Source: Mesaphorura yosii (taxonomy: Eukaryota > Arthropoda > Collembola > Poduromorpha > Tullbergiidae). From it: 64,000 nucleotides of DNA. A program made the position numbers and the translations under genes. The stretch covers positions 283,184-347,183 of the forward strand of contig WIXG01000037.1 in the NCBI GenBank assembly GCA_009869945.1, written 5' to 3'. The notes below the pieces were generated by a model, which ran no database searches, was not told where the DNA came from, and saw only the letters and a list, made by a program, of their open reading frames with translations. This document shows, one piece after another, positions 1 to 64,000 of the stretch; position 1 is the first letter of the stretch; each line of letters begins with the position of its first letter.

Positions 1-1188
1 CCCATTAGGCAATGCTCCTGAAACACACAATCAGAATCTATTAGAATCTTCCGCGTTCTGCTCCTGCTGCTGAACTCTTCAAATCTGTCCTGACTGCTTA
101 CCTTTGTCCTTTGAAATACTGCTTTCGGTTCCAGATTTTTTGTATGCCCCGGATTCTTTATATTCGTGCGAATCCAGCAAATATCTTCACATCTTCGGAA
201 ACCCCACCTTCGTAAACAAACTCTCCCCATGTCAAGCCCCTCAGAAGAACCACACCACAGAAATATGAAAGATCTCTGAGCAGCTACGGTCGGAATATCC
301 AAAGCTAGTATTTGTTCCCAATTCCAAAATTCGATATCCCCAGTTATCCCGTAACTGCGCTGATACTCTTCCAAAGGAGGCTCAATTAGGATTACATCAA
401 ACTTGGTTTTGATGGAGCCCAGCGGGAATGTGTGAAGATCGGTCTTCAAGTACATGGGTGGTGAAGCGGTTTCTTGGATTAGATCATCCTGTGTGTTGAA
501 CGATCAAATACTTAATGCGTTTGGCGACAAGGAGCATTTTGAAGATGAGTTCATCACCTTGAGCCTAATGAGTTCCTTCAATTTCGGATACTCCTCAAAT
601 CGGTCAGCAAGCCCCACATCCCTGATAAAATTTTGTGGCCTTTGACCCGTGTCAACGAAGTGTTGACAATAATCATTGTGTGGATTTGAGGATTGAGTTC
701 CCTAGAGTGAATAGCATTATCATAATTTTAATTCAGTTGAGTTAGACATTGACAGTTAAATTCGTAGTAAAGAATTCCCTTACTTTAAGGAACGTCGACG
801 AGTCTTTGTACACCAGGGGCGCTTCGCCTTCACTTTTGCTCACCGATGAACCGTCCTTCCCATTTTCTGCCTCCTTCCTACGTTTTTCCTGCGGGAGCGC
901 CGAACTTGGAGTTGTAGACTCAGGTTGCTTGTCCGGCCTTTTAGTCGGTTGATTAAGGACAGATTCTGCAGGTTCATGACTTCCGGCTACACCAAGCACA
1001 GAATGAAGTTGCTCCACAGAATCGACCCCGAACTGGAAGGAGTTTAGTCACAGGCCATGCCATTGGATTATCAATTGTAGTTGCTAGAATTCCAAGTGAC
1101 TAACCTGCTGTGCAAGCAAGAGTTTTCGTCGTCTCGATCTTTCTCTCACGGATTTCAATTCATCATCAATATCGACATAATCACTCAT
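1..1188 (-). CDS. METTL14: METTL14, m6A methyltransferase complex subunit (5' part; 3' end off window)
   Basis: Exons on the minus strand are 1188-1105, 1032-784, 701-558, 488-102 and 17-1 (continuing off the edge); all junctions are GT-AG and phase 0. The start fits the family: a short charged N-terminus with [14 protein letters not shown], then YKDSSTFLK, the [20 protein letters not shown] block, and the MT-A70 fold with EPPL at about residues 195-198. EPPL in place of the catalytic DPPW of METTL3 is the METTL14 hallmark. The last visible residues are EHCLMG. METTL14 pairs with METTL3 in the nucleus and supports RNA binding for N6-adenosine methylation of mRNA; it is not itself catalytic. 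About 294 residues are visible, and the family is usually 400-460. The gene diverges from CWF19L2 across a 552-bp spacer. Confidence 0.95.
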
Positions 1189-1740
1189 TGCTATCCACCA
1201 CACTAAAAACAGCTGATGGTGCCTGGCAGCCTGGCTGGCAGTGTTTTAATCGCTCACAGTAGTCTGAAATGAATGCAAATTAATTCGCATTATGCTCTGA
1301 TTTCTCAGCTTCCAGAGTTAAGTTACGTCGTTGTTCGCAAGGGATCGAATATAAAATCGGTTACGGATGCTCCCGTCGTGTCTTGTGTCCCGCTCCCTGC
1401 CAATCCCAACACATATGACTGGTTGAACTAATAAAAGCGCACCAACGTTGGACAATGATTGACACTGAACACCTGCCTGCCTGTAAAATTTGTAAAGATA
1501 CGCAATCTGAGCCCGAAGTGGCTTTCATGAATACAATCTTGCAAATACAGTCGATTTTTGAATCTGTCCTTTCCGCCTACCGCGGAAATTCCTTTTCAAG
1601 TGTTTCAACACGAATTCAAGTCGCATTCCCGATACGCATTTGTATACATTTTGGAAACGAAGAAAAGATCAGATTTTGGTAAAGGCGAAGGCAAAGGCTG
1701 CCTGAAGTGTCCAAGGGAAGTGTCAGAACTCAGCATCAGC
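1189..1740. promoter_or_regulatory. Shared spacer/promoter between METTL14 and CWF19L2
   Basis: 552 bp separate the two start codons, so both promoters and 5' UTRs must lie here unless upstream exons exist. No clear TATA box was seen at a useful distance from either start. A 75-codon ATG ORF at 1455-1682 lies upstream of the CWF19L2 start in another frame and could act as an upstream ORF if it is in the leader. Confidence 0.6.
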
Positions 1741-4660
1741 ATGGATGTCAGGGATCCTATGTTGGATCCAAACTTTAAGACGCTCACATCAGATGAGTCG
1801 GACAACGATTTGCCGCCTAACGCTTCCAAAGATCGCAAACGAGGCAGCAAGTCGCATTCTCCTAAGAAGCACAAGAATAAACATCACCGACACCATAAGT
1901 CCAAAAGTAAAAAGAAGCGCAAGAAACACAGCAAGAGAAGTAGCTCGTCTTCGGAGGAGCAGTCGGGGTCAGAGTCAAATTCAGTAAGCACTCCTTCTCA
2001 CGTTTCATTCTTGTAGTCTCGGCATACGAAACAATATTTATCATCATTGTCTTCGTTGCAGGGAGAAGATGAATGGGTTGAAAAACAGTCAACTGAATCC
2101 ATAGTTCAAAAAGCTCCGAAGCAGGAGAAGACTTTGGAAATGACTATTCCTAAGGATGATGAGGATATGTTCAATCTTATTCCAACCTACTCGAATGATT
2201 CTAAGAAACAGAAAAGAAAAGATGAGAAGCGGGCTGATCGCGAGCTATCTTCCATCGATCGGGTAATTAGGCAGTAATATGCTTGCAGCAGTATAAATTC
2301 AGCAGGTAACTAGTAACCTAACGTTGTATCGATTTCGTGTCGTTTCAGGCCGGACTTCATGAACGCGAGCTCAATCCTTATTGGAAGGATGGCGGAAGCG
2401 GATTGCCCACAGAAGAGGGCCACCAGACTAGCCAGAGGCCCAGCTCATCTTCTGCAGTAGGCGACGGAGGGCTGAGCTGGCTGAAGAAATCATACCAAAG
2501 AGCAAAGGAACAAGCGGCAGAAGAGAAAAGAAGTTTAGAAGAAATTGCAGCGGAGCGTTGGGGGGTAAATCCAATCTTATCTGGCTAAATTAACTTGTAC
2601 TCTCACAGTCTTTGATTGTTCTCGTTCCAGTCGTTGAACAATTTCTTCTCGATGTTGGAAGAAGCAGAAAGGAAGGCTTCAAAGGGAAGCCACAGAGGCA
2701 GTGCGAGACGCGACAGAGATCGAGACGATGACAGACGCCACAGATCGTCATTCAGGAGGCCGGACCGTGATAGCGATGAGGAACGGAGTACCAGTAGGGA
2801 CTCTTCGTATTCGAGGTCACATAATCGCCAACCTGGTTGGAGGAAGCAAACCGCTGCGTCAGACACATTGCATGATGAACGAAAGAAGAGAGAGTTAACT
2901 CCAGAAGAATTAAAGAAAAGGTCGCGATCAAGATCACCATTTAGCCCACCAAAGCCAGAGGCAGTGGAAAAGACTGGTGATTTGGAATCTGAAGAGGATG
3001 AAGTCAAACCTGAAACTGAAGCTAAGGTTTTAACAGACCAAGAAATGAATGCGCTCAATGCGAAAATTATCAAGGCTGAACTAATGTCCAATACGGTAAT
3101 TTCAATTCAAATTGTTTCTTTCGTGTATTGCACTTTGCGCCTTGTAAATAATTACTATTGTCACATTTTATTAGGCGTTGGCGGCTGAACTGAAGAGTCA
3201 GCTTGAGAAGGCCAAGAAGGACAGAGAAGAATTTATTAAGACGGGTGGTAAACCAAATCGTGAGAAAAGAATTGTGACGAAGGTAATTATGGACAACCGT
3301 GGTGGAGGACGCCCGAAGAGAGATAAGCCAACGGAAACCCACAAAGATGGCCAACGAGTTCGATATTTTCCTGACGATGACAAGTACTCTTTGGCTAATA
3401 TGGTTAGTTCAGTTCATCATCCAACTGTCTACTCAAGCCCATTTCACCTTGATTTTATTTGATCTATTTCTTCGAATTTTAGTTTCAAAAGGAGAAGATG
3501 AATACTGTGGAGGACGAAAACGCTCTATTTTCGAGATTAGCGGGACAGGTAAGACCTCAGAAGAAAAGGGATTTTGCTTACGTTCGTAAAATTTGACTCA
3601 TCTGTATCCGATTTCACCTTGTAGAAAATGAAGCCAACCGAAGATTATGACATGGATGACATTTTTGCCGATAAAGCAAGTAGTTCCAAGAGCGTTCGCA
3701 AGGAGCAGGAAAGAGATATTCGAAAGGTGGTGGATGAAGAGAAGCAATACCAAAAGACTTTGGCTGATTGTAATTGGTGCTTTGAAGGGAAAATGCAAAA
3801 GAACATAGTGATTGCCATCGGTGAAAAGGTGAGTGAATCTCAGCTCGAATTTTTTCTTAATTCACTCAAACTCCCAAACTATTGTTCATTTGTAGAGCTT
3901 CCTTTGCGTACCTCCATTTCAATCTCTGACCGAAGGCCATTGCATGATAGTTCCAATGTTTCACTCAGCCTGTTCTACCGCAGTGGATGAGGATGTATGG
4001 GCAGAAATGCAAGTAAGTTCTCAGTTCCCTAGTTGCGGTCACAAAATAAAATGCATACATAAAAAGCAAATGCATGCTGAGGTAAAATTTGATAATATTT
4101 ACTTAATTCTTGCAGAAATTCAGACAAGCAGTTGTACGAATGTTTAGCGATAAAGACGAAGATGTCGTGGTCTTTGAAAATGCTGTTTGCCTGAAGAGTC
4201 ATCCACACATGTACATTGAATGCGTCCCGATGCCAAAGGAAATCGGTGAATTGGCTCCAATTTACTTTAAGGTTAGTCGAATCGATATTTCGACAAGCAA
4301 CTAAATAAGTTCGCGTTGTGCAAAACTTGAACATTTGGTTTGCAGAAAGCGATTCAGGAATGCGAGACTGAGTGGTCACAAAACAAGAAAGTAGTCGAGT
4401 TGCGCGGAAAGGATATCCGGAGAGGAGTTCCAAAAGGGCTGCCCTATTTCTGGGTTGATTTTGGAATGGACAGTGGATTTGCCCATGTCATAGAAGACGA
4501 AAAGTATTTCCCGAGGAATTTTGCACAGGAAATTATTGGAGGAATGTTGGAGCTGGATCATCACCTTTGGCGAAAACAGAAACAGGATGACTTCAATGCA
4601 CAGAAGAACAAAGTCATGGAGTTCCTCAAGATTTGGGAGCTGTATGACTGGACGCGGTAA
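1741..4660 (+). CDS. CWF19L2: CWF19-like protein 2 (CwfJ family splicing factor)
   Basis: Ten phase-0 exons: 1741-1983, 2062-2262, 2349-2564, 2631-3095, 3175-3402, 3483-3548, 3625-3828, 3896-4012, 4116-4271 and 4346-4660, giving 736 residues. The ATG at 1741 is the first in frame and has A at -3. The N-terminus is a Lys/Ser/His-rich RS-like tract. The middle carries the family block [10 protein letters not shown]...[12 protein letters not shown]. The C-terminus holds CwfJ_C_1 (about 515-632, with [16 protein letters not shown] and [13 protein letters not shown]) and CwfJ_C_2 (about 640-736, with [20 protein letters not shown]-like residues, [12 protein letters not shown] and a YDWTR end). The family acts in the nucleus in late (intron-lariat) spliceosomes. 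Introns are short, about 70-105 bp. The human protein is longer (about 890) mainly in its low-complexity N-terminus. Confidence 0.96.
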
Positions 4661-4775
4661 CACAGCCCAACGCGGAACATTCTTGGGACTTCCATTAATG
4701 GTCGAAGTATGTGTTCTTTGTATTTTTATTACATGACGGTAACAGAACATTAATTTTAAAAGCATAAATCCTAGT

Positions 4776-4781
4776 AATAAA
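4776..4781 (+). terminator. Poly(A) signal of CWF19L2
   Basis: AATAAA lies 116 nt after the stop codon. A reverse-strand AATAAA (plus TTTATT) at 4785-4790 lies 4 nt away and can serve the convergent dehydrogenase gene; a second reverse copy is at 4920-4925. Confidence 0.7.
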
Positions 4782-4986
4782 ATGTTTATTATTGACGAAA
4801 GACGAATTCAACTCTAATTCTTTCGTCTCCTTTTCTTGTATTTAATTTAATGGCACGTAGCGGCAAAATTAACACTCTAACTCATGTTTTCTAACAGCGA
4901 TTGAACAGGAAGTCATTAGTTTATTCATGCCTTTCCCTGTCCTATTTTGAAAAGTGGGTTCATCCAGCGTTAGCACAAATAAGCGT

Positions 4987-7900
4987 TTAGACATCGTAAC
5001 GAGCTGGAAGGGCAGTCTGTTGTTTGTGTTGTTTTAGAACAGCGTTTGAAACACAGTTTGGCGAGAAGGCGATCATCATGCTCTTGACTCTTGAACTCGT
5101 CGACGGTGTCAGGACGTAGTACTGCTCTGGGTTGGAACACATGACGGACTCTTCCACAGTCCTCATCGCGTACGGGGACAGAATTTCCACGGTTGGATCG
5201 TCTAGTGTGTCTTGCGCCTTGCGCTCATGCCCGAGTGCGTAGGCGTAGTCGTCATACTTTGCAAGCTTGCCTCCAGTAGCAGTTGGGTTTGGGAATTCGT
5301 TGATTCTAAAGAGGATGAAAGTAAAAATAAAAAAATTGTTTGGGAAGGAATAATGCGTGCACGAAGCGGCGAATCTCGATGAAATATATTTTGCTTCCCA
5401 TTCAGGCTATACTTCAGACTCCGTTTGAAAAATATAGAAATGATAGTCAAATCCATTCTTGTTAACCATATACTAAATCCTGTTCACATAATTGTTTTGA
5501 GTTGGGTCATTAATTAAATCCTGTGCAAATGGCTAACTAAGAACTACGTCAGCCTAGACTCTCCCGAAGCGCAATTATGTTAATTAGTTTCAAAAGGGTA
5601 AGCTCCATTGTGCGATAAGTTCCTGTATACCTCACTGGAAGATATTTTTTGACATCTCTACCTAATTAATGAACGTCTAGCAGAGTGGAGAAAGCAGGAA
5701 GTCCCCAGGCTTCCAAGAATTGATGCACTCCCTCACAGTTCTAAATGTTAATTAGCTCCGCGCTGCTTTCTTTGCTTGTGGCTCCCAAACCGAGGCCCAC
5801 ACCTGGTGTGCCAATGTTTTTACTACTCGACTCAGACTGGCTCGTGGCTCCTTTTGCTTTACGACAAGATACTACACGAGAGCACGAGAAAGATTTTGAA
5901 GGAGAAGACTAAAGACTACTTTATGATGCACTCTGCAGGAAACTTTGCCGACATAAAGCAGCTCGTGGATTAACAATAAAGATGAGGAAGAGATTCTCCT
6001 AATGCTAACTGCTACGCTGTACTGGTCTAGAAAGTAGGACAAATTAATAAACCCAGCGATAAAATCTCTCTCAGTTTCATGATACGATTTGGTGACACGA
6101 CGGGCGGGAGAAGACACGCGGAAGCCGATGCTGGGTTGGATAGGACCACAGCAGTAGCAGAGGAATTACTGTCATCTGCCAAGCAGAAGTAATAATCCCT
6201 TCATTCATTAAACTTCCCATTCTCAATTTTACTTCACTTCGCTCCTTGCAAGTATTTTGCTCGCAGATTTGATGAATTCATTAATCAACGTAGAGTGTCG
6301 GTCGCCAAATGTGGTAAAACCCTGACAAAGTTGCACATCTCACATACGCGGTATGCGGGTGGTCTAGGATTATAAAAACAAAGAATGTCGCATGCATTCG
6401 CTTCGCGACGACTGCAATAAAGAAATGGACCGTCTCTTCTTTCATTTCATCCCCCAGCATGCGAAGCAACAGCGAATCAATAAAGTCGTATTAAGTTTCG
6501 ACTGACTCCTGCACTAATTCCTTCCTTCAAGCCTTGCCGAAATCAACCATCAACCCCTCACGTAAATACCGCTTCTCAATTCCGACTTCGTAAATTGACA
6601 TAAAATTGGCGGACCAGCTTCTAGCATCATTACTCGTTTGTGGACGTGCTCGCTAATTCTGTTTGGCATCATAGTTGCCTACACTGCAAACCCGAGAAGA
6701 GAAGCAACTTCAACTACAACTTACGCATATGTGTGTTAAATTCTAAAATATGAAGTGGCGTTCTTATAGCTTATCATCAATATTCTAAGGCTCTTTACTT
6801 TTGTGCATAAAATGCATCTGGATGCAGGCAAATGACGGGCACTCCGTGGGGTTTCAGCTGTGCTCGGAGGCCAGCTGCTAGGCCTTCGGCCGCGAATCGT
6901 GCGGCGGTCCAGACTCCATGTGTGACACCAATCGCTCCAGTTCCCCAAACACGAAGACCCAGAGACATACCGTCGTCGGCTCCCAGAATGATCAACCGAC
7001 CTGCAATACAAGTGCAAGAGAAAAAATTGAAAGCTTGTATTAAGATATTTAGAACGACCATTCTCGCATGGCCCACCGCATGACATCATCTGAACCTATT
7101 TTGGTCATACAAGAAATTGCAATTAACTTTATACGACCACATTTACGAGTACGAGACCATTACGACCATTTGATTTTTAATAACGCTTTTAAGGTGTCTC
7201 ATAAAACGGCAGACGGCAAAAGCAAACCGCAAGTGCAGTGCCGTGCATTGCAGGTCGTGTCGTTTGCGCAATTACGCCATAATTATCTCAAAGAATGTAA
7301 TGAAATGATCAAATTCAGCAAACCCAACTTAATAGCCCGTCTTATCTCAAGTAAATTACTAAACGCCAGCGCAAAATCAAGAATGATCAAGACTATGATG
7401 AACTAATTCAGTTTCTGAATGGTTTGGGTTGGGTCGGCTCCGCGACTTCATTATTACGATTTCGACGTGTCTGCGCTGCGAAATGCGAAATGAATTACGA
7501 AAATAGCAGTACACGCAGCAACCATCAGTGGCAAGACGAATGTTTGTCTGCAAATGTAATTGTCGTTACTCTTGCTAATAAAATTGCTGGTGCGGGTGCC
7601 CATTGTCGATTTGCACTGCTTATAATTATAATGCAAGACACAAAGCGAGTGCACGTATGCAGGTACATGCGAAATAGTCAATGCCATTCTAATTTTGTCA
7701 TTTGGGTCATTGGTTGCGGTTTAGGCTCAGCACAGGTAATAAACCAACAATACGAATTGGTGATTGTGGTTAATGAGTTTCGAATACAACTGAGGATGCG
7801 AATAAGAATAGTATGTGTATATATTTATCTTTAGCTCCGGTTACAAATTGAAATTCGCCTTTTCAATTTCATTGCCGGTGGTGGTGGTGCTTCTTTCAAT

Positions 7901-10900
7901 GCTGCTAATAATGGAATTTCTGTTTCGTAAATTCGCTCAAGCCATCGTAAAACCTAGTAAAATTCGTCAGCCCGGTCCATTTCGAATAGCGACGGTGGCG
8001 GCAATCAAAATTCCTCGCCGGAATTTCGAAAGGCAGGCGGCTGAGAAGGTTACAGAAAGAATTAAAAGCCTCGGCGAATGTTAATTTTGACATTAATATT
8101 TTGAAAAGGATTCTGACAGCAATGATGTTTGCACAATTTCGACAATTTCACGAGCGTATTAATCACCTCAAATTACTTGAAGTACGCATAACGTGTCATT
8201 ACAATTTATTAAATTATTCAGGACACACGCGCATCATGCCGAACGCTGCATATTAAATGAGAATTACTTAATTGCAAGCAAAGGTCTGATAATTTGTAAG
8301 AGGAAGGCTCATTCGTTATAGCCAGATTGCCAACCTGCACAGCACAGGCAGACACACACTCCTTTCAAGAGTGGAGGCCCTAATTTGCATTTTAAGGACA
8401 ATTGCAATCTCTGCTCGCCTCAGAGTGTAAGAATTTGTTTTCCTAGCATCGTAGCATGTCACTTTGCTTCAGCATAGCAATAACTGGGCTGCAGAAAGTA
8501 CCAATTGCGACTGAGGTTGGTGGTTTACGCATTCGTTCCGTTCAAGGCTCAAGGTGAACCTGTGTTTGTAAGAAAATATGAGATAACACTATGCTTTGTC
8601 AGAATTCTGCATTTATTCAAGCAGAAATATCCCTAAACCTTTCCGAAGGTGTGAATGAATATTTGCAAAAGTCCTTCAAGTATGTTGTCTCGCCTTGCTT
8701 CATCCAGCAATAAAACGAATCAATGAAGCTGGGCAGCTCAAATCTGCTGTCTATTATTAGATGACCACGTTTTATTTGACTTTTGCTATGCTAATCATTT
8801 TTCAAGGAAAGATCGCAATTTTTCAATAAAAGTAGTAGTTCTTGGAGCGCAGTCTGCATTTTATGGCGTATGGCTGATGTCCTAATAAATGGTAATTAGA
8901 AGTAAGTACAGCTCTCCGCGTGTTTTGCGTTTTGCTTTAATTGCGGACGTGCAGTACATTTATGCTAGAGCCTGCGGCTGGCTTATAATCGTAAGATCTG
9001 CAATTAAAACTTTAATCCATCGCAATTCATAATGCCTGAAGTCCTCGCGTCGTTTCACTTTTGATCTTACCTTTCGCAGCTGAGAGATGTGGTAAACACG
9101 CTCGAATGAGCCTCAGCATGCCCACAACGGTGACCTCCAACGCGGTTCGCAATTGTTGTTCATCGTCACCACCATTGAATTTTGCGCTCTTGACTCCTGT
9201 GCCTGCCAAGTGCACGACAGCCCAAAGCCCTGCAAAAAGCAAAATACAAAATACATTAGAGGAATTAATTCGGCTGATTTGTTTATGTGTTTGTTGTCGA
9301 CAGTCAGCTTAAGAACTGGATTAATAGCAGTGCATTTGCTTTCAGAATATTTCGAAGGCATTTACGCATTGTTCGTCATTTCGACAACAACGCTATAACA
9401 GGTTTTCTTAATTCATAACCAGCAAATACTGATCTTGATACACAATGCTAATCTCACGTGCATTTGCCAATTGTTCATTTGTTGTTATTGTTCATGTCAA
9501 ATTCAGATTTCTATTCAAGCGAGTCAGCGACAAGCGATGAATAAGAAATTAATTTTCTTGCTGCGTGTGTTGTGTTGCAGCTGATGCATCGTATCGTACA
9601 GTATTGAAGCGAATGAAGGAGAGATGGCTAATTATCGATAAGGACATCGAAAATCGAAGACATGTGTCTGTGATCTAGAACGCTATGCTGGCCTACTGGC
9701 GGTAGTCAATCAATTAGTTTCACACGCCCAATTTGACCCACTGTTCAAAGGCCAACTGCACGCACGCACACTTAAAACGCGTTTTGATTAATTGCTGCTT
9801 TTAATTTCATACATTAAACTCAGGCTGAGACTCTGAGGCCAAAATTTTATGGTGTTGTTGCTGCTTCAAGCGAGCAAACAGTCGCAAAGACTCGGGCATA
9901 ACTTTCATCTCTTTAATGTTTTATGTTTAAGCTTTTGCATTTCGCTTATGAATGAATTTACGTTTTGAGCTTGCCAAAAATTGCAAAAGCAAAATGCTAA
10001 CGCACAGAGTACAGGCATAATACTTGGCAGTTGCGAGCAACAGGAAGGAAGTGAAAGTGATACACGCCTACATTGCAGACAAATTGTGTCTTTGTGTTGG
10101 AAGCTGATGACGCTGACGGTGACATGACAGATTGCAGGTATTGTTCTACGTCCGTCGCTTGTCCGCTGTCCCACAAACAATGACGCTCTGAAGCAAAACA
10201 ATGCTAGCCAGCCGTGTTTCAGTTTTCAGAGGACGGCTCGATTAAATTAATTGGAAATTGCTATACGCCATGAATATGAACGTGGGTATGTTAACTTATG
10301 CAATACAGTGCAAAATACGAGCACCGAAATTCCACGCATTTATGCATTGGCTTCGACGTTTTGCCTGAGCATATTTCTCATTACGTTTAATGGAAAAGTA
10401 AATGGATTTAAATAGTTCAATTTGTAAGCGTCAAATTATGCCACATGTGCTCTTACTGCCGGTGGTGGATCCGTTTTTATGTGCCACGCTAATTAATCGA
10501 CATGGAATCGATAACGGAAGGATTTTCACTGACTAGCAACGGAAACTCGATGCGAGAGGAAATTAGCCAATGAATTTTCCTTTTGCAAGCATTAATCTCA
10601 ATTAGTCAGGTACCACACACCTGCTCGGTCCAAGCTGCAGGAAGGAAGGAATTTTGGACACGGGGAGAAGTAATTGCTTCTGTCTAACTCGACAAAGCTA
10701 ATTAGAGGCAAGTCGGAAAGGTAACAAGAGTTCCCACAATGCTAATTAACGGGTTGGCATTGGCCAGTCCGTCCGTGTCTACGAATCTGTGAAGTAAAAA
10801 TCAATACAGAATGTCTGACTCTCACTTACCTTTCTCACCGGCATGAAAATGCTCGCGTACGATTTTGATGGCAAATCTCAGACTCTCGTCTTTCGTCACG

Positions 10901-11265
10901 TCCAGTTCTATAACATGGATCCACGGCGAGCCATTCGCTCGAAGGCGGTAGGCGGCTTCGGAATTGATGTCTGACACACCAGCAAAGACACGAAACCCGA
11001 GGGACGCCAAATGCTGAGTTATTTGTGTGCCAATGAAGGTGTCTGCGGCTGCAAGTCGTGAACGAGATCATGTATCATGTTCATGCTATGGCTGTGCAGC
11101 ATTATGAGTTTCAGTTTACTAACCAGTAATTAATACCGACTTGGATCCAGTTACAATTCTCGCACGTCCAACAAGCTTCTTCAGCAAAAATAGGAGAATG
11201 CAAACGGCTACGAAGAATATCACAACCAGTTGCACGATCAGCATCCACAGCAGTTGGTCTTCCAT
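4987..11265 (-). CDS. Membrane-anchored short-chain dehydrogenase-like protein, probable pseudoenzyme
   Basis: Exons 11265-11124, 11048-10830, 9229-9071, 7000-6799 and 5305-4987 (phases 1,1,1,2) give 346 residues. Residues 5-30 are a hydrophobic N-terminal anchor (LLWMLIVQLVVIFFVAVCIL), followed by basic residues, as in microsomal SDR9C enzymes (retinol, 17-beta-hydroxysteroid and hydroxybutyrate dehydrogenases). The fold is clear: SLGFRVFAGV, ELDVTKDESL, GLWAVVHLAG, RFAAEGLAAGLRAQLKPHGV. The functional motifs are altered. TGxxxGxG reads TAADTFIG (47-54). NNAG reads HLAG (127-130). The NVSS catalytic serine region reads LGAD (179-182). YxxxK reads WxxxR (W204, R208). The reading frame is intact across five exons, so this is a conserved non-catalytic member rather than a decayed pseudogene. 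The substrate is unknown. Confidence 0.88.
5306..10829. other. Large introns of the dehydrogenase-like gene
   Basis: Introns 5306-6798, 7001-9070 and 9230-10829 are AT-rich. ORFs here on the plus strand (5776-5973, 7068-7406, 7424-7834) show no recognisable domain or convincing splice context. No RNA gene was recognised. Confidence 0.6.
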
Positions 11266-14200
11266 TGTTCACGCGGCCGTGTATCCGCCTAGCATCCACA
11301 AGTTTCAAGAACTCCTTGTCTAATCTCTGAAACGGAAACAAAATTTCCAGAATTACCGACCTTGAAAAAAGTTCGAAAGTACGACATCGATTCATTTTGG
11401 TATTCAGTCAACTTGAACTTTGGGCACTGGCAGCATGTGGACCAGAAACTCAATAAAATTCATTAAAAAGTAATGCCGTGTACACACAACGAATACAAAA
11501 CACCGTGGCAAGCGGCACGTGGAGTCGTGGACCCGCATTACCATATTTACTATTCGTACCTTATGAAACCAAAGCTAAACTATAATTGAGTTGTTCTTTG
11601 CCCACAGCCCGCTGGCTTGGGCGGGTAGAATGTTTTGTGCCTTTATTGACTTAAAAACTCGATAATAAAGAAATTGCACACGTATTATTTACTTTCTTTC
11701 TCTTTCCTACTCTGCAACAACGGCCCATGGAACTAATTAACAAACTTTACACGGTCGAAGCGCGAAGGACTCTCGCTTCGCCTGTCGCGCTAAAAAAATT
11801 CGCTTTCCGCGTGCATAGCAAAATTAATTAGCTGCCTTGAATTTGTCAAATAAAGTAAAATTGCCGTAACGGCCACGCCAAGGCATCAGTCAAAATACGA
11901 AGATTCTCACAGAACCTTTAACAGCAATAATAAATTGAACCGCATTGTGTTATTCATTTACAGTAGAGTTAGAATGTAAAGCGTTATTGATTTTCTCAAC
12001 CAACGAATCGCGTAATAAATGGAAATAGCAAACGGGGCTAATATCATTAACGTGGAAAGTCAACCGTGTCTGAAAGAAAGCTGCGATGACCTTGTCACGG
12101 CTTTCTGCAACGAACCGTTTGATGAACTTACGAATTTGGGATTTTCAGAATTTGCTGGGGTACAAAGAGCTGATGCTGACTACAGGCTGAATAAATTTCG
12201 GTCAAGCATGTAATTACGAATTACAGAGCTTCTCAGTCGGAACAAGCAACAAGACTTTTCACATAAAAATACAAAGTATTGCTGACGTCACAGTTTAACG
12301 CTTAACATGTGGTGATTTGAGTTAAATAGGTGTAAAATTCCGAAAACAATGAAAACAAAGTTCCGGTCACTTAAGCTTAGTCAGTCAGGCCAAGTCTTCC
12401 CTCGCTTTGTTCAAAACGAGTTGGCAATTGGCAAAGACAAGCTTTTAAGTCAAAGCCGCGTCGACGTCGAGTTAAGAATTTTAACGATTCAACTCTGCAA
12501 AATTAATTTCTTGCTTACTGAAAGGTGCTTATTATTTGGCTGATAACCTGAAACACGAGTTTATTTCAACGTGCACATGTTCAATGAATGCATAAATGAA
12601 ATTTTATGCAAATTGATGATTAATGATTAGTCAGACTCCTTGATCATTGAGCTCAGACTCAAATTCAAGAATTCGCCATTGCACTGCACAAGCATGCAGC
12701 AATCATGTTAGTGTGTAAACAACTTCTTCCCACGTTTTCAATTAAACTATTAATTGATACTTGTCTTATAATTTATGTGAACCATTCAATTCAGGAGCTT
12801 TGAGTCCAGCTCGTCAATTGCAAATCCAAATCCTACGTGCTCTTGCATATTTTATACTTGGCCGCGCAATCGCGTAAAATCTCTGCTTCAGGATATCGAG
12901 AAATCCAAAAATAGTCACGCCGCGATCAAAGAATCAAGTTTTATCGAGAAAAAGCGCTCTGCCATCGAATTTATGTCACTCAAAGCGATATAAATAGAGC
13001 AAATAGGCTCTGAAAGGTGGAAATTCGCCAGGTGTATGGGTAGAATTGAGGTTTGCAGTCATCGGGTCATGAAATGTTACTTGTGGGTCACAAGCTTCGC
13101 CCTTTTCACCTTTCGCTTGTTTGGTCAAACTCGTCATGAATCCGATATTAAATATGAATTCAGTGTTTGCGTTTGGATGAAATTTCTCAAGTGAATAACC
13201 GGCGTAAGGACGCCATTTAATTGCTGTGACAAGATAAACTAAGTTTTGATGTGGACGTTCACGCTCCTATGCACACAGGATGCAAAAGCGCCAACAAAAA
13301 GAAGACAGTTAATCTTTCTAGATCTAGTTTGCTTTCATCAAGATGCATACTGCTGCATTTGGCATTGGCGAACTTGAGACGCGAAAATATTCCGTGACGC
13401 TTGTCGAGATGTGACGCTGCTTTTAATTGACAAACGAAATGAAATCTTGAGACGACACATTTCGAGATTTAAGGTATTTCACAGAATTCGACCTCTTGTT
13501 GCGCTTGTAAAATAGCAAGTTAGCAATTAGAATTTAGTAATTAAAAGCACGGCCGCATTTTAATTGCATTCCTTTTGCGTTTGCGCGCCACGCACCAAAT
13601 ACGGAATTAAGTACTTAAACCTTCGCTCAAGCTGTTGGCGTTGGCTAAATTAAGCGTGTCGCAACAGTGAACAGTTTTTATTTGCTTTAAGATTTTTACG
13701 ATGGAATCTCGCCAAGTACGGCGATGAGCAATAAAACTTTGCACTATCCGGCAGCGATTACATAATTTCAAATTCTGTATTCCGTTATTGAATACTTTAA
13801 GCCCTTCCTCATCTCAAAATTTCTCAAAGCGTACGTTTTCATGTAACAATTCCCAGTCCAATTCTCATACGCAAAACAAATACAAATACGCGCGAATTTT
13901 GCGGTGATCGCTATCAGCGTCTCCAAACAAACGATTCCGATATGACAACAGCAGGAAGTCTTATCTTACGGTTGCGACCTCCTGCTTTCTGTAAACAATT
14001 CAGCCGCAGCCGCATTGTGCCATGTTTGAGCAATATTGACCAACGAATGCGTAAATGGAAATGCGTAAGAATTGGTAACCCACACGGTTGATAATTCACA
14101 TGGTGGTGGTTTATCAAATTCCGAAATCCGAAATCGACTCCTCTTCACGGTCACAAGCAGGAGAGCACTTCACTCCAAATCGTGGAAAAAACAACGTGAG

Positions 14201-15600
14201 TCTCAGAATGTCAAGCGTCTCCAATTGAGCCCTCCTCACGCTTCAGGATTCCAGAATGCCGAGACCAAGTTTCTCGTTTCTCCGAGGAATTAACCCACTT
14301 AACCCAAATTCCACAATTTTTCAGGTAGAAGACTTCCGTTCTCTGTTCTACCGTACAACACTAGCGAAGAAGCTGAATGACAATGAGTGTGGTTACGCAC
14401 AAATGATAAATGTCTTTGAACTCATACTTTAACCATACACTCGAGTATTTCTTTCTTTCCCGTTTCTCCACCCAAAAAATGTAAACACACACGCTTGGTA
14501 AATAAAAAAAACGTAACTGCGATGCGATGAACGAAACTATGAAACCAACTTGACACTCGAAAGAAAGGGTATTGTATTATCAAATTAAGAGAAGAATTCT
14601 TCATACATTATCACACGACAAGCCCAAAAGTTGACCCGGCGACTTCGCCACTTCAAAATGCCAGACAAAGTGAGACACGTTTACCTGCGTGCAGTTGCTG
14701 CGCCTTGGTCAGACGAATAAATTGTAATGCACTGCAGTACAAAAGAGTTTCTAAACAAGTGGTTAGAAATTACCACTTCGTGGTGCGGCGATGTAGGATT
14801 GTGATACGCTGTGATTATAAACTTGTGAATTCTGAGGGCAGGTGTAAATTGTATGTTTCCCTTGTAAGTAATTGAGTTGACCACTACTGCAATAAAATAC
14901 TACAACTGCTTGCTACAACAGTGCGGAGTACAAAATACAGGGGGATGAATGAGATGATGTAGTGATTGTGATTACACGATACAATCTCTAGCCCACAGTC
15001 TATGAAAGGAATGTCATTAAGTTGTGGACGCGAGTAAAATGAATATGGGTACAGTGCATGTGAACACAATAAATAAGAATCTTTAATGGGCTGCGGATGG
15101 CTCACATATGAATTATAAGACAACCTCCTCAATGAAGAATTTGCATCCAACAATGTAAAACAGAACCTGCTGCTTTCATGTTATTGTATACAAACTCGAA
15201 CTGCTTCATACTTCATGAACATTTAAATTCAACAATATGAAAAGATTTTAGCATAAGAATTCTCTCATTTGATTGTTCAATTCATGCATAAACTCTAAAG
15301 CTTCAAGAGTCAAAGTTTGCCTTGCCTGTCTACATGGCCACCAAGCGTTCATGTGCGAGAGTGAGACGACTTGTGAAATCTAATTATAATTATAAAGAAA
15401 TTATCAACGGCTATTAGCACTTGGGTTCTTACCATTTGGCACATGTCGGCTGCAGGAATTTTTATGGTTTGTTCGTTATTCAATTCATTTGGGTAGTTGA
15501 TTCTGTTGCACTTTCTACACACACAAGGAATTAGAGCCTCAGCCAGCCAAGCCAAGCCATGCAGTATGCCATAAAGTAATTTACTGCCGAGGTTAATGGG
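11266..15600. other. Intergenic region, no supported gene
   Basis: AT-rich DNA upstream of the dehydrogenase-like gene. Two short ATG ORFs at 12019-12213 and 12349-12543 and overlapping ORFs near 13.9-14.3 kb have no recognisable features. I see nothing else definite. It may hold the upstream promoter of the dehydrogenase-like gene. Confidence 0.5.
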
Positions 15601-15604
15601 GCAA

Positions 15605-15610
15605 TATAAA
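15605..15610 (+). promoter_or_regulatory. TATA box of the possible mini-gene
   Basis: TATAAA about 140 nt upstream of the ATG at 15744. An expected start site about 30 nt downstream would give a leader of about 110 nt. The leader would contain one out-of-frame ATG at 15734. Confidence 0.3.
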
Positions 15611-15743
15611 ATTATAGTGCAAGAGGTCTGAACAAGCGGAATTGTGAACAGCGATCGCTAATCTATTGACGATTACAACATCAATACGTATCTTAAAATC
15701 ATTATTATACGAACGCGACTCGAAATCGACTCAATGCAGCACG

Positions 15744-15914
15744 ATGTTGCTCAATTTGCCAATCTTATTTTGTGTTGTCACATTCATCGGAGGCATTGTT
15801 GCCGTCCGCTTTTTGCAGACAGAGTCTCAGTATTTTTCTCGAGATTGGTTAATGGAAATAGAACGCGAGAAGGATGAGAATTTCGATTTCAAATTCATAT
15901 ACGACCGGAAGTAA
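15744..15914 (+). CDS. Possible single-exon gene for a 56-residue secreted or membrane micropeptide
   Basis: The ATG at 15744 has A at -3. The first 21 residues (MLLNLPILFCVVTFIGGIVA) are strongly hydrophobic and read as a signal peptide or single membrane segment. They are followed by a charged tail with FLQTESQYFSRDWLMEIE and a basic end (YDRK). A TATA box upstream and AATAAA at 15936-15941, 21 nt after the stop, frame it as a compact transcription unit. No family is recognised. Another ORF starting at 15734 overlaps in a different frame. It could be chance. Confidence 0.3.
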   Translation: MLLNLPILFCVVTFIGGIVAVRFLQTESQYFSRDWLMEIEREKDENFDFKFIYDRK

Positions 15915-15941
15915 ATGAATTATGGCAGTGGAATGAATAAA

Positions 15942-18900
15942 ATACACAGACGGAGGCGTCCTCATGTCAAGAAGATGAATTATGTGCTTTCACATACACC
16001 ATGCAGAACAAGCGCACTGCAATAATGCCGCAAAATAAGAGCCACTTTCAACTTGACCAACTGAAATTACAAGCTGAGCTCGTGCCTTGCAGCGCTCTTC
16101 GTGGCCATTTCTCATTGAAGTATCAAATTTCCTGCTATAATTTTATCAATTCTAGAGTAAAATACGGAAGGAGAAATTCAAAGTATCAATTTCTTGTTCC
16201 GCCGCGAACACATGCAATATATAAACAGGACCCAATTCTGGAATTGGGAAAAGTGGCACTTGGGCACTGAAAATTCGTGCTGACGTGCAGTCTGCTCCTG
16301 TTATCTGTTTATTGATTTTTGGACGTGCATGTAAAAATATACTTAAGATTAAATCTTGTCTTTTCTTCTAGAAATTTTCTCAACAGTAAAGGTGAACCAT
16401 AAATTATTTGCAATTGGGTCTTCCCATAAAAACACGAAATGCGGCATAAGTGCATTTGCATAATCGGCCAAATACTCTCGGCATTCTCAATAGAATAGTT
16501 CATCAATATATGTTCATTTTGTCTGTACGAAGAAAGGAGCCCAAAATCAAGGCGCTCCAGACTGAAGGAATCAATTCCCCACGCCAGACAACTCGTCTCA
16601 CGTGAATTTCGACGCTATTGATTATCTCCGCTCTGAGTCGAGACTCCGAGAGCGTATCGTAAAGTGATATTGATTGAGGTTCTAATTTTTCTGATTCGAC
16701 TTCGCTAAAGCCAGCCATTGCTACAACCAAAGCAAAACCGTTCAGTTCTTGTGCAGTGCACGGCACGGTTTCGGATCAGGAATCACGATGCGATGCGATG
16801 CGGTATTTGCAATTTGGAACTTGGCAAGAAGCGAAGCCGGCACTTCAGCCATCTGCTAATTTAAAATTTATGAATCAGTTCTCTCAGTCATAGTCGTATC
16901 ACATGGCGAAGTAAAAGGGAAGGAGTGCAGTGAGTACGTGCTCTGCCCATTTAAATTATCATGCAGTGCAATATTTCATGGTGGGAAACTTTTCCTTGTC
17001 ATTCCATTGCCTACTGCAATCGCAATCATTCCAGCACAAAATAAGTTTGCGTGATGAAAAATTTACAGCTTGTTCGCTTTTCGCGTGCAGTTCGGGAATT
17101 TCACATGTGCTTTGCTTTGACGTCGTGGCCGCCCGCGTCTGATGTTCTTGCCCCAGTTCCTTTTCCTCAGGAGAAATTAAAAATCGACATTTCAGAGCAT
17201 AGCAAGGCAAGCAAGGCTTGAACACTTGAAGGAAGGAATTACAAAGTCAGAGTAGTAGTAGTGAAAATTGCATTCCTCTGCGTAGTGATCGAATCGGATT
17301 CGGGCACTTTCCATCAAGAGTCAAGAAACCCGATCGGTTTATGGGTTGTCCGTCGCATCGGGCAAGCAACTTGTTTCATTCCATTCCAAGTCAAGTGGAC
17401 GAATGTCCAATATGACAAGCATCAGCGATCAGCGACAGCGACCAGCTGGAAAAGGGACAGATTGTTGTTAGCCGCAGCCACTTGACTTTGGCATACTTCA
17501 CTAAATCGCTGTAGCTATGCTGAGAGGAGCCTAACCAAAACTCTCGAGTCTTGAAGGAAAGTCAAACCACTTGTGTGGCTTCCTATTTCTTTCATTCTCC
17601 AGGTTCGTTTCAAAGTAGGCAATCCAATCGCGTACTGTACTCTGTTACTTTTGCGTGAAAAAAAAGCTACGTGGATTAAGTTTGTAGGCTAATCATGAAA
17701 TTTTGTTTTCGAATCTCGAGATTGTTTAGCAATTCAATTATCAACGCCAGAGCCAAAAACAAGCCTGTCTTCTTGCTTGTCGGATGTACAAATACATTCG
17801 CAACTCGCACATCGACTTTACATTTTCGAATCGCAAGTTATGCGAATGTGGTTTGAGATTAAAGATTCTCGAATTTTCTTCCGCGTCCTTGGAAAGAGGG
17901 AAAGTAAAGGGAAAACGATGGATGGAGTTGCTGCAATAATGTAATGGGAACATAATTGCATTGGGCAAACGCATGCCCAACGCTGTCTCCTTCTTTTTAC
18001 TTCGGGCACTCTTTCATGTGCCGTTGCCGTGTGGCTTCGTTTGCCAGTACGAACTGCGACAGCGGTTCGCGAGATTGCGAGATGATCATACGTGTTTAAC
18101 CACATATTTAAGTTATTGTTGTGTATATCATCCGAGTCATGAGCCGTGATGCTATCGTTTACCAGGAAGAGCAACAATAATATTGTAACACATTCATCCT
18201 GCGATGTACTACATTCTTTTTCCATTTGCTCCTTTCTCTGGATGTTGTCGCAGCATAGCACGGCTCTTCAGCAGAGAAAGCGAATGAGCAAGCAGGGCAC
18301 AAAGTAGAACAGAGCAAGACTTTCACCGCATACGCATACAGACCAAGCTCAAGCCACTCAGGCAGTAACAAGAACAAGATAGAAAGCAGTGCAGGGAAAT
18401 TCGTTCGCTTTCTGCCTTCTGCCTGTGCCTGCAATATTACCATTACGGAACGACAACTCGGGGCTCTTTCGTATTTCCCTTTCTTTGTAGGGAAGAAGTT
18501 CGTATAGCTTAATTTCTTGTTGGCTTTTGCGCAGAAGGCGGACTTCGATTTTATTCCCAGCATACATGCCACACGCTAATGCTGGCACTATACTAAAACC
18601 CGATGCGATGCGCAGTATGGCTCAGTCGAGAAAGAAAGCTTACATCATGGTTTGGTAGGGCTTTAGCTCCAAGACGCAGACCACGAGCCTGGCTTGGTTT
18701 AGGTGTACATTCTCCATTGTGTACGAAGAAAGCTTTCTTCCACCAAACGCACGCTCACGAGCTCGTTGCGCTAGAAAGTGAAAGACTCGAGCACTCGATT
18801 CAGCAGAAGCAGAAACTGAAGCAAGGTTCTGCAGAAAGTTCGATTCAGTCTAGCAGACACAAGCTACGGGTTCATTTCATAGAACAAAACGACGACGAGC

Positions 18901-19471
18901 AGCAGCTGCTAGTCAGCTTTTTCTCGGTTTGGTGCTTTAGTGTGACAATTACGAAACGATTACTTTAATTGGTGCAATTAAACGGTACGTGACCATTTTA
19001 ATTGCTAGTGGACTGGACATTCACTTGACCTTCGGATAAACTAAGCATATGTCTGTGTGTTTTCTTCAGTGCTTAATGGTTTAAGTAATTTTGAATGAGC
19101 TTGAATCCAGTTAAGTCCTGTCAACCGCACAGCGCACAGTTAATTAGTGAAATCTATTTTAGGATGTTCGAAAATGGTCGAATCTGCAATTCAATTCTGG
19201 TTTTCGGACTCCGTTGCTGCTTAACTCGCGTGACTGTGACTGATCTTCGTCTGAGATTTAGAATAATTGGATAATCAAGCAATTGACTGACATTATATTT
19301 GACAGATTTGTGAACGTCGACCGTACAATGGTGACTTAGCGCAAACCCAAAAATTTAAGCAAGAGCTGGAACCATTTTTAATGACGCAAAACTGAATTTA
19401 AAATCCTCAATCATTCTCACAACACTCATCGTTGTCTCTGTTTTACTACTTCTAACCCTTCACTGCTTCAG
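15942..19471. other. Intergenic region upstream of the synaptotagmin-14 first coding exon
   Basis: No supported gene. ATG ORF 16001-16270 and non-ATG ORFs near 16.5, 18.2 and 18.6 kb lack recognisable domains. It includes a short GATGC pentamer run near 16787-16803. Leader exons or the promoter of the synaptotagmin-14 gene probably lie here. Confidence 0.5.
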
Positions 19472-19826
19472 TAATCATCTTAATTTCACTCCATCCACCG
19501 CAGCCTCAGCCACCATTACAGATTCAGCCGCCACATCGAGCTCTTTCTTTCCTTCACAGATCTTTTCGTCTTTCATCGCTTTCCTGCGTTCCACCTTTTC
19601 TGATAACCTGAACCACCTCTTTGCTTCGAAGCATCTGGAAGATTTAGCCGTAATTGTGCCATCAGCACACAATCACTACAAGACAACTACGACTGTCTCA
19701 GCTTCTTCGATTCCTTCGCTAAACGAGAATTGTCAACCAAGGCACCACCACCAGAAATACGGTTCATCGCTCTCAGCCTTTGACGGAGAATGTTCAGAGG
19801 ATAACAATTTCATTTATCGCACAAAT
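19472..19826 (+). other. SYT14: Probable 5' UTR (or extended N-terminal) part of the first synaptotagmin-14 coding exon
   Basis: A strong 3' splice site (pyrimidine tract ending CACTGCTTCAG at 19471) opens an exon that ends at a GTAAGT donor after 19863. The frame of the downstream ATG (19827) is open back to a TAA at 19356-19358, 168 codons, but holds no earlier ATG. It is therefore either leader sequence or the second half of a longer N-terminus whose start is on an upstream exon. Confidence 0.45.
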
Positions 19827-22800
19827 ATGGTTGAAATACATGAAAATGGGGAAAATCTTAACTGTAAGTCACATTTTATTCTTTAAACATTTTAAAAAAT
19901 GAGACGAGGTGACAGTATTCACTGCTATTTTTGCGCCCACTTCATTTTTTGGGCATGATTGTAATAATACGGGTGCGTGATCGGGAGTAGCAGAGGCAGA
20001 GAATAAATTCCGCCATGTCTCTTCAGCTCAGGGCACGTTGGATACGACTTTTCACAGTTTTCGCCTGTCCTTCCTTTGAATGCCGATTCCTTGAGAAGCT
20101 TGAATAATGATTTGTTGGGTGTCCTATCGAGAATCTGCAGCATTTCGATTATTCCGTCCCTGAAAACGAGTTGGGATATGATAATATGAACTAGAATTAC
20201 AATTAGGCAGATCTAGAGAAGGTTCAGGTCAACTTACGTGATCTTCATTCCGAGAATTGTTCCACCAACTTCGACATTTTTGACAATCAGTTGATTCGTA
20301 CGACACACCTCTTGGAAGGTGCAGTTGACAGGAATCTTTCCGTTCCGAACGTGCGCCACAACATTCTAGGAAATGAATTGTGTCTCATTATCCCATTACG
20401 GTAAGAATCAATAGCTGCTTTATGCGCTTACAAGTGAAGGCAACACAGCCTGGGAGATGCTATCAATTGCTTCAGTCCCTGGTACAACGGCTGTATCATC
20501 CGGGCCAGTAACAGTAGAAGCATTGTCATCGACTGGAGACCTCTTTCTCCTTCCAGGAGCCATCGTTGTTGTTGTAGTAGTTGTAGTCGTCAGTGCGAGT
20601 AGTGCTAGCTACGAATTGTATTCAGTGTCCGGTTGACTCAAGAGGCATGAAAGAATTCTGTTTGTACCTGAAAGAGGGACAGTAATCCCAGCAAGCCAAG
20701 AAGTCCGAGTCCATCCGTGTTGACGGCACTTACTTTGTAATCTGTATGACTGGTGTGACTCGTGTGTCTGAAACGAACACAACAAACCTTTTAGACGCAC
20801 GATCTTAAAAGGTTTCTTATCAGTATTTGTAATGGATTAGCTGGTCAGCTAATTATAGAACTCTTACTTATGGCCTTTCCATCCTTTCCAACCCCAGCCT
20901 TTTCCATGGTGTTCATGCGAAGTTGCGGCCGCCACGGGCCCTGACGACCCGAAAGAATTACTGCCAGCCGCCAACAAGTCCTTTTCATTTTCAATCGCCA
21001 TCACTGATAAATTGTAGAAATTCTCAGATCGAGGCTGAAATAGAGTACAGCAAGCTCCAGTATTATGCAGTACTTACAAGAGTTGTACAGCGGAGCTCCT
21101 CCATAAGTGTATACATCAGTCACGTAATCTGGAAGTGATGAAGTTCGGAGTTTGCGAGCGCTGTACGTCAACTCTGAAACAAATTACCGTATAATTGAAC
21201 GACCAAGCTAGTGACCAGTGGCGTTTTCTTATCTTAAGGACACTTGTCAAGAGCTGAAGCAGGTTACTCGCGTACCTGGAGTATATCCATAATAATTCCC
21301 ATTGAAGTACTGCAGGTGTCGAGGTAAATATGAGCTGGCGTATGCTGAGCCGGGCGTCGAACTTACCGCTTGCTGATGCTGATGGTATTCATTGTATGAT
21401 GGAAGAAATACGCTTTTGGTTCCACTGCTTGATGGCGACCGATAAGACGAGTGATATCTGGAATTTGTGGCGTCTACGACATCGATATGACCTTCATGAT
21501 CGTGATCATGGTTGTCAGTGTTAACTTTAATGGAGTTTTGTAACTCATTGACGTTGGCATCGTCAATAATAGTTCCACTGATGCCTCTACTGCGTGCAAG
21601 GCCGTTGACAATTTTGTTTTTTTTTTCACAAATCACGTAGCTTTGAGAAATTATAACAGACAGGTACACAAAGACAAAAAGGAACATAGTTTGCTTGTTC
21701 TGGAATATGGAGAAGATTTCAGACGTGGACATGATGGATTGAAGTTTTGGGGAAAGAACATGTCCAAAGGTGCTAAAAGAAAAGCGAATGTCACAGATTG
21801 GATCATCAGACGCACGCTTTTATAGTGTTTGCAGCAACATTTCTGCTAGGAAACCCCAAAATTAGCAGATGCACGCAACCTTGAATCGGAAACCTCCCAA
21901 AACTTTTATTGAATCAGACGGGCAAAAATACGACCAATCAAGCACGAATATGAAGGTAGCTAACAGAGTTAACAAAGCCAAGACAGGAGCAACTGAAGCT
22001 TAATGTCTTCATTACTCGGTCGAAATGATTATCTCGGTTCAATTACTACTAAACAGCAGCAGTAACGATTACGGAAAGTACGCACTATTTTTGTACACCG
22101 CATGATTTCACGCTTCAATTGGATTTGCTCTCTTTGCCAAACTTAATTTTCTGCGAATGGTTGTAGTAATACGGGTGAGAAATTGGCAACAGAAGTGGCA
22201 GCGAGTAAAGTCCACCAGGCTTCCTCAGCGCACTGCAGGTTGGATAGTGTTTCTCGCAAGTTTCTCCCATTCTTCCCTTGAACGAAGCATCCTTCAATAG
22301 TTTTGCCAACGATTTGTCAGACGTTTTGTCGAGGAACTGCAGCATTTCAATGATGCCGTCTCTAAAATATGGATATGCAGCTTGCACGAGTTGTTTCATT
22401 TCCAAACCTTCATTGAGGGCAACGTGCAAGAACTTACGTGATCTTAATTCCGATAATTGCGCCTCCAACTTCGATGTTCTTAACAATCAGTTGATTCGTG
22501 CGACATACTTCTTGGAATGTGCAGTTTATGGGGATCTTGCCGTTTCGAGCATGAGCCACGACATTCTGAAATATTGTCATGAGAATGTGAACATAAATTA
22601 AGCTGGCGGAGATCGTTTCATTCTTACAAGAGAGGGAAGGACAATCCTTGAGATGCTGTCAATCGCGTCTGGGTCCGACTCAGAAACAACCACCGTGTCG
22701 TCCTGCGCTGCTGGGAAATAATCGGATACGGATCTCTTCCTCCTTCCTGGAGCTGGAGCCATCGTTGTTGTTGTTGTTGTTGTTGTAGTTGTCAACGCCA

Positions 22801-25800
22801 GCAGTGCAAGCTAAAATATTGTTGAGCCTTTCTAAATTGGACAATTTGTTCAGGCGCTAAAGTCAATCGTTCGTGTTTTATACCTGGAACAAAGACAGCA
22901 ATCCGAGGAGGCCGAGCAGTCCGAGTCCGTCAGTGTTGACGGCGCTTACTTTATAATCTGTGTGGCTGGTGTGACTCGTGTGCCTGAAAATCAGTAGCAA
23001 TATTTAGGAGGATCCTCAACGTATCTTAATGCGAACAAAAGTAGCAGTGCTCATTGCACTTCAAATTCTTACTTCTTCTTTCCTTTCTTCCAACCTTTTT
23101 TCCAGCCTTTTCCATGTCCATGTCCGAAATGTCCAAAGTCAGAATGGTCTTCCTCCGTGTCGGAATCCCACCCGTGCCCGTGTCCATGGTATGAACTGCC
23201 ACTCGATAGCAAGTCCTTTTCCTTCTCAATTGCTGTTACTATTTTTGTTAAGATCAGCATATTAGATGCATTTCATCTAACTTGTTATCGTTATCAGTGG
23301 CATTTGGCGACTTACGTGAATTGTAAAGAGGGGCTCCTCCATACGCTTCGCTGAGGTATTCTGGAATCGGCGAATATCGGAGCTGGCGCGCACTGTATGT
23401 CGACTCTGTAATGCATTGAATCGTCTATGGTGAAGGCCAAATCGTGGATGTGGTTTTAATATGCAATTTTTGCTATTAATTATTCCTTCCTTACCCGGCG
23501 AGTACGTATAACTGTGAGGATAATGAGAGCTGTAGAATTGTAAATGTTGAGGTAAATATGAGTTCAGCGGGCTGGGCGTCGGATTCAGGGCTGATTGATG
23601 CTGGTGCTGATATTCGTAGTAGGATGGTTGGAATACGCTGCTACCACCATTGCCAGTCATGATCAAGGGCGATGCGATTACTGATGAGAATTTGGAACTA
23701 GTGGAAGCGTGTGCGCTGTTTTCCGAGTCTGAATTAGTGCCATGACTGCCGCTTCCACTGCTAGATCCAGGATTGTGCTCGTTTTCTGTATTAATTTCTC
23801 GGCCACTGATACTCCGACTTTGTGCGAAATTGCTGATCGTTTTGCTTCCGCCGCCGCTCTTAACACAATTAACATCATTTTGGATGACTATTGAACACAG
23901 TAGCAGAATGTTTATTAGACGGGTCCCGTACCGCCGTTTGAAGTAAGAATGAAATGCAATGTTATACATTACTCAACGTAAAGTTCGAAGTGGAGCTCCA
24001 GTTTGGGGTTGCTAGACTAAACTGGGGAGCAGATTTGTCGATTTCGATCATTTATATAAGTTCTTAATCGAAACATGATTCGATTCTTCTTATCGTCAGC
24101 AACAACTTAGTATTTGCTGTTAGCACTGCTTCGCTCCTCAGTGTTTATTGGATCGGACATGCTCATGCTAACAATGAAGATGGTGTAAACGAAGATTGTT
24201 GTTTAGAGTAATCTTGCACATTTATTCCGGCTCATTTGTCCTTAATTTAACCACATACGCGTTTTGCTTGTGTGTATTTTGAACGTGCTCGGCCAATAGA
24301 AAACAAACCAAACCAGCTATCTCAATGGAGGAAGATACTCGAGTACGCGCCGATGTGCCACGCCAATTAGTCAACCATGCAGTTGTAGTTCAAGCAGCGA
24401 CGGCGGATGAAAAGCTGTGCCATTTTTGTGTCTCATTTCAGCACACAGCGGATAAAGAAGGCCACAGTCCAAGTCTGCAAGTCCGTTTTTTCTTGCCGCA
24501 TCGACTGACTTTATCAGGTCGTTGCTTGTGGTCTCCGATTCAGAAGCAGGAAGTGCGCCGTGTCGTTGGAGCAAAAGATCTCGTATCGCGTGACTGGGAG
24601 AAAGTAACAGTCGCATTGTTGGGCAATGGGGCTGCTTACTTCCGAAACAGAACTCTCAACTTACTTTTAGTGTGGAAAGCACTCACCTCATTTTCTCGGC
24701 AACATTCGTGCCCATCACACCGTACGCGCCGAGTTCCTTCTTTATGATCTTGTTTACAAAACACACTTGTCGCTGTGTGCAATTCAATGAAATTGTTCCT
24801 TGTCTCGCATGTGCGATTACATTCTTGAGATAAGGAAAAATTGCTCATTAATGGCAGGTCGAAATGCAGTGTTCGAAACGTTCTAGGTCGTACCAAGTAA
24901 GGGAGAACGAGACTTGTGAGCTGGTCAGTCTGCGCTTTGTGGCTGTGGACGCTATCGTAATCTGTGCCCTCATCTTCCGGTGTGTCTCGCTTACGCCGTC
25001 TTCCCGGCGCTGGAGCGGGCGCTGGAGCTGCTGTGGTAGCTCTGAAGGCTGCCAGAACTCCCTGTCGTAGTTAAAGACACCAGAAACATAACACGCTATT
25101 TTACTCTTATGGAACAAGCTTTCTTACCTGAAGAAGTGATAGCAGTCCAAGAAGTCCCAGCAATCCAAGACCTTTTTCGCCCAATCCATTATTTCCATGT
25201 CCGTGACCCCAGCTGGCAATTAAAAATTGAAATACGGTGCGTTACGGCACTTGTATCAAGATACAAACAAAAACAACAATAATTAACCTACCCGTGGTGA
25301 TGTTTTCCACCACCACCTCCTCCTCCGCCTGCTGCGGACATGTACATGTCAGAAACCGGAGAATCTATGCAGTAAACAAAGAAAATACCACGTTGTTAGA
25401 CGACGTCTGGCCACCCGCCCACTTTACATATGCTACGTGCACAGCCTCGTGCTCATTCATACAAGTTAATCTAGTCTAAACCTGCGTAATTTGTGGCCGC
25501 TGGTGAAAGATGAGCGTAGCTGTTCGTCATGGAGCTCGATGGATTATATTCTCTCGCAGTCCTTTCATACGGGTCTGTTCAAAGCAAATACAAAGTCAAC
25601 ATGGCATGCATAATTCGAATTCAGAATGAAATTCCGACGTAGTTTCGGTTTTGGTGGTGAATAGAACACGAAACTAATTGCTAAATCTGAATCGTACCAG
25701 CGATAATTGGATTAGCACCTCCATAGAGATAATTGCTATTGTATCGGTATGAATTGGATGAGGATGGGTACGAGCTGTATCCTCCAAGGCCGTAGTAGCC

Positions 25801-28800
25801 AGAATTGAGATTGCTGTACGAGGAGAACGATGACGCTGGATGTGGACCGATCATGGATGAGTGCGAATGCGATGGCGATATGGAACTCGAATGTGCCGAG
25901 TACTTTGGTTTCGAGCTGTGACGGTGTTCGGATCCGTGTTTTCCACCACCGCCGCCATTGTTGCTTATGCTGTTCAAGTCAAGGTCTTCTGGTGACGACG
26001 GGCTCAGTCCTTTCGCACCACACACTTCATGAACACTCAAAACCACAATCAACAACGGCACCGCTAATCCAGCTACCACAAATCTCTGCTTTGCAAGGCG
26101 AGTCATGGTTATTCCGATATGGCGTTCGTTATCCAATAAGTCTCCGATTTTAATATTTCCCAGACTTAATTATCCTATCCAGTCTCTTCTCTGTGGTCAA
26201 TACGGCTGAGTAAGACAATAATTATTTACTGCGACTGTGTCAGGCAAGTATTTAATTTTAGAACTAAAGGTCAGGGTTATGCAGACGAGAGGCTTTTATT
26301 GACTTTGGAGGAATCTAAATATATAAATAACAACAACGCAAGATAGTGGATCATTCTTGCTTGGGCTGGCATACATAATAAGCAATCATGCCTGCTGTAA
26401 CCTTATTATGTTATGTAAACTAAACACGGGAACAATGGAGCTTGCCTATCCTGTCAAAGCCTTCGAAGTGTGAAGAGTTCATATCGTTTCATTAGAAAAT
26501 CACACTCAATATCCAATATCCATCTTGTCAAATCTATTTTTAACACATTTCACTGCGTCTTTGCACTATTTGCTGTTTTTCAGCGTTCGTCACATGAAAA
26601 TTAAGCGAATGATTCCAATTTTACAATTTTACGGTGGCTTGTGCTCAGAATCCGGAAATTGGGACGATGCGTGTGATTCTGTGACAATCACATCTACTCG
26701 TGCGACAAATTCATGCCATGTCTCACCGTTTCCGTAAAGTCGTACGTACTTTAGCATTCTGATCCACATTATTTACACGAATCATCGTTACCTTGAACTC
26801 CATGTTGAATATTTGCAAGTGTATGCTTACAAGCAGGCTTGTGCCATAATTCTGTAGCGTTAATAACAATGGCAAATGGCACTGTGCTGTGTTAGTTCAC
26901 ACATGATTTAATTGCATTACTGAACTGGGGCCACGGCCATAGCTTGTAATTGTGCCGTTGCACTGTGACAAGAAACACCGTTCTGTACGTTTATCATGCT
27001 CCAATACACATATCGATTTTCGCAAGTGAACCGTTTCCGTGGGTCGCATTTTGACGTTGTTGTCTTGCTTCACGGCTTCACGTCTTCATGGGTTCGGCTT
27101 GCATTGGATCAGAGTCAGCGTTAATGCGAACAACATGCAATTTAAGAATTTAATCAAGTGTGCTATGACGAGTCTTAAAATTGTCATTTTGGCACTCAAG
27201 GCCATGAAAAATTAACGCTGCCCTCAGACGTTCAAAAGAAGATGTACTTTACTTCACGAGAAGATGAACACTTTGAATTGCTGTTCGTCGTGCTCATTTG
27301 TTCATTTACTCAGAAGTTTGTTAAAAATGGGAATGGCAGAACGGCAGTCCATGAACTCATTTCTCCCAACCCTATGTAATTAGTTTTTCGTTATATCATT
27401 AATTTCATTAATAGCGCTTAATTGTTTTGTTTTGCACTTTTCGCTTTTCGGTTCCAACTTCCAATTTAATTTTTGAGTGAAGACGCTCTTTCTCGACGAA
27501 TTCTTTCATCGTTAATTGGATCCTCATCTCACTTTAATTTATTTTTGTCTTAATGATGATATCTCGGATCTTCTTCAAGGTGCAGCAGCAATTCCAGTGA
27601 TAATTTGTTTAGCTCCTAAATGAATTTTCACGAAATTTTGATATTAAGCTATGCATATTCTGTTTCGCATTCAAATTCGCAATTTCAAGTGCCTTTGCTT
27701 TTGTATTTTGCGCGATACATTTATTAGAATGAATGGGAGCACCAGTTTTGTGCAGCCTGTTGACGTAATCACATAAAAGTAGATACCAATCTGCGTAAGT
27801 GTTGGAAGATGAAATAAAATTGTTATTGCGTATTTATATTTTATTGGCTTTTACCATTTTTGAGAAATGATTTAGGTACTAAAATGGAATTTTTATGAAG
27901 GCTATTATTATGATTTTGCTGCTCCTGCTGCTTCTGCCCTGCTTCGATCTCAAAGAAAACGAGCCGAGTGGTTGGCTCTGGCCTGGCCTACATGTGCCGT
28001 GCGGATGCTGGCTCAGTGTTTGTTGTGTGTATCGTTACACGGTACATTTAGCACGCGTCTACGGTTTGTGAAATGGAGTTTCAGTTTCGGCAATTTTATG
28101 CGAGTGATTTATTCATACTCGGTCATGCGTCTGGCTTTACTGCATTCGGGTTCCACAACCCTTACCGCCAATTTTAGAAGCTGCGTGCACTGGTGATCCA
28201 GATTCTTGAGATTCTAGGCCAAATCAAGAAGAAAGAATTGAAACATTTGACTCACGCATGATTTGGGTCGCCATTCAATCGAACTCAGAAATCCTGAATT
28301 GTAATTTTTTGGCCTTCTGTCAGTTTTCTGGCAGTCTTGCCTTGTAGAAGTCAATCATAATTATTCGCCCACCTGCTTTCCGTCCATGTAATGTTCATTT
28401 AGAAATGACATAATGACAAAGCCAAGGTTTAAAGTAGTAATTAAAATCCGCAAACTTTCTCTAAAGGTCGTGCTTATGATTCCTGCGAAGGGAACGCAGA
28501 GGCGAAAGGTTAAGCTGACTACAGCCACACATTCAATTTCCCTACAAGAAGAGTTAACAATCCCGTTAATGGGTTCTGTTTATTGGATACTTGCGAATTT
28601 TAATGTCACGCCCAAACTCCATTTTCCACGATGATCATAATATTAAAGTCCTTTATCATAATATGATACTAAAGACTGTAAAAGTGGTAATGCGAAACTT
28701 TTATTATTCACATTATTACTACATCTACTCGAATTTCCATTTCTCCTGCCCTTGTTGAAAGGTGAAAACAACGTAGCGCAGCTGAACTTAGTGCAGCCAG

Positions 28801-31800
28801 AATACTCTTACTCTGCCTGCCTTGCCTTGCATTGCCGTGTGATGAATATTGTACTCGTTTACCGTAACATTAACTCTACGGCGGTGTTACATATCTCATG
28901 AGACCTGAAGCCAGAGTCGAGAAAAGAGGACGCGTAGATATTCAAAAGCCACACAAAGGCACGAGTAATGAATGGGAAAGCTTTCAACTCCTTTTTAGAG
29001 TTAAAAATTTTAATGATGCCATGCCATGAAAGTAAACAGATAAATTTTCACTGTTGACTGTATTGTATCAATTTCATTTTTATAGTGTGGTATCAGGATA
29101 TTGTGATAATTATGCGCTTAGCGTTTGTTTGTGTAGGAAAGTTTTGGTCAATGAGATCGAAACTCAGATTTCGAGACTCTTTTGTCGAAATTTTGAACTG
29201 AACAATCACTTGCAGCTATTTGCCCAACAGTATTTTGTGAATAGGTTTCTGCAATTTTTAGGAGGTACTTTCCTTTCTTGTGACGTGGGCTCTTCGTGAA
29301 CCAGTCCATAATTTATGGCCCCTCGGGCTTTCGTCCCATGACCGTGCATGTTTGCATGGCTGGAACTCGAGACCCGGTCGTATAAATTAAGCTTATTGGT
29401 TATCTACCGTCGTAATAATGAAAGACTGCTCTTTTCCCCTTTTATTGACAGTTTAATAAACAAGACAGCACGTCAGCAATAATACTTGTGTCTATTTGCC
29501 ATGTAATTTATTTATAACATTAGTAACCTTTCGACAATTTTCGAGTTGGCTGTGAGGTAGGCTGCATAATTTACTGGGACGGATACTTTGCTCACTGAGG
29601 TCATCTATGCCATCTATGAAACATGAAAGGATGGCAGGGTAGACATAGGCGACGGTCTAGCATGCTTCTTGCCAATGACAGTGGGAGTGAAGACCAGAAG
29701 CTTACATTACGTAATAACGTATTATTGAAAAATTGGGTATCGGAAATGTAAACAACGCAGTCTCTTTGCTCTTCTGCTTTGCGTTGGTCGTTTGTTCGTT
29801 GTCGTTGACAATGCACTCACCACTCGTGGAAAATTCCTCTGCTCTCGTGAGCCGCACGTAACCCACTTCAGATTGCGAATTGGGATGTAATGACATTTCA
29901 CGAGCACTACTTGGCTAAGCCAAGCAGTTGATCTTGAAATGTAATTTCCTGCTTTCATGGCTGTGGCTCGTCCTTCTGATTTGCCCGGTCACTTCCGAAG
30001 ACCGAGCTTTGGGCTTTTTGGTACAGACTCAATTTGCATCCACATACTTCCTCTGTGCGAATTCGGGTAAACATTTTGTCGCCGGTTTACTTGATCGATA
30101 CGACTCATCGCCTGTCAGCAATTCAATTCGGCGTCTTTTTGCCAACGTAATGTAGGTCGAGCTACTTATTTCAGCGGGGCTCTAGAAAATTAGATTATCT
30201 TCACTACAATTCGAAATTCCTCATCACTATCGGCGAGAGTGTTTTGGCATCAGCATCGTTTCGTTTTTAAACTCGCACTCTGTTAAAAATATTGTCAAGT
30301 CGTCTTAAGCTATTTTATACGAAAATTAATAAATGAAATTACTCGCTAAAGTATTCCATTTTCTCGTGCAGATTACGTGTATCGCAGATTACTTTAATTC
30401 AATTGTTTTTTTTATTTTGTGTATTTCAGTTCCATTGGAAGCGACTGCATTCTTGGCAGCCGTCTCCGCATTTGCTGTGTTTCTCCTTGTGATATTTATG
30501 TACGTGAACAAGAAATGGCACCTTTTCAACATCAATGTCGGTAGTCCCGTCGCAACGCTCAGGGACATGGACGGGAACGGGATTGGCAACAGAAACGGAT
30601 CATCGTCACTGTACCCATCAGTCAAGTCGCTGCAGATGAACAATGTCAACTTGAAGAGTCAGAGTAAGTAAATAGAACGGGCTTATTTGCTATTTTTCTT
30701 GTGCATTTGCTCGTCTTTGTGCCATGCGTGCAGAGATCAGATTCCTGTCCTCCAGGCTCAGATTGCTTGTTTCTACCATTTCTATTCTCTGCGGACACCA
30801 GCGTGTCGTTTTCGGCCGTCTGGGCTTTCTTTTAATTGCTTACGTCTCTTAATGAGATAGTGGCTGGACTCTCAGAGCACTAACCTCGTAACCTTGAGGC
30901 TAACGCAAAAACACGCGTCGAAACGAAATGAAATGACAGCAAGCTATCATTCACCTAAATCGCGCTTGCCGCGTGTTCAATAATCCCAAGAGGACGCGTA
31001 CACGCGAAAGCAATTTAGTCGCTAATTAAATTAAAAACGGAATGCTTTTCCAACAAAGATCTTTAATTTCGCAAATGGCAATGGATTAGAGCATTGACAG
31101 TCACTTCAATGTCACAGTACAGGAGCAAGGCAGTGAGCCCAATGTCGATAATGAATGAAATGACGTCCACAAGTTCATAGAGTTTGCGTTGTAATTATGA
31201 TAATTACCATAATCGACGCCGATACTGATCAGTCACAGTATGCAGCCCGAAATGTCCCTTGATACCTGTAAACCATGCAATTATGGCCATGGCGTAGGCA
31301 CAGGCACGGGCACGGGCACGGGCACAAATGTGAAAAAGATGCTATTGATTTTCTCTCAAGCCAAGGGCAACTGTTGTGTAGAATTACTTAAGCCGGTAGC
31401 AGTAACTGTAGTGGGCAATGTAAGTACTTTCTAAATGTCTTACATACATTCCACAGGTGAAAGCTACTCAATCCCATCACCTGACAACAGCTCCGACAGT
31501 GAGGAAGATGTGCTCCGGCGTCTCCGGAGCATGAACATTAACGGCAACGTCGGCAGTAGCAACAATAACAATGGGAATGTGAGCATTATACAACAACAGC
31601 AACAGACTTCCACTTCGTACGTGGTCCACCACAATCTTCAGCAGCATCAGCATCCACATTCGCTACACAGCCAGACAACGTCTTCCTCCGTCTCTGTCCC
31701 CATGCACGGGTTCAACTCTTCGTTTGACTCTCGCGAAGGCTCTCCGTCGAGAAGCCACAACCACCACTCGCATCCACACGCGCACCAACACCACGTGCTC

Positions 31801-34800
31801 CATCACCAGCCGCTTTCAGTCCACCTGAGTGGCAGTCCGGCACGATCGGCCGAAGGTCGACGCAAGCTGCAGATGCTCCACCAGCAGAGGAGTTTGGATT
31901 TGGACTACATGATGGGCGGTGGTGGTGGCGGAATAGGCGGGATGTCAAACTCAAACTCGTCGCCGTCAAGATCTCATCAATTGCTGCAGTCTCACTACAA
32001 CAATCCAATTCTGCCGCCACATGCACATGGGCACAATCCGATGAACAGGTCGTCATCTGCACACTCGCACTACAGCGCCCCACCGCAGATTGGCGGAGGT
32101 GGCGGCTACGGCACGGGATCACACATGATGGGAAGGAGACCACTTAGAGTGACCACGATCAGAGACATTGACGATGGGGCCAGCGTGGGGTCGAGCAATG
32201 GAAGCAGGCGCCGGTCACACCATCAGAAAGGTAAGTGCATTTTCGTTTTCCATTTGCTTAATGCATACGCGTCTAGATTCAAGTTCAGGCTCACCGTTGC
32301 AGAACCGTGACCACCAAACTTTGAAAAACGCTCATGCCTTTCTTCGCTTTCTGGTTCTGAAATCCAGAGTCTTGAAAATTGTGAGGAAAAACTTTTGCTG
32401 CCTGTCGCAACTCGCGATTGCTTTTACAGTTTTCACCAGAGTTTTGAACTGAATTAAAACTTTTATATTCATTGTACGGGTCGGCGCGGGCGCGGGCGCC
32501 AAACTCCGAAATTCCTAATTGAGATTAACGGGCAACAAAAGTAGCTGAATAAGAGAAGCGATGATTAAACCATGGCTTAGCACTTTTCCCTTTTCCTTTC
32601 CCGTGCCCGCTTTGTTCAAGTTCAAGGCTAGTACAAACCCACTTGGCTCAATGCGAACCGATGCATTGCAAAAATACAATGGAAATGGTCTTTAATTGCT
32701 TTTCCTTCACATTGAAAGTCGAATCGCAGCTCAAGGTCAGAATGGACATGTACTTTGCGAGAAATTGTGAGCAAAGTCTTGGGCTGCATGGTTAATTGAA
32801 AGCCATTACAATTAAAACTCAATTACTGACACGCTATGATTGGGCAGAACTCATCTGGCAGTTCAAATATTTTGCTCAACCAGTAATGGAATTAATTTCG
32901 GTCCAACGAACAAGAAGCTGGACGAAATGGGAAATGAAAGTAAACCAATTACACAGACACGATTAATCCGGACAGGAACATTGCGAAATGCGAAATCTGA
33001 CTGGCACAATGAATGCTTAATTAACTCGATGCCGAGTCGAGCTGCGTAAACTAGTTTCAGTTTCTAGTTGATGGGAAACCGCACAAGGTCCAATTAAACG
33101 AAATTACGTGGCATCCTACAAGAGAACATTCGATCCGATGCGAAATGTGAAAAGCGAGTTATAAACGGCAATGGCAAAAGGCAATGGAAAATAGCTTCAA
33201 TAACTTTAACTTGCACACCGTAAAATCGATAACTGCTGCAAATGCAAAAGCAAATGCTGCGGTTCGAAGTGCAGAATTCAAATGACCGTCAGACATGCAG
33301 AGCAACAAAGTAAATCTACAGAGGAGTTTTGTTTTTGCCATATGCCACTCATTAAACGTATGTTTGGGCTCAGACTTAACGAAGCACGAAGCCCACGTCA
33401 CTTTTATTTTACTTTGTGTGCTTTGCAATTAAAAGGGTCCAATGCCCTTATTTCGTTTTTCGTAATGAAAACTTGGCTTACTCGGGACAGAGACAGAGAA
33501 AAGGCTTAACTTTTAGAGCTTTCGTTTGGTTTTTCTTTCTGTTTTGTTTTGCACGTTCGTTTTTCGTGATAGTGATTCCAATCGAGTCGTAGTTCAAGTG
33601 CCAGGCATGAGAGAGATCAATAACACATCACGTAACATCGCGTCTTAACATTTTTGCAACTTCTCTTTGCTCTGGAATAAGAATTGAAAGCAGTCTTGCC
33701 TTGAGTACGAGGAGCATCCTCGTTGAGCATTTTGCCATTTTGCACAACACACTTTTCAAACGAATGCGAATGTCTACGGCCTGGAGGTAGAATAGCGATA
33801 TTAGTTTCCAGCCTCGCTCGTATTTAATTTAAATTCCCATTCCACAGCCTTCATGACGCGACGGTACCTGGTGAGACGAGGCGATGGGCGATGAATTCAT
33901 GCATTCAATAAATAATCCGATCATGCGCTAAGCGCGTAACGCTTAACGCCTGGCTGTGGATGGGAAGAAATATTTCGCATTTCGCTCCTTGTCTTGAAAG
34001 AATTCACGAACTCAACGTCCTCATTCTGTTATTCGGTGCTTGCTTTCTCCGTGAGACTGCTAGTCTTAAGCACTAAGCACTTTGCAGCAACGAACATTTT
34101 GAATGAAAGTTTCTGGAAAATGTAGGATGTGCGAAACCTGCCAGCGATAAATACATTCGCACATGTGTGAATGACGTTCATTTCTCTCTTGTGTGGAACT
34201 GCTCAGGGTTTTGATGACATGGAACCAGCTACAAGCTTAGGATTTCGTGCGTCTCGCGCCTGTTGTAAAAAGTATTTCTCTTTTGATCCTGGAGCTTTTC
34301 ATATTTTATAAAACTTGTTTCTTTTATTATTATTTCCTTTTTCATGCTTCGTGTTTCATCTTCTCACTTGCTTTCTTTTCTTTTTTCCGTTTACTATTAC
34401 GCCCGTGATTCTTTTTTCGTGTCTGCTTGGATTTTCTGGGAATCGGTGCCTACTATGCCTGGAACTTTAATCTCTTATATGCTACTAGTTGCCAAGGAGA
34501 TGGTCGGACGAAGAAGCTTGATTACGTGACAGTTAGCCATATGCTCTATATCTGCAGCCGCAGTCGCACTGCGGGTCGAAGCCGCTGCGCTGAAATTCGG
34601 GACTAGGTCAATACGTCCGCGGTTTCACTCCGGAACGGTGACTCCGTCATTGAGTAATAAAAATGATTGATTCAGAGAAAGGATACAAAACGAAACGAGC
34701 ACCCGTCCGCGAACGCGAAGAGCCTGAGAGCACGGCATGAGCCATGAATAATAAGTAAGTCAAGTTAAACTCACGCCAAGCCAAGGCAGTCTGAGTGAAA

Positions 34801-37800
34801 GCACGAGCCAGCTGCCAGCGTGGTTGCTCTGAACTGCTGCTGCACTGCACTTGAAAAGAATAACCTTATTACAGTATTCTCAAGCGGCCCGCTTGGTTTG
34901 GCCTGGCGGACTCGGCTGGAGAGAAAGTACAGAGACAGTGTGCCATTGACGTAGATGGAAGGGGCGGAGCTTTCCAGAGAATAGAGAACATTTTATGTAA
35001 CTCGTAACTGGAAAAGAATAAAGTGAAAGTCAGTCTGCTCCCGTTTGGCGCAGCATCTTATTAAGGATTGAGGACTGACTTTTCAAAGCCGTGGTCGTGC
35101 TCTTGACGAACTTGTTCTTAATCTTTCAAAACAGTTATGCCAAGTCATTTTTCTAAATTCGAGCAGGCTGCTCTGTGCTTCTGTGCCTGCATAGCATTGC
35201 ACTGGAATTGTATCCATATGCGCCAGGGCCAGAGGCGCACCGCGTACCGCATTCTGCATGCGAATGTGAATGAATGACATGTCACACATGCCAAAGACTC
35301 GTGTTCATACTCATGTAAAGAGATAATCTCCTTCCATTCATTCTCTGTTTCAATAATGTAATAAACTCGTTCCCAGAAGCTTAGTCTGTTTTCCAGACGA
35401 AGCGTAACGCAAATTAATCCAGGCACGCAGGCAGACAGAGACCGACAAACGCTACGCTCTGTGTTTTAATCCATAAAATTGAATTATATAATAGTAATAG
35501 ACCGATTCGACTGACGCATTTCACGCGAGACGTGAGGCTTGCTTTCATGAATCGCGGTCGTGGTTTGGTATCTCTCTTCCAAGAATCGAATAAAACACTG
35601 AACTAATTCTCTTGGATTCGACCTCAGAATTATCCTGAAATATTGACGCCTGTCACAATTAAAGTTGAATCCGAATTGAAGCAATTTGTCAAAGTGAAAT
35701 TACGCTTGCTTGTTCTGAACAAACAAATGAACCAGTCAGGCGCACGGGAATGGAGAAAGTCACACGAGACACGAGGCAACAATGCAATAATAATGTTATT
35801 GTAGACTAACCTTCAGGCACGCAATACATTACACGAGCCAGAGCCACCACCACAATCAGAATTACAATCACGAGCACGGGTCTCTTTATGCCAGCAGCTC
35901 CTTGGCTGTTAGCTGCCGCGACAAAAGCACTTGTGGGAATTCCATCTGCGGTCTTATTACATTTTTACAATGGGAATGAATGCAGTCTTGCTACTCGCCA
36001 TCCAGGATTTGATCCGCAAGACCAAAACAAAAATGGAAAAAAACTTTTTGTGCAAATATAATCTGCAGGTTTTTGTTCGGGTGTTTACTTACCAAATAAT
36101 GTTCGGGGTTAAGCCGTCAGTGCTTTAGCTCTGATATTGCCACTGCGTCGCGCCACGCCGTGGCGGTTATTTGGACTTATATTGAGCGGTGAACAGTGAA
36201 CAGCACGCAAAGGAGCCCGAGAGTGAACAGGACAACAGGAGCAGGGCAACTAGGGCATTTAAAATATTTACACGAACGCTCAAAGTCAAGGTATTTTAAA
36301 AATCATGATAATTATCAAATCGAAAAAATCCCAATTATTCGTCAAATTTGCGGCATATTTCCCTCTAAAACTGAGTGCCTGGACCAAGTTAGAAAAAAAA
36401 TGTCAACAAATTTTTGCAAACCTCCTCCAACTATGTGGTGTAACTATGTAGAATTTGAGTCAGGCGCTCTATTTGCCGCCAACTTTGATTGAAAAAATTG
36501 GTCTTCATTTGCCATAATCGACGGAAAAGTGTGCTTTTCAAAAAATCGGATTTTTAAAAAAAATTTGTCACCTTGCTCAAACCCAAAGCTGTTTCTGTAC
36601 AAGCAAACCCGCGCAGAAGATAAACAGACGCTGGAACATTAGAGAAGCAATTTGGTTGTGCCGTGGCGTGACTGTCGCAAGGCTAGAAGGCTCAGGGGCT
36701 AAAGTGAGATGCAGGCAGGCAAGAGCAAGGCGTAGCGTAGTAGCTTTGTGGCTTCCGGAGAAAGCAATATTTATTTTCACTAAAAAGTTGAAGTTGGATA
36801 AAACAATGGTAGATAATGGTTAATGCATTTGGCATCCGTATTAATAACTTATCGTTTGAGGCACTCGCTTGGCTCCAGAACTTTGGAGCAGGATCCCCAA
36901 GTGATCATGACATGATCATTAATTAAACAATAACAACTTAACTTTGTAAACCCACACAGTTAGGATCTAATCTGATTTTATCTGACAAGATAATGTAATG
37001 CTGGATTTGATTGGACCATTCAATTTTGGAAACGCCACGTATTTTGGGCAGTAATTGTAAAATGTCTTGGCCATCAAGCAGCGTAGAGTCCGTGCAATAT
37101 TTTCTAATTTTAGGAACCCTAAAAATATACTGAAATGTGCCTAATTGAGCCGGCCCTGAAAAGTCCACGAAGCCAACACTCCGCACTGCATTCGCTTCAG
37201 AGGTGGATCCGTTATTATTGTTCTTGTTTTTGCCCGGTGCCATAGAAAGCGGGTGCTCCAGTTCCAGGAGAATGTGCCCAATTTGCAGTGGAAGTTCGTC
37301 TAAATTCTTGAGCTTCAGGAACGGCAGGCGGGTAATTATGAGCGATTGTAAAAGCCTGCAGTTCTTAAACATAGAACAGTCAAAACACAAAACGGAAGAC
37401 GAGGATGAAGAAGGCTGTTTCTGTTTCTGGTCTGTTTTTACGGCGGTGGCGGTGGAAGAATCGTTCGTTTTTGTAGGCGTATTTGTTGTTGTACTGCTAA
37501 AATTATCGATTTCTTGTGTACGCATACTGTCTTCTCCAGCCTCGGTCGCTATTCTTTCGTCGACTTTTGCTGTCTTGTAGTTTTCTACATGACTACACTT
37601 TATCACTACATTTCGTAATGTTCTTGAAGAAATATTGATCGCTTTCATTGTCTCCACATTCTGAAACAACTCTCCAAGTCTTCTTTTCTTCAGCTCGAGA
37701 TCCTCTTCACCTTCACTTCCTGTGAGCGTCGTGCTAATCACAAACTGGAGCTCGCGCACTGAGTAACACTGTGTCAACAACCAAATCATATTATCCGTAC

Positions 37801-40800
37801 TTATTTCGCCATTCTCGAATGTAATGGAGACGATTCGTGGACCGTGATGGAACTTCGTCTCGGACCATGACTCTATTGAGTCCGTGAGCTTCGACACGTG
37901 CAAGTGCGTATGTGGAACGGTTCCATTGTGTGAGCAAACTGCTTGCCTCGTGTCATCACTGAGGCTTGGAAAGTTTATTGTTACCAGTTCATTTGTTATT
38001 GTGACCCATTCGTGGTTCACGAGTCGGGCGGATTTCTTGTCGGGCAATGGAAGAAGGCGTATGATCCGTGTGATTATCTGGAAACGAAACGAAACAACGG
38101 CCGCAACGCTAATTAAAATTAATGAATCGAAAAAGAAACACATCACTCGTGTGTTCTGTTCTGATGAAGCAAGGACGAATGCGGAATGCTTCTGAGAAAC
38201 GAGACCTTGTTAATTTGCTTTTAGCTTTACCTGAGATGAAAGTTTGTCGAAAAGGCTCTTTGGGGGTTCCCCATTCACGACAATGGGGCTTCGAGCCTGA
38301 GCTCCATTCTCGACCTCGACTTGAGTCACTGTCACTTCGTCCGAACGTTCATTCGTCTTTTCCATGATTGACACAACTCACAAAAGTGGCAAGCAAACGC
38401 TGTTTGCAATGCAAAGTTCACAATTCGCAAACTCACATCAAAATCAATACACTCGACCAGATTGAATTAAAAACATTCATTAGCAGCTTGTTCTCACAAT
38501 TCAAGTTCGAGGAACCAAACGAAAGTTACTTTGATCTTGATGGATCTAAATATAGAACGCCGAAATCTGAAATCTGTGTTGCGAACTCTGTGTAAAGCAA
38601 TGAAGTTGTTCTAGATTCTGATCATTAGCCGTCTAAGAGCCGAATGACTTTGTTTGCTTTCTGCGTTCCGTATTTTGGTTTCTTGATCTTGCTCGGATAT
38701 TCTGCTCGCCTTGTGGTTGGCTGGGTTAGCGTTAGCCTGACGGGAGTTTAAAATAATTTTTCCTTTCCATGTCAGTCAGGATGGATGGAATGGATGTCAA
38801 ATTACATGCATGTAGTACATATTACGTAATATCACACACTTAACATTCATTCCCTGGCATCGGGGTCGAATCAGGAAGTAGAGATTCCCCGAACTTCTGA
38901 CTCAGCTCTTCAGTTTTTCATGCTAACGCAAGCCTGAAGACTGGCAGCACATGTTTTTGTGTAGTATTCAGAAAAAGGCAGAAGTACGCCTTTTGTACGT
39001 AAATGAATAGGAGTCAGGAAACTATTAGGTTATCTTCACCGTAATTTGAAACAGATTGTTCCACGATGGAGTGGAGTAAATGGAAAAGTTCCAAGTTGGT
39101 CCAGGCTGTCTTGGGTTTGAAGTGTGAAGACTACTTGATTCACTGTACATTGTAAAATGTGAGCATTGCAGAATTCAGTTTAACGGATGTGGGAAGAAGA
39201 TTTTTTGCAGAAGTAGAATGAATGAATGAATCAAAGCCTCTCGCCAACTCGACGCACTTTGCATTAAATCAAGATTAAATAAATTGGTTCCAAATGCAAC
39301 CTGTATTTTCAATTTATTTGTACACACGTGCGCTTGTTTCCGGAATAAGCATGGTACCTTTGCCTAAGTACGGCTGTGGCAACATTTACATTTTCGGTGT
39401 CAAAAGCATTTTTGATGTACGTATGGATGTACGAAAATGCGAGTAAACAGAAGGCGGAAGATTTCCACGTGGTTCAAGCAGTACCGTCACTCTAAAACTG
39501 CAAAAAAACATCAGCCCAAAAGATAAATAAAAATATTTCTTACCAGGAAATAAAGAGCAAAGTTAAACTTATTGATCTATCAGTCAGAGTGCTGTGATCA
39601 AATAATTCATCAGTCATTGAATTATTTGGCGGTCGCAGACGAAAGTTTTGGGCGAATTGCGTAAAAGGTAAATTGGCTTGTCTCACTTGCCTGGCATTAA
39701 AACTGGCAACCGGGAGTGCTTTCATAGGGCTTTCGACACGATTTGCGACTATTGAATACACAAATTTGTAAATTGGCCGAGCGAAGAAGTGCGGGACTTT
39801 CGAAAACAAACTGAACTTAATATCACCTTACCCGTCTGTCATGTCCCGAAATGATAAATAGATCTCGTCTTCTTCCGTTCCGAATTGCGGATGACGTTGA
39901 CAAAATACAGCCGGATGATTTCTTGACATCCTAAAGAAAACACGGCGGAGTAATGGACATTCCGAGTTCTGGTTTATTCTGTAGCGCAGGTTCTTTTCTT
40001 TCTCTGTGCTTTTTAGCTGTAAACGTAACTCAGGCAGATGCGGATGTTAATGCATGTGACACTGACGTCCGACATGAACTGACGTGCACCATCCCAAGCC
40101 AGTCTCCAATGACAAAATACTCCATTTGTCTTCAAAGTGATAAATTACGACTGGATGATCATTTACTGCGTAGTGCGGCAGAGCAGAGCAAAGAACCCGA
40201 GGCGGCAGTTTATTAGTGTTTGAGTAATAAATTGCTCTGAAATATGGCGGTATAGTTCCAACGACAGTCAGGCAACTAATTCGTAGAAGAATTCCTTTTC
40301 CCGTTTCAGCCCAGCAATGCACAAACCCATATTTTTGCGAGCTTCTGCGCTGCTGCCCGCAGTCGCAGTTGATTTAACCGGAAGTGGCCTGAACCCGGAA
40401 ATTGCCCCGAATTACATGGATGGAAACTGGGAAACCGAATTGCCACCACATACATACGAACGCACGCTTCCTGTATTAGGCTGATTTGCTAATGTTGATA
40501 GGCCACGCAACGAACGAATTCAGAATTCAGCGAATTATGCTCATGCTCGTAAAGGTGATGTAAACCGACAGCGAAAACCAACCAGGCCACTGAATTGACA
40601 TAAATTATGGGCGTTTTCTTCATTTCGTTTTTCAGCACGAAATATGTTGTTGAACGTCCAAATGCACAATGCGTCCGTTCAGTCCGGCGTATTTCGCAAA
40701 TTAGCGAGTTTATCCCTTGTGCTGACTTATGTTTCGACTTTTCGACTGCTTCTGCTTCGAATCCTGTGCACGTACTCACGTACGAAATTGAATTATGTTT

Positions 40801-43800
40801 TCTGTTGAATTAGTAAGAATGCGAGATGTGACATTCGACGACGACGCGACGTGACATTCAATAGACTTGTTGGCTTTTGACTTAGGAATCCATGCGTGTG
40901 TCACGTACGCGACCCGAGAAGATGATGAGGGAATGATTACACTAGAAGCAGACAACAACGAATCAAAGAACACAAATGCATAGGCATGGCGAATTTGCTA
41001 TCTCTAGAGATCATGAACCAGAGCGACTGTCACCCGCATCTCTGTGCCTTATTTTAAGACGTTAAACGTCAGCTTCTTTAGTCAATTAAATTCATGTCAT
41101 CGTTTCATTGCATCGTCTTGAAATACACAAAGGAATGCTTTCTATTCCAGAGTATCGTCATGAGCTTGCGCAATTTAATAGCATTTTCAAATTCGCAAAT
41201 TTCCAATTTCGCATTCTACTTCAAAGAATACAAATTAAGCCTAGTAATCGTGCAAAGTGCAAAGGTAATCCTGAACTTGAAAAGGACTTTAATTCTTTGA
41301 TGTCCCAGCAAAGCTGATTACTGATTAATTAGATCTAAAACAAGTATGCCCTTTGAGCAGGTCTCCTGCGAAGTACGTCTGGACCCAGAAGTGCAACCCA
41401 TGAAACTGATTTAATGTCATTGGCCGAGAAGGGGAAGGTCTGCCGCGAGAGCAGTGCGTCGTCGACAAGTTCCAATGTAAGTGCCGAGGATGATCTACTC
41501 CGTAATCATCCCAACCACCACGGGCCAATGATCGGGGCGAGACACCACCCGCATCACCTCCGACGCCAGCAGTCCGACATCGGGCATCAGCCGACCCACA
41601 CTCAGCGGTCCATGAGCATGATCTCGAACGGGTCGCTTCCAAGGCACCACCACGGCATCCTCACGAGACAGTCTTCGCAGTCCTCTTCGTCATCGGCCGC
41701 CTGTCGCCCGCACCATCACCACCCGCTTACGATTTCTTCCTCAAATTCCGCTCCTGTAGCGACCTCTTCCAGTGGTGGTGTTGCGGAAAATCGGTCCTTG
41801 ACGATGGTCCACTCGAACCCCAACTTCAGAAGACTCATGATGCCGCCAAGAACCAAATCCGTGGACTCGGAGTCGCCTCCGCCTTCCGAACAGGGACTTT
41901 CGACCTACGGCGACTCCGTTGCAGACCAAGACGTAAGTTCAAGGTTCAGATTGGCACTTCATTTGCTTTGTTTTCACTCGGGAAGTAATTTCTGATTGTA
42001 TAGCATGAATAAAAGAAATGCATTTGTATTTATGAGGTGAAAAGTAAAGAATTCGGCTACGTGCCATTGCTGAAACGATATCACGGCATTTCTACCCGCG
42101 TTTATTACCCAGAGTTTTGGATTGGCTTGAGTAATTAATTTTTAAAGAAAGCCTCAAAAAAGAATTTGAAGCAAGTAAGTTTGCTTACATTTTGTGCCGT
42201 GCCGTGCGAATTGCGATTCGCGACAGCTCATCAACGCAACGCGGCACAGCTACGTAAAGCGTAACGTAACACTCATGCAAAATGTAGCACTTTTCGCCGT
42301 GTCAGTCCATTTAATTTTCCAGACAGTTTTGCCACTCCTTTCGCTATTCGCTGTTATGCATCGCAAGGTTATGTGAGCAAAAGAATAATCGATATTCATC
42401 ATCATTAGAAAAGGGCTGGAAGCATCTTTCTCTCGTTGTCTATGGATTGACTTGACGAGACGTATTATATGGTAAATGGTAATGGTAGGCTTCGTTGTTG
42501 TATAAAGTATAATGGCAAAGCAGGGCTGTGAAATTGCAAGTGCTCCATTATAATAGAGTGGAATTATACAGGCAGGCAGCAGGCCTTTCTCCTTGCTTGC
42601 TGCTTCTCATTTCTTCATTACAAATGCTATAAAGAATTGCTTTGCTTTTCCGTTGACTCCCATTACCATTACCATTGACATCGCGGCAACTTTCCAAGGT
42701 TATGAACCCAGGTGTGCTATTACGAATACGAAAACTATAATTGACTATATAGCAAGCCGCTTCTGAACTCAAGACAGATAATTACTAATAATTATTGAAG
42801 TCCCAGTTGGCGGTCGCCTCGCCAGTTCGGTCGATATTTTCTAAAATGCAAACTGATTTCCGAAAGCCTAAATGGAATTTTTAATTCAATATTCAAGTAG
42901 TTGAAATGTTTCAATGGTTAAAATGGCTCAAACTGAAGGTCGTTTAGGTCATACTTGTTTATACTGCGATGTACCATTGATTTTATGGCAAAAATTGTCT
43001 TTTACTTGCAGGACCACATTTTTGAAGAGATGTCAATGGAAGAAGGCGAGCTCGGAATGATTGTTGAGCGCTCACGACGAATCCCAACTTCACCGGCCCA
43101 ATGCGGAGATTTTGAAGTCGCGTTTGATTACGAAGCAGCCGCTAGAAAATTAACCGTTCACGTTATTCAGGCTCGTGGTGTTCCCACAAAGGAAGTCGGC
43201 GGTGCGAATCACACACAAGTACGTATCTTTCCTGACCTACTCTACGACCTACGACTATATGTGTGAAGTGTGAAGCCCGAAGCTTGGCTTGGCTGGCGCT
43301 GCGTAGTTGTTTATCTCGACCTAGCCGGGCAGAATTAATCAAACTTTCTCAGAAATTAATTAAGTTGAAATAATTTCGTTTGAGAAGCTCTCAGGGCGAG
43401 ACTAACGTTATAACGGTATAACAGTAAGGTCTCGACTCCAAATGAAATTATGGCTTCTTTCTTTTAGATCCGAGTTGTCTTACTCCAAAGTCGGAAGCAG
43501 AGGCATAAAACCAAAGTGCGTCCCGGCGAGAACCCGCAGTTTATGGAGAGCTTCGTCTTCAATAAAATCAATCCGGGTAAGTTCGCCCTCAAGAAATCCT
43601 ACACGTCAAATTCGATCGAGGATTTCAGCTGCGACTACGACGTTCCGAGTGCTTTTTCGTGGTTTAGGTTTCACCAGAGATTCGGTTGCTATTGCTTTGC
43701 TAAGCTTTACTTTGTGGGATTTACTTTGCTAAGCTTTACTCTCTCAGCTTTACTTTGTGGGATTACGGCTACGAAAGGTTTTTGAGAGCTTATGAGTATC

Positions 43801-46800
43801 AAATTCAATTATTCAGCAAATCCGGAGATAAAACCGGATGCGGGATCCCACTTCGTTGCAATTAGACTCACTCTCTCCGTTAAGTAATAATTAAAGGCTG
43901 CGGAGTACAAAGTCCAGTAGTGCTTCTCTTTAAAATGTCTCGAGCTGAGAATCTTCTTTTGCAAAAGTTTATGAAAACTTGTCTCTCCGGCCAGATATTA
44001 ATGATGCATCATTTGTCTCTTGTCTCCGTCTGCTCTCGCTCTCCATTTACTCAGTGCCAAAAGTTTACACCATTTTTGTAACGATGAATAATAAGTTTGA
44101 GTCTCATGCATGCACATGCAGAGCAGACAATTGACAATTACAAAACGAAACAAAAAATTTCTCTTTGCAAGTATAATTGTGTCTCGTGCAAAACTTTGCT
44201 GGTGTGCGCGGCACGGCCTGGAATTTCTTTCCCGTGCAAAAGTTTGCAAATTTAAAATGACAGGCATCATTATTTCTAAAAATTGTAGATTACCAAGAGC
44301 TCGGCCGAGGGGAAGATGAGTTTGTCATTTTTAGCGTAGGACAAGTAAGAGAAGTATCAAAACCATCTTTCTCGGCACACACGGAAAAATTCCTAAATTC
44401 AAAACGTAACCGCATGGAATTCATTTCAACTCGGGCCAATGTCGCAAGCGCTGGCGCTCGCTAACGCACTGAGCTGAAATAGATTTTCTGATGCAAGCAT
44501 TTGGCCTTGACCAAGCCCAAGCGCACTTTCAAAGCACTTTCAAGCAAGCGTAAAATATTAGCATTACGGCACGGGCGAACTCAAAAGTAGATTAGGCTTC
44601 AGATTTGCTCATATCTCGTAAGCATCGCATCACATGAAAGTAGTAAATGTGAACGTGCTCTTGTCAAATTCCCGCACTTGGCATTTCTTGCCCGCCAGCA
44701 TTTGAGCATGAATTTAGGCCAGGCCAAATTCGCGAACGCGAAATTCACGAAATGCATATTGAATGAAGCCATCTTATTTTACCTTTGCTGGCTTGTCATG
44801 TTAGAGAAAGTCTTGGAATAGTTCGCATTTCTCGGGTAAAATTCTTTTTGTACATTTCATCCTTTTATGATGATTGATGTCTGCATTTCGGACCTCTTGC
44901 CGGCAATAAACCTTGAGCCAGAACGCGCAAGCAAACTGTATTCTCGAAATTTCTGAACTGAAAGTATTCAAATGTTTTCTCAGTTAATATTTAGTATCTC
45001 GGTCGCATTTCGTTGCAGCATCTTTGGTCTTTGTGTCTTGCATCCTGCCCTTTGCTTAACTGTCTGTGTCTATTTGATGTTGTATTTATTATTACAGAGG
45101 ACGTGAGCAGCCTCGGAATCCGATTTCGACTCTACGGTTGCGAAAGAATGCGCCGTGAGAAGCTCCTCGGCGAATGTGTCCTCGGATTCGGTTCGATTCA
45201 CCTCGAGTTGGAGTCGACCTTATGGCTCAATTTTGAACCAAGATACCAACTTTCGGTAAGCCTCCCGTTCTTCTTTCACTTTGTAATCTTTACTTACTGT
45301 CGACTGTCTCTGTGTCGCAAGTCTCATGCACGACGTGACGCTTGCGGTTTGTGCAAGACAAAATATGTGATTTGCGAATGAGCCGAATGACAAACGTATA
45401 AGTTTATGAAGAAAAATGAACTCACGTCATGTGGCATTTGTGCATGACTTCGTTTCCCTATTTCAACTTTCTCCTCGACGCGGCGTAGGAAAAGTATGAA
45501 ATATTCGAAGGGTCATAGTCTGAGTCGAGAGAAAGTCGTATTCCGTGGGGAAAGCCTCGACCGACTTTTTACATCAAACTTGTATTTTAAACCCAATCGC
45601 TCAGTGCAAGGTACGATTTTGTTCAAAACTCAGCTCAGTATCACACTTTAAATATTAATATCGCATTGCATTGGAGCAAGCTCAGTGAACTTGCATTAAT
45701 ACAAATCTGCATACTAAACTAGTGTCAGTATCAATATTACTAAATTCGTTCCGGTGGGTACAATGGTTGACGTACTAGCAGTTGCCATCCGGTCAGTTGG
45801 CGTCATTACTATTGTCATTCAGACCTTCGTCGTCTGTATCTTCTCTGATTTCTTTGAGTTAAGCCGACAAAACATCATTCCTCATTTCACATCTTATCTA
45901 TGAAATGAATCGAACGTTTGTTGATGTGATATTGCAAAACTCAGTCAGGATAATTCGCACTGTAACACTGCATTTTTCAACAGGAAGGTCTAAAGTCTAG
46001 CCGAATCGTCGAGTCCTGGACATTAGGTTTGGATGTTACTTTTAATGGGTTTTGGTGTATCAAAGTCAATGCCGGTACCATTTAACCAGCACCTCGATTA
46101 TTCAAACTTGCTTTGCTAACCTAACATAACAAGTTCAAGGTTCAAGGCTGAATGTTATGTTCATCAAGCGAAAGCAATTTTACGTAAACAATTTCGGTAA
46201 TATGCTTTGAAACAAGCTCCTTTCGTGAATCCATTTTGTTGACGGAGAAAGCAGAAGCGTTGACTTTGGCTCCATACTGGTATCCAATTTCTTTGTTATC
46301 ACAGGTTCAATAACGTAATCGAAGGACGTAAATTTTCCGTGTCGCGTCTGCCGTCTCAAACTTTCGTCACTTGGCCTAGCTGGCGTGACGTCCTAATTTC
46401 AATGCTCAGTTTGAACATTGGCGTTGTGATCTTCGAAACGACATCTCATTTGAAGACAGCACAGAAATATCAGAAGTGATGCTTGTTAAAAACAGATTTT
46501 ATTTTAGTGACGAGGATGAGAACTAGGATCTATTGTGATGACGGGTGACTGCGGAGTCATAAAATAGAATCATATTTCATAAAGAGGAAAGCCCAAAGCT
46601 TACTGACGCCATTGGAAGGTAGTTAACACGTCAATAAATTTCAGTTCATATAATTCTTTGTCAAAAGACTTTTCGCATAAAATGCTTAATGCTTCACTGG
46701 ACTGGCGACAAGCATTGGAACTGAACTAATGCAGATGTTTATAATAGAGACATATCTAGGCATTTTGCAGGTGTTACTTTGCATGTACATACGCAATCGC

Positions 46801-49077
46801 CTTGCGATTTATTTTTAACTCCAGGGTCTCCTGCGGTCCTTGCAGCCTTGAGCTGTGCTCCCGGCAATTAATATTTCCGCGAACCTTCGAACCTTCTAGA
46901 TTTCACCTTGAACTTTGAATATGTCAAAAACACGGTTGTGTGTTTTAATATCATAAGTAGATAAAATATTTCCACACTCTGCTTGAGATGTCACTCAGAC
47001 TCTAATCTTTCTAAAGCAATATTACCACCGGTGTGTGCTTTCATCTGTAATCTTCCTAAGAACTAAACTGAGGTGATTGTCGCCTCGCAACCGAACCGAT
47101 TCTTTCTATCTTCGGAAATTGAGCTACCTCACTCCTTGGACTTTCTTAAAATAGTAACTTTGAGTCATGTCCTCGACGAGGACGGACGAGACGAAATTTT
47201 CCACTTCAAATCCAGTTTTATCCCATTGCAGTGCATTGTCATTAAATTTCAGATTGTTTGTAAATTTCAGTGGGATTCTCGTTCTGAATGCGAAAGCCTG
47301 GCCCGTTCCGACAGCGGGTCATCTACTCAGTCAGTTCAAACCGGAATTCCAGAGCTGCTCATCGGGTTGGCGTACAATGGAACCACCGGACGTCTGACGA
47401 CAGAAATTATTAAAGGAAGCCACTTCCGGTAAGTGTTCCATCTGCCATTGAGAGGGTTGTTTATTCATAAGCACGAATTGCAAACTTTCGTTTACTTTCA
47501 TGATACGAATACCATGATAATCTCAGGGACGCTTGTGTTCGTGTTGTGAGAATCGAAACGTCTTTAAGTTGAGTGCACAGCTATTTCCATTTCTGGTACA
47601 AATGAAAATCTGGCCACTTTCCCATGCTGTCTGTATGAATTATAAAATCAATCATGAACCGAACCGATGAAAGAGAAAGCGAAACGAAAAAAGAAAAAAA
47701 TCGAATGATGCTCCCAAGCGAAAGCGAAAACGATAAAAAGGTTCAGATAAAAATTCAAAGACAGCACACAGTTGAGAGTGTCATAAAAATAAAGACCGTG
47801 GCCGACTGGCTAGTCGACTGGATCCGTTGAATGATGAAAAATGAAAATAAAGTGAAACGAATGGACATTTAACATATGAAATGGACCGCCGGGCCGCAGT
47901 TTACAAAAAACGGAATGAGAAATCAATGCGCGTTATGTCTTATTTGGAGTGGAATCCATGTCTTCTTGTCTTGGCGTTCTTGGCCCTGCAATAGTAGCGT
48001 TGAAGACGTCAATTGAATTGAATATTTTTATTGACCTCATCTCATTGCTTTTGTACCTTTTCAGGAATTTGGCCGGTGGACGTGCGCCCGACTCTTACAT
48101 TAAGCTCGTACTCGTTGGTTGCAATGGTCAGGAGATGGGCCGAGCCAAATCATCGCTTCGAAGAGCTCAATCGAATCCACTTTTCAAGGAGACTTTCATG
48201 TTTCAGGTTGCTTGCTTGCCATTACTGCACTATTACGATTACGATTACTATCGACCATGGACTGACGGTGTGGTCAAGCCAAGCCACTCGTTGGTTGTTG
48301 GTAATGGAATAATAAATTGGCTGAATGGGCAAAGTGATAGATAGTCGATCAGGCCGAATTACTGCAGTCTGAGAAAATAAGAGTCAATTCCTGCCCTTTA
48401 ACGTATGGCCTGATCGTGTTCTTGCAATATTGATTTTTGTATTTGGAAGTTCGTAAAATGACTTCTCATGATCATAAGTATCAATAATTCATTTTCGATT
48501 AATCTTATTTCTTTCCACTGATTATTGGCAGGCAGGCAGGAATGAAGAATAGCTTGTAAGCTATTACTCCCTAGAAGGCACTCGGTTTTTTCTGCTTTTG
48601 GTAGAAGAGACCTACGACTAATGCAAAATATTTGTTTGAGTCGACTTCGCCTATTTACTATTTACTAAAGTAGTTGCCACAAACTTTACGAGTTTGTTGC
48701 TCAAGTTTTTTCGACATCTCTTTTGCAAGGAGCTAAAAGCGAAAGCGTTGAACTGAGCAAAACGTGTTACACAACGGCCGGCCGATGCGAATGTGAATAT
48801 GGACATAAACTTATTTGCCTTTGTTGCCACTGCTCAAGTAAATTGCGGAATTCTAATCTGTATGTGAATTTTTGTTCAGGTCGCCCTCTTCCAAGTGTCT
48901 GAGGTTACTCTTCTCGTCTCGGTGTATGGGCGCAAAGGAGTCACTCGCCGTGAGCTCCTCGGCTGGTTCGCTCTTGGCTACAGCAGCTCCGGGGACGAAG
49001 AGGCGACGCACTGGGAGGACATGTGCGATGCTCAGGGCGACCAAATGTGCCGGTGGCATGTTTTGCTTCAATCTTAA
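19827..49077 (+). CDS. SYT14: Synaptotagmin-14/16-type protein with two C2 domains
   Basis: Exons 19827-19863, 30430-30663, 31457-32230, 41361-41932, 43012-43218, 43468-43576, 45098-45255, 47271-47428, 48065-48206 and 48880-49077 give 862 residues with matching phases. The short N-terminus MVEIHENGENLN joins PLEATAFLAAV, which begins the single membrane span (about 17-38, ending YVNKKW); this mirrors vertebrate SYT14 (PEAVGFLSAVGVF...YINKKF). Residues 91-539 are a long Ser/His/Gln-rich cytoplasmic linker. C2A is about 570-690 and C2B about 720-845 (GIPELLIGLAYN, TTEIIKGSHFR, NLAGGRAP), with the family end HWEDM...CRWHVLLQS. The calcium-binding aspartates of classical synaptotagmins are largely missing, so it is likely a calcium-independent membrane-trafficking protein. 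The exons from 43012 on are certain. The first exon (joined by phase and by resemblance) and the 41361 acceptor are less so. Confidence 0.88.
19875..19880 (-). terminator. Poly(A) signal of tandem gene A
   Basis: Reverse-strand AATAAA 45 nt past the stop of gene A. The expected cleavage point, 10-30 nt further, falls at the end of the opposite-strand synaptotagmin-14 exon (ends 19863). Confidence 0.6.
19925..21732 (-). CDS. Tandem secreted-protein gene A (uncharacterised CX5C-CX6C family)
   Basis: Seven exons: 21732-21276, 21173-21078, 21003-20868, 20767-20668, 20608-20432, 20365-20238 and 20159-19925 (intron phases 1,1,2,0,0,2), 442 residues. The N-terminal signal peptide (MFLFVFVYLSVIISQSYVIC; upstream in-frame ATG at 21732) precedes SRGISG, a His/Asp/Ser/Tyr-rich region, TYSARKLR, GGAPLYNS, a His/Trp/Lys/Gly segment (GKGWGWKGWKGHK), HTSHTSHTDYKVSAVNTDG and the hydrophobic GLGLLGLLGLLSLFQLALLAL. 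Nine Thr follow, then RRKR (283-286), a furin-type cleavage site. The C-terminus has Cys at 337, 343, 400 and 407 and ends with HPYYYNHAQKMKWAQK. The gene is predicted to be secreted and cleaved to release the four-Cys domain. It lies inside the first coding intron of the synaptotagmin-14 gene, opposite strand, and is paralogous to genes B and C. I do not recognise the family. Confidence 0.9.
21817..21824 (-). promoter_or_regulatory. TATA box of tandem gene A
   Basis: TATAAAAG on the minus strand, about 85 nt before the ATG. With a start site about 30 nt downstream the leader is about 55-60 nt and contains a short out-of-frame upstream ATG. Confidence 0.65.
21905..21910 (-). terminator. Poly(A) signal of tandem gene B
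   Basis: Reverse-strand AATAAA about 205 nt after the stop of gene B and only about 80 nt upstream of the TATA box of gene A, so the two units are tightly packed. Confidence 0.5.
22115..23969 (-). CDS. Tandem secreted-protein gene B (uncharacterised CX5C-CX6C family)
   Basis: Seven exons: 23969-23495, 23405-23316, 23238-23073, 22983-22884, 22810-22628, 22565-22438 and 22361-22115, with the same intron phases as gene A; 462 residues. The signal anchor follows a basic N-terminus (RLINILLLCSIVIQ). It has SRSISG, a Ser/Gly/Tyr/His-rich region, TYSARQLR and GGAPLYNS. A His/Gly/Asp segment (HGHGHGW...HFGHGHGKGWKKGWKK) could bind metal. Then come HTSHTSHTDYKVSAVNTDG, GLGLLGLLGLLSLFQLALLAL, ten Thr and RRKR (300-303). 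Cysteines are at 353, 359, 416 and 423. The end is HPYYYNHSQKIKF. Exons 4-7 are closest to gene A, which suggests a recent duplication or gene conversion there. Function unknown. Confidence 0.9.
24051..24058 (-). promoter_or_regulatory. TATA box of tandem gene B
   Basis: TATATAAA on the minus strand about 82 nt before the ATG, matching the spacing in gene A. Confidence 0.6.
24221..24226 (-). terminator. Poly(A) signal of tandem gene C
   Basis: Reverse-strand AATAAA about 145 nt after the stop of gene C; a second copy is at about 24142-24147. Confidence 0.45.
24371..26106 (-). CDS. Tandem secreted-protein gene C (divergent member of the same family)
   Basis: Seven exons: 26106-25698, 25574-25482, 25364-25292, 25212-25128, 25061-24894, 24823-24687 and 24638-24371, phases 1,1,2,0,0,2; 410 residues. 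The signal peptide (LAVPLLIVVLSVHEVCG) is followed by a Ser/His/Tyr-rich region with LGGYSSYPSSSNSY, a poly-Gly/His stretch, GLGLLGLLGLLSLLQ and an Ala/Pro linker in place of poly-Thr. A stronger basic site RRRKR (241-245) and Cys at 291, 297, 380 and 387 keep CX5C and CX6C spacing, but the surrounding residues have drifted. One extra Cys is at 327, and the HPYYYNH tail is absent. The last intron is only 48 nt with a weak pyrimidine tract; its acceptor was chosen by phase, so the start of exon 7 is the least certain point. No clear TATA box was seen. Confidence 0.8.
26107..30429. other. Remainder of synaptotagmin-14 first coding intron
   Basis: AT-rich DNA upstream of gene C with no supported gene. 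ATG ORF 28413-28634 shows no features. An in-frame ATG at 30333 leads directly into the membrane-span exon and could be an alternative start if the intron is retained or an alternative promoter exists. Confidence 0.5.
31297..31326 (+). repeat. Hexanucleotide GGCACG/GGCACA microsatellite
   Basis: Five tandem copies (outer copies GGCACA, inner three GGCACG) in the intron between the second and third synaptotagmin-14 exons. Confidence 0.85.
32231..36937. other. Synaptotagmin-14 intron, 5' part
   Basis: No gene supported. The stretch 36290-36580 is unusually A/T-rich with A-runs and may be a degraded repeat, but no ends or repeats were defined. A GC-rich GGCGCGGGCGCGGGCGCC run lies near 32481-32500. 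Confidence 0.45.
36938..38365 (-). CDS. F-box protein, nested in a synaptotagmin-14 intron
   Basis: Two exons, 38365-38231 and 38077-36938 (phase 0), 424 residues. The F-box spans about 37-80 across the intron: PKSLFDKLSSQ joined to IITRIIRLLPLPDKKSARLVNHEW. F-box proteins normally recruit substrates to Skp1-Cullin1 ubiquitin ligases through this domain. The rest has alternating hydrophobic segments (MIWLLTQCYSVRELQFVI, SLIITRLPFLKLKNLDELP, VSKIEWSNQI) that resemble irregular leucine-rich-repeat strands, interrupted by a Thr/Ser/Lys low-complexity insert around 250-285. The substrate is unknown. A reverse AATAAA at 36770-36775 is a candidate poly(A) signal. Confidence 0.88.
38366..41360. other. 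Synaptotagmin-14 intron, 3' part
   Basis: No firm gene. An 87-codon ATG ORF at 39953-40216 (plus) has a hydrophobic N-terminus and is treated under findings. The open frame at 39540-39809 (minus) ends at a GTAAGA donor-like site but starts without an ATG. Confidence 0.45.
41933..48879. other. Remaining synaptotagmin-14 introns
   Basis: Introns 41933-43011, 43219-43467, 43577-45097, 45256-47270, 47429-48064 and 48207-48879 hold no supported gene apart from the local repeat at 43698-43764. Confidence 0.6.
43698..43764 (+). repeat. Local partial tandem duplication in an intron
   Basis: A segment reading GCTAAGCTTTACTTTGTGGG is followed by two further partial copies (GCTAAGCTTTAC at about 43728 and AGCTTTACTTTGTGGGATT ending at 43764). 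Confidence 0.7.
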
Positions 49078-49128
49078 TGCCCGTCATAAAATGGGCACAG
49101 CGCAGAAGAGAAATAACGACGACGAATG

Positions 49129-49134
49129 AATAAA
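49129..49134 (+). terminator. SYT14: Poly(A) signal of synaptotagmin-14
   Basis: AATAAA 52 nt after the stop codon. Confidence 0.55.
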
Positions 49135-51752
49135 CAGAAATCTCATCGAAACTAACGTAGCGAAGTGACACGAGACGCGACCAGCGTACCAGAAATAGTT
49201 TACCACTTTCACCAGAGTCAGACGACAACATTTATTACTTCATTTGTAGTGTTGTGAAAAGACAGTTGTAGTTACTGTAACTTTTTAATATGTCAAGCTC
49301 TCATAGTCAGGCCAAGCCACGTTTCTCTCTTGGGACTATCTTTTACCTGCTCTGCCTTTTCATCTCGTTCCGCGTTTCGTGATCTCGTGTAATAATCTTA
49401 TCCTTTATATACTGGACGACAGATCACATCAGTCAGGCCAGGCTACAGCGACAATGAAGCCAGAACTCATAAAGTTTACTACTTCCTTTTCTGACAAACG
49501 TAAAGTGTGAAAGCAGTTTACTTACTTAGAGGCACTTGATGAGAAAGCAGAATTCAAGGCGACAAAAGTGACAGAGACCAATTCTAGTTCTAATACTAAT
49601 TCTAGTGCACAAACGAACCCATCCCGAGGCTTTTCTCTTCCAGGCCCGCCCCTTTTGTTATTTCGAGGACCAAATTCGAAAAAGGAAGCTGTTGATTTAT
49701 TTTGTTGAACCAACCTTCCATTGTGAGCCCTTGTAATTACAGAATTAAAGAATTATTACTCTTCGCTTTAACTTTTATCTAAGCATAACCTTTTAGAACG
49801 CATTCGACTCGATTTGTACTGTATCTTTTGATATGTATTTGGAATCAAAAGAAGATAGAAGAGAACACTTGATTGTAAATTTGAAATTCCGAAGTGTACT
49901 GTGTTACATTTGTCGCACTTAAATTCTTAGGAAATTCACTATTGTCCTCTCACATACAAAACACCAACAAGTCTTAAGTCCTATTGCTAGCCGTAATGTA
50001 ACATAGTGTAAGTTTTGATAATTCGTGTTGCGCTGTACACACCGCACAAATTTTTGTACCTGAGTGCGACTTGCCATTCTTTGTACCGTCACGAGCAAAG
50101 CAACACAAAAGCTGCACTGAGATCTCTGCAACTCTGCACTTGCAAGTCACTGTGCGTCAGACTTGGTGAAGCTTACTAATTTGTCACGTAATTAACTCGC
50201 ACATTGCACTCTTACCTGCACCACTCACTACTTCGGAACTTTAACTTATTCTATTGTGATCTAAGATTGTAATTGTGATTGTAACATTAGAGTTAAGGGA
50301 ATTTGATCGCATGCTGCAAAAGTGAAAGCACGCCCTTTCCCTTGAAAGCTGTTCAAACTGGTATGGTAGGAGAATATCTTATTTGTGTAAGTTAATATCG
50401 GGCTGGCAGTGGCTGTAATGAATGTTGACGTTGACAGTGAATTCACTTGAATTCGTTAGGAGACTTGTAATTCGAGATGGACATCTCAATTCACATATTA
50501 AACGCGTTTGCAGAGCAAGCTAAAGCTATGTTGTGTAGTGATTGAGAAAAGCAGGCTGAAAGGAAAAAGAAAGCACATTATTTGGACGCCTTAATGAATG
50601 ATATGCTACGAAGGAAAATTACTACTTGAAGATAATTGTTAATTTTTGTAATTCAGATTCTACCAAATTATAAGAATGTGAGATGTTTTTGTATCTTCAA
50701 AGGAAAGTTTTCTCTACGATTTTGTGGAGACTTCGCCCGTGTTTGTAATTTCAGTATTATTACTCCTAAGTACGATAATTACATTTGGAATTCCAAGCGA
50801 AGAATTCCCGGAATCACCTACTCCCTTCTCTTTCGGGATAAGGATGATAATGACTTGACTCTGTAACTAATTATTAACTGGTTATCACGCGTAAAGTACG
50901 AAAAGTCACAAAGTGTTGCATGAGACCAAAGAAATCCGATTCCGTACTTTGTCGAGGTATGGCACCTTGAATTTGAATGATCCTTATTAATTAAAATCTC
51001 GATTTGGTGCTACAATTAGAGTAGATACTTCATTTGATGGTTAACATAATTAATTAAATACTATTTCAGGTTCCAATCTCCTCGAATCATTCCAGAATCA
51101 GCATTTTAGTAACCTCAACCAGTGTAATGCGGTTTATTCAATGCTAGCCAGAAGAATTTTGAATTCTAGTTTGATCTTCGGTTAGGTTCTAGCCAGGAAT
51201 GGATTTAAAGGAAAGGTCAAAATTACGGACCAACCAAAATAATGTTGGAGAAGAAAAGGCTCGTTTACATCGCAAATGCTTCAAATTATCATCGCACAAT
51301 GCGTAATTTATTGCAATTCGTCTTTAGCTGCTAAAGTACGTTTATTTACTTGATATTGTTGGAAGACTTTATTTTATGGCTTAAGATTAAGGCTAAAGAC
51401 AACGCATTCAGCGAGCTAAAGAGTATAAAACTTAACAAAGCCTATAACTAACTACATCTAAACGACAAATGCAGTTAAAAGCTACGGCACAGAAGTCCAC
51501 CATATTATTGAATTTGCTTTCATTGTGCACGCTGCACGCGAGACGCGCATCACCTTCCAAACGCTTTAAAAGTACACCTGTCCTTAAAGTAAAAACACGA
51601 ACCACCTATGAATTAATCCTAAGAAATACTAAACTAATTCTATTTGATTCTAGTTGATATAAAATTATTTACATTATGTAAAGAGAAACTCCTATGAATT
51701 TTGGAACTTGAAAAATAAACTAAAAAGTTTGAACACAAAATCTTTCGTGTGG
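49135..51752. other. Intergenic region between convergent synaptotagmin-14 and H2.0 genes
   Basis: No supported gene; ATG ORF 51469-51657 has no recognisable domain. Part may be alternative 3' UTR of the H2.0 gene. Confidence 0.5.
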
Positions 51753-51758
51753 TTTATT
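51753..51758 (-). terminator. H2.0: Poly(A) signal of the H2.0-like gene
   Basis: Reverse-strand AATAAA about 80 nt after the stop codon. Confidence 0.5.
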
Positions 51759-51837
51759 AAAAAGGCATGCATGGCACGTGTTCGAAGAATTTCAATCTCA
51801 ATCACGAATCACATATTATATAAAAGGCTGCTGTTTT

Positions 51838-54800
51838 CTACTTCTTCCCGGAAGAAAGCGTCATACTTGCATGATGACCAGGAAGGGAAGAGTTTCTACT
51901 ACTTTTTTCTTTGCCCGGGATGATTCCAGCAGTCACAGTCGCAGACGCATTCGCGACTGGAGTGTGCATAAGACTCGAGTGATCGATGGCCGCACTTCCA
52001 GACTTGCCTTCCTTCGTGTGTCTCCACTTCATCCTTCGGTTCTGGAACCACACTTTGACCTTGATAAATAAATACGTACAGAAATGTTAAATTATAGCTT
52101 TAGGATGCTGCAAATCTGCGGCGTATGAAAAAGCCTGCATACTTGAGCATCCGTGAGTCCTAACATGGCAGCCAGCTGTCTTCGATCGGGCTTCGTGATG
52201 TACTTCTGCATCTGAAATCGCTTCTCCAGCCCCTTTCGCTGCAAGTTGGAGAATACGGCTCTGGACCACGAGCGTTTTCTTCGTCCGCCCCCATTCGTGT
52301 TGCAGGAGACCATTGACGACATGGACGCGTAGTTGGACGCTCCAAGGCCGTAGGAAGTCGGCAGATTCGAGTGACCGAAACCTGAAAACCAATAAATTGC
52401 GAAAATTGCACATGAATTGAAATCTTTTGGCTGAAGAAGCCATTTCTACCTAGAATAAACAAACTTCAAGCCACAATCATAAAATTTATGACGTGCACTT
52501 CCTCTCATTTTGTATTTTGTTCTTTGTCCTTTCATTTGAATAGTCATTCGTTTATTTATGCGATCGTCTTTGGAGGTCTTGTTTCGCCATATTTGCGATT
52601 GCGACTTCATTGAAACTTATTAGTCGCCTACAAGGAGCCCCTGCCACATTTATCAGAATATTTATTGCAAAAGAAGCACATAAATCGTACATCGCACGTG
52701 TTATGATCAAGTCTCAATTCGTGAAATTCAGCCTGCGCTCTTCATTCTGTTTTCTGCAAGTCGTCATTGATTTCTTGTGGTAGATTTTATGAGTCAATTT
52801 TATGTCTGCATTCTCTTGTAAATATTTATATTATGTTAATTCATCATTTTACGAACTCTGTACGACTATATCGCGAAAGGACCACACACTTTTATACAAT
52901 CGTTCATTTCATCAGTTTGTCAGTACAAAAAATAGTTGAACCATATTCGTAAAGTAAAGGATTATTGATAATCGCGTTAAATTGGAACGCAGATAAATAT
53001 GAACACGATGTGTGAACACTCGATGCAAAATATCTCAAGCTTGTTAACACTTCATGCCTGGCTTTATCTTTGAAAAATTTAAAGGCAAGGCTTGTTTTAC
53101 TTAAACTTTAATGATTGACTTTGGTAAGTATTTTTTGTTTTTGTTGATGTGTTGATAATTAAACGCGAAGCCAGAAGAAACTTCGCTGCTGCAAAGTACT
53201 TGAGAGGATGTATAATCCAGAGACGATGACAGATATTAAGCGTACGTAGGAAAAGAATTGAATCATTGTTTCGAGCGTGCGTGTTTTGATTTAGGATATA
53301 ATAATATTGTACTTTAGTACCGTTACAAATTCACACTTGTAGGATTCCCTCAATTGACTATTTATGGTCTCGACTTATGACATACAATTTCAATAGACCA
53401 TTTAGTTTTTACCAATACAATGAATTGAAATTATCCGGAGATTCTGCTGAAGTTCATAGAAATTGTAATTTGATACGTACGCCTTGCAACTTGTAAGAAA
53501 CATGGACACAAGCGAATTTCAATTCCAAGGACTTAATATACAAGCTGATGACGAATTTCTGGCCACATCGTACTTAATTTCATGAAATCATTACGCTGTT
53601 CAGTATGACTCGCCACTGCCACGAAATAGAGAATCACGCTAAATAAAAGACTGTACAAGAGCTTGAGCATAATATAAGGAAAGTCATAAATTTCATTGTA
53701 ATTTCTTATTTCATTTCATTCGGTTCATTAATGTGGTGAGATGAAGAATGATACATGGCTTCATACAAAACGCTTACAACGGACAAGAAATGAGTTCTCA
53801 GACGGCAATGGTAGAACAAATCTGAAGTATTTTAATGCTTTAGCGTTAAACCACAATAAATCAATCTCTTCATTTGTTTACTCGAAGAAAAAGGAGAATA
53901 GCATGAAGAAAGGAAACATAAAAGAATTATGTGGGCAAGATCCATATGAAATCGACTCAGAAGCAAACAGCAAATGTTACATCTCTCGAAATACGACCCA
54001 TGAATCATCTCATGAAATACGAACGTATACGGAGCACACGAAGCTTTGGCTAAGATGAAGAGGACCACCCGAGTGCATTAGAACAGATTCTTCACACTAT
54101 ATGGTGTCCCTGTCAAAATCACTTTAGTTTTAGTAAGGATGAAAATGAAAATAATGTGATTCCTTTCCTTGGCTCAGCGCACATAAATTAACCATATTAT
54201 GATTACGCGATTATTACCAACATTAGAGCTACGAACGGATTACTAAAAAGGAAATCTTTAAAATGCTGTGTTGGATCACAGTACAGCACCTCGTCACAAT
54301 CTGACGGAGATGGTGTGATGATGAAATCTCAAATCTTTTAACTAGTCAAATGATAATCAGGCTGTCAAATTAATCGTATGCGCCTTATTAATGCATTTCC
54401 GTGTGGCATGCTCGCCTTCAGCCTTCAACGTGAATTAGCATATGATTTATTTACTTCAGATTTCAGATGAGGTTTTATGGTCAATAAAAGCTAGCACTCG
54501 GGAGTTGGCTTACCATTAGAAGGAATTAATGTGGGGCCATCGTACAGACTTGATGACGGATGAGATTTATGATGCTGGAGCCAAGGTGAAGTCAGTCCGG
54601 AGCCCGTAAAAATGGGACCGTAGCCACCTGCAGCGTAGCTCGACGTTGGGAGCGTTGACGTTGGCACCGGCATCGGTCTTCCGTCAGAAAATTGGAGCTT
54701 GTATCCGAATTTGGCGAGCAGAACGCATTCCGGACAGTTTCTGGGTATCGGACTGCAAGCTGACGCACCCCCACCGGCTGTTAACGCGTGCTGGTGTTGG

Positions 54801-57051
54801 TGACTGGACAGCGATCGCATAAATTGATTGGACGTGTACGCTGCTGACCGCTGCATGAGATCATGCGCCGAATAAATGCCTTGCCCGTCTTGAAATTCAC
54901 CGATCGAGATGTTGTCTGTAAGAAAATAAAAAAATGATAGTAACTTGAAAGCTTTAGAAGAAAGACAGCGGTGGTGAGCTCGAATAAGAAAATTAACTCC
55001 TGTTCATGACAACTCTAATTTCGAGTCCTTAAAGTAAGTTGAGTGGAGGAGGAAACTTTCAGAATTCGGGAATCGAATCGAAAGTATTTCTCCTGCTTTC
55101 GCACTTGGAAGAGGTGTTTAATGTGACATCGACTGTGGAGTACCTCGACGTTGAGTTCGTCGTAAGCCGCTCTAATTACTTTATCGAAGTTTTCGATCTT
55201 TTGAAGGATTTCGTGCGGCTTCGTCTAATTCTGCCAAGATTCAAGATGGGTCAAGCTCAAGGACAGCCTCAGCCTCTGATTCATGTGCCACCGGTACCTG
55301 TTGGCGCAAATTTCCAGGTTAATCCTCGTCAAAATCTCGGTTTTCTTGGTCGCCACCGTCGTAGACCTCGCCTGAACCGCGTTCGCTACACCGACGGACA
55401 AAGGGAGAATGCTATTCGTCTGTTGAATCTTGGACTCTCATATCGTCAAGTTGCACGCATGATTTCTCCTCATTGCAGCAGTGGAACTCCTCATCGTTGG
55501 TAAGCTATTTGTAAAGTGCTTACTGAAATTCCTCTTATTTAAAAGAGATAATTGATTGAACTTAATTTTCAGGCGTCAGGAACATCTTCGGCGTCAGGAA
55601 CACCGTCGTATGGATTATATGCGTCGTCGTCGCATGTTTTAAGGTCTCGTGTCAAGCCAAAAAGCATTCAAGCCAATATTCTCAAGCGAATCTCGCAACT
55701 TCGGTTCTAAATTCTAGTATTAACGCCGACAGAACTTTTTAATTACGTAAGTTGACCTGGTTGATTAATTTTTGCTGACGATTTTTGATTTATCACGTAA
55801 ATGATATTTCATAAATAAATCTCATTTCATTTTAGGTGAACAGTACAATGTAAGAACGAGAACAGCCGCTGACGCTTTCGAAGATAAGCAAATTATGAAC
55901 GAGTAGTTTAATACTTGAAGATCTGTTGTGCAAGATGAAACTCTCGATTGACTGCCTTAATAAAAAGTAAGAAGCAATAAACAAATAATGCATGGTTAAA
56001 GTGAGAGCTTACCTTTCGTAATTTTCGGAGAACTTCTGTTGACACTGTCATTATTGCCGTCATTTGACAAAATGCGATCCATTCCAAACGTTAGCTTAGA
56101 TGATTTTGTGTTGATTCTGGGCTTGGCGTTGGCGTTCTCCGTGCTCGTGCTGACATCCATCATCTGCACTTCGTCGATGGAATTAGAATTCTCGTCCCGG
56201 CTCGCGGAACTCGGGCTTCGTGGATTACGAATTGGTGAAGAATGTGGAGAAATTCCTTTTCGTGTCCTGCGAATCGAAGTCTCGCCATCGCCATGCCTTG
56301 ATGTCGAGTAATTTAAGGGCATGGTGCTTTTATCAGGCGACCTGCTACCACAAACACGGGTACTAATGTTCTTATCCGGATGGCCATTATTGTTAAAATC
56401 ACCAGTTGAAGTTGAAGGAGGGAGAATTACACAAGGCACTTTACGAGGAATCGGAGCCGCGATCAAATACCTGCTTCCGTTGCTTCCCGGCATACTAAAC
56501 GTTTCCAGAGTTGGAACCGGATAATGCAAAAGTTCTGTCGATCTGGGCCGTTGATGCATCAGGAATTTATAATCACAGTTATCGTACAAGTAAGGCATAT
56601 GTGCTTGGACCGGAGAAGGGGATGACGGCTCTCGCGCGCATGCTGATTGATCGCGATCGCGATTTCCCGCTGAAGCATCTATTGGAATCGGTGAGAATTG
56701 TGGCGAACAAGAACTGTCACTGCTGGCACAGGCACTGGCTGGACTACGACTACAACTGCGACTCCGACTGAAGCGATCAGCACTTTCATGTCTTGTCATT
56801 TCCACTTCCACCGCTGCCGCTGGACCAACATTCTTCGTGTAACTCGTCGGATTATTTGTCAGAATTTCTAACGATGACAGCGGAGTAATATTCGCCATGT
56901 CCATCATGTCACATTTCTTTACTGCAGCTGCTTGGATATTAGGCTTGGACTCGGACTCGGAATTGTCACGTTTATCAGTCTCGTTAGCTCTTTCTCTTTC
57001 CTCGCGTTTTGAAGGCTCACATTCACGATTGTCAACGTCAGTGCGTAACAT
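51838..57051 (-). CDS. H2.0: H2.0/HLX-type homeobox transcription factor
   Basis: Exons 57051-56013, 54915-54514, 52381-52143 and 52059-51838 (phases 1,1,0) give 633 residues. The homeodomain, about 514-573, reads KRSWSRAVFSNLQRKGLEKR..., KYITKPDRRQLAAMLGLTDA and VKVWFQNRRMKWRHTKEG, diagnostic of the H2.0/HLX class. An EH1 Groucho-binding motif, LTFGMDRIL, is at 320-328. The long N-terminus is Ser/Arg/Pro-rich with many acidic/basic clusters. The homeodomain is split between TDAQ and VKVWF by an 83-nt intron, a common homeobox intron site. The C-terminal tail is short (about 60). In animals this class acts in visceral and muscle mesoderm and some neurons as a DNA-binding regulator, often a repressor. 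The start ATG at 57051 is the first in the frame; an upstream exon cannot be excluded. Confidence 0.94.
52382..54513. other. Second intron of the H2.0-like gene
   Basis: AT-rich, no supported gene. A 105-codon ATG ORF on the plus strand at 53741-54058 is Asn/Ser/Lys-rich and featureless. Confidence 0.5.
55246..55642 (+). CDS. Small basic helix-turn-helix protein, nested in the H2.0 first intron
   Basis: Two exons, 55246-55499 and 55573-55642, joined by a 73-nt GT-AG intron (phase 2), give 107 residues. The N-terminus is Gln/Pro-rich (MGQAQGQPQPLIHVPPVPVG), followed by an Arg-rich stretch (GRHRRRPRLNRVRY). A helix-turn-helix of the homeodomain-like transposase/paired type reads DGQRENAIRLLNLGLSYRQV and continues ARMI. 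The tail is very basic (RRQEHRRMDYMRRRRMF). The frame is open upstream of the ATG, back to about 55039, without another ATG. AATAAA lies at 55814-55819. It is probably DNA-binding and nuclear. It resembles the N-terminal DNA-binding part of Tc1/pogo-like transposases without a DDE domain, so it may be a domesticated or truncated element, or a host gene of unknown role. Confidence 0.65.
55814..55819 (+). terminator. Poly(A) signal of the nested helix-turn-helix gene
   Basis: AATAAA 172 nt after the stop. Confidence 0.45.
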
Positions 57052-60000
57052 CTTAAATCTTCACACGGTGTGAAGCAGGTCAACGCTTCCACACACTCGA
57101 CTGAAGTAAGTACTTCGCTGGATGAATTACTACGAGATGAAGTTGCGCCAGTCCATGAACAGTAAATGAGAGCCGCGAGGAGATCACTCTAACATTTAAT
57201 CCCGATATTGATACCCAATATTATTACATGGACAGAATTATTAAATCATTTACAGATCGCTGTGCCAAGAAAGCGCAGTGCTAGTGCGAGGTAGAAGGAG
57301 CCAAAGAAGTAAAAGTAGTAGTATTCAGTGTATTGTATTGTAAAGGGTTAACGAAACGAGGTAAGAAGTAAAAGAGGATGGTAAAAGGGAAAGAAGACGA
57401 AACAAAAAGTTGATCTTGCTCAAATCACCTCAAGAAGTCAATTCGAATAGGAGGGGCTTGCAAGCCACAACCACAGCACCGCATAATGACTACTTAACAC
57501 TTGTTCATCGGTCGGACGGTGGACGACACGGACTTGGATTTAACCGAAGATGAACAAGCTTCTTCGTTGTATTTGCGTTGTGCTTTCTGTCTTTTTCATG
57601 CTACATACATCGGATTCGGCTGGAACCATTTTGAAGATTATCATTTTCAACCGGAAATGCTTTTACTTACGATTTTGGAACTGGTTGTCAAATTCTACTA
57701 ATTGAATCTCGTCAATTTAGTATCAACACGGCGTGGCTCTCTCTTCAATTCACAAGATTAATTTTAAGACTCCTTATTTTCGAAATTCTGATTCTGTTAG
57801 ACAGCTTGGCTCTTTCGGAATCATCGTGGGTGCATATCGAGAATCTGGATATGAACAGAATACAAATTAGATTACATACGGCAGCAGGTTCTCCTTCATT
57901 TTGAAGTGAGATCCTTCTGCTCATCATCTGCGATAATTTTCTATTACCATTCCTGATCTTATCCTCCACTCCGCTTCGCCGGCCGATCCGAGGCTTGGCT
58001 CTCCCTGTGCGTCCGCGTCCGACGGAAAGAAAGGAAGAAAACAACCATTCATCATGTTTAAGTTAATCATATTACGATTTTGATATTATTATTTATTACC
58101 TCCATCTCAAATTGACTGCCCGAGCAGAGTATCATGATGTCATGTTAAATTAATTCATTTTTATTGTGTACGCAAGAAACGAAGCAGGATTTCTGCTCCT
58201 CCATCGCGGCTGTGAGGAATTTACCAGCCTTTTGCTTTTGCCACATGCCAGCTTGAGCACAGCACCCGAGGTCCGAGTCCGGCTGTCTGGCTGAGTGTGT
58301 GCTGTTGATCTTTTCACACCATTTTGTCAGATTTCATTTATCATTGCACTAACAAGATTATGTTCTTCTTCCTTCAGCCTGCCTGACTCGTATCACAATG
58401 AATTATAATTCATCACCTCCTTTTGTTTATGATATCAACCATCTTCTCGCCTGATTACTCTGAGCATGTTATTATTGAGAATGATGCCTGCCAGACAAAG
58501 GAGATTTTACGCTCATTACCACCACAAATGTTACTTTGCAGCTTTGTTTCAGGAAACTACGCCAGTATTAAATTTTCCTCAACCACCCGACGCGACATCA
58601 ATGTGAAGTCTAATTAATGTGGACAACATGCAATAATTGTACCGAGCCCAATAACTTGCATTCTTCGTTCGTTCACGTTCGTTGTAGGTGTTATTGACCT
58701 GAGCGAGTTGCTCATGCATTTCGGCTGGCGAGTGGCGATTGTGCTCTTGCAAATTACATAATCTCAATTAGCTCGAGTTTTATTCACAGGACGCAACATT
58801 CGAGTGCACGACGGACAACGCAAGCTAAAGCTTAAGCAAACACAAAAGAACTTGCCACGAAAAGCCATATTTAATGTTAAATTAAGTTTCTCACCGAGCA
58901 AATGGAACCTGAATGAAGAACTTAATGTGATAAAATTGTAAATTAATGACAGAGATAAATAAGAATAAAAGCACATTTAAATTCTTGATCAGCTTTCATC
59001 AGATACGAAATTGCTTAGCGCCAAGTACCACGCACCAGCACAACAATGAATCCTGAAATAAGAAATGAAATATTCTCAAAAAGTCCTAAGATCACATTTG
59101 TTAAATGGAAATCATCGTTTTGGTTAAAAGATGAATTATAAACTGCTCGGCTCGATTCACGCGTAGGACCTCCCCTCAAGTTAACACATATCAAATCTCG
59201 TACTGAAGACAAATAAAATACACGAATCTCTCATTTTGTGCAATACGATAAATAATCGTAAACCAGTTGTGTGTGGATTTGTGACCAGCAAGCACCAAAA
59301 TTGAAAATAGAAAGCCATAAGCGCAGTGAGTGGTCTCTTTTTATATTTTCCATCAGTTTCCTCCTGAAATTTATTACAATCGTGGGTCTCGGGTCGATCT
59401 CGCGTCTTGTGCCTTGCTGCACCATATTTAAAGTATATATTTATGTATTGTTGGCTTGTAGTTTGTGTGTTTTGGTCACAAAAGACGAGTGTTGATTTTA
59501 AACGCTGTTCTTTAGCAAACATTCCAAGAGACGCGCACTCCAAGGAGTTAATAATGTTAATGGTCACCTTAAAGTACTCACTTGACGCGTATTAGTGTTT
59601 GAATTTATTCTTCAAAAGGCAGCGTGTCGTGACCTTTTGAGGGAAAATTCATGCTACGCTTAATGCCATAGGGAACAGCCCTGATTTTTAAACCATTAAA
59701 GCCGTCTGACGCGATTTCATCCTTCTTCAGTCGTTCCAGAATCGAAAACATGGCATAACAATTCCTTAACCGCATGTAAGAGACTGGGCTTATCTTTCAT
59801 CAATCTACAAATTGACTCACTGGGAAAGAAACAGAAACAGAAGTAGAATCGGAATCAGGTGTGGCCCAATTTATGCATTCAAATTACCTGGGCATCCTTT
59901 GTTTTGGCTCAATGACATGAGCATTAAGAGACAATTTAATCCTGTGCCTGCGAAGGGTTCAGGTCACTTGTCGAAGACGAAAAACCCCGTTCCTTTCCTT

Positions 60001-61964
60001 GTTTCTCTGCTTGTCGGCTGAAGAGATCTTTTCGGTGCGATGAAAAAGTACACTGCATTGTATCCTTAAAACAACCGTCGTCATTGCTCCTCGTTTTTCG
60101 TTCCTCAAGAAAATCAAGACGACTCACTCCGAGTTCAGAGATCGACCAGGGCTCGGGACAGTTGAAGATAAGATATGGATCATATCTGTATAAATAAAAC
60201 TTCATCTTGTCACGCAGTCAAATTTTTTGATTCTTAACCCTTTTCCAAGCCGTGACTCACAGAAGCTACTGAGTCATGTACTTTTTACCATACATGGCTC
60301 GTGAATGATAATCGGACTGCTAATCATAACAAGAACAATCATCAGTCGAATATTATTCCATCCGGCCTGCGTTTGCGTCTTTATTACGTTTTAATACTCT
60401 TTGAACAATGGAATGACTTAACTCGAGTGTTTTTTATTTTCGTCATCTCAATTCTCGTGTTCTAATATTTAAATGTCATCCTAAATGTCCATTTACTCCC
60501 ACACTTTAGTAATAATTTGTGCGCGTATTCAATACTCGACTTGCGATAAGTATCGTCACGGGATTTGAGCTGCCTACCTGCATTGTCTTACTCGTAATGA
60601 TGTAAATAATTCCGAGAAGAGTGACAAATTCATGAAAAATATTATACCATCGCAATTGTCTTTATTCTGTGCTTGATTCTTTAAGTTTTCAAACTGTCCA
60701 CCCAAAAATAATCGGATACTGACACAGAATTTGTCAATTCATCTTTGATGCTCTATAATTTAGTATTTTCGGTGGGCAAATTCAAGCTCCGTCGACTGAC
60801 ATTGAGTTAGATTTTCATTTCATGAGAGACACGAAAGACATGAAACGGATGCTGGCCTTTACTTGCAGTAGACTCTTGAAACCTTCACTTTTAGCTGTAA
60901 CCCTTAACTGTAAGTTCGTTATTACCATACATAAAAATTTTGAAATGATTGTAATAATAATATACAAATTAGTTGGAACCGTTTTTACGATCCTGGGTTT
61001 TAGGGTTTTGAGGGTTCCCTGCATTGTTGACCTTTTTATATAGCGTGCTGTGGCTCGCTGCTCTTTCTTTCTCAGGCAGTTCAGTTCATATTTCATAACC
61101 GTAGTACTTCATGATTCAGTGTATATTTGTCCGACTATTGTTGTGGTGTTTATACAATGCTAATAAGCGTGACTTCATACAATGCCAGACGTAAATAATA
61201 TAAAATTCATACTCGCAGTCATGTACGGGCATCCATTCGTCCATTCCCATAATAAATATTGTGGAAATTAGTCAGGGTCGATAGACCAAACGACCAAATG
61301 TAAATGCCAAGCACAGAGCGAGAAAGCATAAGCGTAAGCGTAATTGTTGTGGAGCATTTTACATGGCATTGTTCATTTGGTCATTTGAAGGATTTTATTA
61401 TTGTAATTTGACATTAACGCATTCTAATTCATTCGAACGAGCTGGCAGTAATAAATTGCTCTGTTCCGCGACTCGGCGCTCACATTTTGATTGGTTTCAC
61501 ACTTGAGTTGGCATGTCTCGCGTATGGATTCACGAAGGTTCATTGGAAGTCAAACACCTTCGCTGCGCGGTGCGGTTGTGCGAATGAAACACGGGCACAG
61601 GAAATCCGAGTGAACGGACGAGTGATACATTTATTGAATCCTTAATGAAAGATGAGTTTCAGGATTACGAATTACGAGTGCACTGTGCGGGGCAAAGAAA
61701 GCAGCGCAGAGGAGTTCCAGTTTTTATTTGTAATTTCAGAATTGGTGTAATAACTCACACTTGCGGGTTCAACAGTGAATTTCCCTCGCAGGAGGTCTGT
61801 TTCTTCTGCTTGGTTCTCAGGGGGTCGCTTAAGACAGCGTTTATCATTCTTAAATTTATTGGATGACGCAGGGTGCAGTGGCAAAGGTCTTGCGCTAACA
61901 ATGCAATGCTTCGCTCCTGCTTCTTGTCAATGTAGTACTAGAAATTACTGCACCCATTAAAATT
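57052..61964. other. Intergenic region upstream of the H2.0-like gene
   Basis: No supported gene. ORFs near 57.5, 57.8, 59.3 and 60.0 kb lack ATG starts or features. The H2.0 promoter should lie in the first part; no clear TATA box was identified. Confidence 0.5.
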
Positions 61965-61970
61965 TTTATT
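61965..61970 (-). terminator. Poly(A) signal of the chemoreceptor gene
   Basis: Reverse-strand AATAAA only about 20 nt after the stop codon. Confidence 0.5.
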
Positions 61971-61989
61971 TTTATGGAATTTTCCTGGC

Positions 61990-63290
61990 CTAATTGAAAG
62001 TCTTCAGAAAGACGATGACATGGTTCGTGAGATGATGTAGCATTACAAGCACCGTAGACGGTTCCATTCTGCAAATCCCGGCGTACGCGTAGTACGCGGG
62101 CGGGTGGGAACGCAGTACTCGTCGATAGTACGCCTTCTCTTCCGCGTCACTCAGTCCGGCCCTGACTCCCGTCTCCCAGTCAGCCAGAAACTCACGCAGT
62201 CGCATTTCCAGTGTCGCCTGATTGGTATGGCTGAGGATGTACGCGATGGTCGAGAGCACATTCGCGACAAACAGGAGCAGAGCGAAGGGATTGAGATCTG
62301 CGTAGAACTCGATGCAGGAGTAGAGGCACGACCAGCATATAAACATCGCGAACGTAGTGAAGACGCAGTGAAACCCAGCACACGCCTCGTTGTACCGGCC
62401 GTAGAATTGGCGGACCCGAGTGCTGAGCCCAAGAGCCGCGTCCAGTCGCTGACGCAACACAGATTCCCCACGAAAATTCTCTGACCGCTGCACGTCCGCC
62501 AAGTACGTATTGTACGAAGACGCCTGCAATCCAAGCGCCAACCCGGTGTGCATCGTGTTATGTTGCACGATCGTCGCGAACCGGTTGCCCCAGTCAGGCA
62601 CCATCATGAACGTCTCGTATACGGTAAACAGAGCACACTTCATCGAGAGTCGATCGACAGACTCGCCCTCCGCCAGCATGTAGCCGTACATGTGTTGCGG
62701 GTAGTCCGGGAATGCGAGGAAGAATGCACAGATGCCAATCGCACTCGAAATCCAGCCGTTGAACAGCGCCGTGCATGCAAACCTTTCCACGTCCCTTCGC
62801 CAACGATCGAAGAACTCCGGTTTTGTCTCTGTTAACGTAGCCGAGTTTTTACGCATTTATTCCATATTTTGCAATTCGGTGCCGACCACTCAGGAAGCTT
62901 ACCCAAGTACGCCCGGTGCAGGCTCAAGTATTGGCGTTGAAGGGATTGCAAAGCATCTTTCTCGAGGGCACGGTGTATAAGCGCGGCGGAGGCTGCACTC
63001 GTCCCGAAAACCCATGCGCTCTGAATTGCAATCAACATTGGCTCACGCCCGCGAGCGATAGAGTTGAGGAGCAGCACGTACTGGCTAGCTGTGTACCACA
63101 GAAGATAGCTTCCAGTGAACCGGTACCACCATCTCAGGAACCCACGCTTCTGTGTTTGGATCTGGCCACCAAGGAATCTGTACGGGTACACGCCGGTCTT
63201 AGACACGATGTTGCAGAAGTGGAGGAGAAGCTGATCCGTGGACAACTTTGCGTGTTTTGCAAACACGTTTCGAGGGAGGCAGCGAGCCAT
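61990..63290 (-). CDS. Seven-transmembrane gustatory/odorant-receptor-like protein
   Basis: Two exons, 63290-62903 and 62828-61990 (74-nt intron, phase 1), give 408 residues, the usual length of insect-type chemoreceptors. The ATG at 63290 (MARCLPRNVF) is the first in frame after a stop. Hydrophobic segments are spread along the protein, for example GSYLLWYTASQYVLLLNSIA, AIQSAWVFGTSAASAALI, ALFNGWISSAIGICAFFLAF, CALFTVYETFMMV, HCVFTTFAMFICWSCLYSCI and LNPFALLLFVANVLSTIAYI. The C-terminal segment VLVMLHHLTNHVIVFLKTFN occupies the place of the TYhhhhhQF signature of gustatory receptors, in degenerate form. Expected to be a plasma-membrane ligand-gated channel subunit in sensory cells; the ligand is unknown. 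The assignment rests on architecture and the tail rather than close identity. GC content is clearly higher than in the flanks. Confidence 0.75.
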
Positions 63291-63794
63291 GAGTCCGTCA
63301 AGCGAATTTGTCAGTGTCAAATGCCAATGCACATATGGACAAAAGTTTCACCCTGACCTTGGTTTGTCTTGATTCTACGCATAAAAATTTCAAAGCCAAT
63401 TTCGGCACAATCGAATTTCGAGCTTAATTAAAAGAGGTGTGTCGTGGTTGCATTGAATTCTGGACCGCCAACAATTTTAAGGGACAATGTTAATTAGCAG
63501 ATTCACAATAGCCTCACGTATGCATCATGTATTTCACAGCTTGGACAATGCACTAATTTTAGACTGTATGCGTGCGTATTGGGCATTGGCAATCAGTTGG
63601 AGAATTGTAGGCGTAATTTGCACAAAAATGAATTTCCAAGAGATGAGCGACAAGTCAATATTTTATTGTTCTCAGTTCTTAGTTTGACCATTAGAATTAA
63701 CGATGGTTATTTGAAGTAATTATTTCAAGAACAATGGAAATATTACCACTGAACTTGCTCACCATGTGCGCCTTTTAAAAAAATCAGTCTTACG
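63291..63794. other. Upstream of the chemoreceptor gene
   Basis: AT-rich, no gene seen. ORF 63487-63687 is featureless. Confidence 0.5.
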
Positions 63795-64000
63795 CAGGGT
63801 TGGCACCTGATTTAATCAACGATTAAATCAACGATTTTTTGATTTTTATGATTTTTTCGTAAATCGATCTTAAATAAGGTAAGACCTAACTCTTTCTGCT
63901 TTTAGGCCCAAACCGGGGAAAAAAACAAAAAAATCAGTGATTTTTTTGATTTTTTAAAATCCCGGAAAATGAGAAAATTTGCCCATATTTGGGCAATTTT
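63795..64000 (+). mobile_element. Possible 5' end of a hAT-like non-autonomous element, cut by the window edge
   Basis: CAGGGTTGGCACC opens an AT-rich block with near-repeats (TTAATCAACGA then TTAAATCAACGA, then runs of GATTTTT and AAAAATCA). CAG-GTTGGC-type ends and such ATCA/TGAT-rich subterminal repeats are seen in hAT family MITEs. No 8-bp target duplication or opposite end is visible. Confidence 0.3.

Follow-up and report, generated by a model that had tools for sequence, protein, structure and literature searches.

What kind of protein is encoded by a cluster of three neighbouring genes of the springtail Mesaphorura yosii, and why does one short hydrophobic piece of it stay fixed while most of the chain drifts? 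As genomic features go, tandem copies of a gene for a secreted low-complexity protein are ordinary. What sets this locus apart, as read from the sequence, is an odd invariant hydrophobic motif in a family without a good match to any named family. The cluster provides a testable case of a gene family whose apparently secreted products evolve fast but contain modules that have stayed frozen. The window referred to below is the whole stretch of 64,000 nucleotides that was analysed.

Gene models and transcription signals

All three genes lie on the minus strand. In the splice models, gene A (26106-24371) comprises exons 26106-25698, 25574-25482, 25364-25292, 25212-25128, 25061-24894, 24823-24687, and 24593-24371 and encodes 395 residues. 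Gene B (23969-22115; 462 residues) is composed of exons 23969-23495, 23405-23316, 23238-23073, 22983-22884, 22810-22628, 22565-22438, and 22361-22115, and gene C (21732-19925; 442 residues) of exons 21732-21276, 21173-21078, 21003-20868, 20767-20668, 20608-20432, 20365-20238, and 20159-19925. Each gene has seven exons with intron phases 1,1,2,0,0,2, and spacers of 382 and 401 bp separate the model ends. The tandem arrangement, exon number, phases, and spacers described in a first-pass annotation of this DNA were all reproduced by these models, as were the lengths of 442 residues for C and 462 for B; the 410 residues given for A became 395. Every one of the 18 introns starts with GT and ends with AG, which is a matter of consistency and not an independent test, because the junctions were picked by eye for GT/AG and reading frame.

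Candidate poly-A signals (AATAAA, minus strand) are located between A and B for gene A (24221..24226, with a second hexamer at 24144-24149), between B and C for gene B (21905..21910), and after C for gene C (19875..19880); this hexamer occurs often across the window (131 matches). TATA-like boxes on the minus strand lie upstream of B (24049..24058) and of C (21817..21824), in a window where such matches are not enriched (22 seen versus 18.6 expected), and no minus-strand TATA-like match was found just upstream of A. The three tandem duplicates are probably transcribed separately.

With A, B, and C as tblastn queries against the window (E up to 1), the cluster itself was the sole match. Neither an Rfam scan at the gathering threshold nor a tRNA scan gave a match. 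In the flanks, four of the 12 frames were compared with Pfam with stops written as X: three plus frames of 26.1-41.1 kb and a single minus frame covering 5.0-19.98 kb. No match was obtained at E up to 0.01.

Paralogy and uneven conservation

The three genes are true paralogues, beyond chance. Alignment of the region after the RRKR site gave scores of 149 (A-B), 148 (A-C), and 569 (B-C), while the maxima of 1000 shuffles per pair were 57, 54, and 50, so that the tandem paralogy proposed earlier is borne out in all three pairs. B and C have almost reached synonymous saturation, and the similarity between their introns is 54-64%. Between these two genes, the 33 residues of exon 4 are all identical despite 17 differences in 100 nucleotides (dS 1.25). 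The other exons share 55/149 (exon 1), 20/30 (exon 2), 23/45 (exon 3), 40/56 (exon 5), 37/43 (exon 6), and 53/77 (exon 7) residues. Exon 4, which carries a Leu/Gly segment, is the best-conserved exon for B-C and for all three genes alike: 16/26 residues are identical in both A-B and A-C, compared with 18/43 and 17/43, respectively, for exon 6. Divergence is strong in exon 7 of A, where 17/64 residues are identical to B and 15/61 to C. The uneven conservation of B and C fits fixed functional pieces within a bulk region under loose constraint.

Protein architecture

The order of elements is common to the three proteins. A hydrophobic N-terminus comes first and is followed by a variable region that contains Ser, Gly, Tyr, and His, by the GLGLLGLLGLLSL(F/L)Q core, by a linker of Thr or Ala/Pro, by the RRKR site, and finally by a C-terminal four-Cys domain. 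Of the order claimed beforehand, the section from a Leu-rich stretch through linker and RRKR to four Cys was recovered in each protein as a Leu-rich hydropathy peak, an RRKR, and four Cys following it. The putative signal peptides were judged by hydropathy alone, with N-terminal peaks of 1.71-2.27. The N-region contains 14-22% Ser, 8-16% Gly, 6.5-9% Tyr, and about 7-8% His.

Exon 4 encodes a His/Gly segment and GLGLLGLLGLLSLLQ in A (25128..25212, minus strand), a His segment and GLGLLGLLGLLSLFQ in B (22884..22983, minus strand), and a His segment with the Leu/Gly hydrophobic segment in C (20668..20767, minus strand), the protein sequence being the same in B and C. The Leu/Gly core has no charged residues, its hydropathy peaks at 2.1 (A) or 2.25 (B, C) in 19-residue windows, and GLGLLGLLGLLSL(F/L)Q is invariant among the three proteins. 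No mention of three stretches of the motif was found in the open-access article texts searched.

The linker and the RRKR site are located in exon 5, as Ala/Pro linker and site in the context GRRRKRD in A (24894..25061, minus strand), and as Thr tract and site in B (22628..22810, minus strand) and C (20432..20608, minus strand). This RRKR is the one R-x-[K/R]-R site of each protein. Exons 6-7, on the minus strand at 24371..24823 (A), 22115..22565 (B), and 19925..20365 (C), encode the four-Cys domain and the C-terminal tail. In all three proteins the four Cys after RRKR are arranged as C-x5-C...C-x6-C, and an intron interrupts the domain. An NCT sequon is found at Cys1 in all three proteins, which argues for a luminal four-Cys domain. 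An AlphaFold model of exon 7 by itself, with the three exon peptides aligned, gave a mean pLDDT of 51 and a pTM of 0.28.

Family searches

Pfam searches with full-length proteins and domain trims found no family at its cut-off, and PDB sequence searches returned nothing better than E 0.24. The designation as an unrecognised secreted-precursor family therefore stands as far as it is testable. Contig scans outside the animal kingdom produced 226 (viral) and 37 (prokaryote) pattern matches, among which tblastn confirmed no relative; nor was a relative recognised among the papers listed by searches of open-access article texts.

Profile searches with the four-Cys domain, as suggested in the first-pass annotation, gave a sub-threshold lead to DM4/DM12 (PF07841; gathering cut-off 22 bits), which is the nearest Pfam family and a recurrent match of C. 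The three C trims scored 15.1, 15.7, and 14.7 bits and the exon-7 half of C 15.6 bits. The lead is weaker for B: one of two trims scored 13.5 bits, at an E-value of 0.12 that an unrelated family equalled, and the other, longer trim gave no match. A hand-made consensus reached 16.8 bits. No match was found for A, full-length or in the trims tried, or for full-length B and C. E-values ranged from 0.011 to 0.12; two of nine shuffles matched unrelated families at 0.003 and 0.021. Because shuffled controls do as well as this or better against unrelated families, membership in DM4/DM12 is not shown. According to PMC12825958, the DM4_12 family has four conserved Cys. Four Cys are also present near the C-terminus of A, B, and C. 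When C and B are trimmed to 88 residues, the match spans Cys1-Cys4 and reaches the final position of the profile, whereas the longest C trim was matched at residues 46-85 alone, without Cys1-Cys2. The C-terminal tail of the three proteins is perhaps a divergent DM4/DM12-like fold. If so, a domain whose function is given as unknown in PMC12825958, the one relevant paper found, would become approachable through the RRKR site and through the fixed Leu/Gly segment.

Possible functions of the three proteins

On a tentative basis, we favour the possibility that A, B, and C are furin-cleaved secreted structural or matrix precursors whose N-terminal part assembles in an extracellular layer. The N-terminus would direct the chain to the secretory pathway, where a furin-type protease would cut after RRKR. 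The C-terminal domain, disulfide-bonded, glycosylated, and probably helical, would keep the hydrophobic N-terminal part soluble until its release. Once freed, this part could assemble via the Leu/Gly segment and be held by its His/Tyr-containing stretches in cuticle, eggshell, silk, or another extracellular layer. Against the matrix reading, DM4_12 stayed below the cut-off in every run, the mean pLDDT of exon 7 is 51, the His content is at the low end of the range for scale proteins, and the hydrophobic segment might instead cross a membrane. A more specific variant, quite improbable in our estimation, is an undescribed secreted assembly family in which the invariant GLL-repeat segment drives polymerisation and the cleavable four-Cys domain serves as a built-in chaperone, following the logic of silk terminal domains with an independent origin.

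A single-pass membrane protein with the Leu/Gly segment as its transmembrane helix appears rather unlikely. The Ser/His/Tyr region would then lie outside and RRKR would be a positive-inside anchor instead of a protease site. About 20 hydrophobic residues with a hydropathy on a par with the N-terminal peaks, as well as the strong conservation of the segment, speak for such a helix; Osiris proteins, which are clustered as well, combine a signal peptide with a transmembrane region, and DM4_12 is termed a transmembrane domain in a table note of the same paper, whose text gives a four-Cys motif (PMC12825958). However, this topology would place the four-Cys domain, with its conserved NCT sequon, and the Thr tract in the cytosol. 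The positive-inside rule is indecisive, since in B and C the stretch preceding the Leu/Gly segment is rich in Lys and His, too. Cleavage at RRKR could alternatively free the four-Cys domain as an active signal, with the N-terminal half as propeptide of a prohormone or growth-factor-like ligand. The site precedes the most domain-like conserved part, the Cys spacing permits two disulfides, and the upstream region is fast-evolving. Yet the best-conserved exon would sit in the propeptide, exon 6 is less conserved than that exon, exon 7 of A has strongly diverged, and no hormone family is among the Pfam or PDB sequence matches; a ligand is thus unlikely. Leu/Gly-rich membrane-active peptides are known, and the invariance of the segment would suit a defensive secretion that inserts it into foreign membranes. 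Such a role is highly improbable: the core lacks a charged residue, and cleavage at R-x-[K/R]-R, which is present just once in each protein, would not release the segment as a short peptide.

Comparison with Osiris and His-rich cuticular proteins

Osiris genes resemble the three genes described here in being clustered, and their products have a transmembrane region in addition to a signal peptide (PMC12825958). In A, B, and C, hydropathy rises to a peak at the N-terminus and to another in the Leu/Gly segment. DM4_12 is also borne by two planthopper Osiris proteins, and Osiris genes are known from insects only, according to the same source. In contrast to Osiris proteins, A, B, and C have no N-terminal Cys pair in common. 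Osiris membership was rejected: no DUF1676 (PF07898) match was listed for the full-length proteins at E up to 10, a range in which HMMER filters drop most matches above about 0.1, and the AQXLAY motif is absent near all three C-termini.

No cuticle-protein domain is among the Pfam matches of A, B, and C. Lepidopteran scale cuticular proteins are secreted, as A, B, and C appear to be, and have a raised His content, for which PMC8062583 gives 6-45%, with A, B, and C at the low end. A, B, and C differ from them in their hydrophobic core, their RRKR site, and their Cys domain. The His-rich lepidopteran cuticular proteins can be cross-linked into films (PMC8062583) and may serve as an analogy for the matrix reading.

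Organization of the cluster

Three tandem paralogous genes encoding predicted secreted-protein precursors lie on the minus strand of the window, namely gene A (26106-24371, 395 residues), gene B (23969-22115, 462 residues) and gene C (21732-19925, 442 residues), each with seven exons in the splice models. Rebuilt from the minus strand, 18 of 18 introns have GT...AG borders and the three genes share the intron phases 1,1,2,0,0,2; the junctions were picked by eye for GT...AG and phase, and this agreement is a matter of consistency and no independent test. The rebuilt models reproduce the strand, exon number and phases of the first-pass annotation, together with its start and end of gene A, and the model ends return its intergenic spacers of 382 and 401 bp. 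Its lengths for C (442) and B (462) also hold, while the 410 residues proposed for A become 395. Queried by tblastn with the three proteins, the window gave matches only within the cluster.

Separate transcription of the three genes is likely, given the AATAAA hexamers downstream of C (19875), B (21905) and A (24221) on the minus strand and the TATA-like motif matches 5' of the ATG of B (24049-24058, minus) and of C (21817-21824, minus). The hexamer is frequent in the window (131 matches versus 77.7 expected), and TATA-like matches show no enrichment there (22 seen versus 18.6 expected); none was found upstream of gene A. On the plus strand, an open 175-codon frame (19359-19886) that carries a hydrophobic segment close to its start converges on gene C. 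No Pfam family matched it at E up to 0.01, and its coding signal is not above the crude codon-score threshold.

Protein anatomy and uneven conservation

All three proteins begin with a hydrophobic N-terminus (hydropathy peaks of 2.27 in A, 1.71 in B and 2.12 in C), followed by a long stretch with frequent Ser, Gly, Tyr, His and Asn residues. After it comes GLGLLGLLGLLSL(F/L)Q, the longest block invariant across the three, and then a linker, which is a Thr tract in B and C and Ala/Pro in A. A single RRKR per protein, a putative furin-type site, precedes a C-terminal domain whose four cysteines are spaced C-x5-C and C-x6-C in 3/3 proteins, with an N-C-T sequon overlapping the first cysteine.

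The genes are real and related. Full-protein BLASTP gave E-values of 7e-29 (A-B), 1e-30 (A-C) and 2e-162 (B-C), which are flattered by the low-complexity part, as neither masking nor composition correction was applied; the region after RRKR alone is therefore the fairer test. Its alignment scores were 149, 148 and 569, respectively, against maxima of 57, 54 and 50 over 1000 shuffles per pair.

Judged by divergence, B and C are old duplicates, since dS exceeds 1 in exons 2, 4, 5 and 6 or has no obtainable estimate (exons 1, 3 and 7), and their introns are 54-64% identical without gaps; these NG86 estimates from two sequences are rough at such divergence. Residue identity from exon 1 to exon 7 is 55/149, 20/30, 23/45, 33/33, 40/56, 37/43 and 53/77. 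Exon 4 encodes the same protein sequence in both genes despite 17 differences in 100 nucleotides; we take its dN of 0.026, despite zero residue differences, as an artefact of how NG86 handles multi-step codon changes. As read from this comparison, the uneven conservation requires selection at the protein level, and the pattern supports the exon models and reading frames.

Family search

Against Pfam, no full-length protein matched a family above cut-off: the best matches of A and C were to unrelated families (E 0.05-0.14), and B had none. PDB sequence searches gave no credible match, and the viral and prokaryote collections yielded no relatives, as expected. Within the searches made, the family stands as unrecognised, as the first-pass annotation had it. 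The predicted structure of exon 7 is mostly helical, at low confidence (mean pLDDT 51).

We take the four-cysteine spacing to be suggestive of DM4/DM12 (PF07841, also DM4_12). The trimmed domain of C matched this family in 3/3 trims (15.1, 15.7 and 14.7 bits), its exon-7 half alone at 15.6 bits, and a hand-made consensus at 16.8 bits. For B, one of two trims matched (13.5 bits, E 0.12), tied with an unrelated peptidase family, and for A none of the trims and halves tried did so. The match spans exactly Cys1-Cys4 in the 103- and 88-residue trims, reaching the last profile position, and is confined to residues 46-85 in the 120-residue trim. Among nine Cys-fixed shuffles none matched DM4/DM12, and two matched unrelated families (E 0.003 and 0.021). 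Because of these shuffles, and because every score lies below the Pfam cut-off of 22 bits, DM4/DM12 is a lead for the C-terminal domain and no assignment. DUF1676 (Osiris) is not listed among the Pfam matches of the full proteins, and the AQXLAY motif is absent from them.

Surroundings

Codon usage in A, B and C served to train a crude score for coding-like stretches. Outside the cluster, the closest stretches by this score are 5002-5301 (minus) and a large Gln/His/Ser-rich one at 31447-32271 (plus), which has the top score of the window and whose frame matched no Pfam family at E up to 0.01. Ten open frames were scanned with Pfam at that limit, and two matched. A homeodomain exon, presumably resembling the H2.0/HLX type, lies at 52092-52445 (minus, E 2.5e-10), and 47919-48344 (plus) has a sub-threshold C2 match. 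Two adjoining hydrophobic frames of 288 and 171 codons (61990-63347, minus) might be parts of one multi-pass receptor, which we assume to be perhaps gustatory-like; against Pfam one gave E 0.12 or worse and the other nothing. At 2616-3990 (plus), an Arg/Ser-rich frame and those following it resemble a CWF19-type splicing factor, and neither of the two frames tried matched a Pfam family at E up to 0.01.

Proposed function

The cluster finding is real and the locus type ordinary; of interest are the hydrophobic motif, invariant in all three proteins, and a possible link to DM4/DM12. We favour, mostly by inference, secreted, furin-processed structural precursors, whose bulk region would tolerate change. 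The unvarying Leu/Gly segment encoded by exon 4 would mediate assembly, and the C-terminal domain, held by disulfide bonds, would serve as a folding or solubility module removed by the cut at RRKR.

Were RRKR cleavage instead to yield a signal, with the N-terminal half as propeptide, the most conserved exon would fall within that propeptide, which weakens such a ligand role. A membrane-spanning protein is also less favoured, as the N-C-T sequon and Thr tract favour, without proving, a luminal C-terminal domain. A table note in PMC12825958 calls DM4_12 a transmembrane domain, whereas its main text describes it as a motif of unknown function in which four cysteines are conserved.

For structural precursors, known systems may offer analogies. 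His-rich cuticular proteins are described in PMC8062583 as cross-linkable into films, and in planthoppers, according to PMC12825958, knockdown of the DM4_12-containing Osiris17 and Osiris24 changed the ovipositor and the forewings, respectively.
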